DNA of 64,000 nt from Maritalea myrionectae DSM 19524 (lineage in GTDB: Bacteria > Pseudomonadota > Alphaproteobacteria > Rhizobiales > Devosiaceae), in the NCBI RefSeq assembly GCF_000423365.1, contig NZ_AUHV01000003.1:558001-622000 (forward strand), read 5' to 3'. The position numbers and the translations under genes were made by a program. Below are positions 1 to 64,000 of this stretch, piece after piece (the stretch's first letter is position 1; each line of letters starts with the position of its first letter). The notes below the pieces were generated by a model, which did no database searches, was not told the origin of the DNA, and was given only the letters and a program-made list of their open reading frames with translations.

Positions 1-411
1 TCCGTGCCCGATGAAGCAAGGTTGACCGTGGAAATGCGAGCGCCAGATGACGCAATTCGCGCCGAAGCCGCACAAAAAATAGAAGATCAGGCAAAAGAAA
101 TCGCCGACAGGCATGGTCTTACAATAAGCTACGACAAGACCTACGCCCAGCCAGCACAGCAATGTGCCGACAGCCTGACCCAACCGCTTTCAAAGGCGGT
201 AGAGGCGCAACTGGGGCGGACACTTGCCCTACCCTCCGGCGCGACGCATGACGCGTCGGCCATGGCCGATCTTGGCCCCATGGCCATGATGTTTGTGCGC
301 TGCAAAGATGGCATCAGCCATAACCCAGAGGAATATGCGGCACCCAGCGATATGGGCGATGCAGTGCATGCCCTAGCATCTTTTATCGAGAATTTGGCGA
401 AGACGGTTTAA
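1..411 (+). CDS. M20-family amidohydrolase, C-terminal part (partial)
   Basis: The reading frame is already open at base 1, so the gene begins upstream of the window and only the last ~136 residues are visible. The segment with LPSGATHDASAMADLG, then MMFVRC and GISHNPEEY, is the characteristic C-terminal catalytic part of the N-carbamoyl-amino-acid hydrolase/allantoate amidohydrolase branch of peptidase family M20: the H of THDA is a metal ligand in that family and GISHNPEE contains another His. These enzymes hydrolyse an N-carbamoyl or ureido amide with two divalent metals in the cytoplasm. The substrate cannot be set from this fragment. The TAA stop directly abuts the stop codon of the convergent deacetylase gene, with no spacer. 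An internal GTG at base 4 is not the start. Confidence 0.82.
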   Translation, partial: SVPDEARLTVEMRAPDDAIRAEAAQKIEDQAKEIADRHGLTISYDKTYAQPAQQCADSLTQPLSKAVEAQLGRTLALPSGATHDASAMADLGPMAMMFVRCKDGISHNPEEYAAPSDMGDAVHALASFIENLAKTV

Positions 412-1434
412 TCAACCGCCTTTAAAGCCATTCATAAAAGCGGTCAGATTGTCGCCCAGCTCATCGCACAAATAGCCACCCTCTTGTATCATCACGCACG
501 GCAAATCCATTTGTGCAAAGCGTCGGCCAATTTCCGCAAAGCCTTGTTCGCTGACTGAAAGTCCGCCAAAGGGATCGCCCTCAAAAGCATCCAGCCCGAG
601 CGCAACGACAATGATATCAGCGCCAAAATCCCGCACACGCTCCAGGCCCTTATCAAGCGCTTCTAAAAAGCCCTCATCGCCCGTGCCCATTTTCAACGGT
701 AGGTTGAGGTTGGTGCCCAACCCTTCGCCTTCGCCACGTTCGTGGGCATGACCCCAGAAAAACGGATAATAACGGATCGGGTCCGCATGCACAGAAACCG
801 TTAGTACATCTGGGTCGGCGTAGAAAATGCCTTGGGTGCCATTGCCATGATGCAAATCCACGTCAACAATTGCCGCCCGTAACCCGTTCTGTTTCAAATG
901 CGCTGCCGCAATGGCCGAGTTATTGAAAAAGCAAAATCCGCCTGCCAGATCGGCAAAAGCATGGTGCCCTGGCGGACGGCAAAGGCCATAACTCGCCTTC
1001 GCGCCGGCCATAACATCATTGGTTGCGCTCACCGCACTTTGCGCACTCCAATAGGCCGAATGAAAAGTATGTTCAGAGATCGGACATGCGGTGTCGGCCA
1101 TATGAAACCCAGCTTGGCCAACCGCAGATTTCGGGTAACTCACCGTGCGTCGGTCCGGGTGAATGTTGGGAATGACTTCTGGCGACGCACCATCGATGCG
1201 CTGCCACCGGGTATAAATATGGCGCAAAAAGTGGATATATTCAGCACTGTGCACCCGCGCAATTGGCGCCATGCCGTGATCTTCCGTCGCGCTTTGGGTC
1301 AACCCAGCCGCATTTGCCCCATCCACCAAAGCTTGCACACGCCCGGGCTGCTCCGGATTAGGCTGTGGCGCCCCAGAGGAAAGAAAATTGACCGGGTTAT
1401 GCTGTCGCTGGGCTTCGTCAAAGAAAAACTTCAT
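412..1434 (-). CDS. Histone-deacetylase-like amidohydrolase (acetylpolyamine amidohydrolase type)
   Basis: A 340-residue arginase/deacetylase-fold enzyme. The active-site set is complete: GHH (H157, H158), DVDLHH with zinc ligands D193 and H195, third ligand D282 in LGLDAFEGDP, and the transition-state tyrosine Y321 in EGGY. Length and these motifs match bacterial acetylpolyamine amidohydrolases, which deacetylate N-acetylputrescine, -cadaverine or -spermidine; other members of class II deacetylases act on other N-acyl amines. It is the last gene of an operon with a polyamine-type ABC transporter, an aminotransferase and a BKACE enzyme; its ATG shares one base with the TAA of the preceding BKACE gene (TAATG). 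The context suggests it removes an acyl group from an imported amine; the true substrate is an inference. Confidence 0.88.
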   Translation of the reverse strand: MKFFFDEAQRQHNPVNFLSSGAPQPNPEQPGRVQALVDGANAAGLTQSATEDHGMAPIARVHSAEYIHFLRHIYTRWQRIDGASPEVIPNIHPDRRTVSYPKSAVGQAGFHMADTACPISEHTFHSAYWSAQSAVSATNDVMAGAKASYGLCRPPGHHAFADLAGGFCFFNNSAIAAAHLKQNGLRAAIVDVDLHHGNGTQGIFYADPDVLTVSVHADPIRYYPFFWGHAHERGEGEGLGTNLNLPLKMGTGDEGFLEALDKGLERVRDFGADIIVVALGLDAFEGDPFGGLSVSEQGFAEIGRRFAQMDLPCVMIQEGGYLCDELGDNLTAFMNGFKGG

Positions 1435-2378
1435 TACAAATATCGTCTCTCGATCGTTTGAGTGTCCGTATCTGGGTTTATGCCCAAAAGCTCTCGTGTT
1501 TCTGTGGGGGTCGCCACTTGCTTGCCATTGGCTTCAATCAGGGCTTTCACCTTTTCAACCTGCTGCGCGTTCGATGTCGCCAGCTCGCCTTTGGCAATAT
1601 AAAGATTATCCTCAAGCCCCACGCGCACATGACCACCAAGGGCAATCGACAAAGCAGCCATTTGCATTTGCGCCCGCCCCGCGCCGATTACCGAAAAGGT
1701 GTAATCCGCACCAAACAATTTGTCGGCTGTGTTTTTGAGGAAATAGAGCACCTCAGGCAAAGGCGGCGCACCACCAAGCACACCCAACACAAACTGCAAG
1801 AAGAACGGTGGTTTCAACACCCCTTTATTCGCCAAATGGTCAAGCATATAGAGATGAGAAATATCGTAGCATTCTAACTCAAACACAGTTGGTCGCACAT
1901 CCAGCGTGCGCACAATTTCCCCAATGTCCCGCGGTGTATTTTTAAACACCAGATCGTTTGAGTTGCGCAGAAAAGGCTCTTCCCATTCATGCTTCCAGTT
2001 CTTGATCCGGTCCGCCAGCGGATAAAGCGCAAAATTCATGGTGCCTAAATTGAGCGATGCCATCTCAGGCTGAAGTTGAGACGACGCCGACAAACGATCA
2101 TCCAAACTCATAACGGCTGACCCGCCGGTAGACATGTTCAAAATGGCATCACTTTGCTCCGCTAGTTGCGGGTAAAAGCCCTGCCAATGCGCTGGGTCTG
2201 CACTGGGTTGGCCCGTCTCCGGATCGCGCGCGTGCAGGTGCAAAATAGACGCTCCCGCGTCGCTTGCCGCCTTGCCTTCGCGCACCATATCAGCACCTGT
2301 GACAGGCAAATGGGGCGACATAGAAGGCGTGTGTATGGAGCCTGTGAGCGCGCAGCTCACAATCACTTTATTGCTCAT
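1434..2378 (-). CDS. BKACE-family beta-keto acid cleavage enzyme (DUF849)
   Basis: A 314-residue TIM-barrel enzyme of the beta-keto acid cleavage family, whose founding member is 3-keto-5-aminohexanoate cleavage enzyme (Kce). The family condenses a beta-keto acid with acetyl-CoA to give acetoacetate and a new acyl-CoA. The N-terminal SCALTGSIHTPS strand and the metal motif HLHARD (H47, H49) are present, as is GLEDN, which carries the third metal ligand Glu. It starts immediately after the aminotransferase stop codon (no spacer) and ends in a one-base overlap with the deacetylase. Next to a transaminase its substrate is plausibly a beta-keto acid made from a beta-amino acid; which one cannot be read from the sequence. 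A second family member lies at 19216. Confidence 0.9.
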   Translation of the reverse strand: MSNKVIVSCALTGSIHTPSMSPHLPVTGADMVREGKAASDAGASILHLHARDPETGQPSADPAHWQGFYPQLAEQSDAILNMSTGGSAVMSLDDRLSASSQLQPEMASLNLGTMNFALYPLADRIKNWKHEWEEPFLRNSNDLVFKNTPRDIGEIVRTLDVRPTVFELECYDISHLYMLDHLANKGVLKPPFFLQFVLGVLGGAPPLPEVLYFLKNTADKLFGADYTFSVIGAGRAQMQMAALSIALGGHVRVGLEDNLYIAKGELATSNAQQVEKVKALIEANGKQVATPTETRELLGINPDTDTQTIERRYL

Positions 2379-3713
2379 TCACGCCACCTCTTTGAGATAA
2401 AGATCCGCAAATTGGGCCAAAGATTTTTCCAGCAATCCCATCAGTTCATCCACTTGCGCAGCGGAACTGATCAAAGGTGGACAGACCATAAAATGATCGC
2501 CTTCTGCCCCGTTGCGGGTGCGCCGCGAATAGATGATCAAGCCATTGTCATAGGCGATATTCACCAGCTTGGCATGGGCATTAAGTTCTTTCGGCAAAAC
2601 CTGTTTGGTGGTCGCATCTGCCATCAATTCGAACGCCAACAGCAGCCCTTTGCCCCGCACGTCGCCAATGAACGGATATTGAGATTGAAGGTCGCGCAAC
2701 CTGTTATAAACCATGCCACCAATGCGGCTGGCGCGGGCGCACAATTGCTCATCTTCCACCACATCCAGCACGCCCATGCCAGCGGCGGCCGCCAGCGGCA
2801 TTGCTGCGTTGGTGAAGCCGTGCAAAAAGCCGCCATGGTCCAGCACATCTTCAACCAGGTCGTTGCGGGAGATCACCGCGCCAAGAGGCACATAGCCCCC
2901 GCCGAGCCCCTTGGCGCTGATGATCATGTCAGGCGTGGCACCAAAATGGTCCGCCGCAAAATAGGTGCCTGTACGCCCGCCACCCGTCATCACTTCATCA
3001 TAGATCAACAACAATCCATATTTATCACAGAGCGCCCGGAGCCCTTCCATATAGCCAGCGGGCGGCACAAGTGCCCCGGTGGAGGCCCCACCTATTGGCT
3101 CCACCAAAACCGCCAGAACGCTCTCCGGCCCTTCAGCCAAAATTTTTTCTTCCATCTGCTGCACATAATGCGCCCCGGTGGCCGGATCATCCATGTCCAG
3201 CCCATCAAGATAATGCAGCGGCGCGCGCACTTTTGGCATCTCACGCATCATCGGCGCGAACGGATCGGCAAAGGGTGGTGTGCCGGTAACGGCAACCGCG
3301 CCAAGCGTTGACCCGTGATAGGAAGGCGTGCGCGAAATGATTTTGAACCGATCGGGTTCACCGCGTGCAATCGTTGCTTGCCGCGCGAGTTTGATCGCTG
3401 TTTCCACGGCTTCAGAACCGCCGGAAACAAAGAAAACCTTGTCCAATCCAGCCGGTGCTTTTTGCGCCAGCCGCTTGGCGAAGCGCTCCACAATATCGCT
3501 TTGAAAATGCAACCGATAGGCAAAGGTTGCCTTTTGCATTTGCTCGGCCATGCAGGACAAAACATGTGGATGCGAATGTCCAATGTTGGACACCATCGCA
3601 CCAGAGGAGCCATCGAGATAGCGCTGCCCATCAACATCCCACAAATAGATGCCTTCGGCGCGGTCGATAAATGGCCTTGTCTGCCTGCTTTGATAAAAGA
3701 GATGGTCCGACAC
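2379..3713 (-). CDS. Class-III PLP aminotransferase (omega-amino acid type)
   Basis: 444 residues, normal for fold-type-I, class-III aminotransferases. Visible landmarks: substrate/PLP phosphate region VSGGSEAVETA (97-106), SYHGSTLG (131-138), the PLP pyridine aspartate D239 in IYDEVMTGGGRTG, and the Schiff-base lysine K268 in ISAKGLGGGY. The family moves an amino group from omega- or beta-amino acids or diamines to pyruvate or 2-oxoglutarate in the cytoplasm. It sits between the transporter ATPase (5 bp upstream) and the BKACE gene (abutting downstream), so one mRNA should carry uptake, deamination and C-C cleavage. A paralogue of nearly the same length is paired with another BKACE at 17894-19986. 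Annotators often call such proteins aspartate aminotransferase family; substrate unknown. Confidence 0.9.
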   Translation of the reverse strand: MSDHLFYQSRQTRPFIDRAEGIYLWDVDGQRYLDGSSGAMVSNIGHSHPHVLSCMAEQMQKATFAYRLHFQSDIVERFAKRLAQKAPAGLDKVFFVSGGSEAVETAIKLARQATIARGEPDRFKIISRTPSYHGSTLGAVAVTGTPPFADPFAPMMREMPKVRAPLHYLDGLDMDDPATGAHYVQQMEEKILAEGPESVLAVLVEPIGGASTGALVPPAGYMEGLRALCDKYGLLLIYDEVMTGGGRTGTYFAADHFGATPDMIISAKGLGGGYVPLGAVISRNDLVEDVLDHGGFLHGFTNAAMPLAAAAGMGVLDVVEDEQLCARASRIGGMVYNRLRDLQSQYPFIGDVRGKGLLLAFELMADATTKQVLPKELNAHAKLVNIAYDNGLIIYSRRTRNGAEGDHFMVCPPLISSAAQVDELMGLLEKSLAQFADLYLKEVA

Positions 3714-3718
3714 CGCCT

Positions 3719-4801
3719 CTAATCTCCAAGCAATGTGCAGTTTTGCGGATCGAAGTGAACTTGGGCCGCCTCGCCCTGATTGAACAGGGCCTGTCCCACA
3801 GTATTGATCGCCTGCAACTTTTGGTCGCCGACATGCACAAAATAGCGCACGGACTGCCCCAAATAATCCACAGCTTCCACCGTACCCTTGGCCGAAACAT
3901 GCCCGGCGGGCAATTTTGCTTTCGCGTCGCTCAATTGAAGTTTTTCGGCCCGCAACACCAGTTTGCCTTTTTGCGAGGCATTGCCTTTCGGCACTTGGGT
4001 TGTATCCACCTCCAGCTTGCCAAAATGCGGCAATTCAATCGCCACCTTATCCGCCCCAGCGCCTTCAACAGACACATCCATAAGGTTGGATGCACCAAGG
4101 AACTGCGCCACAAATTCGGATGCTGGACGGTTATAAACATCCCAAGGGCTGCCCACTTGCTCAATGCGCCCGTCACGCATCACCACAATATTGTCGGACA
4201 TGGCCAAGGCCTCACCCTGATCGTGGGTCACAAAAACGGTGGTAACGCCCAGTTTTTCCTGAATATTTTTCAACTCAACCCGCATGTCTTCACGCAGATT
4301 GGCATCCAGCGCTGAAAGCGGTTCATCCAACAACAAAACATCGGGTTCGATCACAATTGCCCGGGCCAGCGCGATCCGCTGCTGCTGCCCGCCAGAAAGC
4401 TGCGTGGGATAGCGATCGCCCATATCGGGCAATTGCACCAACTCCATCGCGGCCTTAACTTTTTGCTCTACTTCGGCCTTCGACACATCGCGATATTTCA
4501 GGCCAAAGGCCACATTTTCAAAAATCGTTTTGTGCGGAAACAGCGCATAGCTTTGGAACACAATGCCCAAATTGCGCTTGTGGATGGGCACAGTATTGAC
4601 CCGCTGCCCCTTCACCAGAATATCGCCTTCGGTGGGATCCAACAAACCTGCAATCATACGCAAAGTTGTGGTTTTGCCGCAGCCAGATGGCCCCAAAAGC
4701 GTGAGAAAACTGCCTTGCTCAATTTCCAGATTGAGCGGATGCACGGCTGTGAACGTGCCAAATCTTTTAACGATGTTGTCTAAGGTAACGGCGGTGCTCA
4801 T
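3719..4801 (-). CDS. ABC transporter ATP-binding protein, spermidine/putrescine type
   Basis: 360-residue PotA-like ATPase. Walker A GPSGCGKT at about residues 37-44, the LSGGQQQR signature, Walker B LLLDEPLSALD, H-loop in VFVTHDQ, and a C-terminal TOBE-like regulatory region after about residue 240. It powers import by the permeases at 6049-7709. I choose the ATG at 4801 (protein beginning MSTAVTLDN), not the in-frame ATG at 4840, because the longer start lies inside a terminator-like hairpin and the extra 13 residues do not resemble the family. The hairpin between the binding-protein gene and this one suggests that this and the downstream catabolic genes receive less transcript than the binding protein. 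Confidence 0.92.
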   Translation of the reverse strand: MSTAVTLDNIVKRFGTFTAVHPLNLEIEQGSFLTLLGPSGCGKTTTLRMIAGLLDPTEGDILVKGQRVNTVPIHKRNLGIVFQSYALFPHKTIFENVAFGLKYRDVSKAEVEQKVKAAMELVQLPDMGDRYPTQLSGGQQQRIALARAIVIEPDVLLLDEPLSALDANLREDMRVELKNIQEKLGVTTVFVTHDQGEALAMSDNIVVMRDGRIEQVGSPWDVYNRPASEFVAQFLGASNLMDVSVEGAGADKVAIELPHFGKLEVDTTQVPKGNASQKGKLVLRAEKLQLSDAKAKLPAGHVSAKGTVEAVDYLGQSVRYFVHVGDQKLQAINTVGQALFNQGEAAQVHFDPQNCTLLGD

Positions 4802-4819
4802 GATGATTTCATCCCGTGC

Positions 4820-4853
4820 AAAAATGGTGGGCAATGGCATCCATCGCCCACCA
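4820..4853 (-). terminator. Hairpin plus T-run after the binding-protein gene (intra-operon attenuator)
   Basis: Arms TGGTGGGC (4825-4832) and GCCCACCA (4846-4853) are perfectly complementary, and the loop holds a further ATGG/CCAT pairing (4834-4837 with 4841-4844). Read on the minus strand the stem is followed by TTTTT (complement of 4820-4824), the form of an intrinsic terminator. It lies 12 bp after the binding-protein stop and before the ATPase start, so it probably ends part of the transcripts or protects the upstream mRNA 3' end. Confidence 0.75.
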
Positions 4854-4864
4854 CATTGATAAAA

Positions 4865-6007
4865 TTAATAGCCCTTTTGAACGCGTCCAAACATCTTGGA
4901 CCATTCTGCTTCATTGCCATTCCAGTAATCTGGGTTCGCAAAGGTCAAGCCGTCCAATTTGCCTGATGGGTCAAACGCTGGAAGTGTTGGGATTTTTGAA
5001 CCCAAATCCACTTTTGAAGGATCAAGCGCAGGTGGATAGTTCTGCGCTTCAGCCACCGCGATTGACGTTTCAGGTGCCAACATAAAGTTGAGCAACTCTT
5101 CCACCGCACCCAATGGTGAGCCTTTGATCACGAACAGACATTCCTGCCAGCCAAAGCCGTTTGGTGGATCATAATAGCCAATATCGTGACCCTGCTCTTG
5201 CAGCGCATAGATACGGCCAGACCAGCCTTCAGTGACATAGATTTCTTCTTCTGCAAGAAGGCTCATCAGTTCCGCGCCAGAACCCCAATATTTAAGGGCC
5301 AGATCACGGTGTGTGCGGATCGCATCCCAAACCGCATCCATATCTTGGATGTTGTTCGGATCTTGATCTGTTTGCAGCGCGCCATACCAAATCCGGGTAC
5401 GCCAATCGCTCCAACCGCCGATTTTACCTTTATATTTCTCATTGAGCATGATGCGAGCGCCTTGCTCTTTCATTTCCTCATCAGAAATATATTTGCGGTT
5501 ATAGGCTAGGCCTGTGGTGCCATAGTCATAAGGCACACATGAAAGCGCATCGCCTGAAACAGCGCGGAACACATCCACAAGCTTTGGAATAACCAAATCA
5601 AGGTTTGGAATATTGTCGGTGTTCAAGGCAGTTGAATAGCCGAGATTGTGATAACGGGCATAATCAAACACGCCAGACAGGTGGGCGATGTTATATTCGC
5701 CTTCTTGTGCTGTTTTCACGCGTGCCAAATATTCGTCACCACTGCCGAATGTGCCATCAACCACTTCAATGCCGGTCTTGGCAGTGAACGGGTCAAACGC
5801 TTTTTCGCGGAACGCTTCTGAGACAACACCGCCCCAGCCATCAAACCGCACTTGGCTCACATCTTGGGCAAACGCCATGTTGCCGAATGGCATTTGCACG
5901 CCATAGGCCGCACCAGCAGCGCCCAAAAGCCCAAGAAATTTCCGACGGCCAATGTCACCATTGCCATACATCTCTCTTAGGCGTTCATATCTTTTAGTAT
6001 CGTCCAT
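4865..6007 (-). CDS. Extracellular solute-binding protein, PotD-like, Tat-exported
   Basis: 380-residue periplasmic binding protein of the spermidine/putrescine type (RFDGWGG near the mature N-terminus; WSDWR, EGWSGR and PALDP segments). The N-terminus carries a twin-arginine signal: GRRKFLGLLGAAGAA with R21-R22, then a hydrophobic stretch and cleavage probably after AFA (about residue 47), so export is via Tat, presumably folded. It is the third gene of the operon after the two permeases and is followed by a terminator-like hairpin. Ligand unknown: candidates are polyamines, acyl-polyamines or other cationic amines, given the downstream deacetylase and aminotransferase. Confidence 0.9.
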   Translation of the reverse strand: MDDTKRYERLREMYGNGDIGRRKFLGLLGAAGAAYGVQMPFGNMAFAQDVSQVRFDGWGGVVSEAFREKAFDPFTAKTGIEVVDGTFGSGDEYLARVKTAQEGEYNIAHLSGVFDYARYHNLGYSTALNTDNIPNLDLVIPKLVDVFRAVSGDALSCVPYDYGTTGLAYNRKYISDEEMKEQGARIMLNEKYKGKIGGWSDWRTRIWYGALQTDQDPNNIQDMDAVWDAIRTHRDLALKYWGSGAELMSLLAEEEIYVTEGWSGRIYALQEQGHDIGYYDPPNGFGWQECLFVIKGSPLGAVEELLNFMLAPETSIAVAEAQNYPPALDPSKVDLGSKIPTLPAFDPSGKLDGLTFANPDYWNGNEAEWSKMFGRVQKGY

Positions 6008-6048
6008 TATTCCCTCCGTAGGATTGTTCGATTTCGATTCTTGCAGCG

Positions 6049-6837
6049 CTATTTATTGCGCCTTGAGGCAGACCACCTGGCCACGCCAATGCCAATCAAT
6101 GGCAAACCTGTTGTCAGCATAATCATCACCGCCCCAAGTGCGTTGATCTCCGGTGAAATGGAGTTCCGCAGCATGGCGAAAATCTGGGTCGGCACGGTTT
6201 CAACCCCGCCCGGCTTCCAGAAAAGTGTGCCGGTGATGTCGTCAAAAGAAATGGTGAAGGCAAACAGCCCCCCAGCCATGACCGCGGGTAAAATGAGCGG
6301 CAGTGTGATTTGGAAAAACGCTTGGATCGGCGAAGCCCCAAGGCTGCGCGCCGCCTCTTCATAATCCTTCTTCACCGCCACCAGCCGTGCTTGCACCACA
6401 AGCACAACAAAGGGCAGCGTGAAAATCACATGGCCCATCAAAAGCAAAAAGAAGCTTTTAGGGATATTGAGCATTTGTAAAAACAACAGCAACGCCACCG
6501 CCAGCACCACTTCGGGCACCAAAATCGGCGCGATCAACAAGGTACTAATGCTGTTTTTGCCCGGAAAATCATACCGCACCAACGCCAGCGACGCCAAAAC
6601 GCCAAGGGTGGTCGAAATAATCGCCGTCATCAAACCAAGGGTCAGAGAGGTTTGAAATGCCCGCACAATCGCGTCATTTTCCCATAGTGCCACGAACCAG
6701 CGCAGTGAAAAGCCCGTCATGGGAAAGGCCCCGAACTGGTTGGCGTTGAAGGCAAGCAAAATCACCACCGCCACGGGCAAAAACATGAAGGTATAGACCA
6801 AAATAGTCCAAGCTCGAATAAGGGGCCAACCGCGCAT
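6049..6837 (-). CDS. ABC transporter permease, PotC-like
   Basis: 262 residues, about six membrane helices, with the EAA loop seen as YEEAARSLGASPIQAFFQITLPLILP (split by the helix start), which contacts the ATPase. It is the inner-membrane half-channel of the polyamine-type importer. Its ATG overlaps the TAA of the upstream permease by one base (TAATG), a sign of translational coupling. A 41-bp gap with a purine-rich Shine-Dalgarno follows before the binding-protein gene. Length and motif order are standard for the family. Confidence 0.93.
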   Translation of the reverse strand: MRGWPLIRAWTILVYTFMFLPVAVVILLAFNANQFGAFPMTGFSLRWFVALWENDAIVRAFQTSLTLGLMTAIISTTLGVLASLALVRYDFPGKNSISTLLIAPILVPEVVLAVALLLFLQMLNIPKSFFLLLMGHVIFTLPFVVLVVQARLVAVKKDYEEAARSLGASPIQAFFQITLPLILPAVMAGGLFAFTISFDDITGTLFWKPGGVETVPTQIFAMLRNSISPEINALGAVMIMLTTGLPLIGIGVARWSASRRNK

Positions 6838-7709
6838 TATCCTATCCCCTTCGCAATCTGTCCCAGTCCCATAAACCGGTTATAGGTGAGCACCACCGCG
6901 CCCAGCACCACCAGCAACATCAGCGAGAGCACTGCCCCCAGCGGCCAATCGAGCTGCGTGATGATGGCTTCAAAGACCAGGTTGGCAAACATGGCATCGG
7001 TGGGACCGCCAAGTATAACCGGGGTGATATAGGTGCCAGCGCCAAGCACGAAGCACAACAGCCCCCCGGCTGCCAAACCTGGAACTGATAGGGGAAGCGT
7101 CACTTCCCAAAATGTCTGCATTGGATTTGCACCCAAGGAGTTCGCCGCGTCTTCCAACGCGCGATCAATCCCATCAAGGCTCACATAGGTATTCAAAATC
7201 ATAAAGGGCAGCAAAAAGTGCACCAGACCCAAAATAACGGTGGTCTCGTTGTAAAGCATCTGGATCGGCTCATCGATCACCCCAACCGCCAACAACAAGG
7301 AGTTAAGCGCGCCGGAAACACCAAGAATGTTGATCCAACTCATGGTGCGGATAATGTAGCTAACCCAGAACGGCAGCATCAAAAGCAACAGCAAAAAGCC
7401 CCGATTGACGCCCCGCGCCCGCGCCACAAAATACGCCACAGGGTAGCCCACAAATGCGCACACAATAGTCGTGATCGCGGCAATGCGAATGGTGCTCAAC
7501 AAAATGTCGCGGTAAAACCGATCGGTGAGTGCTTCTTGCCAATTGCCAAATGAAAACGCGGCTTCAACGCCGCCCACGGAGGTACGCAACCAAAAGGAAT
7601 ACACCACGATAAACATCAATGGGATCACCAACAACAGCGCGATGGTCACCAGTGCTGGGGAGAGCAGCACCCATGGAGCCCTCTTCTCACTCTGTTCAAT
7701 TGTTGCCAT
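6837..7709 (-). CDS. ABC transporter permease, PotB-like
   Basis: First gene of the operon; 290 residues from the ATG at 7709 (protein beginning MATIEQSEKRAPW). That start has a very good Shine-Dalgarno, GGAGGGG, six bases upstream; an upstream in-frame ATG at 7751 would add 14 residues without a ribosome site and reach into the regulator's control region. Six membrane helices are visible, with the EAA loop LEDAANSLGANPMQTFWEVTLP (residue run interrupted only by normal family variation). It pairs with the PotC-like permease. The divergent LysR gene starts about 90 bp away, suggesting control of this operon. Confidence 0.92.
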   Translation of the reverse strand: MATIEQSEKRAPWVLLSPALVTIALLLVIPLMFIVVYSFWLRTSVGGVEAAFSFGNWQEALTDRFYRDILLSTIRIAAITTIVCAFVGYPVAYFVARARGVNRGFLLLLLMLPFWVSYIIRTMSWINILGVSGALNSLLLAVGVIDEPIQMLYNETTVILGLVHFLLPFMILNTYVSLDGIDRALEDAANSLGANPMQTFWEVTLPLSVPGLAAGGLLCFVLGAGTYITPVILGGPTDAMFANLVFEAIITQLDWPLGAVLSLMLLVVLGAVVLTYNRFMGLGQIAKGIG

Positions 7710-7751
7710 TAGTCCCCTCCAATAGGCATAGGTTTGGATATCCCCATCCAT

Positions 7752-7808
7752 AAATCAAATAGATATTTACAATCTTGATTATTGATTTAATCTATACCTA
7801 TGGATAGA
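7752..7808. promoter_or_regulatory. Divergent control region, candidate LysR binding sites
   Basis: The ~90-bp AT-rich gap between the permease operon and lysR holds AATCAA (7753-7758) facing TTGATT (7775-7780, repeated at 7782-7787) and a 5-bp inverted repeat TCTAT-N8-ATAGA (7791-7808) that overlaps the regulator's start codon. LysR regulators usually bind such AT-rich dyads and repress themselves. The exact operator is not certain. Confidence 0.3.
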
Positions 7809-8756
7809 GATGCTGAAAACCTAGCCAGACAGCTAGATTGGAACCTTTTGCGCATGTTTGTGGTGTTGGTGGATTCTCGATCCATCACCCTTGCCGCGTC
7901 CAGATTGGGCCTGCAACAGCCCAGCGTTTCCTCGGCGCTCAAGCGTTTGGAGGAAACTTTAGGCCGGAAATTGATTGAGCGCGGCCCCGGCAAATTCAAT
8001 GTCACCGATGCAGGCAAACAGCTTTATCGCGAAGCTGTGGATATTAATGGATCAATCCTGCGCCTCTCCACTTTGATGCGGGATATTCAAGAAACCGTAC
8101 AGGGCCACGTCAAAATCGCCATGGCCAGCCATGTGCTTTGCGAATTTTTTGATGACATTCTGGGCGATTTTCATATTCAGCACCCGCAAGCCACCGTTGA
8201 AATCATCGTTGGTCCCAGCCACCATGTGATTGAGCAAGTGGTGTCACGTCAGGCCAGCTTTGGCATTTGCCTTGTCTATAACAAGCATCCCAAGCTGCAC
8301 TACAAGCACATGTTTCGTGAGCATTTTGGCTTATACTGCGGCCCGAAACACCCGCTTTTCGGGAAGAAAAACCTCACCACCAAAGATTTGGCAGGCAACA
8401 ATTGGGTGTCGTTCACGACCGACCAATTGTCAGATGTGCTGCGCCCGGTCACGCTGTTGCGCGCCAAAGCGGCGCCGGAGGATGCTGTCGTTGGGTCATC
8501 TGCCAACCTTGAAGAGGTGCGCCGGATGATTCTCTCAGGGTTAGGCATTGGCCCGCTGCCGGTTCATGTGGCGAAACGTGACGTAGAAATGGGCTATTTG
8601 CACCGCCTGCCGCCCTATGACGATCCGCCGGAAATCGATGTTTATGTCACCACCAACCCGGCGACCAAGCTCAATCGCGCTGAACATTTGCTGCTGAAAA
8701 ACCTCACGGACCGCATTGATTCCATCCCCCTTGAAGATCGCATCTTTGGTGGATAG
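7800..8756 (+). CDS. LysR-family transcriptional regulator
   Basis: 318 residues: N-terminal winged helix-turn-helix (about residues 14-73, with ITLAASRLGLQQPSVSSALK as the recognition region) and a C-terminal periplasmic-binding-like effector domain (about 100-300). It is divergent from the permease operon and most likely activates it when an intermediate or the transported amine is bound. The start at 7800 has no clear Shine-Dalgarno; it may be leaderless or weakly translated, but the next Met is inside the DNA-binding domain, so this start is kept. Not a member I can name. Confidence 0.9.
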   Translation: MDRDAENLARQLDWNLLRMFVVLVDSRSITLAASRLGLQQPSVSSALKRLEETLGRKLIERGPGKFNVTDAGKQLYREAVDINGSILRLSTLMRDIQETVQGHVKIAMASHVLCEFFDDILGDFHIQHPQATVEIIVGPSHHVIEQVVSRQASFGICLVYNKHPKLHYKHMFREHFGLYCGPKHPLFGKKNLTTKDLAGNNWVSFTTDQLSDVLRPVTLLRAKAAPEDAVVGSSANLEEVRRMILSGLGIGPLPVHVAKRDVEMGYLHRLPPYDDPPEIDVYVTTNPATKLNRAEHLLLKNLTDRIDSIPLEDRIFGG

Positions 8757-8799
8757 TTCATGCCAATCAGTGCCTTGACCAATCACGCCCTCTCGTGGA

Positions 8800-8828
8800 T
8801 TGACAAATTAGGTCTCCTGCTTCTTATT
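8800..8828 (+). promoter_or_regulatory. Sigma-70 promoter for the cobalamin riboswitch transcript
   Basis: TTGACA at 8800-8805, a 17-bp spacer, and TATTAG at 8823-8828. Transcription would start near 8835, exactly where the riboswitch begins. Confidence 0.65.
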
Positions 8829-8834
8829 AGAGGC

Positions 8835-9020
8835 TAGATGGTTCCAGGGCGTTCTAACGACAAACTGGATGAAAAGGGAATATGGTGCGATCGACCCAAA
8901 CAGGGGATCAAGTCCATAGCTGCCCCCGCAACTGTGAGCGGATAGCGAGCTGAGATCACCACTGGCCAAGTGCCGGGAAGGTTCAGACATCGCAATGACC
9001 CGCAAGTCAGGAGACCTGCC
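8835..9020 (+). promoter_or_regulatory. Cobalamin (AdoCbl) riboswitch
   Basis: All conserved blocks of the B12 aptamer occur in order: TGGTTCC, GGATGAAAAGGGAA, the B12 box region AAGTCCATAGCTGCCCCCGC followed by AACTGTGAGCGG, CCACTGG, GCCGGGAAGG, and the closing GACCCGCAAGTCAGGAGACC-TGCC. Binding of adenosylcobalamin to such elements normally shuts off expression of the downstream gene. Here that is the CbiX/ferredoxin-like gene. A CGGG/CCCG pairing (about 9042-9056) lies just before the AAGGAG ribosome site at 9061-9065 and may serve as expression platform. Confidence 0.95.
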
Positions 9021-9071
9021 ATCGCATAATATCAACCACAATCGGGCGGGGTGTCCCGGTAAGGAGTAGCG

Positions 9072-9161
9072 ATGAATATTCTTGCGGCCATTTGGCCCAT
9101 TCAAAATTGCTGTACCGTACCCACCCTGGGGAGCGGACAATGCAATTTGAAATCTTCCTAG
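9072..9161 (+). CDS. Possible 29-residue leader ORF
   Basis: An ATG at 9072 is preceded by a consensus Shine-Dalgarno (AAGGAG ending 9065-9066) directly after the riboswitch platform, which is stronger than that of the next gene. The frame runs 29 codons (starts MNILAAIWPIQ, contains two adjacent Cys) and stops with TAG at 9159-9161, overlapping the beginning of the CbiX/ferredoxin-like gene in another frame. It may be a coupling leader or chance. I do not recognise the peptide. Confidence 0.35.
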   Translation: MNILAAIWPIQNCCTVPTLGSGQCNLKSS

Positions 9162-9886
9162 TTAGTGCAAGTTACGTATCAAACCGCAAATTTGCGGCGT
9201 TAGCAGAAACTTTAGTGGCGGCGAATGAAACGCCGTGTGACGTGGTGCGCCTTGAGCACCAAGGCGACCATATGTTCAATGCGCTGGATCGCGCCTTGGC
9301 CAATGGCGCAACGCGAATTGTTCTGCGGCCTATTGGCATTCCCTTTTCGCAAAGCCTGCGCAAATGGGTGCCGAACGCAGCGGCAGATTGGCTCACCCGC
9401 CAGCCTGCCCATCAGGTAAAATTGGCGATTGCGGCCGATCTTGATGAAGATCAGGAATTGCTCAAACTGGTGGCCAACCGCCCCTATCGAGCTGAACCAA
9501 TCGCACCCAAAATTGACGGCATGAATGGCAAAGGTTGGGATGAACCACCGGCCTATGAGCATCATTTGCTGGTGTGTACAGGCCCGCGTTGCCATATGCG
9601 CGGCAGCTTTGGTCTGCTCGAGCCCCTCAAAGCCGCTGTGCAACAAGCTGGCCTCGGCTCGAAATGCTTGATCGCCAGCACGGGTTGTCTGTTTCCCTGC
9701 AACAATGGTCCTGTGGTGGTTCATTACCCCAAGGGCGACTGGTATCAGCTCAATTCAGAACAGGACGTGGCAAAGTTCGTCGATGACGTGCTGATCCATC
9801 AGCGCACATCACCATTGCGTCTGCCCTTCGCACCGACACCGGCTGAACCATCGCCGGAGAAGGCAATGCTGCATGCCAACGAGTGA
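9140..9886 (+). CDS. CbiX-like domain fused to thioredoxin-like [2Fe-2S] domain (DUF1636 type)
   Basis: 248 residues from the ATG at 9140 (protein beginning MQFEIFLVSASYV), which has GGGAG eight bases upstream; an upstream frame start at 9092 lacks one. The first ~110 residues resemble the sirohydrochlorin cobaltochelatase/CbiX fold (ALDRALANGATRIVLRPIGI with the following SQSLRKW). Residues ~140-215 form a thioredoxin-like ferredoxin with four cysteines in the pattern C146-x4-C151 ... C183-x3-C187, followed by GPVVVHYPKGDWY, a hallmark of that family. It is the first large gene after the cobalamin riboswitch, so it belongs to cobalt or corrinoid metabolism: cobalt insertion or delivery is the likely role, not shown. 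The family His pair of classical CbiX is not evident, so chelatase activity is doubtful. Confidence 0.78.
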   Translation: MQFEIFLVSASYVSNRKFAALAETLVAANETPCDVVRLEHQGDHMFNALDRALANGATRIVLRPIGIPFSQSLRKWVPNAAADWLTRQPAHQVKLAIAADLDEDQELLKLVANRPYRAEPIAPKIDGMNGKGWDEPPAYEHHLLVCTGPRCHMRGSFGLLEPLKAAVQQAGLGSKCLIASTGCLFPCNNGPVVVHYPKGDWYQLNSEQDVAKFVDDVLIHQRTSPLRLPFAPTPAEPSPEKAMLHANE

Positions 9887-9937
9887 AGCTGAGCACAAAA
9901 AATAGCAGGCAATTCACACTTGCCAACCGCACAACAC

Positions 9938-9955
9938 GTAATGTAATAACATTAC
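9938..9955. promoter_or_regulatory. Zur-box-like palindrome upstream of the ABC transporter
   Basis: GTAATGT (9938-9944) - AATA - ACATTAC (9949-9955) is a perfect 7-bp inverted repeat with a 4-bp spacer, 23 bp before the binding-protein ATG. As I remember it, this closely resembles the Zur (zinc uptake regulator) box of alphaproteobacteria. It splits the riboswitch gene from the transporter genes, which may therefore have their own zinc-responsive promoter. Confidence 0.55.
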
Positions 9956-9978
9956 AAAAATGAATTGAAGACAGAATA

Positions 9979-10920
9979 ATGATCAAAAAAATTGCACTTT
10001 CCGCCGTCATCTCCACTCTTATGGCATCGCCATCATTTGCCGACACAATTGAATATGAAAGCTGTGGCGTGCCCATCACCATTGAGGAAGCGCCCACCCG
10101 TGCCATCACCCTCAACCAACAGGCAACCGAGGTGATGCTCGCCCTTGGGTTGGAAGATCACATGGTCGGCACCGCCTATTTGGAAGATGAAATCCCCGCG
10201 CAATGGCAAGACGCATATAATCAGGTGCCCGTCATCGCGGAAAACTATCCCGCCAAAGAAGTGGTGTTAATTGAAGAACCAGACTTTTTGTTTGCAGGCT
10301 TTGCCTCCGCCTTTGCAGAGAAAAATGTTGGCACGCAAGAGGAGTGGAACGGGCGGAACGTCGCTACCTATTTGGTGGACGCCTCTTGCGATCAGTACAA
10401 TCCGAAGAACGTGCCTGTCACCACAGCGCCGATCCTAAAAGACATTAAAATCATTGGCGACATATTTGGCGTTAAAGACCGCGCAGAGCAATTGATGGCA
10501 GAAACCGCCACCCGCATTGAAAAAGTCCGCACCCTCAACCCAGGTGCAGGGCGCTCTGCCTTTTTCTACGATAGCGACGATGACCCTGTTTACACGGCTG
10601 GGTGCTGTGGCAGCCCTGCCCTGCTCATGCGCATTCTGGGCTTGAACAGCATCAGCGATGACATTGAAGGTCGCTGGGTGAATGTCGGTTGGGAGCATGT
10701 TGTGCAGCACGATCCAGAGATTATCGTGATCAATGATGCGGTTTGGTCGCCGGCCGATGAGAAAATCCAAAAGCTAAAAACTGACCCCGTATTGGCGCAA
10801 CTGCAGGCGGTTAAAAATGAACGTTTTGTGATTATCCCCTTCTCCCAAACAGTGTTGGGCATGCGCTTTACCGACGGCGTGGAAAACCTCGCGCAACAGA
10901 TCGAAGAGTTGGACCAATAA
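9979..10920 (+). CDS. Periplasmic binding protein, FecB/BtuF-like
   Basis: 313 residues. A Sec signal peptide is clear (MIKKIALSAVISTLMASPSFA, cleavage after A21); there is no lipobox Cys. The mature part has the two-lobe helical-backbone binding fold of class-III binding proteins: PTRAITLNQQATEVMLALGL near the start, an EPDFLFAG strand, and WEHVVQHDPEIIVIND near residue 240. Family members carry cobalamin, haem or siderophore-type metal chelates. A CC pair (AGCCGS, about residue 210) could touch a metal. Behind a cobalamin-riboswitch gene its ligand could be a corrinoid or cobalt chelate; the Zur-like box argues for a zinc chelate. Both are inferences. Confidence 0.85.
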   Translation: MIKKIALSAVISTLMASPSFADTIEYESCGVPITIEEAPTRAITLNQQATEVMLALGLEDHMVGTAYLEDEIPAQWQDAYNQVPVIAENYPAKEVVLIEEPDFLFAGFASAFAEKNVGTQEEWNGRNVATYLVDASCDQYNPKNVPVTTAPILKDIKIIGDIFGVKDRAEQLMAETATRIEKVRTLNPGAGRSAFFYDSDDDPVYTAGCCGSPALLMRILGLNSISDDIEGRWVNVGWEHVVQHDPEIIVINDAVWSPADEKIQKLKTDPVLAQLQAVKNERFVIIPFSQTVLGMRFTDGVENLAQQIEELDQ

Positions 10921-10921
10921 G

Positions 10922-11932
10922 ATGCAGGCGGCGCGGCTTCCTCTCATCACAATCGGTGCCTGTATCGCCTTATTTGCCATGGTGATTGCGGGCACCTTTT
11001 GGGGCACCGCGCCCATTCCTTGGGATCAAAAACTCGCGGTGTTGCTGCGTGCGCCAGAGGCCAAATCGAGCCTCACCATGATCATATGGGAATGGCGATT
11101 GCCGCGCGTCTTGGCCTGTGCCGTGGTCGGCGCCGCTTTGGCGCTGAGCGGCACACTCATTCAAACAGCCCTGCGCAACCCGCTGGCCGATCCCTATTTG
11201 CTGGGCTTGTCTTCAGGCGCTTCAGCCGCAGCCGTGGCGGCAATCATTTGGCTACCAGCGGGCATCGTCGCAGCCTTTGGTTTGCCGCTAATCGCCTTTT
11301 TGGGTGCCGCAGCGGCTTTCGCCTTCACTCTTTTGATGGCCTATAGCCGCGAACGCCCCATGGACCGACTGCTGGTGATCCTGGCCGGTGTGGCGGTCTC
11401 ATTGTTGTTTCAATCCTTCACCGCATTCCTGCTCCACATTTCTGAGCCAAATGCCGCCAAGGCGGCGCTCAACTGGCTGATGGGTTCAGCCGCAGGCACC
11501 AACTGGAATGATTTACCGCTGATCACCATCGCTACACTTATCGTTGCCGCAATGGCACTCACCCAACATAGACAATTGGATGCATTATTGATGGGCGACG
11601 CGCGCGCCACATCACTCGGCGTAGCCACAGGACCACTCAAACTCTCGATATTTTTGGCAACTGCTCTCCTGACGGGCCTCAGCGTTTCCATCATGGGCAT
11701 TGTGGGTTTTGTCGGGCTGATCGTGCCGCATTTAGCGCGGCAATTGTGTGGCTCCGGCCACAAAAACCTCATTCCCCTTGCCATGATTTTCGGCGCCCTT
11801 ATTCTGACCTTTACCGACCTGCTATGCCGCACATTGCTGGCCCCGAGCGAACTGCCCTTGGCGGTGCTGCTCGCCTTGTTCGCCACGCCCCCTTTTATCT
11901 TTATTCTAAGGCAGACACGCCATGTTGCATAA
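10922..11932 (+). CDS. FecCD/BtuC-family ABC permease
   Basis: 336 residues, about ten membrane helices, matching the FecCD/BtuC family in length and motifs: RLPRVLACAVVGAALALSGT (first helices), RNPLADPYLLGLSSGAS, and GIVGFVGLIVPHLARQL near residue 260, which is the ATPase-coupling region. It forms a homodimeric channel in the inner membrane for the metal-chelate or corrinoid ligand. It starts one base after the binding-protein stop codon and its 3' end overlaps the ATPase gene by 11 bp, so the three genes are one operon. Confidence 0.93.
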   Translation: MQAARLPLITIGACIALFAMVIAGTFWGTAPIPWDQKLAVLLRAPEAKSSLTMIIWEWRLPRVLACAVVGAALALSGTLIQTALRNPLADPYLLGLSSGASAAAVAAIIWLPAGIVAAFGLPLIAFLGAAAAFAFTLLMAYSRERPMDRLLVILAGVAVSLLFQSFTAFLLHISEPNAAKAALNWLMGSAAGTNWNDLPLITIATLIVAAMALTQHRQLDALLMGDARATSLGVATGPLKLSIFLATALLTGLSVSIMGIVGFVGLIVPHLARQLCGSGHKNLIPLAMIFGALILTFTDLLCRTLLAPSELPLAVLLALFATPPFIFILRQTRHVA

Positions 11933-12710
11933 AGCGCCAACTCCACACACTAATGCGATTTTCAAATTGAACAATGTTGGCTTTTCAATCGGCAGCAAAG
12001 CGCTGGTGCAGGACTGCACATTCGAGGTGCTCCAAGGCAGTTTTATGGGCCTTCTCGGCCCCAATGGCGCAGGCAAATCATCCTTGCTGCGTCTGCTCTA
12101 TCGCGAAAAGAAACCCACCGCTGGCAGCATTGAGGCATTCGGTGTGCCGCTCGAAAACTGGAGCCGCAAAGGCTTTGCCGCCAAAGTGGGCACTGTGCTG
12201 CAGGAAAAGGCGCAATTGGCTGGCCTCACCATCGCACAGGTCGCTGGGTTGGGCCTGTTTCCGCTCTCCTGCGCCAAACAGGAGGAAGCCGAGCGTATTC
12301 GCGAAGCCCTGGAGTTGGTTGAGCTATGGGACCGACGCGACGAAAATGCCGGTTATTTATCCGGTGGCGAACAGCAGCGTTTGTTTTTTGCCCAAATCTT
12401 GGCGCTTGATCCGGAAGTCTATGTGCTGGATGAGCCCAATAATCACCTGGATATCTATTTTCAGATCAGGTTGCTGGACCATATCAAAGCCAAAGGCAAA
12501 ACCGTTATCGCCTCATTTCACGACATCAATTTGGCCGCACGCTATTGCGACAGTGCAGTGCTGATGCACGAATCCGAAATGGTGGCCAAAGGGCCTTTGG
12601 CCGATGTGCTCTCGCCAGAACGGCTAAAAGGCGTCTACCGGGTTGATGCTGAGTTTTCCAACAGCGCCATTGCGATAAACGCCCCCGTCAATCAATTTGC
12701 GATGCGCTAA
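11922..12710 (+). CDS. FecE/BtuD-like ABC ATPase
   Basis: 262 residues with Walker A LGPNGAGKSS (about 49-57), Q-loop QEKAQ, signature LSGGEQQR, Walker B VYVLDEPNNHLD and the switch His in SFHDINLA. It energises import through the FecCD-type permease. The frame overlaps the permease by 11 bp; a start a little further downstream cannot be excluded because the N-terminal dozen residues are not typical. The stop codon is buried in a hairpin shared with the convergent universal stress gene. Confidence 0.92.
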   Translation: MLHKAPTPHTNAIFKLNNVGFSIGSKALVQDCTFEVLQGSFMGLLGPNGAGKSSLLRLLYREKKPTAGSIEAFGVPLENWSRKGFAAKVGTVLQEKAQLAGLTIAQVAGLGLFPLSCAKQEEAERIREALELVELWDRRDENAGYLSGGEQQRLFFAQILALDPEVYVLDEPNNHLDIYFQIRLLDHIKAKGKTVIASFHDINLAARYCDSAVLMHESEMVAKGPLADVLSPERLKGVYRVDAEFSNSAIAINAPVNQFAMR

Positions 12711-12720
12711 ACCTAGCGCA
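12703..12720. other. Hairpin holding both convergent stop codons
   Basis: TGCGCTA (12703-12709) - AACC - TAGCGCA (12714-12720) is a perfect 7-bp stem with a 4-base loop. The ABC ATPase stop (TAA, 12708-12710) and the UspA stop (TAG on the minus strand, 12713-12715) both lie inside it. No T-run follows on either strand, so it is more likely a 3'-end stabiliser than a full terminator. Confidence 0.5.
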
Positions 12721-13144
12721 CCACATAAACGGAGCAGGTAGAGTGGCGCACAACGCGCGCCGCATTCGGCCCCAAAAGGAAATCACGAAAGTCCGGCTTA
12801 TGCGCACCGATCACAATAAGATCAGTGCCAGCCTTCTTCGCCGTGTGCAAAATTTCCTCATAGGCGTTGCCCACAGACACGATGTGGCGCACATCCTTGT
12901 TCGCCTCAGCACCAACAACACTTTCTGCCACCTTAATAAGGTGATCATGCGCTGCCGCTTTCATCTTATCTGTGTGATCAGCTTCAAAATAGCTGCCGAC
13001 AACACTCATGCCATAGTCCGGCACCACCGTGATCACATCTAGACGTGCATCGTCCAACTTGGCCAAACGATAAGCCTCTTCCAAGATATGCTTTTCATCA
13101 TCAGGCCGATTGATATCGACCGCACATAAAACCGATTTACTCAT
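12713..13144 (-). CDS. Universal stress protein, UspA family
   Basis: 143 residues, the single-domain Usp length. N-terminal strand SVLCAVDINRPDDEKHILEEA, conserved V-x-G-N-A-Y-EEI at the centre, and the ATP-loop region IGAHKPDFRDFLLGPNAARVV, where the second Gly and the small residues of the usual GxxG-9x-G(S/T) loop are partly kept. It overlaps the preceding TRAP permease stop by one base (TAATG). Usp proteins are commonly encoded with TRAP transporters in alphaproteobacteria and may regulate transport in response to ATP; that role is family knowledge, not shown here. Confidence 0.88.
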   Translation of the reverse strand: MSKSVLCAVDINRPDDEKHILEEAYRLAKLDDARLDVITVVPDYGMSVVGSYFEADHTDKMKAAAHDHLIKVAESVVGAEANKDVRHIVSVGNAYEEILHTAKKAGTDLIVIGAHKPDFRDFLLGPNAARVVRHSTCSVYVVR

Positions 13145-15756
13145 TATGCACTCACCTCCCTCAAGGTTTTTGCACGCCGCGACTGCAAGAACGCCACAAA
13201 TCCAAGCAAGATAAATGTTGGAATAAACATCAGTTCTTGCGGCAATTGTTGCACCCGCACTTTCGCTTCCTGCAAGGTCACAGGCTGATCACCATAAAAG
13301 TCGAAGTCACTCATCTTGTCGAAATATGGAGTGCCCGGGAAGGGTTCTTCCATGAGCAATTGATCACCCTCGGCCATAAAGGCCAATCCGAGCGCATCCA
13401 AACGTTCATCAGCAGTGGTGCCTTCATTAAAGTTCAGCACCAAGGTGCGTTCTTTTGGCTCGCCCGTGTCAAAATCCGGCCCGCTCACAACGATCCGCAT
13501 TTCTTTATCGGCATCAACCGAGCCTACTGTTTCAGTGAAGGCAGCAGATGCCACATCACGATATGGTGGTTGAACTTGGTCCATAAAGAAATCGGGACGG
13601 AACAACGCGAAGGCGATCAACACCAGCGCAACACTTTCCCAGATCCGGCTTTTCGTGAGGAACCACCCCATGGTGCCTGCGGTAAAGACCAATATGGCTA
13701 TGGTCGCGACCACAAATACGATGATCCCTTGCCACCACGTCACATCGATCAACAACAAATCTGTGTTGAAGATAAAGAAGAACGGCAGCGCCACTGTGCG
13801 CAATGAATAGAAGAACGCGATAAAGCCCGTGCGGATCGCGTCGCCGCCTGAAACGGCCGCGGCCGCGAAACTCGCCAGCCCCACCGGGGGCGTCACGTCC
13901 GCCATGATCCCGAAATAGAACACGAACAAGTGGACCGCGATCAACGGCACAATCAAACCAGATTGTGCGCCCAATTCCACAACAACACCGGCCATCAAAC
14001 TCGACACCACGATATAGTTCGCCGTGGTCGGCAAGCCCATGCCCAAAATCAGCGAGAGCATGCCAACAAAAATCAGCATCAGGATCAAATTACCGCCCGA
14101 GATCAACTCAACCAAGTCGGCCATCACTTGGCCAATGCCCGTCAACGTCACCGTGCCCACAATGATGCCAGCGGTGGCCGTCGCTAGGCCAATGCCAATC
14201 ATATTGCGTGCGCCTTCAATCAACCCTGCAATCAAATCCATGATGCCCAGCTTGACCTTTTCGCCATAATCACCGGCATTGCGGAAAATGGCTTTCAGCG
14301 GACGCTGTGTCAGCAAGATGACAAACAGCAGTGAAGTCGCCCAGAAGGCCGACAACCCTGGTGATTTTTGCTCAATCATCAAGAAGTAGACCAGCACCAC
14401 AATTGGCAACAGATAATAAAGACCGGCTTTATAAATCTCAGCGATTTCAGGCAGCTCAACATCTTCCGAGTTTGGATCATCTGGCACCAGATCGTCTGTT
14501 TTTGAAGCCAACCAAACCAAGCCGACATAGGCCATAAACAACATCAGCGCCAAGACCCAGCCTGCATTCTCCGGCACCAAAGCCGTGACCCAGCGCACTG
14601 GATATTGAATGCCGTAACAAAGCGCTGCAAAGCCAGCAAAGAACGCGGCCATGCCACCGATCGTGCGGCCAACAGAAACGACCTTATTGCCCAAAGTCGG
14701 CATGTTGCGTTTCACCGCTTCAAGGTGAACGATATAGACCAAAGCAATGTAAGAAATGGTTGCAGGGAGGAAGGCATGGGTGATCACTTCCACATAGGAA
14801 ATGCCCACATATTCCACCATCAAGAACGCCGCAGCGCCCATCACAGGGGGCATGATTTGCCCGTTCACCGATGAGGCCACTTCAACCGAACCGGCCTGCT
14901 CGCTGGTAAACCCAACGCGCTTCATCAAAGGAATAGTGAAAGTACCCGTGGTCACCACGTTTGCGATGGACGACCCGGAAATCAAACCCGTCGCCGCGGA
15001 ACCAACCACCGCCGCTTTCGCCGGACCACCTTTAAGGTGCCCCAAAGCGCCGAAGGCCATTTTAATGAAATAGTTGCCCGCGCCAGCCTTATCCAAAAGC
15101 GCGCCGAACAACACAAATAGGAACACAAATTTCGTCGACACCCCAAGCGCAATGCCGAACACGCCCTCTGAAGTGATCCACATATGGCTCATGGCTTTCT
15201 TCAGCGATGCGCCCTTCCAGCGCATAACTTCAGGCACCCAATCAGAAGAGCCAAAAAACACATAGAGCATAAAGATCGTGGCGATGATGGCCATTGCCGG
15301 GCCAAGCGCCCGCCTTGTGCCTTCAAACAAAATCAAAACACCGACAAGGGCCACCCACTTGTCAGTATCGTCAGCCAGCCCACCGGCGGCGACAATTTTG
15401 TCGTAAAAGAAAAAACCGTAAAGGGCGATAAAGGCACCCAAAATGCCCAAAATCCAGTCTTGCACCGGGATTTTATGGCGCGGACTCGATTTGAGCGCAG
15501 GATAGGCCATAAAGGCCAAAAATAGGGCAAAGGCCAAATGCAATTGCCGCGAGTTATTGATCAAATCACTGGGCAAAATATAGTTTGAAAGTGGAGACGC
15601 AAGCGCGACCTGAAAAACGGACCACACCAAAGCCACAACCGCCAGAAACAAACCAACGGCCCCTTCAGGGGAACGCGAACCAGCGTCACTCGACGCGACC
15701 AACTCCTGCAGTTCAGCTTCGCTCAGCCCTCTGCCATTATCCGAATTCTTGACCAT
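13144..15756 (-). CDS. TRAP transporter fused permease (4TM/12TM) with DUF3394 tail
   Basis: 870 residues from the ATG at 15756, which has GGGGGAG in good position; an upstream frame start at 15825 is not supported. The protein fuses the small (DctQ-like) and large (DctM-like) TRAP membrane subunits, with roughly 17-18 hydrophobic helices; the GSAATGLISGSSIANVVTTG and MGLPTTANYIVVSS stretches (each read with its flanking residues) are the re-entrant binding motifs. The C-terminal ~140 residues are a soluble segment of DUF3394 type ending in a final helix. It uses an ion gradient to import the ligand delivered by the TAXI protein at 15897. Substrate unknown; neighbours suggest an amine-bearing acid. 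Confidence 0.93.
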   Translation of the reverse strand: MVKNSDNGRGLSEAELQELVASSDAGSRSPEGAVGLFLAVVALVWSVFQVALASPLSNYILPSDLINNSRQLHLAFALFLAFMAYPALKSSPRHKIPVQDWILGILGAFIALYGFFFYDKIVAAGGLADDTDKWVALVGVLILFEGTRRALGPAMAIIATIFMLYVFFGSSDWVPEVMRWKGASLKKAMSHMWITSEGVFGIALGVSTKFVFLFVLFGALLDKAGAGNYFIKMAFGALGHLKGGPAKAAVVGSAATGLISGSSIANVVTTGTFTIPLMKRVGFTSEQAGSVEVASSVNGQIMPPVMGAAAFLMVEYVGISYVEVITHAFLPATISYIALVYIVHLEAVKRNMPTLGNKVVSVGRTIGGMAAFFAGFAALCYGIQYPVRWVTALVPENAGWVLALMLFMAYVGLVWLASKTDDLVPDDPNSEDVELPEIAEIYKAGLYYLLPIVVLVYFLMIEQKSPGLSAFWATSLLFVILLTQRPLKAIFRNAGDYGEKVKLGIMDLIAGLIEGARNMIGIGLATATAGIIVGTVTLTGIGQVMADLVELISGGNLILMLIFVGMLSLILGMGLPTTANYIVVSSLMAGVVVELGAQSGLIVPLIAVHLFVFYFGIMADVTPPVGLASFAAAAVSGGDAIRTGFIAFFYSLRTVALPFFFIFNTDLLLIDVTWWQGIIVFVVATIAILVFTAGTMGWFLTKSRIWESVALVLIAFALFRPDFFMDQVQPPYRDVASAAFTETVGSVDADKEMRIVVSGPDFDTGEPKERTLVLNFNEGTTADERLDALGLAFMAEGDQLLMEEPFPGTPYFDKMSDFDFYGDQPVTLQEAKVRVQQLPQELMFIPTFILLGFVAFLQSRRAKTLREVSA

Positions 15757-15843
15757 TTTCTCCCCCTTAGAAAACCTTTTGCCTGAGCTTAGAGCCGCAA
15801 AGCACAAAGCGCCGTCCCCATGCACAGTATTTAACTATGCCGT

Positions 15844-15877
15844 AAAAAATGGCAGGGGCGCAAATCGGCCCCCGCCA
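15844..15877 (-). terminator. Hairpin plus T-run between TAXI binding protein and permease
   Basis: On the minus strand GGCGGGGGC pairs with GCCCCTGCC (one G-U) around an 8-base loop and is followed by A then TTTTTT (complement of 15844-15849). It lies 20 bp after the TAXI stop codon, where it should cut back transcription into the permease. Confidence 0.75.
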
Positions 15878-15896
15878 CGCTGTTGATAAGTATGAC

Positions 15897-16865
15897 TTAT
15901 TCAATCCAGCCTTGTTCGCGATAATATTTCGCGGCGCCATCATGCAATGGTGCTGAAAGGCCAGCAGTTGCCATTTCTTGAGGATCAAGATTTGCAAAAG
16001 CAGGGTGCAGCTGTTTGAAGTCATCGAAGTTTTCGAAAACTGATTTAACAACTGTGTACACAGCTTCTTCAGACACGTTGGTTGAGGTCACAAATGTTGC
16101 GCCGACACCAAATGTTGATGTGTCTTCATCATTGCCGCGATACATGCCACCAGGAATGGTTGCTGTCCGGTAGAATGAATTGTCATTGATCAAGCCAGTT
16201 ACAGCTTCACCGTCAACATTCACCAACACTGAATCACATGAAGTTGTGGCTTCCTGGATTGAACCGGATGGGTGACCAACGGTGTAAACCATCGCGTCGA
16301 TTTGGTTATCACAAAGGGCAGCAGACTGTTCGGCTGCTTTCAACTCTGTGGCCAACTCGAAATCATCCATTGTCCAGCCTTTGGCTTCCATCAACACTTC
16401 CATAGTGCCGCGTTGGCCTGAACCTGGGTTACCAATGTTCACGCGCTTGCCTTTGAGGTCGTCAAAGTTTGTCACGCCAGAATCGGCACGTGCCACAACG
16501 GTGAAAGGCTCTGGGTGCACAGAGAATACAGCGCGCAGCTCTTCAAACGGACCAGCTTCTTCAAAGCGTGATGTGCCGTTATAGGCGTGATATTGCCAGT
16601 CAGACTGAGCCACACCAAATTCCAACTCGCCTTCGCGAATGGTGTTGATGTTGTAAACAGAACCGCCTGTAGATTCTACTGAACAGCGGATGCCGTGATC
16701 TTTGCGGCCTTTATTGACCAAACGACAAATCGCACCACCTGTTGGGTAGTAAACGCCGGTAACACCGCCGGTACCGATGGTCACAAACTCCTCAGCTTGA
16801 GCAGTTGGCACAACCATAGCGCCAGCAATTGCCGCAACGGCAAAAGTTTTAAGGTACTTATTCAT
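15897..16865 (-). CDS. TAXI-family TRAP solute-binding protein
   Basis: 322 residues from the ATG at 16865 (MNKYLKTF), which has GGAGG eight bases upstream; the longer frame to 16982 reads through the end of the regulator gene. Signal peptide to A24 (AQA|EE). The mature start VTIGTGGVTGVYYPTGGAIC and the later ARADSGVTNFDDLKGKRVN are typical TAXI (TRAP-associated extracytoplasmic immunogenic) motifs. It delivers ligand to the fused permease. The gene is followed by an intrinsic-terminator-like hairpin, and an RpiR regulator gene ends 28 bp upstream on the same strand. Confidence 0.93.
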   Translation of the reverse strand: MNKYLKTFAVAAIAGAMVVPTAQAEEFVTIGTGGVTGVYYPTGGAICRLVNKGRKDHGIRCSVESTGGSVYNINTIREGELEFGVAQSDWQYHAYNGTSRFEEAGPFEELRAVFSVHPEPFTVVARADSGVTNFDDLKGKRVNIGNPGSGQRGTMEVLMEAKGWTMDDFELATELKAAEQSAALCDNQIDAMVYTVGHPSGSIQEATTSCDSVLVNVDGEAVTGLINDNSFYRTATIPGGMYRGNDEDTSTFGVGATFVTSTNVSEEAVYTVVKSVFENFDDFKQLHPAFANLDPQEMATAGLSAPLHDGAAKYYREQGWIE

Positions 16866-16893
16866 AAGACCTCCCTTTAAAGTTAGACTAGTT

Positions 16894-17757
16894 TTACGCA
16901 TTCCAGGTTTCCCCGAACTGTTGATTAAGGCATTCGACTTCGAAAATACGTTGTTTCGCCGCCTTGCCTGATCCCGCCACAAGCATCCCGATGATCGTTT
17001 CGATCAGCACGATGGTTGCCGCGTAGGATGAGAAAAATTGTGGGCTGTCTGTCGCCACAATAAACCCAGTGTCGGCTTCCGCCAGCACGGGGCAAGAATG
17101 GGTGTCCGTAATCACAATCACCTTCGCGCCCATGCGCACAGCCGCCCGCACACCTTCTATGGTGCGCCGCGCAAATGGTGGTTTTGTGACAACCAACAAA
17201 ACATCATTTTTGTTGAGTGCAGAAATTTCTGCCCCAAGCGATGCGCCTGCCCGGCCAGCGATGCGCCAATTGGAGGTGAAATAGTTGGCCAGATAAGCCA
17301 TATATTCCACAATCCCAGTTGAACTCAGCGACCCAAGCAGCAACACGTTGCGGGCATTGCTCAAATAGCGCACCGCCTTCTGCAATCGATCCTGCGGAAT
17401 ATTTTGCGTCAACTGCCCGATATTGGCCGCACAGGCCGCCGACTGCTTGTTCAAAAATGGGGTGCAATCGCCCATTTCAGCTTCCGCCTGCAACTGTGAC
17501 GCCTTATCGGTCATATTGCTGACGCTGCGCCCAAGCGCACCACGCAACATTTCACGCAATTCTTCATAATTTGAAAAACCAAGCGCCCGCGCCAACCGCG
17601 AATAGGTTGCGGGCGAAATGTCACTGGATTCTGAGATGGATCGAAGGGATCGCGTTGCCGTATCAACCTGGTTCTTGACAATATAGTCGGCCGCAGCTTT
17701 GAGCTGTTTGCTCAAAGCGCCATATTCAGCCGCCAGTCGTTCCTCAAATTGAACCAC
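16894..17757 (-). CDS. RpiR/MurR-family regulator with SIS domain
   Basis: 287 residues from a GTG at 17757, preceded by GAGGA eight bases upstream; the protein then begins MVQFEERLAAEYGALSKQL as family members do. Two in-frame ATGs further up (17805, 17814) have no ribosome site and would add a cysteine-rich tail unlike the family. N-terminal HTH_6 domain (about 1-75; SDISPATYSRLARALGF recognition region) and C-terminal SIS sugar/phospho-ligand domain (about 120-260; VLLLGSLSSTG, VLLVVTKPP). It lies between the TAXI-TRAP genes and the divergent aminotransferase-BKACE pair and probably controls both. Confidence 0.88.
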   Translation of the reverse strand: MVQFEERLAAEYGALSKQLKAAADYIVKNQVDTATRSLRSISESSDISPATYSRLARALGFSNYEELREMLRGALGRSVSNMTDKASQLQAEAEMGDCTPFLNKQSAACAANIGQLTQNIPQDRLQKAVRYLSNARNVLLLGSLSSTGIVEYMAYLANYFTSNWRIAGRAGASLGAEISALNKNDVLLVVTKPPFARRTIEGVRAAVRMGAKVIVITDTHSCPVLAEADTGFIVATDSPQFFSSYAATIVLIETIIGMLVAGSGKAAKQRIFEVECLNQQFGETWNA

Positions 17758-17806
17758 TGCAATTGTCCTCGCTTGAAATCCCTCTTTGCAACAAAAATTT
17801 TTCATT

Positions 17807-17844
17807 TGTTTCATGGATTGTCAAGTCTCAAAACATATGTTTCA
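17807..17844. promoter_or_regulatory. Repeated TGTTTCA motif, candidate RpiR operator
   Basis: TGTTTCA occurs at 17807-17813 and 17838-17844, 31 bp apart (about three helical turns), inside the 136-bp gap between the RpiR start (17757) and the aminotransferase start (17894). Direct repeats at helical spacing fit a dimeric or tetrameric regulator; no experiment or match backs this. Confidence 0.3.
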
Positions 17845-17893
17845 AATATTAAGTTACAAAATTAGTAGCCAATATTCATCAAAAGATCGACCA

Positions 17894-19219
17894 ATGAGCA
17901 AAATTTTTCACCGCACATCTACCCAAATACCCTTAGAAGCCGTTGCCGGCGATGGCGCCTATCTGATCGATCAGAATGGCAAACGATATCTGGATGGGTG
18001 CGGTGGCGCAGCCGTGTCCTGCCTTGGGCACTCAGACGAATTTGTCAAACAGGCCATGCGCGACCAACTCGATAAACTTGCATACGCGCACACGGGCTTC
18101 TTCACGTCCGCGCCCGCCGAAACACTTGCAGAAAACCTGATTACGTATGCGCCGGGCGATCTCGACAAAGTCTATCTGGTGTCCGGCGGCTCCGAAGCGA
18201 TGGAATCTGCGCTTAAATTGGCGCGGCAATATTTCATCGATAAGGGCGAGCCCCACCGCCATAAGGTAATCGCCCGACAGCAAAGCTATCATGGCAATAC
18301 ACTGGGCGCCCTGGCAACTGGCGGCAACAAATGGCGGCGCGCGCCCTACGCCCCCATGCTGTTTGAAACCTTCCACATTTCTCCGTGCTACGAATATCGT
18401 CACCGCGCGCCAAATGAGAGCGTCGAATATTATGGCAAGCGCGCCGCCAACGAATTGGAAACCGAAATCTTGCGGCTCGGCCCGGAAAGCGTCATGGCAT
18501 TTGTGGCCGAACCTGTGGTCGGCGCAACCGCCGGCGCTGTGCCAGCGGTTGAAGGATATTTCAAACGCATCCGCGAAATCTGCGACCAATATGGCATCCT
18601 GCTCATCCTTGACGAAGTGATGTGCGGCATGGGCCGCACCGGCACCCTGTTCGCATGTGAACAAGATGGCGTCGCCCCAGATATTATGGGCATCGCCAAA
18701 GGCTTAGGGGCTGGCTATCAACCCATCGGAGCCATGCTCTGCACAGGTGAAATTGCCGACACCATCCGCGATGGCGCGGGCTATTTTAAAAACGGCCACA
18801 CCTATTTGGGCCACCCCATGGCCGCCGCTGCGGCAAATGCAGTTTTGCACCGTCTAACCCAGGACGGGCTGGTCGACCGATCCAAACAAATGGGTGTAAA
18901 ATTCAAGGCTGCACTACAAGACCGTTTCGGTGACCATCCCTATGTTGGCGATATTCGTGGGCGTGGCCTGTTTATCGGCGTTGAAATTGTCGAGGATAGA
19001 GAAACCAAGGAGCCGTTTGATCCGGCGCGTAAAATCCACGCGCATCTAAAGCAAAAAGCCATGGAAAACGGACTGATGATCTATCCCGGCAATGGCACAA
19101 AAGATGGCATTTCCGGCGATCATATCCTGTTGGCGCCATCCTTTATCATCACGGATGATCAGATCGGCGAACTGATCGACAAGCTGGGCCAAACATTTGA
19201 TCAGGTTTTTGCCGCATGA
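17894..19219 (+). CDS. Class-III PLP aminotransferase (second copy)
   Basis: 441 residues from the ATG at 17894 (MSKIFHRTS); the longer frame to 17786 enters the regulator control region. PLP landmarks match those of the first aminotransferase: VSGGSEAMESA (96-106), SYHGNTLG (131-138), D240 in LDEVMCGMGRTG and Schiff-base K269 in GIAKGLGAGYQ. It should transaminate an omega- or beta-amino acid or amine. Its TGA shares bases with the ATG of the following BKACE gene (ATGA), so the two are translationally coupled and likely catalyse consecutive steps. The Shine-Dalgarno is weak. Confidence 0.9.
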   Translation: MSKIFHRTSTQIPLEAVAGDGAYLIDQNGKRYLDGCGGAAVSCLGHSDEFVKQAMRDQLDKLAYAHTGFFTSAPAETLAENLITYAPGDLDKVYLVSGGSEAMESALKLARQYFIDKGEPHRHKVIARQQSYHGNTLGALATGGNKWRRAPYAPMLFETFHISPCYEYRHRAPNESVEYYGKRAANELETEILRLGPESVMAFVAEPVVGATAGAVPAVEGYFKRIREICDQYGILLILDEVMCGMGRTGTLFACEQDGVAPDIMGIAKGLGAGYQPIGAMLCTGEIADTIRDGAGYFKNGHTYLGHPMAAAAANAVLHRLTQDGLVDRSKQMGVKFKAALQDRFGDHPYVGDIRGRGLFIGVEIVEDRETKEPFDPARKIHAHLKQKAMENGLMIYPGNGTKDGISGDHILLAPSFIITDDQIGELIDKLGQTFDQVFAA

Positions 19220-19986
19220 TTCCGTTGCCGCGCCTGATGGTGGCCCCCAACGGGGCCCGCAAAACCAAACAAGATCACCCGGCACTGCCCGTGACCATTG
19301 AAGAAACGGTGCAGACCGCAAAAGCCTGCTTCGAAGCCGGAGCAGATGGGCTGCACGCCCATCTGCGCGATGCGGATCAACAACATATTCTGGACGCAGG
19401 CCTCTATAAAGAACTGCTCGCGGAACTACGAATCGCAGTGCCGAAAATGCAGGTTCAAATCACCACCGAAGCGGTTGGCCTCTATCAGCCCCTCGCGCAA
19501 ATCGAGCTGGTGAAACAAGTTCGGCCAAAATCTGTTTCAATTTCAACCAAAGAACTGCTCTCCACCGGCGACCAAAAGGCCGCCGCAGAGCTTTATCTAT
19601 GGGCGCAGGAAAACGGTGTCGCGGTGCAACATATCCTTTATGACACCAACGATCTTGCCGCGCTCTATCACATCTGCATTGACCACAATATCAGTCGCGA
19701 AAACATCCAATTGCTCTTCGTATTGGGCCGATATACCAGCGATCAGCAGAGCGATCCGTCGATGCTGACTCCGTTTCTGCACCGCCTTGCTGAAATTGAA
19801 ATGATCGCTGATTGGGCCGTCTGCGCCTTTGGACAGGGCGAAACCGATTGCCTCATCCGCGCACATCAATTGGGCGGCAAAATGCGCGTTGGCTTTGAAA
19901 ACAATGAGCTCAATCCAGATGGCAGCGTGGCGAAGGACAATGCCGAGCGGGTAACCCTGCTCAATCGCTTGCTTGCAGCCCACTGA
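19216..19986 (+). CDS. BKACE-family beta-keto acid cleavage enzyme, short form (DUF849)
   Basis: 256 residues, about 55 shorter than the copy at 1434-2378. Metal motif HAHLRD (H47, H49) and GFENNELNPDG, where the Glu matches the third metal ligand, are kept, so it should be catalytic. The central part that shapes the substrate pocket is shortened (no counterpart of the tryptophan- and proline-rich insertion of the first copy), so the two enzymes probably use different beta-keto acids. It starts inside the aminotransferase stop (ATGA). Its last 26 bp overlap the end of thiD on the opposite strand. Confidence 0.87.
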   Translation: MIPLPRLMVAPNGARKTKQDHPALPVTIEETVQTAKACFEAGADGLHAHLRDADQQHILDAGLYKELLAELRIAVPKMQVQITTEAVGLYQPLAQIELVKQVRPKSVSISTKELLSTGDQKAAAELYLWAQENGVAVQHILYDTNDLAALYHICIDHNISRENIQLLFVLGRYTSDQQSDPSMLTPFLHRLAEIEMIADWAVCAFGQGETDCLIRAHQLGGKMRVGFENNELNPDGSVAKDNAERVTLLNRLLAAH

Positions 19987-20668
19987 TCCAATTCTGCACA
20001 TAGTGATGCGCCTGCCGTATTGCCGCCGCCAGCGCCAGCCCGTCCGCCAAGCCGCAGGCAATCGCGGTCGACAGGGTGCACCCGGTGCCACGCGGGGTAA
20101 ATGCCTGCGTTTGTGCCGTAAATACAGTCTCACATTGGCTGAGCATCAGCACATCCCGCAGCACATCGCCCTCCCCATGCCCACCTTTCAGCAACACGGC
20201 ACGGCATGAGTTATGCAACCGCTCAACCCCCAAAATCTCAGCCTCAGGCAGATTGGGCGTGACCAGTGTAACTAACGGCAACAGGCGTTCTTTCATCGCC
20301 ACGATGCCGTCATCCGAAAGAAGTTGCGCCCCGGAACTTGAGGCAATAACCGGATCAAGTACAATCGGCAAATCGCGCCCTTGAAGGGCATCCGCAACGG
20401 CCCCCACCACGGCTCCATCGCCCAACATCCCAATTTTGACAGCCGCAGGCGCATCATCCTCCAATGCTGCTGCAATTTGCGCCTTCACCAAGTCAGCCTC
20501 GATAAGTTCGACACGCCGAACCGCAGCATTACTTTGCACTGTCACCGCAGTCACCGCAGGCTTCACCGCAAACCCCAATTCGGTCGCCACAGCGACATCC
20601 CGCGACAAGCCAGCGCCGCCGCTGCTGTCCGTCCCGGCAATCACCAATATGCTATGGGGTTTCAACAT
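19961..20668 (-). CDS. thiD: Hydroxymethylpyrimidine (phosphate) kinase
   Basis: 235 residues from the ATG at 20668, giving the family N-terminus ILVIAGTDSSGGAGLSRDV; an earlier frame start at 20734 lies deep in thiF. Ribokinase-fold ThiD phosphorylates HMP and HMP-P to HMP-PP for thiamine assembly. The motif VKIGMLGD and the C-terminal GTGCTLSTAIACGLADG, where the anion hole and catalytic Cys/Asp region lies, are present. Last gene of the thi operon; overlaps thiF by 7 bp and the convergent BKACE gene by 26 bp. Confidence 0.93.
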   Translation of the reverse strand: MLKPHSILVIAGTDSSGGAGLSRDVAVATELGFAVKPAVTAVTVQSNAAVRRVELIEADLVKAQIAAALEDDAPAAVKIGMLGDGAVVGAVADALQGRDLPIVLDPVIASSSGAQLLSDDGIVAMKERLLPLVTLVTPNLPEAEILGVERLHNSCRAVLLKGGHGEGDVLRDVLMLSQCETVFTAQTQAFTPRGTGCTLSTAIACGLADGLALAAAIRQAHHYVQNWISGLQASD

Positions 20669-21627
20669 GCACAGGCCGCCATCAGTGCCAAATTCTTGTG
20701 CCCCTGCGCCTGCAATTGCTTGGCCCCGCGCCATGCCCGCAACCCGGTGTGGCAGGCCAACACCAAACGCTGATCGTCAGGAAAATCAGCCCCTGCCAGC
20801 CCATCAATCTGCCGCCGCTGCGCCTGCACCATGATCATCTCTGGCGCTTCACCTTCACCCCGAAGGTCGAACACCAGATCATCACACCGCACCCCATCAC
20901 GCCCCAAAAACGGCCAAACAGCTGACGGCTCTGCCGCCCCCAAAAAGCTAAAGCTCGAAAAGCTAAGGTTCCGCGCATCCATGCGCACCATCTGCCCCAA
21001 GGGCGACGGGCTTTGCCCCAGCAGCACCGCCAACACCATTTGGGCCTGCATCGCCCCGATCATGCCCACCACCGGGCCAAGCACCCCGGCCGTGGCGCAG
21101 TTGGCCGCTTGTGTTGGCAGGTCCGGGAACACGGCCCGCAAACTCGGCGCACCGCCGCAAAAGCCGCCCGCATATCCCGCCTGCCCGAGCACGGACGCAG
21201 AAATCATTGGCTTTTTCTGCGCCAAGCATTGATCCGACAAGATATAAGACACCGCGAAACTATCCGCCGCATCCACCACAATATCCGCGTCCGCCACCAA
21301 AGATTCCGCATTGTCCGGCGTCAACGCCTCAGCAATCGCCTGCACCACAATATAAGGATTGCGCGCCAAAAGTTGATCCCGCGCTCGCTTGGCTTTAAAC
21401 GCGCCAATATCTTTGGTTTCAAACAGGGGCTGCCGATGCAGATTGCTTTCCTCAACGCAATCCGGATCAACAATCGTCAAACTGCCCACCCCGGCACCGG
21501 CCAGATAGTGCAACACGGGCGACCCAAGGCCCCCCGCCCCCACCACCAGCACATGAGCTCGCGCCAGTTTCGCTTGGCCATCGCGCCCGACTTCAGGCAG
21601 ATGCATTTGCCGTTGATAGCGCGTCAT
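20662..21627 (-). CDS. thiF: ThiF/MoeB-type adenylyltransferase with C-terminal rhodanese domain
   Basis: 321 residues from the ATG at 21627 (MTRYQRQMHLPEVG), coupled by ATGA to thiE. N-terminal E1-like domain: GAGGLGS nucleotide loop (30-36), VDPDCVEESNLHRQ, and the conserved NCATAG with C177. A rhodanese-like domain (about 250-315) has DLRGEGE and the active-site loop ACHTGLRAW (C292). It should adenylate the ThiS C-terminus and pass sulfur to it. Unusual: the two CxxC pairs that bind structural zinc in ThiF/MoeB are missing (the first site reads PSLRAVF at 161-167), so this is a zinc-free variant. Confidence 0.88.
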   Translation of the reverse strand: MTRYQRQMHLPEVGRDGQAKLARAHVLVVGAGGLGSPVLHYLAGAGVGSLTIVDPDCVEESNLHRQPLFETKDIGAFKAKRARDQLLARNPYIVVQAIAEALTPDNAESLVADADIVVDAADSFAVSYILSDQCLAQKKPMISASVLGQAGYAGGFCGGAPSLRAVFPDLPTQAANCATAGVLGPVVGMIGAMQAQMVLAVLLGQSPSPLGQMVRMDARNLSFSSFSFLGAAEPSAVWPFLGRDGVRCDDLVFDLRGEGEAPEMIMVQAQRRQIDGLAGADFPDDQRLVLACHTGLRAWRGAKQLQAQGHKNLALMAACAC

Positions 21628-22214
21628 GAACATGTCTTGATCCATTCCCGCGTCCGCGCCTCCGGGTTGTCCGCAAACTGAATATCGGTGACCACAGCCA
21701 CACTGTCAGCGCCCGCCGCCAACACGCCCGGCGCACGTTCCACACTCAGCCCGCCAATGCCCACCAGCGGCACATCGCCCACCATCTGCTTCCAGCGCGT
21801 CACCCGCTCCAGCCCCTGTGGCGCCCATTTCATTTTCTTCAATATGGTCGGATAAACAGGGCCTAATGCCACATAAGCAGGGTTGAACGACAACGCCCGA
21901 TCCAACTCGCCTTCATCATGGGTAGAAAGCCCAAAGCGGATATTTGCAGCACGAATGACCGCAAAATCCGCCTCGTCCATATCCTCCTGCCCCAAATGCA
22001 CAAAGTCGCAATGTTCGTCGATCGCGATCTGCCAGTAATCATTCACAATCAACCGGCAGCCATGGGCATCACAAATCTGCTTGGCGCGGCGGATTTGCGC
22101 CCGCACCTCATCTATCGGCGTGTCTTTAATCCGCAATTGCACCAGCTTCACGCCCAAAGGCACCAAACGGGCGATCCAATCCACGTGGCCGACGATCAAA
22201 TAGAATTTTTCCAT
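21624..22214 (-). CDS. thiE: Thiamine phosphate synthase
   Basis: 196 residues, slightly short but complete TIM-barrel ThiE. Motifs: VKLVQLRIKD at the first diphosphate strand, IVNDYWQIAID, DFVHLGQEDM, and the GPVYPT phosphate loop near residue 115, then IGGLSVERAPGVLAAGADSVAVV. It joins HMP-PP with the thiazole phosphate. Start overlaps the thiG stop (TGATG) and stop overlaps the thiF start (ATGA), the mark of a translationally coupled operon. Confidence 0.92.
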   Translation of the reverse strand: MEKFYLIVGHVDWIARLVPLGVKLVQLRIKDTPIDEVRAQIRRAKQICDAHGCRLIVNDYWQIAIDEHCDFVHLGQEDMDEADFAVIRAANIRFGLSTHDEGELDRALSFNPAYVALGPVYPTILKKMKWAPQGLERVTRWKQMVGDVPLVGIGGLSVERAPGVLAAGADSVAVVTDIQFADNPEARTREWIKTCS

Positions 22215-22981
22215 CAGTCAAACACCGCCATGCCCAAAATGGGCGTGGAGGGCACAGCCATATCGCGCCGTTCCATCATTTGCGCAGCAAAGCCCTTGCG
22301 CCCAGCCTCAACCGACTTCGCTATGGCCGCCCCCATCAAGGCCGGGTCTCCTGCCTTCGCAACCGCCGTGTTCAACAACACCGCATCCATACCCAGCTCC
22401 ATCGCCATGCACGCATCAGAGGGACGTCCAATTCCGGCATCGACAATCAGCGGCACATTTGGAAAATGCGCCCGCATCGCGCGCAACGCATCCGGATTGC
22501 GCAAACCCTGACCGGAACCGATAGGGGCACCCCAAGGCATCAGAATCTCGCAGCCTGCTTCCAGCAATTTCTCGCCCACCACCAGATCATCGGTGGTGTA
22601 AGGAAACACCTGAAAGCCCTCATCGCTTAAAATCCGCGCCGCCTCAACCAAGCCGAACACATCCGGTTGCAGATTATCGCTATGACCGATCACCTCCAGC
22701 TTGATCCAGTTGGTGCCAAACACTTCCCGCGCCATCTGCGCCGTGGTCACGGCTTCCTTCGCTGTGTGGCACCCCGCCGTGTTGGGCAAAATCTTGACGC
22801 CAAGCGCTTTGATCAATTGCCAAAAGCCAGTGCCCGCCCCGTCCGCACCTTCGCGGCGCAGAGACACAGTGATGATCTCTGTGCCAGAGGCCTTCACCGC
22901 CTCCGCCAATATCTGCGGCGACGGATATTGCGCTGTGCCCAACAGCAAGCGCGAGCCGATCTCTTCGCCATAAAGCTCCAT
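22214..22981 (-). CDS. thiG: Thiazole synthase
   Basis: 255 residues. The Schiff-base lysine is K94 in NWIKLEVIG, preceded by [15 protein letters not shown], and the phosphate-binding end [18 protein letters not shown] with [13 protein letters not shown] is present. It builds the thiazole ring from deoxyxylulose phosphate, the ThiS thiocarboxylate and the imine made by ThiO. Two bases separate it from the thiS stop codon. Confidence 0.95.
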
Positions 22982-22983
22982 GA

Positions 22984-23168
22984 TCAGCCTCCCTGCATCG
23001 GGGCAAGAATTTCGAGCTGATCCCCCGCCTGCAACACGGTCTCCTGCCGCTGCTCACGGGCCACAAACTGACCATTTAATGCCGTGGCCAGCGCCTCACC
23101 TTCATAGGACAACTCGTCCAGCGCTGCGGCAATATTGACTGCGTTGACCTCTGTCGCTTCGCCATTGA

Positions 23169-23181
<13 letters not shown>
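22984..23181 (-). CDS. thiS: Sulfur carrier protein ThiS
   Basis: 65 residues with beta-grasp fold features: [12 protein letters not shown] at the start, VAREQ in the middle, [12 protein letters not shown] at the end. The C-terminal Gly-Gly is the site that ThiF adenylates and that becomes a thiocarboxylate. The start overlaps the thiO 3' end by 13 bp. Confidence 0.93.
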
Positions 23182-25933
<2,752 letters not shown>

Positions 25934-26029
25934 CTAAACTCAAAAAGACACCAGAAGAATTATGGCTGGAAACGAAGGGACTAATCCCCTCAACAAAGAT
26001 ATCACGACCCTAGTTCGGTGCCGCAAATT

Positions 26030-26130
26030 TTCGCTTCCTACGCCAGTATCAACTGGGTCAGGTTCAAAGGGTCGCGTCACCGAATATTGCTATTCTGTCA
26101 GCCTCTCAGTCCCCTAGGCGGGACCCCCCT
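26030..26130 (-). promoter_or_regulatory. TPP (THI-box) riboswitch
   Basis: On the minus strand the sequence reads GGGG...GACTGAGAGGCTGAC, then ACCCTTTGAACCTGACCCAG, then TTGATACTGGCGTAGGAAGC: the P2/P3 CTGAGA box and the P4/P5 pyrophosphate sensor of the TPP aptamer. Between it and thiC, AGGG and CCCT (around 25975-25990) can pair and may be part of the expression switch. High TPP would shut off the thi operon. Confidence 0.95.
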
Positions 26131-26141
26131 GCAGTTCTTTT

Positions 26142-26170
26142 GGGGTAGCGCTGTTCTCAGTTTCTGTCAA
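26142..26170 (-). promoter_or_regulatory. Candidate promoter of the thi operon
   Basis: Minus strand TTGACA (complement of 26165-26170), 17-bp spacer, TACCCC (26142-26147). The -35 is perfect and the spacing ideal; the -10 is weak. Transcription would begin just before the riboswitch. The -35 element overlaps the stop codon of the CMD gene upstream (26167-26169). Confidence 0.45.
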
Positions 26171-26703
26171 GCGGGGGCATTTTCCGCGGCGGGTCCAAAA
26201 CGCAAAATCGCACAGGCATCCACATTGCCCGTTGCCCGTTTCAACACCGGGTAAACCCGTCCACACGCGGCGGCAAAACTGGCAGCAACAGCCGCCTCTT
26301 CGCCATATCGCTGCACGATCTCAGCCCGTAAATCCAAAATGTCCGGCCCGCCTACAATAGCATTTTGTGCAAACAAAAACCCAAGGCCACAATCGGTGTC
26401 GGTGCGGGCGTTGCCCGTAGCACATGCTTCCAACTCCATCGGGTTCACCCCCAACTCAATTGCCTGATCGACAATTAGTTGCGCACAGGAGCCGCAATCC
26501 CCATCCATTGTGGAGGCCAGCGCCGCCCCCGCCCAAATATCTTTTGCTTTTTTTGGGCCGCGATATTGGCTGAGCAATGGCAACAACCCAAGCCGCAACC
26601 CTGCCCCATTGGACACATTGATAATCTGGTGCATATAGCCGCCATCATAGCCATATTGATCTTCAAATTTGCGGGTGCTGCTGTGTAAAATCGATTTAAG
26701 CAT
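26167..26703 (-). CDS. Carboxymuconolactone decarboxylase/AhpD-like protein
   Basis: 178 residues from the ATG at 26703 (MLKSILHSS), with GGAGAG eight bases upstream. The central all-helical region has a CxxC pair (C70, C73 in DCGSCAQL), as in AhpD-like peroxidases and CMD proteins. In bacteria that use ECF41 sigma factors, a CMD-like, oxidoreductase or epimerase gene is the typical neighbour and target (the COE set), and this gene faces such a sigma factor. It shares 8 bp with the upstream membrane gene. Its job in redox or stress defence is inferred from the family. Confidence 0.78.
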   Translation of the reverse strand: MLKSILHSSTRKFEDQYGYDGGYMHQIINVSNGAGLRLGLLPLLSQYRGPKKAKDIWAGAALASTMDGDCGSCAQLIVDQAIELGVNPMELEACATGNARTDTDCGLGFLFAQNAIVGGPDILDLRAEIVQRYGEEAAVAASFAAACGRVYPVLKRATGNVDACAILRFGPAAENAPA

Positions 26704-27085
26704 TTTGGACTCTCCGATTTGGATGTTTGAAAGCGAGAAACAGTGCGGCCCAAGCGGGCAGTTGAATGCCAAACAGATTGCTGAAGGCAATCAGATCGAG
26801 CGGCACACCGCGTTGAAACCAAATAAAAATATGAAAAGTGGCGTGTAAAACCGGCCAGAACGCCCCGCATACAATTGCGGTCTTATCGTGCCTGTATAGC
26901 CCGTAGGCCATGGCCGCGGCGCTGGCGAAAAACACCAAGCCAAGATCCATCACAAAATGCATGTTAAACGGCCCCATTTCTTTCACGCCGGGCGTGATTT
27001 GATACCAACTCATCGGGCTGAAAAACATCCAGACCGCCAGCATGAGAAACCAGCCCACAAGCAACCATTGAAGTGTTCGCGTCAT
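26696..27085 (-). CDS. Small four-helix membrane protein in the ECF41 operon
   Basis: 129 residues from the ATG at 27085, with AGGAG eight bases upstream. Four hydrophobic helices are visible (about 5-23, 45-63, 68-90, 100-120), with a charged YGLYRHDK turn. I do not recognise the family with certainty; DoxX-like or similar small inner-membrane proteins are possible. It is the first gene after the minus-strand ECF41-type promoter and overlaps the CMD gene by 8 bp, so it is part of the same regulon. Confidence 0.75.
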   Translation of the reverse strand: MTRTLQWLLVGWFLMLAVWMFFSPMSWYQITPGVKEMGPFNMHFVMDLGLVFFASAAAMAYGLYRHDKTAIVCGAFWPVLHATFHIFIWFQRGVPLDLIAFSNLFGIQLPAWAALFLAFKHPNRRVQNA

Positions 27086-27111
27086 CTTTATCTCCTGTAT
27101 TTTGAAGACCA

Positions 27112-27138
27112 GACGAAATAGCGCTTGGAAATGTGACC
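27112..27138 (-). promoter_or_regulatory. ECF41-type promoter, minus strand
   Basis: Minus strand GGTCACA (complement of 27132-27138), exactly 16 bp, then CGTC (complement of 27112-27115). The ECF41 consensus as I remember it is TGTCACA-N16-CGTC. It would start transcription of the membrane protein and CMD genes; the 5' leader is about 25 bases. Confidence 0.7.
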
Positions 27139-27144
27139 GAGTTC

Positions 27145-27171
27145 GGTCACATTTTTTAAAGCCCAACCGTC
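27145..27171 (+). promoter_or_regulatory. ECF41-type promoter, plus strand
   Basis: GGTCACA (27145-27151), 16 bp, then CGTC (27168-27171), the same pattern as the divergent one. The two -35 boxes form a palindrome (12-bp arms, spacer GT, centred at 27140-27141). It precedes the sigma factor gene, which may so regulate itself. Confidence 0.7.
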
Positions 27172-27195
27172 TACCTCTTAGAACAGGAGGGCCCG

Positions 27196-28077
27196 ATGCA
27201 GGACCAAAACAGAACCGAGATTTTTGAAGTTGAACGCAAACGCTTGTTTGCTTTGGCCTATCGCATGCTTGGCTCGGTGGCCGATGCAGAAGATATGGTG
27301 CAGGACAGCTTTGTGCGTTGGAACAATGTGGACTTGGCCAACATCGACAACCCGCAGGCTTTTCTCACCACCATCATCACCCGCCTGTCGCTCGACTATC
27401 TCAGGTCGGCCAAGGTCAAACGGACCAACTATGTCGGCTCTTGGCTACCAGAACCCTTGGTGACCGAAACGGCAGATGCGCCAGATCAAATGAGCGAGAA
27501 AGCCGACGACATCTCATATGCGCTGATGCTGACCTTGGAAAAACTATCCGCAGCCGAACGCGCCGCCTTTTTGTTGCATGATGTGTTTGATCTGCCCTTT
27601 GATGAAATCGCCAAAACACTTGAGCGTTCCGAAGCCTCCTGCCGCAAACTGGCCTCCCGCGCCCGTCAAAAAGTGCGCAGCGAAGGCGAAGAAACCTTGC
27701 CCACACCCACAAACCAACCGCTGGTGAACTCGTTTATGACGGCACTCAAAACCGGTGAAATTGACGATTTTGTCCAATTCATCGCGGAAGATGCCGTATT
27801 GGTCACCGACGGCGGCGGACTAAAATCTGCCACCCTTTTGCCGATCTATGGGCGCGAAAAAATTATGCGGTTCTTCTTTGGGGTGGCCAACAAATATGGC
27901 CGTCCCGGCCCTGAAGATATCAAGCTCACCAGCATCAATGGCACGCCTGGTCTGCTGGTCGTTGATGAGGTCGGAGATTTGCAAGTATGGTCATTCTCAT
28001 GGTCACCAGATGGAAAAATTGCCGAATTCTATATTCTGCGAAATCCTGAAAAATTGGGCCATTTGACGTTTAACTAA
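27196..28077 (+). CDS. ECF41-family sigma factor with SnoaL-like C-terminal domain
   Basis: 293 residues: sigma2 (about 10-75), sigma4 (about 110-160), and a C-terminal NTF2/SnoaL-like extension (about 175-290). It has the three sequence marks of ECF41 proteins: WLPEP (83-87) in the linker, DGGG (205-208) and NPEKL (283-287) at the end. In this group the C-terminal domain replaces an anti-sigma factor and tunes activity. Start ATG has CAGGAGGG six bases upstream. The divergent CMD gene is the expected target. Confidence 0.92.
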   Translation: MQDQNRTEIFEVERKRLFALAYRMLGSVADAEDMVQDSFVRWNNVDLANIDNPQAFLTTIITRLSLDYLRSAKVKRTNYVGSWLPEPLVTETADAPDQMSEKADDISYALMLTLEKLSAAERAAFLLHDVFDLPFDEIAKTLERSEASCRKLASRARQKVRSEGEETLPTPTNQPLVNSFMTALKTGEIDDFVQFIAEDAVLVTDGGGLKSATLLPIYGREKIMRFFFGVANKYGRPGPEDIKLTSINGTPGLLVVDEVGDLQVWSFSWSPDGKIAEFYILRNPEKLGHLTFN

Positions 28078-28091
28078 ACGTCCTAAAACAC

Positions 28092-28126
28092 AAAAAAGCC
28101 GCGTCCACTTGTAGGCAGACGCGGCT
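28092..28126 (-). terminator. Terminator of the chemoreceptor gene
   Basis: AGCCGCGTC (28097-28105) pairs perfectly with GACGCGGCT (28118-28126) across a 12-base loop. On the minus strand the stem is followed by TTTTTT (complement of 28092-28097), so it ends the chemoreceptor mRNA; it may also act on the sigma-factor transcript but without a T-run there. Confidence 0.85.
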
Positions 28127-28153
28127 CAATCAATTTAGGCATCTTTGCCAGAA

Positions 28154-30415
28154 CTATGCGGCAAAGCCTTCATCAAGCGCTTCCTCAGAGAAAGACATCG
28201 CATCTTCCGTTCTGAACAGTTCGACGATTCCATCCAACTCATTAGCCTGCGCTTCTGTTTGCTCAATTGCGGCATTGGTTTCTTCCACCAACGCGGCATT
28301 ATGTTGCGTCATGGTGTCCATTTCACGTACGGCAACATTCACCTCTTCAATCGCTGAGGCCTGTTCCTTACTGTCGCGGGCAATCCCCTCGATCAGCGAA
28401 TCGTTTTCTTTCACCGCAGCAAGCATATGACGCAGGCGTTCGGCAGCTGATTCCACCAAATCAGAACCGCCTTGAACCTCTGTCGCGCTTTGCTCGATCA
28501 GGGCTTTCACCTCATTCGAAGCCTCCGCGGCAGATTGCGCCAAGCGCCGCACCTCAACCGCCACAACCGCAAAACCTTTGCCCGCTTCGCCAGCTCGGGC
28601 AGCTTCAACTGAAGCGTTCAAGGCCAGCAAATTGGTTTGGAAGGCGATATCGTCAATCATGCCGATGATATTTGAAATCTTGGCAGATGAGCTTTTGATC
28701 TGCTCCATGGCAGCGTTCGCTTGTTCCATCACCTCGCCACCAGCCGTGGCTTCTTCGCTCACTTGCCGCGATTTGGCCGACACATCATCCGCGCGCCGCG
28801 CATTTTCCAACACTGTGTTGGCCAATTGCTCGATCGCGGCCGACGTTTCTTCAATGGTAGCGGCTTGCTTGGTTGTACGTTCACTCAAATCATTGGCACC
28901 TGCAAGAATTTCGCCTGTGGCCTGCTTCACCCCACCTGAGGTCCGGCGCAAGCGGCCAACAATTTCTGCAAGCCTATCAGCCACTTGGTTGGTGTCCATT
29001 TTCAGCTTGTTGAACGCCCCTTCATATTGGCCATTCACCCGCTTGGTGAGGTCAGTTTGTGCCAGCGCCGCCAACACTTCACCGGTTTCATCCAACCCAC
29101 GGTCCACCGTTTCCACCAAAGAGTTGACCGCAGCGGCCAATTGGCTCAAGTCTTCCTGGTCATAGTGCCCCTCAATTCGCTGAGAGAAGTCGCCAGACAC
29201 TGCAGCAGAAACCACGCGGCGCACTTCATTTTGCAAGGCGTTGCGCACCTCTTGCTCGCGACGATCGCGGGCTTGCGTCTGTTCTTTTTCTTCATCCAGC
29301 TGACGCATTTCCAGCCCGTTAGACCGGAAAGTTTCAAGCGCACGCGCCATCAAACCGAGTTCATTTGACTGTGGTGCATCACTTAGATCCACATCAAATT
29401 CGCCCTTGGCCAATCGCTCCATATTGTCGGACATGTTGGAAATTGTGCGGGTCAACCAATTGCCTGTGGCAAAGGCCAAAACTGCACCTAAAAGGGTAGC
29501 CAAAATGCCAACCGCCAAAACAATGATTGTAGCATTTTGCGCTGTGGCTTTGGCAACCGGACCAAGCGCATCTTGGCTTTGGCGCAAAACAGTTGTCAGC
29601 TCAGCATAACTCGCCGCCAGTTGATCAGCGTAAGACTGCATATCCTGTGCGGCCAACTCATCAATCGTCAACGTCAGATCGCGGCTTTGTGCCATCAACT
29701 CGCGGTAAGTTTTAACGCTGTTGGATACTGCCGCTAGTTTTTCACCCAATGGTCCATCACCATCAGAAGCAATCAGCTTATCAAAAGTTTGAACGGTTGC
29801 CCCTGCTTGTGCATCAAATTCAGCAAAAATGGCCTCGTCCGCGGTCTGCAAATAACGGTAACCCAACATTTGCAACTGGCTGACTTGGGTGGCCGCTTGG
29901 CTCACCGCAGCGGCAAGGGCCGGCATAAAGGCCAAGTTCGTCGTTTCAGACATAGCCTTGGAAGTTTGAGAAAGGCTGTTGGTTGCCTCGCCCAGCTGCG
30001 TCAAGGTTTCAGCGCGCTGCTCTTCCAAAAGAATAATTGTATCAAAAACATCACGCAGGTTCGCAGCAGAAACCTCAATGGCTTCAATTTCGGCCATGGC
30101 GACGGGCAGATTGTCGAACTTTGCGACACCGTCAGGATCATTTGTGGCCACATCATCAATCCAAACACGCGCCTCCTGCGCTAAAGCGGGCGTGGGCGCA
30201 GACGAATATTTTTGGATGGAGAGAACCATCTGGTGATAGTCCGCGACATAATCGCTGACCTCACCTGCCTGCTCGATCGTCCGCTGATAGCGGTCCGATA
30301 CAGTTGAAAGCGTTTGCAGGCCCCAATAGGCCACAACGCTAACAACGACCAGAAACGCAATTATGGTGCCAAAACCACCAATAATCCGTGCTTTAATCCC
30401 AAATTTCGCAAACAT
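28154..30415 (-). CDS. Methyl-accepting chemotaxis protein, double-HAMP
   Basis: 753 residues from the ATG at 30415 ([12 protein letters not shown]), with AAAGG nine bases upstream; a start at 30448 has none. TM1 (about 10-30), a periplasmic helical region of ~255 residues resembling HBM-type sensors, TM2 (about 295-318), HAMP segments (about 320-370 and again 400-500), then the signalling helix pair with the tip [20 protein letters not shown] and [16 protein letters not shown]. Helical bimodular sensors in other bacteria sense organic acids or polyamines. A terminator follows; neighbours are not other chemotaxis genes. Confidence 0.93.
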
Positions 30416-30613
30416 GATGACAACCTTTAGATGGACAATTGTATTCATTATCCACGGGACGAGTTAAGGATGAATAAAAATCCAAGACTTTCACCACTGC
30501 TATTCAAAGCATAGCAATATTGCCGACGAATTTACTTTCGCATGTTAAATAAATGGGGCAAGCAGATCGAGGTAGGTAACACGATGCGCATTCTACCAAT
30601 GAAAATGCGCGGT

Positions 30614-30841
30614 CTATTTCTCAGCCTCAGCAATCAGGCCACGCACCCACCGCAAACAAAGCCAGTTGGCAGGCACAGCAAACGGTAGCGCAAACAACAT
30701 GGCCTGATAGGGCGACAACACGGACAGGCCGAAAACTTGCCAGCCAAGGCTGAGCATAAACAGGTTGATCGCCACGGCACCCCATACAAACGGGTATAGA
30801 ACCACAAAAAGCCAATCAAATTTCTCGGGCGTGCTCACCAT
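30614..30841 (-). CDS. Small membrane protein divergent to nor
   Basis: 75 residues, two to three hydrophobic helices (about 10-30, 35-58), basic end. GGAG lies nine bases before the ATG. I do not recognise it. The gene starts 43 bp from the edge of the NnrR-like palindrome shared with norC, so it may be induced together with nitric oxide reductase. Its stop is about 165 bp downstream of the chemoreceptor start region. Confidence 0.65.
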   Translation of the reverse strand: MVSTPEKFDWLFVVLYPFVWGAVAINLFMLSLGWQVFGLSVLSPYQAMLFALPFAVPANWLCLRWVRGLIAEAEK

Positions 30842-30883
30842 GCCAAATCTCCATTTTTCTTGAATTTAGCAGTAGCAAATGCC

Positions 30884-30911
30884 TGCTTCTTTGCGCCCGC
30901 GCAAAGAAGCA
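30884..30911. promoter_or_regulatory. CRP/FNR-type (NnrR-like) operator for nor
   Basis: A perfect 13-bp inverted repeat with a 2-bp spacer (TGCTTCTTTGCGC at 30884-30896 mirrored at 30899-30911). Its core is TTGCG-N4-CGCAA (30891-30904), the CRP/FNR spacing (TTG-N8-CAA) with the GCG arms reported for NO-sensing NnrR regulators. It is 55 bp before the norC ATG and also between norC and the divergent small gene. Confidence 0.65.
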
Positions 30912-30965
30912 ATCAGCTGAATCGCTAATTTGCCTCCATCTGCACGTTTCTAAAAGGAGGTAAGC

Positions 30966-31418
30966 ATGCGGGAAGTTCTCACGAAGAACGCGGCACGCAA
31001 TATATTTTATGGCGGGTCCTTGTTCTTCATCCTGATTTTTGTGGGTCTTTCTGCCCACTCTCATTGGTACATTCAGAATGTTTCAACCGATCACGCTGGG
31101 CTGACTGAAAGCGTCGCCAAGGGCAAACGCCTTTGGGAAGTCAAAGCCTGCATCAACTGCCACTCAATTTTGGGCGAAGGGGCTTATTTCGCACCGGAGT
31201 TGGGCAATGTGATGCAGCGCTGGGGCGTTCAAGACGACCACGAAACCGCCTTTGAAGTGTTCAAAGGGTGGATGGAAGCCCAACCCACTGGCATCGAAGG
31301 CCGTCGCCAAATGCCGCAATTCAATTTGACCGATGAAGAATTAAAGCACCTGACAGACTTTTTGCTCTGGACAGGCACAATCGACACTCAGGGCTGGCCG
31401 CCCAATGATGCCGGTTAA
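30966..31418 (+). CDS. norC: Nitric oxide reductase cytochrome c subunit
   Basis: 150 residues. One N-terminal anchor helix (about 13-35), then a periplasmic cytochrome c domain with haem motif CINCH (C62, C65, H66) and likely axial M116 in RRQMPQF. It passes electrons to NorB for reduction of NO to N2O. AAAAGGAGG lies directly upstream of the ATG. First gene of norCBQD. Confidence 0.97.
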   Translation: MREVLTKNAARNIFYGGSLFFILIFVGLSAHSHWYIQNVSTDHAGLTESVAKGKRLWEVKACINCHSILGEGAYFAPELGNVMQRWGVQDDHETAFEVFKGWMEAQPTGIEGRRQMPQFNLTDEELKHLTDFLLWTGTIDTQGWPPNDAG

Positions 31419-31432
31419 GAAAGGGCTGAACA

Positions 31433-32812
31433 ATGAAATATAAAACTCAAAAAATCGCATTGGCGTATTTCACTTTCGCGCTGATCCTTTTCGCCGTGCA
31501 GGTCACCGGCGGTCTGTTGGCAGGTCTGGTGTATGTCATCCCCAATTTCTTGTCTGACATTCTGCCCTTCAACATTATCCGTATGCTGCACACCAACAGC
31601 CTGATCGTGTGGTTGATTACCGGCTTTTTCGGGGCCGCCTATTTTCTGGTTCCGGAAGAAGCAGAGCGCGAGATCCACTCGCCCCTGCTGGCCTATATCC
31701 AACTCGCCATCCTGGTTCTCGGCACCGTTGGTGTGGTGATCACTTATGTCTTCAATATTTTTGAAGGCAACTGGCTGTTGGGCAAAGATGGCCGCGAATT
31801 CCTGGAGCAACCCGGCTGGGTCAAACTGGGCATCGTCGCTGCCGCACTCATCTTCTTGTACAACATTTCCATGACCGTGTTGAAAGGCCGCAAAACAGCC
31901 ATCGCCAACATCTTGATCGTTGGCCTATGGGGTCTCGCACTCTTGTTCCTGTTTGCTTTCGTCAACCCAGAAAACCTGGCGCTTGATAAGCAATATTGGT
32001 GGTATGTGGTTCACCTTTGGGTGGAAGGCGTTTGGGAGCTGATCATGGCTTCAATCCTCGCCTATCTCATGCTCAAACTGACAGGTGTGGACCGTGAGAT
32101 CGTAGAAAAATGGCTCTATGTCATCGTTGCAACTGCCTTGTTCTCTGGCATTTTGGGCACAGGCCACCACTATTATTGGATCGGCACTCCCGGCTATTGG
32201 CAGTGGATCGGCTCAGTCTTCTCTTCACTTGAAGTGATCCCATTCTTTGGCATGATGGCGTTTGCCTTTGTCATGGTGTGGAAAGGCCGTCGTGATCACC
32301 CCAACAAGGCTGCACTCTTGTGGTCACTTGGTTGTGCCACCCTCGCCTTCTTCGGCGCTGGCGTGTGGGGCTTCTTGCACACATTGCATGGGGTTAACTT
32401 CTACACCCACGGCACACAGATCACTGCAGCGCACGGTCACCTTGCCTTCTTCGGTGCCTATGTGGCCCTGAACTTGGCCATCATGACCTATGCAATGCCC
32501 ATTTTGAAAAACCGTGATCCTTACAATCAGGTGCTCAATATGGCGTCATTCTGGCTCATGTCAGGTGGCATGGTGTTCATGACCTTCGTGCTCACCTTTG
32601 CTGGCACCGTGCAAACCCACCTGCAACGGGTACGCGGCGAAGACTATATGAGCGTGCAAGATGAGATCGCCCTGTTCATGTGGATGCGTTTCGGGGCTGG
32701 CGTTGCCGTTGTACTCGGCGTGCTGCTGTTCCTCTACGCGATCTTTGTACCGAAAAAAGAAGTCATCAAACCAGGCAAAGTCGTGGCCAGTGCCAACGAC
32801 AAAGCGGAGTAA
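31433..32812 (+). CDS. norB: Nitric oxide reductase catalytic subunit
   Basis: 459 residues, twelve helices. Haem/iron ligands in their usual places: H53 (MLHTN), H194 with E198 and E202 (HLWVEGVWE), H245-H246 (GHHYYW), H334 and H336 (AHGHLAFFG). It is the cNor type, without a quinol-oxidising N-terminal extension, so it works with NorC. norC ends 14 bp upstream, norQ starts 5 bp downstream. The cluster lacks norE and norF in this window. Confidence 0.97.
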   Translation: MKYKTQKIALAYFTFALILFAVQVTGGLLAGLVYVIPNFLSDILPFNIIRMLHTNSLIVWLITGFFGAAYFLVPEEAEREIHSPLLAYIQLAILVLGTVGVVITYVFNIFEGNWLLGKDGREFLEQPGWVKLGIVAAALIFLYNISMTVLKGRKTAIANILIVGLWGLALLFLFAFVNPENLALDKQYWWYVVHLWVEGVWELIMASILAYLMLKLTGVDREIVEKWLYVIVATALFSGILGTGHHYYWIGTPGYWQWIGSVFSSLEVIPFFGMMAFAFVMVWKGRRDHPNKAALLWSLGCATLAFFGAGVWGFLHTLHGVNFYTHGTQITAAHGHLAFFGAYVALNLAIMTYAMPILKNRDPYNQVLNMASFWLMSGGMVFMTFVLTFAGTVQTHLQRVRGEDYMSVQDEIALFMWMRFGAGVAVVLGVLLFLYAIFVPKKEVIKPGKVVASANDKAE

Positions 32813-32817
32813 GCATC

Positions 32818-33633
32818 ATGCATGGTACTTTTGACAAAAACATCAGAAAGGACGGGGCATCAGCCCCGTTCTACCTGCCGCAAGCAGACGAATGTGATCT
32901 GTTTGAAGCCGCACACGACAACAATCTGCCCCTGTTGCTCAAAGGACCAACCGGGTGCGGTAAAACGCGCTTTGTCTCCCACATGGCGGCAAAGCTCGGC
33001 AAAAAACTCTACACCGTCGCTTGTCACGACGATCTATCTGCAGCCGATCTGATCGGGCGCTATTTGCTCAAAGGCGGCGAGACTGTCTGGGTGGACGGTC
33101 CCCTTACCCGCGCCGTGCGGGAAGGCGCCATTTGTTACCTCGATGAGGTGGTGGAAGCCCGTAAAGACGTGACCGTGGTGCTGCACCCGCTCACCGACGA
33201 TCGGCGCATTCTGCCTATCGACCGCACAGGCGAAGAGTTGGAAGCAGCCCCCGGCTTTATGCTGGTGGCGTCTTACAACCCCGGCTATCAGAACATTCTG
33301 AAAACCCTAAAGCCGTCCACACGCCAACGTTTTCTGGCCATGGAATTTAACTTCCCCGCCTTTGACGAGGAAGTGCAAATCGTCATGCAGGAAAGTGGCA
33401 TTGGCAAAGACCGGGCCGCCCTTCTGGTGCGTCTGGCTGGCAAATTACGGGCCTTGAAAGGGCAGGATTTGGAAGAGGGTATTTCCACCCGCCTGATCGT
33501 TTATGCCGCCACCATGATCGAAAAAGGCATGCCCGTGGAACGCGCGGTGCAATCTGCCATGATTGAACCCCTGACCGATGATGAAGACGTGAAACTGGGT
33601 CTTAATGATCTGGTTGCCGCGGTGATTGGATAG
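32818..33633 (+). CDS. norQ: MoxR-type AAA ATPase NorQ
   Basis: 271 residues from the ATG at 32818; a longer frame from 32680 runs inside norB. Walker A KGPTGCGKT (42-50), Walker B AICYLDEVVEA, sensor NPGYQ, and arginine finger region PSTRQRF. With NorD it is needed to insert iron into NorB. norD starts four bases after its stop. Confidence 0.94.
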   Translation: MHGTFDKNIRKDGASAPFYLPQADECDLFEAAHDNNLPLLLKGPTGCGKTRFVSHMAAKLGKKLYTVACHDDLSAADLIGRYLLKGGETVWVDGPLTRAVREGAICYLDEVVEARKDVTVVLHPLTDDRRILPIDRTGEELEAAPGFMLVASYNPGYQNILKTLKPSTRQRFLAMEFNFPAFDEEVQIVMQESGIGKDRAALLVRLAGKLRALKGQDLEEGISTRLIVYAATMIEKGMPVERAVQSAMIEPLTDDEDVKLGLNDLVAAVIG

Positions 33634-33637
33634 CAAG

Positions 33638-35587
33638 ATGGATAAGACCTTTGATCCCCGCCATATTGAACCTTGGGAACCAGAAGAAACAATTGGCAAA
33701 ATCTGGCATGATTTCGCCACCCAAGCGACTGCACCCGTGCAGTTTGAAGACGCCGCGATTGAACTCGGCGTGCTTTCAAAACGCTTGGCGGTCTTTTTCC
33801 GGGGTTTAGGCGGGCATCATAGTGTCGACATCCGTCCTGTTGCAGCAGAAGCCAGCGACCAGCGCCTGTCTTTTCGGCAAAAGCTGGGGCATGAACGCTT
33901 GGCGGTGGCGCGCGCGTCTTTTGATGGCGAAGTGTTGCGCCTGCCCGAAAAGCTGGCCTTCTTTCCTGATCAAAACGCCAACGCCGCCCTTTATATTTGG
34001 TTGACTGCAAGTGCCGCATTCTCCACGCCATTCGAACCGCAAGACAATCCACTGGCGGCTGACTTGATGGCGCTGGCGCGGGCACAAAAGGTCACCAATC
34101 AAGTCCTGACAGAATGTCCCGGTCTTGCGGCATTGCACGGCGAATTGGCCGCCATGAGCCTCTATGTTCGCCCTGCGCATAAATTGCCGAAATCAGAAGC
34201 AGCCATTGAAGAAATTATCCAACACTTGCTGGGCCACCCTGCCCCCTTGGGCACACTGGCTGAGATCTATTTGGACCGTATCGAAAAAGGCAATTTCGAG
34301 GATATAGCGGCGCCCTCCAATTATTGCCCCTTTGCGCCCGTCCCCATGTGGTGTGAAAATCGCGATTTGCTGTTCAGCGCCCCATCTGATGTGGCCACCA
34401 TGGATGCCGAACGCGCCGAGGAGGTCAACAAAGAGGGTCTTTTCCGCGCTCGGCGACGCAAGTCCGATCAGGCCGAGCGCAAGGACAGCCTGATCCTACA
34501 CAAATTCGAGGCGATCCTTTCCTGGGCAGAGTTTATGAACCTCAATCGTCGTGTCGATGACGACGACAATGACGACGCAAAAAAGGCAGCGGACGATCAG
34601 GACGAGATTGGCCTCGGCCAGATCTCCAAAGCCCCGGCAACCCGTTTGAAATTACACTTGGATCTCGCCCCCGAAGATGTGGACCGCGAGCGCTTGGCGG
34701 GCAAAACCCTCTATCCTGAATGGGACGTGCGCACCAACGCCTATCTGCCTGACCATTGTCAGGTGTTTGAAAGCAAGGGTGAAATCAAAGACGAAGTCCC
34801 CTCTTTTCGCGCCGACGCAAACTCCGCCCGCCGGATCAATGCGGTGAAACGTCAATTTGAAGCCCTGCGCCCCGGCCGCGTCATCATCCCCGCCCAGCGC
34901 GATGGAGATGATTTGGATATGGAAGCCGCCGTGCGGGCGCAGGCAGACTTGAAAGCCTGCGGCGAAAGCAATGATAATATCTGGCGGCAATCCCGCCCCG
35001 AAGCGCGCGACTTGGCCGTCTCCATTTTGCTGGATGTGTCCCGGTCTACAGAAAGCGCGGTCGGCGACAGGTCCGTCATTGAAGTCGAGCGTGAGGCCTT
35101 GGCTGCCCTCGCATGGGGTCTGAACGCCTGTGGCGACAATTTTGCCATCAACGCCTTCTCCTCACTCAAACGCGACCGCGTATATCTGACCAAATGCAAA
35201 GATTTTAACGAGACGATGAGCGAGAGCGTCGAACAAAAAATTGGTGCGCTCAACCCCGGCTTTTATACGCGACTTGGGGCCGCCATCCGGCACACATCCG
35301 TGGAGCTGGCCAAACAATCCAGCAACAAACGGCTATTGCTCGTGATCACCGATGGCAAACCCAACGATCTTGACCATTATGAAGGCCGCCATGGCATTGA
35401 AGATACGCGGGTGGCGATCAATGAAGCCCGCCGCCTCGGGCACGCCGTCTATGGCATCACCATCGACGCCAAGGGCCAAAGCTGGTTTTCCCGCATGTTC
35501 GGCCCTGGCCGTTTTTCTATTATTCCACAGCCAGAAAAACTGACCCAAGCCCTGCCGCAAATCTATCGGCAATTGGTGATCGGCTAA
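33638..35587 (+). CDS. norD: NorD, VWA-domain activator of NO reductase
   Basis: 649 residues from the ATG at 33638; a TTG at 33626 in frame is less likely. The C-terminal von Willebrand A domain (about 450-645) has the MIDAS DVSRST (DxSxS) and VITDGKPND; the N-terminal part is a helical region with an acidic stretch DDDDNDD (about 305-312) and a basic patch before it. It partners with NorQ. About 260 bp follow before the next gene. Confidence 0.94.
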   Translation: MDKTFDPRHIEPWEPEETIGKIWHDFATQATAPVQFEDAAIELGVLSKRLAVFFRGLGGHHSVDIRPVAAEASDQRLSFRQKLGHERLAVARASFDGEVLRLPEKLAFFPDQNANAALYIWLTASAAFSTPFEPQDNPLAADLMALARAQKVTNQVLTECPGLAALHGELAAMSLYVRPAHKLPKSEAAIEEIIQHLLGHPAPLGTLAEIYLDRIEKGNFEDIAAPSNYCPFAPVPMWCENRDLLFSAPSDVATMDAERAEEVNKEGLFRARRRKSDQAERKDSLILHKFEAILSWAEFMNLNRRVDDDDNDDAKKAADDQDEIGLGQISKAPATRLKLHLDLAPEDVDRERLAGKTLYPEWDVRTNAYLPDHCQVFESKGEIKDEVPSFRADANSARRINAVKRQFEALRPGRVIIPAQRDGDDLDMEAAVRAQADLKACGESNDNIWRQSRPEARDLAVSILLDVSRSTESAVGDRSVIEVEREALAALAWGLNACGDNFAINAFSSLKRDRVYLTKCKDFNETMSESVEQKIGALNPGFYTRLGAAIRHTSVELAKQSSNKRLLLVITDGKPNDLDHYEGRHGIEDTRVAINEARRLGHAVYGITIDAKGQSWFSRMFGPGRFSIIPQPEKLTQALPQIYRQLVIG

Positions 35588-35682
35588 GCAAATACGGGCG
35601 TCTTCGCACAGCAAGACTTGCGCAAGATTGCCCGGAATTGCATTTTTTCCATTCAGTCAAATGTGACAAAACTGATAATTTC

Positions 35683-35711
35683 TTGACAGGACACATCAAA
35701 CTGAATGAATA
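35683..35711 (+). promoter_or_regulatory. Possible promoter of the polyamine ABC operon
   Basis: TTGACA at 35683-35688 in the 260-bp gap between norD and the binding-protein gene, with TGAATA 17 bp downstream as a poor -10. The gap otherwise holds short AT-rich inverted repeats (TCAGT/ACTGA at 35653-35675) and nothing that reads as a gene. Confidence 0.3.
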
Positions 35712-35847
35712 TCTTCAAACTGTCACAAAAGTGCTAAGGTTGTTGATTAGACCTCACGGCATCGCACAACCGTGGCGCGATAATAATAAGGGCGCATGTC
35801 ACTGGGCAAACTTTTGGCTGGACGTTCAATTCAAGTGGAGAGAAATC

Positions 35848-36915
35848 ATGAAAAAGATTCTGACATCAGGCATCGCACTGCTCGCAGCAGGCGTTATGGG
35901 CGCAACTTCTGCGCAGGCTGAAACGTTGCGTTTGTTGACCTGGGGCGGCTACGCACCGGAAAATGTTATTGAGTTGTTTGAAGCGGAAACTGGCCACACA
36001 GTGGAAGTGACCAAATCCAACAACGAAGAAATGGTCGCCAAACTGCGCGCCACAAATGGCGGCGGCTTCGATTTGGCCCAGCCCAGCCAAGACCGGATCG
36101 CCGGTGCACAGGCTGAATTCGACATTTACAAGCCAATTGATCTTTCAAAAATCGACGAGAGCCAGTTTATCACGTCCATGCTGGAAGCCACCAAGGGCAA
36201 CACCACCTATAATGATGAAATCTATGGCGTGCCGCACGTTTGGGGCACATCAGGCCTGGTGGTCAACAAAGCCGAAGCAGGCGATGTGAAAGACTATCTT
36301 GATCTTTGCGATGCTTCAGTTGCTGGCAAAGTATCCTACCGCTTGAAGCGCCCAACATTGATCGGCTTCGCCTTCTCAATGGGTCTTGACCCCTTCGCCG
36401 CGTACAATGACGAAGAAGCCTATAAAGACATCTTGGCCAAAGTTGAAGACAAGCTGATCGAATGTAAGCCAAATGTGAAAACATATTGGGGCGGTGGCGA
36501 CGAGATCAAAAACCTCTTGCGCTCTGGCGAAGTGGTTGCAGCCATGGCTTGGGATACAGGCGGCTGGTCTTTGAACGAAGACAATGCAGACATCACCTTT
36601 GTGGCCCCTGAAGCTGGCGCTTTGGGCTGGATCGACACATTCGTGCTGCCTAAGCGTGGTCGTGCTGACGAAGCGGCTTATGCGTGGATCAACTTTGTGA
36701 TGCAGCCTGAAATTGCTGCGATGATCACAAATTCTGCAGGCAACTTCACAGCCTCTAAAGGTGGCGATGAAGGCGTGGATGAAGCCCTGAAGGTACGCTA
36801 TCAGGAAAGCTTCCCACCAGAAGCTGTTGACAACATCAAGTGGTACCCAACCGTGCCAGCGAACCTCGAAACTCTCGAAGGCGCTGTACTTGATCGCGTA
36901 AAAGCAGCAAACTAA
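35848..36915 (+). CDS. Spermidine/putrescine-type binding protein (PotD-like)
   Basis: 355 residues from the ATG at 35848, with GGAGAG nine bases upstream; a frame to 35638 without ribosome site is rejected. Sec signal peptide to A24 (AQA|ET). Mature start LRLLTWGGYAPENV, with later VPHVWGTSG, WGGGDEIKNLLRSGEV, and MAWDTGGW: the PotD/PotF binding fold. Acidic residues in these loops would hold amines. Gene is followed by a strong hairpin before the ATPase. Confidence 0.93.
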   Translation: MKKILTSGIALLAAGVMGATSAQAETLRLLTWGGYAPENVIELFEAETGHTVEVTKSNNEEMVAKLRATNGGGFDLAQPSQDRIAGAQAEFDIYKPIDLSKIDESQFITSMLEATKGNTTYNDEIYGVPHVWGTSGLVVNKAEAGDVKDYLDLCDASVAGKVSYRLKRPTLIGFAFSMGLDPFAAYNDEEAYKDILAKVEDKLIECKPNVKTYWGGGDEIKNLLRSGEVVAAMAWDTGGWSLNEDNADITFVAPEAGALGWIDTFVLPKRGRADEAAYAWINFVMQPEIAAMITNSAGNFTASKGGDEGVDEALKVRYQESFPPEAVDNIKWYPTVPANLETLEGAVLDRVKAAN

Positions 36916-36940
36916 GCGAACGCACATCAATCTTTAAAGA

Positions 36941-36965
36941 GAGGCGCGAACTTCGCGCCTCTTTT
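36941..36965 (+). terminator. Terminator-like hairpin after the PotD-like gene
   Basis: GAGGCGCGA (36941-36949) and TCGCGCCTC (36953-36961) with a 3-base loop, followed by TTTT, and flanked by AAAGA upstream which can extend the stem. It lies 26 bp after the binding-protein stop and 19 bp before the ATPase start. Confidence 0.8.
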
Positions 36966-36983
36966 GCATCGCCGGAGCCTTGA

Positions 36984-38120
36984 ATGAGCCAGCAACCTGC
37001 CTCTGCACAAAACACCAATCCCGCTGCTGCATTTGATTTGGAATGCCGCAACATCAACAAAGATTTTGATGGTTTCAAAGCGGTCAATAATGTCAGTTTC
37101 AATGTGCCCACCGGCACTTTCTTTTCGATATTGGGCCCGTCCGGCTGCGGTAAAACCACCCTGTTGCGCATGGTGGCCGGCTTTCAAACGCCTTCCAGCG
37201 GCGATTTGCTGATCAAAGGCAAGTCCATGATCGGCGTACCGCCCAACAAGCGCCCCGTCTCCATGGTGTTTCAGCATCTGGCGCTGTTCCCGATGATGGA
37301 CATTGCCGCCAATGTCGGCTTTGGCCTGCGCCAGCGCGGCGTGCCGCGCGAAGATATTGCCAAGCGGGTAGAAACCGTTTTGGAACGGGTCGGACTGCCC
37401 GGCGTCGGCAGTCGCCATATCAGCCAGCTTTCCGGCGGCCAGAAACAGCGCGTGGCCATTGCCCGCTGCATGGTGCTGGAGCCTGATGTCCTTTTGCTGG
37501 ACGAACCCCTCGGCGCGCTCGATTTGAAGCTGCGCGAGCATATGAAAATTGAGCTGAAAAAGCTGCAATCAGAATTTGGCACCACCTTTGTTTATATCAC
37601 CCATGACCAATCTGAAGCGCTGGTGATGAGCGACCAGATCGCGGTGATGAACCATGGTGAGTTCGAACAGGTGGGCGCCGCCCGTGAGCTTTATCACGAA
37701 CCCAAAACAGCCTTTGTCGCGGGCTTTGTGGGCGAAGCCAACAGCTTCACCGCAAAAGTGGACAGCATCAATGGCGATGCCGCCACGCTGGTCAGTGATG
37801 ACGGGTTGAACATCAAGGGCCACGACGCCTCCGGCAATCTGCAACAAGGCGATAAGGCCAAAGTGTATGTGCGGCCGGAATCGATCCGGCTGGCCACCAG
37901 CGCCGACCAACTCGACAATGTTGAGAATCTCAATCAGGGTATTATCGAAAACATCCTGTTTAACGGCGCCAACAGCCACATCTTGCTGCGCGAAGAAAAA
38001 TCCGGCGGCGAGCTGAACGTGGCGATCCCGCAAACCGGGCAGTTCCGCGACCTCACCAGAGGCGACAAAGTCTATATCGGCTGGGAAGCAGCGCAAACCC
38101 GCTGCTATAAGGAGAGTTAG
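36984..38120 (+). CDS. Polyamine-type ABC ATPase (PotA-like)
   Basis: 378 residues with Walker A GPSGCGKTT (about 51-59), signature LSGGQKQR, Walker B LLLDEPLGALDLKLRE, H-loop in VYITHDQ, and a TOBE domain after about 280. It energises the permeases that follow at once: the next start is inside or beside its stop. Ribosome site GGAG five bases before the ATG. Confidence 0.94.
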   Translation: MSQQPASAQNTNPAAAFDLECRNINKDFDGFKAVNNVSFNVPTGTFFSILGPSGCGKTTLLRMVAGFQTPSSGDLLIKGKSMIGVPPNKRPVSMVFQHLALFPMMDIAANVGFGLRQRGVPREDIAKRVETVLERVGLPGVGSRHISQLSGGQKQRVAIARCMVLEPDVLLLDEPLGALDLKLREHMKIELKKLQSEFGTTFVYITHDQSEALVMSDQIAVMNHGEFEQVGAARELYHEPKTAFVAGFVGEANSFTAKVDSINGDAATLVSDDGLNIKGHDASGNLQQGDKAKVYVRPESIRLATSADQLDNVENLNQGIIENILFNGANSHILLREEKSGGELNVAIPQTGQFRDLTRGDKVYIGWEAAQTRCYKES

Positions 38121-38121
38121 A

Positions 38122-38985
38122 ATGAACAGCGTTCACTCTCGCCTCAGCCTCTATCTGCTGTTCACGCCCTTTCTGCTGTGGCTGGCGCTGCTGATCATCA
38201 TCCCTCACATTTTTATGTTTCTGGTGTCGATCAGCGTCAAAACCGGCGTGCGCGAATATGTGACCGGCCTGGGCAATTATATGGTGTTTTTCACCGAGCC
38301 GCTTTACTGGAACACCTTTGCCCGCACGGCCTTTATGTCGATCTCGGCCACATTTCTAACGCTGTTGATCGGCTTTCCGGTCGCCTATTACATCGCCAAG
38401 CTCACCCGCGGCCGCACCAAAACCACTTTGTTTTTGATGTGCCTTATTCCCTTCTGGGTCAGCGAGCTGGTACGCACCTTTGGCTGGATGATCTTGTTGC
38501 GCGAAACCGGCATCTTCTCGTCGTTCCTGCAATATATTGGCCTCGCTTCAGAGCCGATTGAATTCTTGTACAATGACGCCGCCATTATGGTCGGCCTTGT
38601 CTACACCTCCATGTTGTTCATGGTGGTGCCACTGGTCACAACGCTCGATAGCCTCGACGACAGCCTGATTGAAGCGGGCTATGATCTCGGGGGCAACGGC
38701 ATCACGGTCCTGCGCGAAATCATCATCCCCCACGCTATGCCCGGCATCGTTTCGGGCTGCATCGTGGTGTTTATGCTGTCGCTGGGCAACTATCTCACGC
38801 CGATCCTTTTGGGCGGCAAAGACAGTTTGTGGTTCACCGGCCTGATCTATGATCAGTTCATCACCCGCTTTAACTGGGAGTTGGGCTCGGCCTTCGGCTT
38901 CCTGCTCTTGATCCTGTCCTCAACCATTGTGTGGGCTGGCCTAAAACTTTCCGGCCAATCCCTCACCGACACAGTGGGGCGGTAA
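38122..38985 (+). CDS. Polyamine-type ABC permease (PotB-like)
   Basis: 287 residues, six membrane helices, EAA loop LIEAGYDLGGNGITVLREIIIPHAMPG (shown in family form), start one base after the ATPase stop with AAGGAGAG upstream. Pairs with the permease at 38987. In-membrane part of the second polyamine-type importer of the window. Confidence 0.93.
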   Translation: MNSVHSRLSLYLLFTPFLLWLALLIIIPHIFMFLVSISVKTGVREYVTGLGNYMVFFTEPLYWNTFARTAFMSISATFLTLLIGFPVAYYIAKLTRGRTKTTLFLMCLIPFWVSELVRTFGWMILLRETGIFSSFLQYIGLASEPIEFLYNDAAIMVGLVYTSMLFMVVPLVTTLDSLDDSLIEAGYDLGGNGITVLREIIIPHAMPGIVSGCIVVFMLSLGNYLTPILLGGKDSLWFTGLIYDQFITRFNWELGSAFGFLLLILSSTIVWAGLKLSGQSLTDTVGR

Positions 38986-38986
38986 A

Positions 38987-39847
38987 ATGATCAGAACACT
39001 TCCCCAATCCAACACCTTCAAATGGACCTATCGTGCCTATGTGACGCTGTTTTTTGTCTATCTGGCGCTGCCGCTCACCGTGGTGTGCCTGATGGCGTTC
39101 AACAACAGCGTCTTCCCCTCCCTGCCATGGGAAGGGTTCACCTGGGCATGGTTCTTCGGCGATGAAGACCCGTTTATCGGCGTGTTTAATGACCGCTCAA
39201 TCTTGCGCTCGATCGGCACCTCCATGTTTGTGGCCTTCTGGGTTTCCCTGCTCTCCATTGCAGTGGGCACCACCAATGCCTTTTTGTTTGTGCGGCACGA
39301 TTTCAAGTTCAAAGAATTTTTCTATATCTTGATGCTGCTGCCGCTGATCATTCCCGGCATTATCCTGGGCATTTCCATTCTGGTGTTCTCCAACGCCGTG
39401 GCCAACAATCTGGAAAACGCCACCGGCATGTGGTTTGACGGTCTGCGTCCTGGTCTGCCGTTGGTGATCCTCGGTCAATTCAGCTTTATCGCCACTTTCG
39501 CCACCTTGGTGATCTCGGCGCGGCTGGAAAAGTTTGATCGGTCACTGGAAGAAGCTGCGCTTAATCTGGGCGCGACACGGCTGGGCGCGATCCGGCAGAT
39601 CACCATGCCCTTCCTGTTTCCGGCCATTGCAGGCGCAGGCGTTGTCGCCATTTTGATGAGCTTTGAAAACTTCAACACCACTTTGATGCTGGTCGGCTCC
39701 GATGCGCCACTCACCATCAATATGTTTGACCGTTTGAAGCTTGGCTCCACTCCGGTGCTGAACGCAGTGTCGCTGCTCCTGATCGTGGTGTCCGCCCTGT
39801 TGGGCCTCGTAAGCCTGCTGTTCCAAAAGCGGGACAAATCTAGCTAA
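38987..39847 (+). CDS. Polyamine-type ABC permease (PotC-like)
   Basis: 286 residues, six membrane helices and the EAA motif LEEAALNLGATRLGAIRQITMP (interrupted as in the family). It begins one base after the stop of the PotB-like gene. The operon order binding protein, ATPase, permease, permease differs from the first pot-like operon (permease, permease, binding protein, ATPase), so the two are separate acquisitions or rearrangements, not a tandem copy. Confidence 0.93.
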   Translation: MIRTLPQSNTFKWTYRAYVTLFFVYLALPLTVVCLMAFNNSVFPSLPWEGFTWAWFFGDEDPFIGVFNDRSILRSIGTSMFVAFWVSLLSIAVGTTNAFLFVRHDFKFKEFFYILMLLPLIIPGIILGISILVFSNAVANNLENATGMWFDGLRPGLPLVILGQFSFIATFATLVISARLEKFDRSLEEAALNLGATRLGAIRQITMPFLFPAIAGAGVVAILMSFENFNTTLMLVGSDAPLTINMFDRLKLGSTPVLNAVSLLLIVVSALLGLVSLLFQKRDKSS

Positions 39848-39866
39848 GGGTCTCACACCAGATCAC

Positions 39867-39897
39867 AAAAAAAGGCCGACCACAAAGTGGCCGGCCT
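39867..39897 (-). terminator. Terminator of the GS-ALDH-ADH operon
   Basis: Minus strand AGGCCGGCCAC...GTGGTCGGCCT (stem with one A-C mismatch, 3-base loop) followed by TTTTTTT (complement of 39867-39873). It sits between the convergent PotC-like and alcohol dehydrogenase genes. Confidence 0.85.
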
Positions 39898-39927
39898 AGG
39901 TCGTCGTCTACAGGGAACGACTGAGGG

Positions 39928-41073
39928 TCAGAAGCAAGATTTCAGCAAGTCGAGCGTATTGTCATAAGTCATCTCAACCGGATTGCCGCCCGTGCTGGGG
40001 TCCTGCAAGGCTGATTTGGTCAGCTTGTCCAAATCCGGATTTTCAATGCCCAGATCGGTTAGGTTTTTCGGGATGCCCAAATTGTCGTTGAGTTCGCCCA
40101 CAAAGGCATAAAACCCGTCAAAGCCGCCCGAAATGCCCAGATAGTTCGCGGCCATGGCCAAGCGATCTTCCACCGCGGGCCGGTTAAACTGCAGCACAGG
40201 CTGCATCACCACCGCATTGGTGGTGCCGTGGTGGGTGTTGTGCACCGCACCAATCGGGTGCGACAGCGCGTGTATAGCACCGAGGCCCTTCTGGAAGGCT
40301 GTGGAGCCCATCGCCGCGGCTGACATCATATGCGCCCGCGCTTCAATGTCAGATCCGTCCTTATAGGCTTTCGGCAGATATTCTTTCACCAGCCGCAGGC
40401 CCTCAAGCGCAATGCCTTGGCTCATGGGGTGATAATGCGGCGAACAGAACGCTTCAAGACAGTGCGCGAACGCATCCATGCCCGTGCCAGCCGTGATAAA
40501 GGGCGGCATGCCGACGCTCAGCTCCGGGTCACAAATCACCACCGCAGGCAAGATTTTCGGGTGGAAGATGATTTTCTTCTCGTGGGTCACCGAATTGGTG
40601 ATCACGGAAGCGCGCCCCACTTCAGAGCCGGTACCCGCCGTTGTCGGCACCGCCACAATCGGCGCAATCGCATCCGCATCGGCGCGGGTCCACCAGTCGC
40701 CAATATCTTCAAAGTCCCAAATCGGGCGCGTTTGACCGGCCATAAAGGCAATCACTTTGCCCAAATCCAGTGCTGAGCCGCCGCCAAAGGCGATCACCCC
40801 ATCATGGCCACCTTCGCGATATTGCGTCAGGCCTGCCTCAAGGTTTTTCTCATTTGGGTTGGGATCAACTTCGGAAAACATGGCGCGACCAAGCCCCGCC
40901 TTGTCCAGCAAGTCGAGTGTTTTGGTGGTGATCTCCAGATTGGCCAAGCCCTTATCGCTCACCAGCAAAGGTTTTTTAATGCCTGCCGCTGCGCATGCAT
41001 CCGCGATTTCAACAATACGCCCAGCACCGAACCGGATCGGTGTTGGATAATTCCAATTGCCAACTAACTTCAT
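39928..41073 (-). CDS. Iron-type alcohol dehydrogenase
   Basis: 381 residues of the group III Fe-dependent ADH family. NAD site GGGSALD (97-103) and TTAGTGSE; metal ligands D200, H204 (DAFAHC), H268 and H282 (IHALSHP, HHG). It would oxidise an alcohol to an aldehyde (or the reverse). Only 3 bp separate it from the aldehyde dehydrogenase gene, so the two may carry out alcohol-aldehyde-acid steps. Last gene of the operon, followed by a terminator. Confidence 0.92.
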   Translation of the reverse strand: MKLVGNWNYPTPIRFGAGRIVEIADACAAAGIKKPLLVSDKGLANLEITTKTLDLLDKAGLGRAMFSEVDPNPNEKNLEAGLTQYREGGHDGVIAFGGGSALDLGKVIAFMAGQTRPIWDFEDIGDWWTRADADAIAPIVAVPTTAGTGSEVGRASVITNSVTHEKKIIFHPKILPAVVICDPELSVGMPPFITAGTGMDAFAHCLEAFCSPHYHPMSQGIALEGLRLVKEYLPKAYKDGSDIEARAHMMSAAAMGSTAFQKGLGAIHALSHPIGAVHNTHHGTTNAVVMQPVLQFNRPAVEDRLAMAANYLGISGGFDGFYAFVGELNDNLGIPKNLTDLGIENPDLDKLTKSALQDPSTGGNPVEMTYDNTLDLLKSCF

Positions 41074-41076
41074 TCT

Positions 41077-42459
41077 TTAGGCTTTCTTCAAATGATAAGA
41101 TTTCGGACGGGTCAAATTGTGATAGCCAATCTCGGAAAGGCCACCGCCGCGTCCGGTGTTTTTGCAGCCGGTCCAGCACAGAGCCGGGTCCAGATAGTCG
41201 GCCCGGTTCATAAACACGGTGCCGGTTTCAATCTGGTCGCCAATGCGTTTGGCCCGCTCAATATCTTTGGTCCAAAGCGCTGCGGTCAGGCCAAACTCGC
41301 TATCATTCATCAGCTTGATGGCTTCCGCATCGTCTTTGACCTTCATGATGCCCACAACCGGCCCGAAGCTTTCGTCGCGCATCACCCGCATGGAATGATC
41401 CACATTCACCAGAATTTGCGGCATCAGATATGCACCGCCATCATCTTCAGGGAACAGCGCCGGATCAATCAACGGCTTCGCCCCTGCCGCAATGGCTTCG
41501 TTGGTTTGCGCCCGCACTTCTTCGGCAAAGCGCTTATGTGCCATCGGACCAATGGTGGTTTCGCTGTCGAGCGGGTTGCCCAACTTATAGCTCGACACCA
41601 GCTTCACAGACTTTTCGACAAACTCGTCGAACAGGCTCTCAGCCACATAAATCCGCTCGATGCCACAACAGCACTGGCCGGAATTGAACATGGCGCCATC
41701 GATCAGCGTAGCCACTGCCGCGTCCACATCCGCGTCTTCCATCACATAGCCGGGGTCTTTGCCGCCCAGTTCGGTGCCCACACCCGTAAAGGTGCCTGCC
41801 GCCGCTTTTTCCATGGCGACGCCGCCGCCCACTGAGCCGGTAAAGTTCACAAAACCGAATGACCTCGCTGCGATCAAGGCAGAAGTGGTGTCATGATCCA
41901 AAAAGACATTCTGGAACACCTCTTCCGGCACACCAGCCGCATGGAACGCTTCAGCCATCCGTTCGCCCACCAGCAAGGTCTGCGAGGCATGTTTCAACAT
42001 CACACTGTTGCCCGCAATCAGGGCGGGGGCAACGGTGTTGATGGCGGTCATATAAGGATAATTCCACGGTGCCACCACGAGCACGACCCCGTGCGGAATG
42101 CGCTCAATATAGCGCGAGAACTGGTCGCTTTCTTCAATCTCGATCGGGGCCAATGCCTTTTCGGCGATATTCGCCATATGCAGGCCACGCTCTTCAAAGC
42201 CGCCGAACTCGCCACCAAAGCGCACCGGGCGGCCCATTTGCCACGCCAGTTCTTCAACGATCTGGTCATTCATCTCGCCCACTTTGGCGATGCCCGCGCG
42301 CACCAGTGCAATGCGCTCGTCCAATGGGCGCTTGGCCCAGGCCTTTTGCGCCTCTGCCGCCTTGGCCACAGCCGCTTTCGCATCACTTTCGCTCAGCACC
42401 GGACGTTCGGCATAAACCGATCCGTCAATCGGAGAGATACATGTCACATTTTTGGTCAT
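41077..42459 (-). CDS. NAD(P)-dependent aldehyde dehydrogenase
   Basis: 460 residues, a little shorter than the ~480-500 of many ALDHs, as in the GabD/Sad-like short form. Motifs: APWNYP (130-135), FTGSVGGG, catalytic E230 in ELGGKDP, catalytic C264 in NSGQCCCG. Three cysteines in a row at the active site are unusual but seen in some relatives. It is flanked by GS-like and ADH genes with 3-bp gaps, fitting a pathway through an aldehyde of a gamma-glutamyl amine. Confidence 0.93.
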   Translation of the reverse strand: MTKNVTCISPIDGSVYAERPVLSESDAKAAVAKAAEAQKAWAKRPLDERIALVRAGIAKVGEMNDQIVEELAWQMGRPVRFGGEFGGFEERGLHMANIAEKALAPIEIEESDQFSRYIERIPHGVVLVVAPWNYPYMTAINTVAPALIAGNSVMLKHASQTLLVGERMAEAFHAAGVPEEVFQNVFLDHDTTSALIAARSFGFVNFTGSVGGGVAMEKAAAGTFTGVGTELGGKDPGYVMEDADVDAAVATLIDGAMFNSGQCCCGIERIYVAESLFDEFVEKSVKLVSSYKLGNPLDSETTIGPMAHKRFAEEVRAQTNEAIAAGAKPLIDPALFPEDDGGAYLMPQILVNVDHSMRVMRDESFGPVVGIMKVKDDAEAIKLMNDSEFGLTAALWTKDIERAKRIGDQIETGTVFMNRADYLDPALCWTGCKNTGRGGGLSEIGYHNLTRPKSYHLKKA

Positions 42460-42462
42460 ATA

Positions 42463-43827
42463 TTACGCTCTTTCAAACCCACGGGCGATTTCATAATCTG
42501 TCACCACCCGATCAAACTCTTCCTGTTCCCATTCTGCGGCACGCACATAATGGTCAACCACCGCATCACCAAACGCCGCGCGCAACATGTCGGACTTGTC
42601 CAACGTCACCATTGCCGCCCGCAAGGTCTGCGGAATTTCATCAGCCTTTTGCGCCTCATACACATCACCAGATGTGGCGGACGCCAGCTCCATTTTCTCT
42701 TCAATGCCCTTAATGCCGGCCGCCAATTGGGCCGCTACCGCCAGATATGGGTTCAAATCTGATCCGCCAATGCGACATTCCACCCGGATGGCTTTGGTGC
42801 CATCGCCACACAAGCGGAAACCCGCCGTGCGATTATCGACAGACCAAACGGTCTTGGTCGGGGCAAAGGTGCCCTTTTGGAAGCGCTTATAGCTGTTGAT
42901 ATAAGGCGCCAGAAAATAGGTATAGTCCGGCGCATATTTGATCAGCCCGGCCATATAATTGCGCATCAGCTCAGACATGCCCAACTCGGCATTGGGGTCA
43001 TAAAAGGCATTGCTGCCATCTTTCCAAAGTGATTGGTGCACGTGAGACGAACTGCCCACACGGTCATGATGCCATTTCGGCAAGAAACTCACGGCATGGC
43101 CCTGTTGCCAGCCAATCTCTTTCGCTGCATGTTTGGCAATGGTGTGATTGTCCGCACAATCCAACGCTTCGCCATAGCGAATGTTCAACTCTTCCTGCCC
43201 GGCCTCGGCTTCCCCTTTTGAGTTCTCAATCGGAATGCCCGCCGCATAGAGATGGTTGCGCAAGGGGCGCATCACCGACTCTTCTTTGGTGGTTTGCAGG
43301 ATATGATAATCTTCATTATAGCCGCTGATCGGCTCCAATTCGCTAAAGCCAGACTTGCGCACCTCATCAAAGCTCTTTTCAAAGATAAAGAACTCCAGCT
43401 CGGTCGCCGTCATGGCTTCGAAGCCCAACTCTTTCAACCGGGCGATCTGCTTTTTCAGCACCGCACGCGGCGAATGGGGAATTTCGTCATGGGTGTGGTG
43501 GTCCAGCACATCGCACAACACCATCGCGGTACCTTCAAGCCAGGGCACCAGGCGCAAAGTGGTCATATCCGGCTGCATCACATAATCGCCATAGCCGGAT
43601 TGCCAGCTGGTGGCTTTATAGCCTTCCACCGTGTGCATTTCTAAATCGGTTGCCAAAAGATAGTTGCAGCAATGGGTTTCTTCCCATGCGCTTTCCACAA
43701 AATGAACCGCGTGAAACCGCTTGCCCATCAACCGGCCCTGCATGTCGGGCAGCGCCGCAATCACGGTGTCCACCTCACCGCTTTTGACCAGTTCTTTCAG
43801 TGTCTCAAATGATAAATTACCCGGCAT
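42463..43827 (-). CDS. Glutamine-synthetase-family gamma-glutamyl ligase (PuuA/GlnT-like)
   Basis: 454 residues, the length of gamma-glutamylputrescine synthetase and related GlnA3/GlnT enzymes. Catalytic glutamates appear in ATELEFFIF and GEAEAGQEELNIRYGEAL; HHDRVGSSSHVHQSL holds the ammonium/amine and glutamate site; KTVWSVDNRTAGFRL the ATP/phosphate site. There is no C-terminal adenylylation-tyrosine loop of housekeeping GS. It probably joins glutamate to an imported amine. First of three tightly spaced catabolic genes after the TRAP binding protein. Confidence 0.9.
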   Translation of the reverse strand: MPGNLSFETLKELVKSGEVDTVIAALPDMQGRLMGKRFHAVHFVESAWEETHCCNYLLATDLEMHTVEGYKATSWQSGYGDYVMQPDMTTLRLVPWLEGTAMVLCDVLDHHTHDEIPHSPRAVLKKQIARLKELGFEAMTATELEFFIFEKSFDEVRKSGFSELEPISGYNEDYHILQTTKEESVMRPLRNHLYAAGIPIENSKGEAEAGQEELNIRYGEALDCADNHTIAKHAAKEIGWQQGHAVSFLPKWHHDRVGSSSHVHQSLWKDGSNAFYDPNAELGMSELMRNYMAGLIKYAPDYTYFLAPYINSYKRFQKGTFAPTKTVWSVDNRTAGFRLCGDGTKAIRVECRIGGSDLNPYLAVAAQLAAGIKGIEEKMELASATSGDVYEAQKADEIPQTLRAAMVTLDKSDMLRAAFGDAVVDHYVRAAEWEQEEFDRVVTDYEIARGFERA

Positions 43828-43860
43828 ATGTCTGGTCCGTCATTTTCAAATTGGCAATAT

Positions 43861-43892
43861 GCCCCGGGATGGCAAGTTGCACACCCCGGGGC
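43861..43892 (-). other. GC-rich hairpin after the TRAP binding-protein gene
   Basis: GCCCCGGG (43861-43868) pairs with CCCGGGGC (43885-43892) across a 16-base loop, eight bases after the dctP stop on the minus strand. No clean T-run follows, so it more likely protects the upstream mRNA than stops transcription. Confidence 0.55.
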
Positions 43893-43900
43893 CAGTTGAA

Positions 43901-44935
43901 TTATGTGTTGTAGCGATACGGACGACCTGCTTTTTGCATGTCCGCATTGTACTTTTTGAAGATTTCAACCACTTTCGCTTTGGTTTCAGATTGCGCTGCA
44001 ATCTCATCCCAAAACTCCAAAGCCGCCGTTTCAACCTGCTCCCATTCTTTGTCTGGAATGGTTGTGAGTTGCATCTTCTCGCCGTGTACGCGCAGTGAAG
44101 CTTCACCGCCCCAATACCACCATTGGCGATAATAGTGAGAGCTGTCCATGGTAATTTTCAACAACTCTTTCAGATGCTCTGGAAGCTCTTGATAGCGATC
44201 CATATTGGCAAAGAATGACCCTGCCCACGCACCAGAAATGTTGTTGGTGAGGAAGTAGTTGGTCACATCGGCCCAGCCCACTGTGTAATCCTCAGTGATG
44301 CCTGACCAGGCCACACCATCCAACTCACCCGTTTGCACGGCAACCTCAATATCTTCCCATGGCAAGGTGACAGGCACCACACCGAACTGGCTCAAAAAGC
44401 GACCAGCTGTCGGGAAGGTAAAGACACGTTTGCCCTTGAGATCTTCAAGGCTATTGATCGGGTCTTTTGTCGCGAAGTGACATGGGTCCCATGCACCAGC
44501 AGAAAGGTGTTTCACACCAACTTTGGAATATTCTTCGTCCCAGATTTCATTCAAACCATATTGGTTGAACAGTACCGGCACGTCCAAAGAATAACGGCTG
44601 GCAAACGGGAAATAACCGCCGAAAACGGTCACTTCTGTCGGTGAGGCCATGGAGTCATCATCCGACTGCACAGCGTCAATTGTACCTTTTTGCATGGCAC
44701 GGAACAATTCGCCTGTTGGGACGAGTTGGTCAGCGAAGAACAATTCGATTTCCATCTCATCGCCAGCAATTTTGTTAAAGCTGTCGATGGCAGGCTTGAT
44801 CACATGTTCAGCCAAAGCTGGGCCAGCATATGTCTGCATCCGCCAGCGGATCTTGTTTTGCGCAATGGCTGGTGTGGCCAAAGCTGCGGCTGGGGCCATC
44901 GCGGCACCGGCTAGAAACTTACGTCTGTTGGTCAT
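43901..44935 (-). CDS. TRAP transporter binding protein (DctP family)
   Basis: 344 residues. Tat-type or Tat-like signal NRRKFLAGAAMAPAAALATP with R4-R5, cleavage after AIA (about 25). The mature domain has the TRAP strand QLVPTGELFRAMQKGTIDAV and a strongly aromatic SSHYYRQWWYWGGEASLRV near residue 270 that lines the ligand site in several relatives. It captures the ligand for DctQM, encoded just upstream. Downstream is the glutamyl ligase gene, so the ligand may be an amine or amino acid-like compound. Confidence 0.92.
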   Translation of the reverse strand: MTNRRKFLAGAAMAPAAALATPAIAQNKIRWRMQTYAGPALAEHVIKPAIDSFNKIAGDEMEIELFFADQLVPTGELFRAMQKGTIDAVQSDDDSMASPTEVTVFGGYFPFASRYSLDVPVLFNQYGLNEIWDEEYSKVGVKHLSAGAWDPCHFATKDPINSLEDLKGKRVFTFPTAGRFLSQFGVVPVTLPWEDIEVAVQTGELDGVAWSGITEDYTVGWADVTNYFLTNNISGAWAGSFFANMDRYQELPEHLKELLKITMDSSHYYRQWWYWGGEASLRVHGEKMQLTTIPDKEWEQVETAALEFWDEIAAQSETKAKVVEIFKKYNADMQKAGRPYRYNT

Positions 44936-44990
44936 TTCCTTCTCCTTGTTTGAAGCGTTGAACGCCCATTTTCTGGGTCTTATTAGTGGG

Positions 44991-46313
44991 TTATTTTCCG
45001 TAAACCGTTTCCGGCAGCCAGAGTGCCAGTTGCGGAAAGGCCATGATCAAGCCAAGCGCCAATATCATCACCAGCACAAACGGCAGGATCGAGCCGTAAA
45101 TATCTTTGAGGGTGATTTCAGGTGGCGCCATGGCCCGCATCAAGAACAAATTGTAGCCAAAGGGCGGCGTCATATAAGCAATCTGCGTCGTGATGGTGTA
45201 AAGCACCCCATACCAGACCAGATCAAAGCCGAGCGCGGCGACCAGCGGCACATAGAGCGGTGCGACAATCACCAGCATCGCTGTGTCGTCCAGAAACGTG
45301 CCCATCAGCAAGAATGAAAGCTGCATGATGATCAGGATCACCCAGGGATTAAGGCCCAATTGCTCGGTGAACAGGCTTTCAATAGCGCGCACCGCGCCCA
45401 ACCCGTCAAACACCGCGCCAAAGCCCAATGCCGCCAAAATGATCCACATAAACATGCACGAAATCAGCAAAGTCTGCCGCACCGAAGTTTCAAATACCTT
45501 CCGGTTCATCCGACCCTTCAGCACCGCCGCGAGAAACGCTGTGATCGCCCCAATGGCTGAGCTTTCCACAAGGCTTGTCCAGCCATTGATAAACGGCACC
45601 ATCATCGCCGCAAAAATGGTAATCGGCAGTATCCCAGCACCCAGCAACCGATATTTTTCGGCCGTCGTCACGTCGCGATCTTCTTCCTTGAGCGCAGGCC
45701 CAAGCTCCGGCTGAATACGACAGCGGATATAGATGTAAAGGATAAACAGGCCCGCCATGATCAAGCCCGGCACCACACCCGCCAACCACAATTGGCCCAC
45801 AGGTGCCCGCGCGATCATTGCATAAAGCACCAACACCACGGAGGGCGGCACCAAAATGCCGAGCGAGGACCCGGCCTGGATCACCCCCGTGACCATGCGC
45901 TTGTCATAGCCACGGCGCAGCAATTCAGGCAGCGCAATGGTCGCCCCAATTGCCATGCCTGCCACCGACAGGCCGTTCATGGCCGAAACCAACACCATCA
46001 AGCCGATGGTGCCGATGGCCAAGCCGCCATTGATCGGCCCCATCCACACATGGAACATGCGGTAAAGATCGTCAGCAATTTTGGATTCTGACAGCACATA
46101 GCCCATAAAAATAAACATGGGCAGGGTCAAAAGCGGATACCATTTCATCAGCTTCATGGCCGAAGAAAACGGAATATCGGACCCACCGGTACCCCATAGG
46201 AAAATCGCGGCCACTGCGGCCACCGCCCCAATCGCCCCGAACACGCGCTGCCCGGTCATGAGCATCAGCATCATGGACGCAAACATAAAGATGGCAATCA
46301 ACTCATAAGGCAT
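44991..46313 (-). CDS. TRAP transporter large permease (DctM)
   Basis: 440 residues, about eleven or twelve helices; the GLSVAGMAIGATIALPELLRR and MGTFLDDTAMLVIVAP stretches are the conserved core. It forms the ion-coupled channel with DctQ. Its ATG shares one base with the dctQ TAA. Confidence 0.93.
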   Translation of the reverse strand: MPYELIAIFMFASMMLMLMTGQRVFGAIGAVAAVAAIFLWGTGGSDIPFSSAMKLMKWYPLLTLPMFIFMGYVLSESKIADDLYRMFHVWMGPINGGLAIGTIGLMVLVSAMNGLSVAGMAIGATIALPELLRRGYDKRMVTGVIQAGSSLGILVPPSVVLVLYAMIARAPVGQLWLAGVVPGLIMAGLFILYIYIRCRIQPELGPALKEEDRDVTTAEKYRLLGAGILPITIFAAMMVPFINGWTSLVESSAIGAITAFLAAVLKGRMNRKVFETSVRQTLLISCMFMWIILAALGFGAVFDGLGAVRAIESLFTEQLGLNPWVILIIMQLSFLLMGTFLDDTAMLVIVAPLYVPLVAALGFDLVWYGVLYTITTQIAYMTPPFGYNLFLMRAMAPPEITLKDIYGSILPFVLVMILALGLIMAFPQLALWLPETVYGK

Positions 46314-46819
46314 TAAAGCTTCACTCCTTTAAGGGTGGCAATGTCTTTGAACAGTTCGGAGATTGACTGCAAAAGCATCATGAAAATGCCAAAACACATC
46401 ACAACTTTGATCGGCCACAAATAGGGCCGCCATGCGGTGGGGCTACGTTCCCCATATTGGAAGGAATAGCTGGTGCTGTCATAAGCGCCATAAAGCATGA
46501 CGCCCAAATAGAAGATCAAAAAGAACACGGTGATCGCATCGATCTGCGCCTTCTTCTTGTCCGACCAAGCGCCGTAAAACAAATCCATGCGCACATTGGA
46601 CCCCATTTGCAGGGAATAGGGGCCACCCAAAATGTAGTACGCCACCATGGCGAACTGAGCCATTTCCAGCGTCCAGAGCGAGGGCAAAAAGAATGTTTTT
46701 GAAATCGAGGACCACAGCAAAATGCCCATCATCACGAAGATGAAGTACATGATCAGTCGGCCCATCCGATAATTGATCGCATCTACAACGCGGACATATT
46801 TGCCCATCATTGATAGCAT
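46313..46819 (-). CDS. TRAP transporter small permease (DctQ)
   Basis: 168 residues, four helices, typical DctQ with GGPYSLQMGSNVRMDLFYG (the membrane signature). It starts in a one-base overlap with the stop of the amidohydrolase gene (TAATG) and ends likewise in dctM. Confidence 0.92.
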   Translation of the reverse strand: MLSMMGKYVRVVDAINYRMGRLIMYFIFVMMGILLWSSISKTFFLPSLWTLEMAQFAMVAYYILGGPYSLQMGSNVRMDLFYGAWSDKKKAQIDAITVFFLIFYLGVMLYGAYDSTSYSFQYGERSPTAWRPYLWPIKVVMCFGIFMMLLQSISELFKDIATLKGVKL

Positions 46820-47583
46820 TAGCTCGCCTCCCCCTTGCTCGCCTCATCAAGTTGCGCCAACGCCCGCTGCACCATTTCGGCCAGCAGTCGCGCCATCTCG
46901 GCTTGCTGCGCATCCGTCTTGATCAGATCATTGCGCACTTCAATCATCACGTTCAAAAGATTATTCTCAAGCCCATGCCGCTTTAGCGTATAAGTCACCC
47001 CATCTTCAGGGCCATATGGCTCATTACGCTCGATCTTAAGATCGGACAACTCATCCGCTACGTCCAGCATCGCATCCGCCAACCGCGTGTCTTCATCATG
47101 CAAAATGCCGACTTCTGTTTCGCGGTGCGTACCAAAGTAGACCGGGGTAAAGCTATGGATGGTCACAACAACTGGCGGCACCTTCGACCAGCTAATGGCC
47201 TGCGCCACCTGCTTGTGGAACGGCGTGTAACAAAGCTCCACCCGCTCCATATATTGGTCCACGCTCAAATTCTGGTTGCCCGGCACATCAAAAACTTCGC
47301 TGCGCACTGGCACCGCATCTTTCGCCTCTGGCGGACGGTTGCAATCATAAACCAACCGCGAAACGCCGCCCACAATCATTTTGGCATTGAGCTGCTCGCC
47401 CATGCGGCGCATCACTTCATAGGCACCGGGATCCCAAGCCACATGGCTTTGCTGCACCTCTGGCTTCAATCCCAGCCCATCAAACTGTGCCGGGAAGAAA
47501 TTGGATGCGTGTTCGCAAATCAAAAGAACTGGCGACGTACCGTCCGGATTTTCCAACCGCACGGCCTCAAATTCTGAATTCAT
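46819..47583 (-). CDS. N-formylglutamate amidohydrolase-like enzyme
   Basis: 254 residues from the ATG at 47583 (MNSEFEAVRLENPDG). A GTG at 47613 has a better ribosome site (AGGAG, five bases) and would add ten residues, so the start is open. The family core is CEHASNFFP near the N-terminus, HVAWDPGAYEV, YDCNRPPEAKDAVP, IHSFTPVYFG and RNDLI, with His/Glu metal ligands in CEHAS and VTIHSFTP. Relatives split N-formylglutamate or other N-acyl glutamates. As the first gene of this operon it could release glutamate at the end of the gamma-glutamyl pathway. Confidence 0.87.
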   Translation of the reverse strand: MNSEFEAVRLENPDGTSPVLLICEHASNFFPAQFDGLGLKPEVQQSHVAWDPGAYEVMRRMGEQLNAKMIVGGVSRLVYDCNRPPEAKDAVPVRSEVFDVPGNQNLSVDQYMERVELCYTPFHKQVAQAISWSKVPPVVVTIHSFTPVYFGTHRETEVGILHDEDTRLADAMLDVADELSDLKIERNEPYGPEDGVTYTLKRHGLENNLLNVMIEVRNDLIKTDAQQAEMARLLAEMVQRALAQLDEASKGEAS

Positions 47584-47598
47584 GTGTTTTGGTTTTCC

Positions 47599-47643
47599 TG
47601 AAGAAATATGCACAACCACTCCTCGTCTGTATATATTTCTTCA
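47599..47643. promoter_or_regulatory. 11-bp inverted repeat between the hydrolase and RpiR genes
   Basis: TGAAGAAATAT (47599-47609) is mirrored by ATATTTCTTCA (47633-47643), 34 bp centre to centre. A third copy of the TTTCTTCA half lies at 47680-47687. They occupy the region between the divergent amidohydrolase and RpiR genes and are a likely operator. Confidence 0.5.
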
Positions 47644-47733
47644 CCAAGACCCAGCCTGTCAATATCTTTTCTGAAATCTTTTCTTCATATTCATTTCGTT
47701 TGTTGATAAACCAAAAGAAATGGAGATTTTGTC

Positions 47734-48606
47734 GTGTCAAAAAGCACCAGCACAGTTGCTGAGTTGTTGCAAAACAATGCAGACCATCTGACCCGGGCAG
47801 AGCGCCAGCTTTCCCAGTCATTATTGGTGAATTATCCAGTGTCAGGCTTGGGCTCAATCACTGCTGTCGCCAAGAGCGCCGGGGTCTCCACCCCCACAGT
47901 GGCGCGACTGGTCAAAAAAATTGGCTTTTCCGGTTTTCCAGACTTTCAAGCGGCCTTGCGCAACGAAGTTGAAGCCACCATTTCCGACCCCATCGCGAAA
48001 CACGACACCTGGGCTGGGCAAGCGCCCAACGAGCATATTGTCAACAAATTCACCGAAGCTGTGATTGAAAATATCCGCCATTCACTGGGTCAATTGGACA
48101 TCGAAACATTCGATCACACCTGCGAAATGCTGGCCGACACATCACGTTCGCTGTTCGTGGTGGGCGGGCGCATCACCCGATCATTGGCGGACTATTTTTT
48201 CTTGCACATGCAAGTGCTGCGCAAAGATGTGACCCACATTCAAGCGATCTCCAACGCATGGCCGCATTATCTGCTCGACATTAAAAAAGACGATGTGATC
48301 GTTATTTTCGATGTGCGCCGCTATGAAACCAGCACCCTACGTCTCGCGGAAATGGCGGCTGAAGCAGGCGCAAAAATCGTTTTGTTTACGGACCAATGGC
48401 ATTCACCCATCGCCAAACTGGCCGACCACACCTTCAGCCTTAAAATTGTCGTGCCGTCCGCGTGGGACAGTTCCGTGACCATGATGTTGTTGGTGGAAAC
48501 CATTATTGCCGACGTGCAAACCCGCACTTGGCCCGAAACGCGTCAACGCATGGAAGAATTGGAAGTCATGTTTGACCGCACAAAATTCTTCCGAAAGTTC
48601 ACCTAA
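47734..48606 (+). CDS. RpiR-family regulator with SIS domain
   Basis: 290 residues from a GTG at 47734, with GGAG nine bases upstream. HTH_6 domain (about 1-80; VSTPTVARLVKKIGFSGFP) and SIS domain (about 125-260; SLFVVGGRITRSLADYF, DDVIVIFDVRRYE). The divergent operon for TRAP uptake and glutamylation is the probable target, through the inverted repeat in between. Its last four bases overlap the convergent YigZ-type gene. Confidence 0.9.
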   Translation: MSKSTSTVAELLQNNADHLTRAERQLSQSLLVNYPVSGLGSITAVAKSAGVSTPTVARLVKKIGFSGFPDFQAALRNEVEATISDPIAKHDTWAGQAPNEHIVNKFTEAVIENIRHSLGQLDIETFDHTCEMLADTSRSLFVVGGRITRSLADYFFLHMQVLRKDVTHIQAISNAWPHYLLDIKKDDVIVIFDVRRYETSTLRLAEMAAEAGAKIVLFTDQWHSPIAKLADHTFSLKIVVPSAWDSSVTMMLLVETIIADVQTRTWPETRQRMEELEVMFDRTKFFRKFT

Positions 48607-48950
48607 AGTTCGTCAAGATAGGTGCGCACCGCGTCCTTCACATGACGGAAGCGATCGCCGCCCAAATGCTTGCCGCCATACCAGCGCGTCACCACAATGA
48701 TGTGGTTATATAGTTTTTCACGCGCCAGCATTTGCAATATGATCATGCCCGCGCCGCTCTCGCCATCATCATTTTTGATCTCTTCATCACCACAAATCAC
48801 AGCCCATGTGTTGTGAGTCGCCTTGGCAAATTTCTTCTTACGTTTAAGCTGCTTCAAAAACGCCTTGGCATCATCGGGCGAATGACACGGACCGCCTGAA
48901 ACCGCATATTTAGATCCACGGTCGGAAATGATGTTGTCGAGAATAATCAT
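48603..48950 (-). CDS. IMPACT/YigZ-type protein (UPF0029)
   Basis: 115 residues, only the N-terminal IMPACT domain and no second half that full YigZ (~200) has. The core DDGESGAGMIILQML and VVTRWYGGKHLGGDRF are well conserved. Role uncertain: such proteins affect ribosome-linked stress responses in other organisms. Convergent with the RpiR gene, overlapping by four bases. Confidence 0.85.
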   Translation of the reverse strand: MIILDNIISDRGSKYAVSGGPCHSPDDAKAFLKQLKRKKKFAKATHNTWAVICGDEEIKNDDGESGAGMIILQMLAREKLYNHIIVVTRWYGGKHLGGDRFRHVKDAVRTYLDEL

Positions 48951-48997
48951 GACACACTGGTACGCAGCCCGGCCCGAATAATCAACTGTGCCCAGCC

Positions 48998-51900
48998 TTA
49001 ATAGTCGCGTTCAAAAAAGATACCGGCCTCGGTGTTGCCATCGCCAGAGGTTTCACCGCGCGCCTTCAAACTATCTGTAATTTCAAGGTCAATCGTCACC
49101 TTATCGTCTTCGGCCCTGCTGCCCTTTTCCACATTCACATAGGTGCGATCATTCAAATAAGCGCCCACGCCCACTGTGGTTTCGCCCTGCTCATTGCTCT
49201 TAATGTCGATATTGTCGACCCCCGCCAACGAGCGCAACCGATCAAGCAAACCTGGCCCGGAATTAGAGCCGTTCAGCGTCGCCACCGCATTGGCCAATTG
49301 TGCCAATTGCAACGGCGACAATTCCCCAAGGCTCTTGCCAAAGAACAAATTGGCCACCACTTCATCTTGCGGCAAGCTGGGGGTTGATTGGAATGAAAAT
49401 TCTGGCGCCGATGCATAGCCCTGCACGATGATGGAATAGATATAGCCATCACCGCGCGTGCTGGCGCTGAAGTTTAATGAGGGGTCCATGGTGCCACGGA
49501 ACATGACCCGTCCTGTGTCAAAATCAAAACGCTTGGTCAGCAAGTCAACTCGCCCACGCAGCAGGCTAATTTGTCCGGATGGCGATGGCTTACCCGTTGT
49601 GCCCAAAATACGCATCTGGCCGCCCAACTCTGCGTCAACGCCACGACCGCGCACATAAATGCGCCGCGGGGCATTGACCTGAATATCCAAATTCATGCCG
49701 CCAGCAGCGCCCGCCGACGATGGTTTGGGGGCCAACTCCGCCGCTTGCTTTTGCACCGCGCCCGAGGCGCCCTTATGTTGTATATCAACAGGCGACACAC
49801 CGCCACCCAACTGCTCAGGAATAACAATGCTGGCCTGATCAATATTGGCAACACCACCAATCGATCCACCAGTGGCGAGTGGACCTTTCAAGGTCAAATC
49901 GGCATTAAACTGAGTTGAAAGCGTACCATCTTCATATGATCCATTGCGGACACGAATAGCATAATCACTTTGCAGATTATCCGCTGCACGCAGCGATGTC
50001 TCGCCAGTGATCGACAATTGCCCACCGCCGCCAATGACGCCGTTTAACTTGACCACTTGCGCGCGATCATTGTTGAGCGCGATGGTGCCGGAAATGCCCG
50101 AAACCGAGACTTTCGATGCCACATCTAAAAGCCTTGCGTCACTGGTGTTGATCTGCCCTTGATAGCGCGGCACATCCAAACTGCCTGAGATTTGCGCATT
50201 AACAGAAGCTGCACCGGTCAGCCGGATACCAGATCGCGACAGTGGCCGCGCCAAATATTCAAATGGCAACTGCCCCGTAACATCCACATTCAATGCCTTG
50301 GACTGGAGATTTATCCGACCGTTCGCCCGGGCAGACGCACCGCCGCCGCCAATATCATTCTCCATCACCAACTGATTGTTGGCTAGCTCGCCATTCCCAG
50401 TCAGGGAGAGCGCTGCCAATTGATTGGATCGGCTGAGCGCCACAGAAACCCCTTGGGCCTGATATTGATAGTCAATTTTCGGATTTGCTGGCGCACCTGT
50501 GATCTTGGCGGTTGCCGTTAGATTACCTTCAAGAGCCTGTCCTGTGCTGGCAACATTTTCCACCAAATTCAGCGGGATATCCGTCAATCGCACATCTATA
50601 TCAAGCTGATCGCCGATCGAGCCATTCGCAGACACACGGCCAGGACCCACCCTCAACTCGGGTAGATCAATTGCGATGCCCTCAGCCCTTTGATCGATTT
50701 GCGCAGGTTCTGCCAAACGCAACGGTATATTTTGATAGCGGCCGCTCAATTCTGAAAGCGTCACGCCGGCACCCGCTTCATTCAACTGCCCTGCGCCCGC
50801 AACCCGCACCGCCTCGCCCGCATAAGTGCCCTGCAACACAAAGGGATAGGTCTCCCCTTCGCTTTGCACGTCAAAACGTAGATCGCTCAATCGCTCATTG
50901 GCGATTTCGACTGTTTCGATATTTGTGTTTGCCGCCAGCAGCAATTCGCCGAACACATCTTTTGCCTGCGCATCAATAAACGTATTCTGCGCGGTCACTG
51001 TCGCCGTCGATAAACTATCCGACTGCAGCTTCAGCGTCGCATTCTGTTTCCCGTCCAAAGCTTCAAGCACCAAGCTGCCTTTAAGATTGCCCGCCATTTG
51101 GTCCTGCAACAATAGCGGCGCCAGTTCCTTCAAATCCGGAAAATCAAGATCAAGACTACCATCCAACAGCCCGTCATTTCCAATCACTAGGGCCCCCTGG
51201 GCACGACCGCCCGGCAACTCGGCCACCAGATCGCGAACCATCCGCCGGCCATCCTCCTGCTGCATAAACTCAGCCTTGATCGCTACAGGCGATTGGCGAT
51301 AGTTGGCGGAAACATCTACGCGCACACCGTCAGCAAACCCGCCTTCAATCGTCCCGCTCAGATCGTCCAGCGGTTCGCCTTCAAGGGCGACACCGTCGCT
51401 GGTCAACTGCAACTTCAATTGCGGATCGGCCAATGTGCCCGATGCATCAAGATCAAAACGCGCCTGCCCTTGCAAACGCGGGTCGAAAGCTGCCAGTTCG
51501 GCAAACCCCACTTGGCCCTTTGCCCCAAGGCCCTCGCCCGTCAATTCGGCGCTTAGCTCTGCATTGAGGTTGGGGCTACCGATAATCAAACGCTCAGCCG
51601 CCAGCTTTTGCCCATCGCGAACGAAGCGCAGCTCAATGTCGGCGGTGCCATCGGCGAACAATTGGCTATAAATGCCGCGCGCCGCGCCATCAATTTTTGC
51701 GTCCACCTCAGCCCACAAATTCTGCGTTTTTAGCTCGAACGCACCTTGCCCAGCCGCATTCATGCCCTGGCTTTTCAGCGCGAGCCCATTAAACGCGATT
51801 TGGTCCGGCGTGATATCGAGGGCGGTTTCAAGCGTGATGGGCCCCTCAAGCAAGGGATCGATCTGCGGATTGTCGATCTGCGCTGCTTCGGCACGCGCAG

Positions 51901-53179
51901 CGAAACGCATGGCCCCACGCGGCTCATTAAGATCAAACGCTTCGGCAGTCAGCACAAATTGGGCATCGCGCACCGACGCCTGTGCGCTGTCAAACTGCGC
52001 CAATGCGCCCTCAAGCTGCAATGTTACACCGGACAATGGCCCGTTCAATTTCCCATCCAGCGTCACCGCACCCAGGCGAAATTCTCCTTGTTCGTTTGGA
52101 TTAAACGCGACTTCGGTCTCGTCATCGCCAAAACGCCCTTCAAGCGCCAAATCAACATTGTCTGTGGCATAGGTGCCTGAAGCGCTGAACGTGGTAAGCG
52201 CCGACGTAAATCGCGCTGTGTCGATCACAAACTGGCCATTGGCTTGCCGCGCTGCGCGCAGGGTCAGCTCGGAATTGCCCGCCACAAACGGCACCAACAT
52301 GTCCGGCATAAGCGGCGCCAGTTGGCCTTGCAAGTCAGCCTCAAGCCCCTGGTCTTCACCTTCCAGATTGAGCAGCAATTGCCCAACAGCTGTTTCCCGA
52401 CCATCCAACGCAACTTTAAGGTCTGCCGCCAAGGCAGAAAGGGGACCACGCGTCGCGATTTCTGCTTCAAATGCTGGCCGCCCCGGAATGTCGATCAAAT
52501 CAGCAAAAAAACCATTGCCGGATTCGTCAATGCGTAGGTTCAAACCAAACCCATCCGCTTGCGGCGCGATTGACCAATCGGCCTGCATGATCGGCACATC
52601 ACGGTCAGCAGACATCAGGCGCAAATCACCTTCCGTGGTCAAGGGCGCGTTGCGTGCATCGATATTGCCGTGAAGCGACAAACGGCGTGCAACCCCCAAC
52701 ACAGGGGCATCCAAAATGATGTCCTGAATATCGATTTGATTGATGTCGGCAGCGCGCAGCGGCTCCGGCAACAATTGTTGCGGCAGCTTAAACCCACCTT
52801 CGGCCGGCGTCTCATTGGGCGCAGCCTCTGGGAACCGGCTGACATGCACCTGCCCCACCACCAGCTTGTCCAACATCAACCTGCGAGAAAAGAGCTGTCG
52901 AAACTGATAGTCTAGCTGCACATCTTTGAGCTTGACCCAAACACCCTGTTTGTCCAATACCCGCACTTCGTCAATGCGAAGTTTGTCGCCCAAAACCTGC
53001 CTGAGGCCAGAAATTTCAATTTGCTGGTCCTCAGTGCTCGCGGTTCGCGCGATATAGTCAGCGGTAAAGTCGCGCCCTGGCGCGGTGAGCAACAAAAATG
53101 AAACAGCACCAAGCGCCAACGCAACCGCCACCACAAGGGGCAGCGTAATCCGCCAAATCCAGATTTTAGCCGCATTCAT
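48998..53179 (-). CDS. tamB: Translocation and assembly module TamB
   Basis: 1393 residues. An N-terminal signal anchor (about 8-32), then a long stretch of repeated beta-strand segments that form a periplasm-spanning groove, ending with the DUF490 C-terminal domain and terminal aromatic FFERDY. TamB works with TamA in outer membrane protein and possibly lipid transport. tamA lies just upstream in the same operon (27 bp). Long antisense reading frames over this gene are composition effects. Confidence 0.95.
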   Translation of the reverse strand: MNAAKIWIWRITLPLVVAVALALGAVSFLLLTAPGRDFTADYIARTASTEDQQIEISGLRQVLGDKLRIDEVRVLDKQGVWVKLKDVQLDYQFRQLFSRRLMLDKLVVGQVHVSRFPEAAPNETPAEGGFKLPQQLLPEPLRAADINQIDIQDIILDAPVLGVARRLSLHGNIDARNAPLTTEGDLRLMSADRDVPIMQADWSIAPQADGFGLNLRIDESGNGFFADLIDIPGRPAFEAEIATRGPLSALAADLKVALDGRETAVGQLLLNLEGEDQGLEADLQGQLAPLMPDMLVPFVAGNSELTLRAARQANGQFVIDTARFTSALTTFSASGTYATDNVDLALEGRFGDDETEVAFNPNEQGEFRLGAVTLDGKLNGPLSGVTLQLEGALAQFDSAQASVRDAQFVLTAEAFDLNEPRGAMRFAARAEAAQIDNPQIDPLLEGPITLETALDITPDQIAFNGLALKSQGMNAAGQGAFELKTQNLWAEVDAKIDGAARGIYSQLFADGTADIELRFVRDGQKLAAERLIIGSPNLNAELSAELTGEGLGAKGQVGFAELAAFDPRLQGQARFDLDASGTLADPQLKLQLTSDGVALEGEPLDDLSGTIEGGFADGVRVDVSANYRQSPVAIKAEFMQQEDGRRMVRDLVAELPGGRAQGALVIGNDGLLDGSLDLDFPDLKELAPLLLQDQMAGNLKGSLVLEALDGKQNATLKLQSDSLSTATVTAQNTFIDAQAKDVFGELLLAANTNIETVEIANERLSDLRFDVQSEGETYPFVLQGTYAGEAVRVAGAGQLNEAGAGVTLSELSGRYQNIPLRLAEPAQIDQRAEGIAIDLPELRVGPGRVSANGSIGDQLDIDVRLTDIPLNLVENVASTGQALEGNLTATAKITGAPANPKIDYQYQAQGVSVALSRSNQLAALSLTGNGELANNQLVMENDIGGGGASARANGRINLQSKALNVDVTGQLPFEYLARPLSRSGIRLTGAASVNAQISGSLDVPRYQGQINTSDARLLDVASKVSVSGISGTIALNNDRAQVVKLNGVIGGGGQLSITGETSLRAADNLQSDYAIRVRNGSYEDGTLSTQFNADLTLKGPLATGGSIGGVANIDQASIVIPEQLGGGVSPVDIQHKGASGAVQKQAAELAPKPSSAGAAGGMNLDIQVNAPRRIYVRGRGVDAELGGQMRILGTTGKPSPSGQISLLRGRVDLLTKRFDFDTGRVMFRGTMDPSLNFSASTRGDGYIYSIIVQGYASAPEFSFQSTPSLPQDEVVANLFFGKSLGELSPLQLAQLANAVATLNGSNSGPGLLDRLRSLAGVDNIDIKSNEQGETTVGVGAYLNDRTYVNVEKGSRAEDDKVTIDLEITDSLKARGETSGDGNTEAGIFFERDY

Positions 53180-53206
53180 AAAGGTGCCTTTGGTTGGGTT
53201 CAGCTT

Positions 53207-55105
53207 CTAAAAAGCCTGTCCTATACCAAGATATAAGCCATAATTTGGTTCCCCAGAAATATTTTTCAAAGGAATGGCCAAATCAGCCCGAATGGGCCCC
53301 AGCGGCGTCAAATAACGCACGCCTACACCAACGCCAGTGTATAAGTCGCCGCCCTGACCGGGCACGCTTGACGTAAAGGCACCGCCCATATCCACAAAGC
53401 CAACCACCCCGATTTGCTCGGTCACGCGATAACGCGCCTCAACCGAGGTTTCGAGGAACGACAGGCCGCCCGAAGGATTGCCAGATAAGGTGCGAGGCCC
53501 TGCCGCTTGGAACGCATAGCCACGGATGGACCCAGCGCCGCCGGCAAAGAACCGCCGATCGACCGGCACATCAGCCAAATCCGCCCCAATGATAGATCCG
53601 GCCGCCACGCGCCCCGCAAGCACAAGCTTCGCCTCATCATCAAAGGCATAATAGGTGCTGGCTTTCACTGAGGTTTTGATAAATTGCGCTTGATTAGCAA
53701 TCGCATAGGTCGGCTCAGCATAGGCGACAGCGAAAAAGCCTTCGGTTGGGTTTAGCGAATTATCCCGCGTGTCATAGGTCAATTCAAATGGTGCCGATAT
53801 GATCGACTGATTGGTGGTCACGCCATCAACCGTCAACACAGCATACTCACCCGTCAAACCGCCCCGAACACTCAAATCGTCATTTATCTGATGGCTGAGG
53901 CTGGTTTCAATTTTGCCGCCACGCTTTGTAAAGGCCTTTGGGTTCTCAATATCGAACGATATTTTGCCTTCAAAACTTGTTTTTGGGCCAAAAGCATTCG
54001 GTTTGAAATAAACCAACGCTGTGTGGAAATCCATTTTATCAAGGCCACCTTGGCCGATGCGATTGACCGACCCTTCAACGCGCACTTTTTCCGCGCCGCC
54101 AAATAGATTGCGGTGCACCCAGAAACCCTCAACACCCAATCCATCGGTGTTGCCAATGGTGGCACCCACGCCGATGGTGCGCGGCTTACGCTCGCTAACC
54201 TCGATAACAAGGTCCACAAGGTCTGGCCGATCCGCGCGCCGCTCGCGTTTGATCACAACACTATTAAACACGCCAAGCTCTTGCAGATCGCGTGTCGCAC
54301 GTTTGATGGTCTGTGGTCGATAAATCTCGCCGCGCGGCAAATCAGCAATTTCAATGATGGTGTCTTCGCGCATATCTTTTGCACCACTCACCCGCACATC
54401 GCCAATATGGGCCAATTGGCCCGTTTCAATGCGCAGCAAAACGTCCAATTGATTGACGCTGTGATCGGCTTCAATGGTGCGGTCCACCACTTCAGCAAAA
54501 GCATAACCCTTTTCGCGCCATTCCGTCATAATGGCATTCTGCGCGCTAAGGATGGCATCCGATTTGGCGGTTTCGCCTGCCCGCAATCCATAATCGGCAA
54601 CCACCAGCGGTTGGTCATTCACGCGCACATCTGGCGCAGAAAACACAAATTGCGACCCGGCATCCACCTGAATGGTCACCTGTGCCACTTTGCCCTGCAA
54701 ATTGATGTCCAACGGCACCTGATCCAACGGAACCCCATCAATAAGAATGGTCAGCACGGCACCATAATGAGCCTCACCATAAAGCGCGGCAACAATACGT
54801 TTTTGATCGACCTGCGCGCGGGTCAACAGGCTCACGCTATCTTCCGGCGCCTCGCCCTGATCACCAACCAACAGCGAAGCATCCGCAATCACTTGTTCCA
54901 GCTCGGCCTTATCAACTTGAATTTGCGTCGCGTAGCGCACTTCACCGGCGACCGGGGTCACCTCAGCAGCATTGCTCACGCGGGCTTCACCGCCGCCAAA
55001 CGGCCAAAGTTGCCCAAAATCGAACGCAAAAGCGGGCGCCGCAGCCAAAGATAGCGCAGCCCCCAATGATACCCCAACAAAAACCATACGCACCAAATTC
55101 GACAA
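53207..55105 (-). CDS. tamA: Translocation and assembly module TamA
   Basis: 632 residues, outer-membrane Omp85 family. Signal peptide to about A27 (AFA|FDFGQLWPF), three POTRA-like domains (about 60-310; the ERRADRPDLVDLVIEVSERKPR segment is the third), and a C-terminal 16-strand barrel ending YGLYLGIGQAF with terminal Phe. The RGY-type loop motif FAGGAGSIRGYAFQAAG is present. Upstream 325 bp are intergenic. Confidence 0.95.
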   Translation of the reverse strand: MSNLVRMVFVGVSLGAALSLAAAPAFAFDFGQLWPFGGGEARVSNAAEVTPVAGEVRYATQIQVDKAELEQVIADASLLVGDQGEAPEDSVSLLTRAQVDQKRIVAALYGEAHYGAVLTILIDGVPLDQVPLDINLQGKVAQVTIQVDAGSQFVFSAPDVRVNDQPLVVADYGLRAGETAKSDAILSAQNAIMTEWREKGYAFAEVVDRTIEADHSVNQLDVLLRIETGQLAHIGDVRVSGAKDMREDTIIEIADLPRGEIYRPQTIKRATRDLQELGVFNSVVIKRERRADRPDLVDLVIEVSERKPRTIGVGATIGNTDGLGVEGFWVHRNLFGGAEKVRVEGSVNRIGQGGLDKMDFHTALVYFKPNAFGPKTSFEGKISFDIENPKAFTKRGGKIETSLSHQINDDLSVRGGLTGEYAVLTVDGVTTNQSIISAPFELTYDTRDNSLNPTEGFFAVAYAEPTYAIANQAQFIKTSVKASTYYAFDDEAKLVLAGRVAAGSIIGADLADVPVDRRFFAGGAGSIRGYAFQAAGPRTLSGNPSGGLSFLETSVEARYRVTEQIGVVGFVDMGGAFTSSVPGQGGDLYTGVGVGVRYLTPLGPIRADLAIPLKNISGEPNYGLYLGIGQAF

Positions 55106-55430
55106 TTTGCTGCTACTCCAAACACTTAACTTGCGATCGATCTTAACCGCTAAACCCTACCATAGTGATAAAGCCGTTTCAAAAGCCCTTTTCAACCCAA
55201 AGCATAAAATATGCAATGGCTCATTCTCCAAGTTGCACCTGTCACCGAAGCGACATTGAACTCTTCCAAAAGGCGAACTGTTGAAATTGAAATCGCTTTG
55301 GGCGCGTGAAAGGAGGCAAAAAGCTAGGGTTCAGCATCGGCAATTATCGCCAACAAGGCGATTTAGACGCATCGGACAAACCCATCGCACGGCATGTGGA
55401 TAGGGGTGCAAATTTTCGTGAACCGACAGG
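55106..55430. other. 325-bp gap between tamA and the sulfatase gene
   Basis: No convincing gene on either strand. It should carry the tamA promoter (minus strand; TTGAAA near 55190 with a TTTATC 17 bp further as a poor match) and a weak ATCGCC/GGCGAT hairpin (55346-55362) after the sulfatase stop, without a T-run. Confidence 0.5.
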
Positions 55431-57089
55431 CTAGTTGGCTTTCTTGCCCTTACCTTTGATCGGCTCAACCTTCTCTTCAGGCACTTCGGTTCCGTCGAAA
55501 AGGCCCAAGAAAATGCCCTTGTCCAGCGCCTTGCCACGCATCTTCCTGATGCGCGCGTCCGAGATGGCCGTGCGCTGCGACATGCGCCGCGCCCACGCTC
55601 CTAAACGCTTATACATTTGTTCCCGCACCGGAAAATGCGACGCGCTATCGCCCAAATCATAATACTCATTCGGATCGTCATTCAGGTCAAACAGCATCGG
55701 GCGCATATCTCCCTCGGCATGCACCAATTTCCAATCCTTATCCGCCACCATAAACAACCGACAGTCTTCAGGCTCCAGGGCCAATTTTTCCGCTGCCAAT
55801 GTGGTGGAATAATCATATTCAGAGATCACAAATTCGCGCCAATCTTCTGGCTTTTCACCTTGCAAGAAGGGCATTAGAGAGCGGCCCTCCACAATGTGGT
55901 TGGGAATGTCCTGGCCAAACCATTCCAAAAAGGTCGGGACCAGATCAATGGCTTCCACCAGCTCATCACACACAGTGCCTCGTGTCGCATCAGCGTCGGC
56001 ACTCGGGTCATAAATAATCAGCGGCACTTTGACCGAACATTCATGGAATAGGTCTTTTTCACCCAGCCAATGATCCCCCAAATAATCCCCATGATCGGAT
56101 GTAATCACGATCATGGTATTGTCCATTTGTCCGGTCTCTTCGAGATAAGCAAACAGCCGCCCCATTTGATCATCACATTGTTTGATCAAACCCATATAGG
56201 CGGGGATCACCTTCTCCCGCACCTCATCTTTGGAAAAGCTCTGCGCCACCAGATTTTCCATATAGGCGCCATAAACCGGGTGCGGATACGCCTTCTCCTG
56301 AGAACTGCGCTGCACCGGCAAAATATGCTCTGGGCCATACATGTCATGATAGGGCGCGGGCACAATATAGGGCCAATGCGGCTTGATATAGGAGAGGTGA
56401 CACAACCACAGTTTATCCGCATCGCGGCGCTCCTCCATAAACTGGATCGCTTGGCTGGTCAGCCAAGGTGTCTCGGAATCTTCTTCCTTGATGTTGGCGG
56501 GCTGATCCGCATTTTGCATCAACCAACCGGAAGCAATATCGCCCTCTTCATTCAGCGCCGCGTTGGCATTCTCATGCCAGGGATTATGCGCTTCATAGCC
56601 CTTATCTTTCAGATATTCATTATAGGGCGAGCGCTTGCTGTCATAGAGCCCGCCAATCCCTTCGGCCCACAATCCATCATCGCGAATATAGGCATCGAAC
56701 CCGCATTCCGATTGCCGTGCGCCAATCACGCTATCGGGCATAATGCCCAACCGCTTCAGCCCGGCCTCATCAGCCTGCATATGTGTTTTGCCAATCAGAT
56801 AGCAGTCAATGTCCCCATTGCGCAGATGATCCCCAAGCGTAAACTCGCCCACCTTCAGCGGAAAATTGTTCCGCTGCGCCCCATGGCTGTGCACATAACG
56901 CCCCGTATAATAGCTCATGCGCGACGACCCACAGATGGGCGACTGCACATAAGCGCGGGTAAAGCGCACGCCCTTTTCTGCCAAACTGTCCATATGCGGC
57001 GTCTTCAAATGTGGATGCCCCTGACAGCTCAGATAATCAAACCGGAGCTGATCAAACATAATGAAAAGGACATTTTTCTTCTGGGTCAT
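55431..57089 (-). CDS. Sulfatase, choline-sulfatase/arylsulfatase-like
   Basis: 552 residues of the alkaline-phosphatase-like sulfatase family. Motif SPICGSSRMSYYTGRY (C53 the formylglycine site) follows the expected N-terminal FDQLRFDYL; VITSDHGDYLGDHW and the GKTHMQADEA segment hold further metal and sulfate ligands. Where most enzymes have C-x-P-x-R, this has C-G-S-S-R, so recognition by the formylglycine enzyme is not certain. Phosphonate monoester hydrolase relatives are an alternative. Last gene of the marR-tctCBA operon: the transporter likely supplies the sulfate ester or its product. Confidence 0.85.
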   Translation of the reverse strand: MTQKKNVLFIMFDQLRFDYLSCQGHPHLKTPHMDSLAEKGVRFTRAYVQSPICGSSRMSYYTGRYVHSHGAQRNNFPLKVGEFTLGDHLRNGDIDCYLIGKTHMQADEAGLKRLGIMPDSVIGARQSECGFDAYIRDDGLWAEGIGGLYDSKRSPYNEYLKDKGYEAHNPWHENANAALNEEGDIASGWLMQNADQPANIKEEDSETPWLTSQAIQFMEERRDADKLWLCHLSYIKPHWPYIVPAPYHDMYGPEHILPVQRSSQEKAYPHPVYGAYMENLVAQSFSKDEVREKVIPAYMGLIKQCDDQMGRLFAYLEETGQMDNTMIVITSDHGDYLGDHWLGEKDLFHECSVKVPLIIYDPSADADATRGTVCDELVEAIDLVPTFLEWFGQDIPNHIVEGRSLMPFLQGEKPEDWREFVISEYDYSTTLAAEKLALEPEDCRLFMVADKDWKLVHAEGDMRPMLFDLNDDPNEYYDLGDSASHFPVREQMYKRLGAWARRMSQRTAISDARIRKMRGKALDKGIFLGLFDGTEVPEEKVEPIKGKGKKAN

Positions 57090-57097
57090 AAAAACCT

Positions 57098-58597
57098 CTA
57101 TAATTCTTTTTGGCGATCAGCCCAGATCATCCACACCATGGTGATCAAAGCGATCGCGAATAGGGCTAAAGCTATGGGGTAATTGATCAAGGCCAGCACA
57201 TTGCCATCCAGCAGAACAAGGCTTTGCGACAGGGCAATTTCAAATCGCCCGCCGAGGAAAAAGGCGATGATGAAAATAACGGGCGAAAAACCAAAGCTGG
57301 TCATCACATAGCCAAGCGCTGCTGCCATCAGCATGATAATCACGCCGAACACGCCGCCAGTGGCCAAATAGACCCCGGCGATACATAGCAAAATGGCGGT
57401 GGAGAAAATGACGGATTCCGGCGCGCGGATCACAAAGGACCATAGCCGCAATCCCAATTGTCCCACAAACAGATTGGCAAAATTGGCCATAATCATCGCC
57501 CCAAACAAGCCATAGACCAGCCGCCCCTGCTCTTCAAAAAGCAACGGCCCCGGCTGAATACCATGGATGACGAAGGCGGAAATGATCAGTGCCGCACCCA
57601 CACTGCCAGGAATGCCGAGTGTCAAAAGTGGAATCAAATTGGCCCCCATCACCGCAGAATTGGCGCTTTCCGCTGCGGCAATGCCTTGCAAATTGCCTTT
57701 GCCAAAGCTGTCAGGGTCTTTCGATGATTTCTTGGTCGCAGCATAGGACATGAAGGCCGCTGCCGTGGAACCGACACCGGGCAATGCCCCCAATATGGTG
57801 CCAATGGCAGCACCACGCAGCATGGTAAAGCGACAAGCCCAATATTCGGCAAAGCTCACGCGCCGATCGGCCGCAGTCATGTCCTTTGGCTGATCAATGG
57901 TGGCAGACGCGCCCTTCTTGCTGCTGGCCAGCCGCCGCAAGATTTCGGCCACGGCCAACATGCCGATGGCCACGGCTGCCAAAGACAACCCGTCAAACAA
58001 TTCAAAATAGCCGAAATAATAGCGCGGCGTCGCGTGTTCAGGGTCCAACCCAACAGTCGCCGCCAACATGCCCAGCGCTGCCGCGATGATGCCTTTGGAA
58101 ATGCTCTTGCCCACAAGTCCCGCAATCACGGAAAAGGCAAAAACCATCAGCGCGAGAATTTCCACCGGCCCCATCTTCAACGCCACCAGCGCCAGCGGCG
58201 CGGAAATCGTCACCAACACAATGTCGGAAAATGTGTCGCCCGTGACAGACGAATAGAGCGCCATCTTGGTCGCTTTCTCCGGCTTGCCCTGCTGCGCCAA
58301 CGGATGCCCATCCATCGCGGTCGCCGCCGCATCTGGCGTGCCGGGCGTATTGATCAAAATCGCAGGCACCGCACCGCCCACCAAACCGCCCTTATTGATG
58401 CCGACCAAAAAGGCAATCGCAGGCAGCGGGTCAATCACAAAGGTGAAGGGAATAGCAATAGCCATGGCCATCACCGGACCAATGCCGGGCATTGCCCCCA
58501 CAAACTGCCCCAACATGACGCCACACACCACAAACATCAAATTGATGGGGGTAAAAGCGTCAGCAAATCCAGCTAAAATAACGGAAAGATCGACCAT
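57098..58597 (-). CDS. tctA: Tripartite tricarboxylate transporter large subunit
   Basis: 499 residues with the TctA signature GAMPGIGPVMAMAIAIPFTF near residue 34-53 and about twelve helices. It is the main membrane subunit with TctB. It ends 8 bp before the sulfatase start. Confidence 0.93.
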   Translation of the reverse strand: MVDLSVILAGFADAFTPINLMFVVCGVMLGQFVGAMPGIGPVMAMAIAIPFTFVIDPLPAIAFLVGINKGGLVGGAVPAILINTPGTPDAAATAMDGHPLAQQGKPEKATKMALYSSVTGDTFSDIVLVTISAPLALVALKMGPVEILALMVFAFSVIAGLVGKSISKGIIAAALGMLAATVGLDPEHATPRYYFGYFELFDGLSLAAVAIGMLAVAEILRRLASSKKGASATIDQPKDMTAADRRVSFAEYWACRFTMLRGAAIGTILGALPGVGSTAAAFMSYAATKKSSKDPDSFGKGNLQGIAAAESANSAVMGANLIPLLTLGIPGSVGAALIISAFVIHGIQPGPLLFEEQGRLVYGLFGAMIMANFANLFVGQLGLRLWSFVIRAPESVIFSTAILLCIAGVYLATGGVFGVIIMLMAAALGYVMTSFGFSPVIFIIAFFLGGRFEIALSQSLVLLDGNVLALINYPIALALFAIALITMVWMIWADRQKEL

Positions 58598-58608
58598 AAA
58601 TTATCCAG

Positions 58609-59025
58609 TTAGAACAAAGGGCGTTCGAGCACATATTCAATGAGAAAGGAAATAGTGACAGGTAAAACCACCGCCCCGACCAGCAACCATGGCCAGCGCC
58701 GCTCACCGACGAGCACCATCAACACAAGGGCCAGCATCGGCGCAACGAACACATATCGCCATTGCGCCATCGCCCAAAGGCCAATGCTGATCACCAACAG
58801 GAAGCCTGCTGCCCGCGCCATTTTCGGAAAATCGATCTGCTGTTCTTGCGGTGTGGAAATCGCCAATGTCGTCCCGGCCAGAATCATAATCACCGCCATC
58901 ACATTCGGCACCGTGTTGGGCCGCAGCCAGCCATATCCCACCGTTTCGGTGGCGGCGGGCGTGATCAGGAAAAAAAGGGCCGCGCCAAACAAAATAACGG
59001 CGATGCCTGTCAATCGATCAGTCAT
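58609..59025 (-). CDS. tctB: Tripartite tricarboxylate transporter small subunit
   Basis: 138 residues, four helices, weakly conserved as usual for TctB. Placed between tctC and tctA. A palindrome with a pyrimidine tract precedes it. Confidence 0.87.
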   Translation of the reverse strand: MTDRLTGIAVILFGAALFFLITPAATETVGYGWLRPNTVPNVMAVIMILAGTTLAISTPQEQQIDFPKMARAAGFLLVISIGLWAMAQWRYVFVAPMLALVLMVLVGERRWPWLLVGAVVLPVTISFLIEYVLERPLF

Positions 59026-59038
59026 GAATGAAGTCCTG

Positions 59039-59073
59039 AAAAAGGGAAAGGCTGCCCCCTCAAAGGGGCAGCC
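59039..59073 (-). terminator. Hairpin after tctC
   Basis: GGCTGCCCC (59050-59058) pairs with GGGGCAGCC (59065-59073); on the minus strand it is followed by TTTCCCTTTTT (complement of 59039-59049). Nine bases after the tctC stop, before tctB. Confidence 0.7.
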
Positions 59074-59082
59074 AATTCAAGC

Positions 59083-60018
59083 TTAGTTGAACAAGTCGCC
59101 AACGCTTTCCAGCCCGTCTTCCATCATTTTTTTCGTGCCGTCTGGTCCCAAATTGTTGGTGCTGTTTTGCATCACATTGGTCACCACATCCTGCACTTTG
59201 TCAGACTTGATGGCAGCATCCAACGCCGCCGCCAAAGCGGACTTGGCGTCATCTGAAAGCCCTTTAGGCGCTGCAAAGTAGAAATAAGGGTCGGTGTAAA
59301 GATCATACCCTTGCTCCTGCAAAGTTGGTACATCTTGCGCATAGGAATGGCGATCCGCATTGGCACTTGCCAACATCTTTACATCGCCTTTTTCCAAATA
59401 TTGAATATGCGTCCCCGCATTGAACGAGGCCTGCACCTGGCCGCCCAACACAAACTGCACCATCTCAGCAGAGCTCTTCGTCGAGACCAGCTTAAAGCCA
59501 GCGCCCGTCTGCTCGTTGAGTGCCATCAGCATCAACTCTTGCGGCTTCGCGTCAAACGCAACAGGCACACCGCCCTGCTCTTTCGAATATTCTACCAAGC
59601 TCGCAATATCATCAAACGGCGCGTCGTCTCTCGCGATAATCGCCAATTGTGCCCGCGTCACCGTGCCAAGATAATCAAAGCTGTCCAAATCAAATGGCAA
59701 TTGATCGCCACGCAAGGTGAGGTTGATCAAGACAGGCATGGATACACCCATCGCGATAACGGACCCATCGGCGTCCGCATTCAACAACCCAGTGAACATG
59801 GCAATACCGCCGCCGCCAGGTTTGTTTTGTGGCACCACGTTCCAGCCTGTTTGCTCTTCCATGGTCGCCGCGATCACACGGCCAAGCGTGTCTGTTTCGC
59901 CACCGGCACCAAAGCCGATTTGCAATTCAACCGACCCAGATGGCGCCCAATCCTGCGCCAAAGCTGGCCCGGCAATCGACATTATCGCCGCACATGCAAC
60001 TGCAATAATTCTGTTCAT
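59083..60018 (-). CDS. tctC: Tripartite tricarboxylate transporter binding protein
   Basis: 311 residues. Signal peptide to A21 (ALA|QDW). Mature start VELQIGFGAGGETDTLGRVIA is the TctC signature, and VVPQNKPGGGGIAMF follows. It binds a carboxylate or related anion. The ribosome site is GGGAGGA. marR is 61 bp upstream on the same strand, so transcription may begin at marR. Confidence 0.93.
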   Translation of the reverse strand: MNRIIAVACAAIMSIAGPALAQDWAPSGSVELQIGFGAGGETDTLGRVIAATMEEQTGWNVVPQNKPGGGGIAMFTGLLNADADGSVIAMGVSMPVLINLTLRGDQLPFDLDSFDYLGTVTRAQLAIIARDDAPFDDIASLVEYSKEQGGVPVAFDAKPQELMLMALNEQTGAGFKLVSTKSSAEMVQFVLGGQVQASFNAGTHIQYLEKGDVKMLASANADRHSYAQDVPTLQEQGYDLYTDPYFYFAAPKGLSDDAKSALAAALDAAIKSDKVQDVVTNVMQNSTNNLGPDGTKKMMEDGLESVGDLFN

Positions 60019-60079
60019 TTTATTCCTCCCTATCGCTTCTTTCGAAACTGTTCATGCTCAACGCGCTTCAGGATATCGA

Positions 60080-60580
60080 TTATCCTGCTTGTTGCGCTTC
60101 ATCATTGCTGGCCAATTGCGCCGCCTTCGCCACGCGCTCAACCATGTCGAGGAATTGTGCTTTTTCCGTTTCGCTCAAAACCGCATCAATTTGCTGGTGA
60201 TAGCCCTCGATCACAGGTTGCACCCGATCAAAATAGGCTTGGCCTTTTTCGCTTAAGGCAAAAATCCGCACCCGACGGTCCCGCGCCGATTGCTTGGATT
60301 CAATTATGCCTTTTTGCTCCAGCTTCATTAGAGCACGGCTGACTTGCGCCTGCTCAATGCCAGCGAAATCAACAAGCTCTTTTTGCGATGGTTTTTCGCT
60401 TTGTGAAATACACAAACATATGCGCCATTCCACCAAGCCAAGATCGCCATTGGCCGCCAACAACATCGAAATTTGTCCGCGCAACAGCCGCGCCAAGCGC
60501 TGTGCCGCAACGGAAAGCTCACTCGCTGTCTCCGGAATGTGATCTAGCCGCAATATGGAATTGCTTTTTAGGTCCGTCAT
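60080..60580 (-). CDS. MarR-family regulator
   Basis: 166 residues from the ATG at 60580; a GTG four codons upstream (60592) is possible but its ribosome site is too close. Winged helix with QKELVDFAGIEQAQVSRALMKLEQKG and the DRRVRIFALSEKGQAYFD wing. First gene of the operon with tctCBA and the sulfatase; a near-perfect 27-bp palindrome overlies its promoter region, so it is likely self-regulated. Confidence 0.9.
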   Translation of the reverse strand: MTDLKSNSILRLDHIPETASELSVAAQRLARLLRGQISMLLAANGDLGLVEWRICLCISQSEKPSQKELVDFAGIEQAQVSRALMKLEQKGIIESKQSARDRRVRIFALSEKGQAYFDRVQPVIEGYHQQIDAVLSETEKAQFLDMVERVAKAAQLASNDEAQQAG

Positions 60581-60613
60581 ATCTCTTTTCACTCATCCCC
60601 ACTGCTAGATTAT

Positions 60614-60640
60614 ATGACTTATCATTTAATGACAAGTCAT
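60614..60640. promoter_or_regulatory. 27-bp palindrome upstream of marR
   Basis: ATGACTTATCATT (60614-60626) and AATGACAAGTCAT (60628-60640) are inverted copies with one mismatch around a central T at 60627. Location 34 bp before the marR ATG. The length and arms fit a MarR dimer site. Confidence 0.7.
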
Positions 60641-60664
60641 CTTGTTTTGACTCCCGCGATTCAT

Positions 60665-60697
60665 AAAAAAAGCACGACAGGTTCGTCTCTGTCATGC
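60665..60697 (-). terminator. Terminator of the GGDEF-EAL gene
   Basis: Minus strand GCATGACAG pairs with CTGTCGTGC (one G-T) around an 8-base loop, followed by TTTTTTT (complement of 60665-60671). It lies 29 bp after the stop and separates the gene from marR. Confidence 0.85.
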
Positions 60698-60725
60698 CCG
60701 CCGCGCAGCTCAAATGCAGGGGTTG

Positions 60726-63086
60726 TCAGCCCTTGATGCCAACCACCTTAACCGGGGTTTCTTTTTGCGGGCTCAACATTTCATAGCGCTGCGGCTTGCC
60801 ATAGTAAAAGCCTTGTACCAAGTGGCACCCATGCTCGAGCAAAAAGCTAAGCTGCTCTTTATTCTCCACCCCTTCAGCCAAAATGGGCACCGACAGGGCA
60901 TCCCCAAGCGACAGCACCGCCCGAAACACGCCTTTTGAGCGTTGATTGTTGTCAATATCATCAATCAAAGACTTATCGAGCTTGATCTTATCAAATGGGA
61001 AAGCCCGCAACATGGCCAGTGAAGAATAGCCTGTGCCAAAATCATCGACAGAAATGGCAATGCCCATATCCTTGAGCTTTTGCAACACCGATATGGCCTT
61101 CTTCTGATCGCTGATAAAGCTGCTTTCGGTCACTTCAAGTTCCAAGCGTTCCGGCGGCAACCCACTCTCGAGCAAAATGTCTTGCACCTGTTCCGCAAAA
61201 TTAGGCGCAGTCAATTGCGCTGGCGAAAGGTTCACCGAAACGGGAAGTTTTGAGGGCCAGCCTGCCGCTTCTTCGCACGCCTTGCGCAACACCCATTCGC
61301 CCAACATGCCGATCAACCCGGTTTGTTCAGCCAAAGGAATAAAGGTCATGGGCGGCATGAGGCCCTTTTCGGGATGGTGCCAGCGCACAAGTGCTTCATA
61401 GCCTGCCACTGTTTCATCGGGCACATTCATTTGCACTTGATAATGCAGCACCAGCTGGTCAGTTTGAATGCCCAGCCGCAATTCATCCACCAACTGACGG
61501 CGCTTGCGAATGCTGTCATCCATCCCCTTATCATAAAGGCAAATCTGCTGATCATCGGAGGTTTTGGCGCGATACATGGCCAGATCCGCATTGTTCAGCA
61601 ATGTGTTGATCTGTCGCCCATCCTCAGGGTAAAGCGCCACACCAAAGCTGGCCGGGCTTTTCAGCACAACGCCCTCATGCTCAATATTTTGCCCCAGTTC
61701 GCGTTCCAAGCGTTCTGCCAAATGGATGGCATCATCCTGATGCTCAATTTCGGAAAACACCACAAATTCATCACCACCAATCCGCGCCGCAAATTGGTGT
61801 GCTGCCAAGGTTTCCTTCAACCGTTGACCCGTTTTAACCAGCACTTTGTCGCCTGCGGCGTGGCCATACATGTCGTTAATTTCTTTAAAGCGATCCAGAT
61901 CAATGGCGATCACGGCATAGCAACTTTCCTTGCCAGCCCACTCCAGAATACTTTGAGTGTTTTCCAGGAAGGAAGCGCGGTTGCGCAGTCCGGTCAAACT
62001 GTCATATTGCGCTAGAAACGAGATTTTCTCTTCTTGTGCCAGACGCTGGCTGATGTCGCGCAAAGCCAAAATCGTCAGCGGTTGGCCATCATCGCTCACC
62101 TGCTCGGTTTGAACCGCCAGTTCTACCGGCAAGCATGTGCCATCGGCACGCTTGAGATCAGCCGCACTCAGTTTGCCTTCCTGATATTGCCCGACCTGAT
62201 CAATAAAGGTTTCAGCTGACTTGCCAACAATATCTGCCTTGGACATTTTCACCATGCGCGCAAACTCGCTATTTGCGCCCAGAATTTGATTGCCCCGCAC
62301 CACCGCCATGCCATCCACGGCACTCTCTGCCAAATGGCGAAAGCGCAGTGTTGCAAATGCCCGCACCTGATTGTCGAGAAAATAGGCGACCGCCCCAGTC
62401 CCCAGCACCAAAAGACACACCCCAGCAACAGCAATCGCGATCATGTCCCGCGCTTCTGCCGTGGTCACCTCAGTTGCGCTTGCAGCAAGTGGTGTAATCT
62501 CCAATGCCGCCATGCCGGTAAAATGTAAGCTGACAATCGCCAGCACCATCACACCGGCACCTTCAACGATGCGGCGAATCCCGCGCATACGCTGCGTGAG
62601 GTAAAAGGCCAGCACCCCAAGTAATACCGCCAACACGACTGAAGCCACGACATAATTCATGTTCCAGACCATCACGGCCCGTGTGGAGAATGCGGTCATG
62701 CCCGTATAGTGCATAGCTGAAATCGCCAACCCAAAGACAACCCCGCCAACCGGCGCTGCATACGCAAACCGTTCACCCGCTATGCCATAGGCCGCCACGC
62801 AACCTACAATTGCGACAAAAAGTGAAAGAAGAGTGGGCCCAAAATCATAGGCAACAGGCACCCCGGGTTCAAAGGCCAACATCGCTACATAATGCGTGCA
62901 CCAAATGGTAGACCCAGCTGCGATCGCCCCAATAAAGCCCCAGGCAAAACGTGCTGTGCTGGCCGTAACAAACACCTTTTTAAGCAAGTGGACCGACACA
63001 GCCGCGCCAACAGCACAAATCACAGCCGCCAGCGCCACCAGGGCAAAGTCGTGCGCGAAAGCAATACAATTAATTACTCGCAGCAT
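60726..63086 (-). CDS. MHYT-PAS-GGDEF-EAL cyclic-di-GMP enzyme
   Basis: 786 residues. Seven membrane helices with MHYT sensor motifs THYVAM (64-69), MHYTGM (125-130) and LHFTGM (187-192), which may bind a metal and sense O2, CO or NO; a PAS domain (about 245-355); GGDEF (437-441, in ARIGGDEFVVF) and EAL (564-566, in GYEALVRW) with DDFGTGYSSL and NLSPAQL. Both active sites look intact, so it may make and break c-di-GMP. AGGAG is close before the ATG. Confidence 0.95.
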   Translation of the reverse strand: MLRVINCIAFAHDFALVALAAVICAVGAAVSVHLLKKVFVTASTARFAWGFIGAIAAGSTIWCTHYVAMLAFEPGVPVAYDFGPTLLSLFVAIVGCVAAYGIAGERFAYAAPVGGVVFGLAISAMHYTGMTAFSTRAVMVWNMNYVVASVVLAVLLGVLAFYLTQRMRGIRRIVEGAGVMVLAIVSLHFTGMAALEITPLAASATEVTTAEARDMIAIAVAGVCLLVLGTGAVAYFLDNQVRAFATLRFRHLAESAVDGMAVVRGNQILGANSEFARMVKMSKADIVGKSAETFIDQVGQYQEGKLSAADLKRADGTCLPVELAVQTEQVSDDGQPLTILALRDISQRLAQEEKISFLAQYDSLTGLRNRASFLENTQSILEWAGKESCYAVIAIDLDRFKEINDMYGHAAGDKVLVKTGQRLKETLAAHQFAARIGGDEFVVFSEIEHQDDAIHLAERLERELGQNIEHEGVVLKSPASFGVALYPEDGRQINTLLNNADLAMYRAKTSDDQQICLYDKGMDDSIRKRRQLVDELRLGIQTDQLVLHYQVQMNVPDETVAGYEALVRWHHPEKGLMPPMTFIPLAEQTGLIGMLGEWVLRKACEEAAGWPSKLPVSVNLSPAQLTAPNFAEQVQDILLESGLPPERLELEVTESSFISDQKKAISVLQKLKDMGIAISVDDFGTGYSSLAMLRAFPFDKIKLDKSLIDDIDNNQRSKGVFRAVLSLGDALSVPILAEGVENKEQLSFLLEHGCHLVQGFYYGKPQRYEMLSPQKETPVKVVGIKG

Positions 63087-63200
63087 AATAATCTCCTGAG
63101 GAGACCATAGGTTTCCAATTGTTACAAAACACTAAATCGGACCAACTGCTCACGCTCAGCGTTAACAAAAAACAAAATTGTCGGACAAATGCGACCGAAC

Positions 63201-63214
63201 TTGACTCAAGTCAA
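63201..63214. promoter_or_regulatory. FNR/FixK-like box upstream of the ClbS/DfsB gene
   Basis: TTGACTCAAGTCAA is a perfect 5-bp inverted repeat with 4-bp spacer, the CRP/FNR half-site pattern. Centre 55 bp before the ATG at 63263. It may be the operator of the following gene or a chance -35. Confidence 0.5.
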
Positions 63215-63262
63215 TGTAAGTCCCGCTGGCAGGTTCAATCTGTCCTTGTAAAGGAGAAGAAA

Positions 63263-63763
63263 ATGCCTGCTGCAACAAATAAAGACGACCTTATTGCTGT
63301 TACCGACAAAGAATATGGCAAGCTCGAAAAACTGCTCGAAACCATCGATGCGGATTTTGCGCTAGAGAAGGACGACGAAGACACGTCGATCAAAGATGTT
63401 ATCGGCCACCGCGCCCATTGGATTGAGTTGTTCCTTGGCTGGTACAATGATGGCATGGCAGGCAAAGAAGTCTTCTTTCCCGCCAAAGGCTACAAATGGA
63501 GCGAACTCAAGCGCTACAACGGCAATTTGCGCGAACAGCAAGCCAATCTATCGTGGAATGACGTTGTCCAACTGCTGGAACAAAACCACAAAAAGATCCG
63601 CAAATTTATGGAAGATCACAGCGACAAAGAGCTTTATGGCGGCCCGATGAAAGGCGCCAATAATGATTGGACGCCGGGTCGCTGGGCTGAAGCTGCGGGG
63701 CCAAGTCATTATCGCTCCGCCGCCAAATATCTGCGCGCCCGCATCCGCGCACAAAAGAAGTAG
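63263..63763 (+). CDS. ClbS/DfsB-family protein
   Basis: 166 residues from the ATG at 63263, with AAAGGAG eight bases upstream; the longer frame to 63119 has no ribosome site and crosses the FNR-like box. Mostly helical four-helix-bundle protein with VIGHRAHWIELFLGWYNDG near 47-65, and WTPGRWAEAAGPSHYRSAAKYL near 140-160. Relatives include ClbS, a self-protection protein against colibactin, and others of unknown role. Function here unknown. Confidence 0.8.
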   Translation: MPAATNKDDLIAVTDKEYGKLEKLLETIDADFALEKDDEDTSIKDVIGHRAHWIELFLGWYNDGMAGKEVFFPAKGYKWSELKRYNGNLREQQANLSWNDVVQLLEQNHKKIRKFMEDHSDKELYGGPMKGANNDWTPGRWAEAAGPSHYRSAAKYLRARIRAQKK

Positions 63764-63798
63764 CACCGCACATTTATCACATTTTTGGGGAGCAAATA

Positions 63799-64000
63799 AT
63801 GACTTTAAACATAATCAAATGGGGCGCAATCGGCGGCCTCATCATGAGCATACTGGCCACATTAGGCTATGCCATTTTCCCGCTCGACAATCCCACCACC
63901 TTCCAGTTGGCAGCATTAACAGGCTATATCGGCATGTTTTTGGGATTGGCGATGATTTGGCCCGCGCTGAGCGGCGCAAAAGCCCAGCTTGGGCACGCAC
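63799..64000 (+). CDS. Membrane protein, N-terminal part (partial)
   Basis: ATG at 63799 with GGGGAG eight bases upstream; the frame remains open at the window end. Sixty-seven residues are visible, with two hydrophobic helices (about 9-27, 38-56). I do not recognise it. Starts 35 bp after the ClbS/DfsB gene, so probably the same operon. Confidence 0.7.
   Translation, partial: MTLNIIKWGAIGGLIMSILATLGYAIFPLDNPTTFQLAALTGYIGMFLGLAMIWPALSGAKAQLGHA

Follow-up and report, generated by a model that had tools for sequence, protein, structure and literature searches.

What does a compact gene cluster that joins a TRAP importer to a glutamine synthetase-like (GS-like) ligase take up, and what becomes of the substrate? 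The question is raised by a stretch of 64,000 nucleotides of the Maritalea myrionectae DSM 19524 genome (the window). The ORF listing places seven minus-strand genes at 39928-47619, and a regulator gene diverges from them at 47734-48606 (+). Profile searches assign the eight products, starting from the 39928 end, to the families Fe-ADH, Aldedh, Gln-synt_C, DctP, DctM, DctQ, FGase, and HTH_6+SIS (RpiR type). From the same end, the genes are separated by gaps of 3, 3, 73 (GS-dctP), and 55 bp (dctP-dctM), and then by two 1-base overlaps. The earlier note's picture of a seven-gene run, tightly spaced except around dctP and accompanied by an RpiR gene, is thus borne out by coordinates and families. 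So is its terminator: of the 16 terminator-like hairpins found in 8.9 kb (10.3 in shuffles), the one at 39873..39897 (-), with an 11-pair stem, a loop of 3, and a T run, ranks first both in total pairs and in G-C pairs.

We take the cluster to be an eto operon, for ethanolamine use by gamma-glutamylation, with a probability of about 0.93. Very probably it is another instance of a pathway already known from a related marine bacterium, whose genes stand in the same order; because both pathway and order have been described there, the main finding is an ordinary one. In Phaeobacter sp. MED193, a different organism, MED193_10021-10056 encode RpiR, GGAH, EtoV, EtoW, EtoX, ETAGA, GAADDH, and GETADH (Westermann et al. 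2023, PMC10132767), and the ORF order of the window is identical to that of the published figure legend for all eight genes. Five of these MED193 proteins are reported to increase on phosphorylethanolamine, and EtoX to bind ethanolamine with a Kd of 7.9 uM (PMC10132767). The rise of EtoX is not specific to ethanolamine, since it is also described in the absence of any phosphorus source (PMC10132767). The families PF00120, PF00465, PF00171, and PF05013, all found by profile search in the window together with the TRAP genes, are those listed for the Chromohalobacter salexigens pathway (PMC9397018 Table 2). The status of the latter is worded differently among papers: "demonstrated" (PMC10132767), "predicted in silico" (PMC6529630), or "proposed" (PMC9397018).

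From the family assignments, the gene order, and a conserved site, all of which are shown here, we infer the individual enzyme steps and the regulation. EtoX, EtoV, and EtoW would bring in ethanolamine, which the GS-like ligase would couple to glutamate in an ATP-dependent reaction. The Fe-type alcohol dehydrogenase would convert gamma-glutamylethanolamide to the aldehyde, the aldehyde dehydrogenase would convert this to gamma-glutamylglycine, and the FGase-family hydrolase would release glycine and return glutamate. The RpiR protein would control the operon via a palindrome located between the two divergent units. The earlier note had this outline right (import, gamma-glutamylation, two oxidations, and hydrolysis under RpiR), but it left the substrate open, which the EtoX match to 4UAB and the MED193 operon indicate is very probably ethanolamine, and it took the HutG-family last step as new (see following).

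The window closely matches the neighborhood of C. salexigens Csal_0678 in both the binding protein and the ligase. The primary source for the Csal_0678 pathway is reportedly Vetting et al. 2015. The DctP-type solute-binding protein EtoX (43901..44935, -), a probable ethanolamine binder, matches 4UAB/4XF5; its residues 25-342 score 630 bits with 4UAB in a structure-chain search where the next chain reaches 58 bits, a difference that argues for orthology with Csal_0678/EtoX. The structure 4UAB is that of Csal_0678 with ethanolamine bound (PMC12410723). Phe172 of EtoX stands opposite the Arg of the aligned TRAP binding protein 4PET, and the usual Arg is reported missing in Csal_0678 (PMC4646407). 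By eye, EtoX carries an apparent twin-arginine signal. The permeases are encoded next to it, the large DctM (EtoW, PF06808) at 44991..46313 (-) and the small DctQ (EtoV, PF04290) at 46313..46819 (-). Taken alone, the GS-like, Fe-ADH, ALDH, and FGase enzymes would suit any primary amino alcohol, and the same chemistry might act on another small one, such as 1-amino-2-propanol or 3-aminopropanol. The closeness of EtoX to the ethanolamine-bound 4UAB, together with the response of the Phaeobacter operon to phosphorylethanolamine and the binding of ethanolamine by its EtoX, makes this very improbable. The analogues named in the available text of the MED193 study are phosphorylated headgroups and glycerol phosphates, with no other amino alcohols among them (PMC10132767).

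The ligase (42463..43827, -), a probable gamma-glutamylethanolamide synthetase (ETAGA), also agrees with ethanolamine as the substrate. It scores 758 bits with 5DM3, presumably a C. salexigens protein. It has Phe where, in an alignment, the genome's own GlnA has the flap Glu (Glu327). An ordinary glutamine synthetase was rejected as a candidate: the score, 250 bits, lies under the GlnA equivalog cut-off of 429, and the flap Glu is absent, whereas a separate glnA elsewhere in the genome (PF00120, 465 bits) retains it. The earlier note would have abandoned its reading for a ligase making only glutamine, an activity that the absence of the acidic flap residue of glutamine synthetase speaks against. 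Phe likewise replaces Glu327 in the ethanolamine-specific GlnA4 of Streptomyces coelicolor, whose glnA4 cluster shares with the window ethanolamine gamma-glutamylation, a pair of dehydrogenases, and an FGase-family enzyme proposed for the last step, but differs in its regulator, EpuRI, and in its transporter gene, a permease missing from S. coelicolor itself (PMC6529630). The figure legend for that cluster gives a short-chain dehydrogenase and a glutamine amidotransferase, the latter name being applied to orf5 (PMC6529630), which speaks against the hydrolase step, and a 2022 review places the same dehydrogenase in an iron-dependent family (PMC9397018).

The two dehydrogenase genes of the window lie at the distal end of the operon. 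The Fe-type alcohol dehydrogenase (39928..41073, -; PF00465, PF25137), a probable gamma-glutamylethanolamide dehydrogenase (GETADH) matching MED193_10056 in position, contains D..AHC and HALSH...HG stretches, which hold the metal ligands of Fe-type alcohol dehydrogenases. The aldehyde dehydrogenase (41077..42459, -; PF00171, 391 bits), a probable gamma-glutamylacetaldehyde dehydrogenase (GAADDH) matching MED193_10051 in position, contains GQCC and ELGG, the catalytic stretches of aldehyde dehydrogenases. Gamma-glutamyl protection of the amine is common to the window and to the Puu system of E. coli and the Ipu system of Pseudomonas, which differ from it in oxidases, releasing hydrolases, and substrates. 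A polyamine or isopropylamine route of this type would fit the PotD-like importer adjoining the operon, and the Puu pathway also uses a GS-like ligase and an aldehyde dehydrogenase. Profile searches among the eight genes, however, find neither the flavin oxidase nor the amidotransferase families, and a separate Puu-like set (by eye: ligase, ALDH, and FAD-oxidoreductase) lies elsewhere in the genome at locus L090, on which ground the Puu/Ipu type was rejected; we regard it as very improbable. The L090 ligase itself scores 181 bits, below the gamma-glutamylputrescine synthetase cut-off of 650. The Eut (ammonia-lyase) pathway was also rejected, as EutB has no match in the genome while the E. coli control was positive.

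The FGase-family hydrolase (46819..47619, -; PF05013, 132 bits) starts at a GTG at 47619 or an ATG at 47583. Its role as gamma-glutamylglycine amidohydrolase (GGAH) is probable, as judged from family, gene position, and induction in a relative. It scores 261 bits with 2ODF/Atu2144 and, compared with the genome's own HutG, shows 28% identity over a stretch of 174 residues; it has no NCBIfam match at E<=0.001 and does not reach the cut-off of the HutG equivalog TIGR02017 (278.75 bits). That paralog (339 bits) is encoded on contig C4 beside hutH, for which reason a HutG role was rejected for the operon protein, which would be dispensable for histidine. Hence, although ligase and hydrolase both belong to the broad families of glutamine synthetase and HutG, it is scarcely credible that they are ordinary representatives brought together by chance, given their scores, the better candidates elsewhere, the conserved gene order, and orthologs acting in the pathway. 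As for the supposed novelty of a HutG-like enzyme at the last step, this use of an N-formylglutamate-amidohydrolase-family protein is already in print: it was proposed in the discussion of a 2019 mBio paper (PMC6529630), PF05013 is listed for the pathway in a 2022 review table (PMC9397018), and in Sci Adv 2023 (PMC10132767) this position is taken by a gamma-glutamylglycine amidohydrolase.

Orthologs of EtoX with at least 63% identity are present in 22 of 61 related genomes, the source genome included (two copies are partial and two have an internal stop), and the weaker matches among those listed do not exceed 31%. Gene order was analyzed in the best 80 of 581 loci, fetched by the DctP protein alone, with genes located by best tblastn hits and spacing ignored. 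Of the 62 loci whose downstream flank reaches at least 5 kb, 45 have GS, ALDH, and ADH after dctP in this order and 17 do not; of the 67 whose upstream flank reaches at least 4.5 kb, 45 have RpiR, FGase, dctQ, and dctM before it. With both flanks available, 34 of 55 loci have the full eight-gene order. The arrangement thus exceeds a chance grouping, and the order, whose loss would have counted against the earlier note, is retained in most flanked relatives examined. The best-scoring ligase is merely 30-32% identical in six of the eight genomes searched; some genomes may use a divergent ligase instead of the usual one, a case not met in the literature searched.

The gap between the operon and the RpiR-family regulator (47734..48606, +; HTH_6 + SIS by profile), which matches MED193_10021 in position, contains a conserved palindrome, tCTGAAAAnATnTTTTCAGa. 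The signal from exact-arm palindromes was weak (no more than 6 of 47 gaps, versus 2 in one shuffle), and a matrix was therefore fitted. The best-scoring copy of this operator candidate is at 47655..47674, with weaker copies starting at 47626 and 47670. Two weaker operator-like sites (35671..35719, starting at 35671 and 35700) precede a PotDABC-type ABC importer (35848..39847, +; binding protein by profile, ATPase and permeases by eye) that is convergent with the operon and is possibly a second member of the RpiR regulon. The importer next to the eto operon is of Pot type in this genus and, by eye, of dipeptide type in another genus of the family. Before the distant ligase clusters of genomes lacking the usual ligase beside EtoX (L101-L105), the best scores, 6.4 to 14.7, fall within the shuffle range, and a link to the operator is thus not supported. 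A wider regulon search in 46 loci gave 3 hits of at least 15 outside the gap, versus 2 in one resample, and so revealed none in these loci. The words "operator," "palindrom," and "polyamine" do not occur in the main text of the MED193 paper (PMC10132767).

RpiR, ligase, and FGase occur together a second time in the same genome, in a set that has a separate Liv-type ABC importer (LivJ-type protein at L089:10835-11992), an isochorismatase-like hydrolase, and an aminotransferase. We suggest, tentatively and with the balance somewhat against it, that RpiR acts through tCTGAAAAnATnTTTTCAGa on a small regulon of eto operon and adjacent ABC importer, that RpiR, GS-like ligase, and FGase form a reusable cassette, and that the second copy serves an undescribed gamma-glutamylation pathway. 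If so, the adjacent importer would take up a second ethanolamine-related or nitrogen-rich nutrient, and the cassette would be present twice in one genome with different importers. Among the open-licence papers listed, none dealt with the operator or with the second gene set, in itself weak evidence; together with the divergent-ligase genomes, they are small additions not met in the literature searched.

In conclusion, the window is very probably one more carrier of the eto pathway, which would turn the lipid headgroup ethanolamine into glycine and need no microcompartment. About 5 to 10% of ocean bacteria are reported to have the EtoX gene, and its expression is described as high (PMC10132767). 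The operator motif offers a cheap means of regulon mapping, and the second ligase/FGase set is a lead to a pathway not met in the open-licence papers searched.

The seven tightly spaced minus-strand genes, the terminator, and the divergent RpiR gene described in an earlier note are all found in the window (operon at 39928-47619; RpiR at 47734-48606, plus strand), with intergenic distances of 73 and 55 bases on either side of dctP and of 3 bases, or a 1-base overlap, elsewhere. The operon is real and belongs to an already known pathway, very probably the use of ethanolamine by gamma-glutamylation (eto). In Phaeobacter sp. MED193, an operon with the gene order of the window is described as coding for RpiR, gamma-glutamylglycine amidohydrolase, EtoV, EtoW, EtoX, ethanolamine gamma-glutamylase, and two dehydrogenases (Westermann et al. 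2023, PMC10132767). According to Table 2 of that paper, the hydrolase, EtoX, the ligase, and both dehydrogenases are up on phosphorylethanolamine; the same source reports that EtoX is also up without a phosphorus source and binds ethanolamine with a Kd of 7.9 µM.

Among solved structures searched with phmmer, the DctP protein (EtoX) matches 4UAB/4XF5 with 630 bits, the next chain having 58 bits, and the operon ligase and FGase proteins match 5DM3 (758 bits) and 2ODF (Atu2144; 261 bits), respectively. We take 5DM3 to come, like 4UAB, from Chromohalobacter salexigens. 4UAB is reported to be Csal_0678 of this species with ethanolamine bound through Glu220 and aromatic residues (PMC12410723, 2025). 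Both glutamates of the window DctP in that region (GELDG, ITEDY) are also present in 4UAB in the alignment, and either may correspond to Glu220. Csal_0678 is reported to lack an equivalent of Arg-147 (PMC4646407); Phe172 of the window DctP aligns opposite an Arg of 4PET, which would be the Arg-147 equivalent. The EtoX structure match and the MED193 operon indicate that the substrate is very probably ethanolamine. The earlier note was thus right in the outline of the pathway, and not in calling its substrate unknown. No match to EutB was found in the genome.

The genome codes for four PF00120 proteins. In the flap stretch, GlnA has PGFEAP, with Glu, and the operon ligase has KGTFAP, with Phe at that position, as printed for GlnA4 of Streptomyces coelicolor, which is reported as an ethanolamine-specific ligase (mBio 2019, PMC6529630). 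Two further GS-like proteins of the genome also lack the flap Glu, having Ser (locus L090) or Trp (locus L089) instead. The HutG-like last step had been thought new, but a protein of the formylglutamate-amidohydrolase family was already proposed for it in PMC6529630, a figure legend of which yet names the cluster's orf5 glutamine amidotransferase, and PF05013 figures with PF00120, PF00465, and PF00171 among the families listed for the C. salexigens pathway in a 2022 review that terms the steps proposed (PMC9397018). The status of that pathway differs among citing papers: "demonstrated" (PMC10132767), "predicted in an in silico approach" (PMC6529630), or "proposed" (PMC9397018). In the literature consulted, the hydrolase step is based on family, place, and induction. 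The genome has four PF05013 proteins, and the one from the window matches no NCBIfam model at E ≤ 0.001; another, next to histidine ammonia-lyase, scores above the HutG cut-off (339 versus 278.75 bits).

Conservation of gene order, a check named in the earlier note, was analyzed with a DctP search of genome contigs that took the best 80 of 581 relatives (84-97% identity) and is therefore biased to close ones. Among these best 80, all eight genes are in order in 34 of 55 loci, the upstream part (RpiR, FGase, dctQ, and dctM before dctP) in 45 of 67, and the downstream part (ligase, ALDH, and ADH after dctP) in 45 of 62. A close EtoX (at least 63%) is present in 22 of 61 related genomes, own included (2 partial, 2 with an in-frame stop), among them all six of the genus. 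In loci L058 and L140, the ligase and Fe-ADH follow EtoX with no ALDH match between them.

Seven genomes chosen for a ligase-less locus were searched with the window ligase, along with that of L058 as a control, where the ligase was recovered at 68%. In the genome of L043, a ligase of 75% identity lies on another contig, with FGase, ALDH, and ADH next to it (locus L105). In the other six, which have EtoVWX loci (L010, L016, L026, L039, L047, L048), the top match by score has 30-32% identity (174 to 232 bits), with partial matches of up to 45% over 109 residues (genome of L039); the records of L026 and L039 are metagenome-assembled, with completeness not given, so that a ligase may be missed. 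Around the best divergent ligase, four of the six (L101-L104) have ALDH and ADH that share 56-61% identity with those of the eto operon (46% for the second half of the L101 ADH), and L102-L104 also have an FGase. The Fe-ADH gene of L101 (16438-17615) is split into two ORFs, by a frame break or a sequencing error. In the fifth and last genome examined in this way (L106), no ALDH, ADH, or FGase was seen near the best divergent ligase. It is likely that the usual ligase has been replaced by a divergent one and the pathway split.

Fitting a palindromic matrix to the RpiR-FGase gaps of 46 loci plus the window (47 in all), stretches that take in a little coding DNA and come from related, not independent, genomes, yielded tCTGAAAAnATnTTTTCAGa. 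Its log-likelihood ratio is 362, versus 32-37 in three shuffled sets, which had fewer restarts. A matrix trained without the window and L005 scores at least 14 in 41 of the 45 gaps on which it was trained. With this matrix, the three best matches in the 64 kb window are all within the gap, at 47655 (19.5), 47670 (16.3), and 47626 (16.2); five shuffled windows have best matches of 11.3 to 17.1, and only the site at 47655 is above every shuffle. Five window positions score at least 13.8, versus a total of 5 over 20 first-order resamples. From its place and symmetry, we infer that the palindrome is a candidate binding site of RpiR. A wider regulon was not apparent, the 46 loci having only 3 matches of at least 15 outside the gap versus 2 in one resample.

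The remaining two positions, 35671 (13.9) and 35700 (14.4), lie at 35671-35719, before the PotD-like gene of an ABC importer transcribed toward the operon. NorC- and NorB-like (nitric oxide reductase) genes, followed by NorQ- and NorD-like ones, were identified by eye at 30966-35587. Of six relatives examined, four (L136-L139, not L140 or L141) have the Pot-type importer next to the operon; L137 (genome G013, one of the six of the genus) is identical over 15,285 bases to L005, of Maritalea mobilis, so that the two count as one genome and the genus of the window is that of M. mobilis. Among the six best matches of each of L136-L139, one or two are weaker sites (10.6 to 14.4) that lie upstream of potD. 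In L136 and L137, they are kept because these genomes are close to that of the window; L138 and L139 align to the window only from near potD onward, so the sites are kept there though the surrounding DNA no longer aligns. L141 has a strong site (11372; 19.9) between the eto ADH gene and what is by eye a dipeptide-type ABC importer.

Elsewhere in the window's own genome, L089 (contig C6:54000-73000) contains genes for an RpiR, a GS-like ligase, a class III aminotransferase, a Liv-type ABC importer, an FGase, and an isochorismatase-like hydrolase. Its RpiR is 34% identical to that of the window over 276 residues, and its FGase 39%. The best operator-like match in these 19 kb is weak (13.7, at 8935). 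The L089 ligase has a match of at least 43% over nearly its full length in 6 of 60 relatives, including three of the five other genus members. These three also conserve the set (L129-L131, with no aminotransferase found in L131), as does L133 without the aminotransferase; it is present only in part in L132, L134, and L135 (L132 and L135 being one genome). Among the papers listed in literature searches, none was on this set. The leads that come from the analysis are the operator motif and this second set of RpiR, ligase, and FGase.
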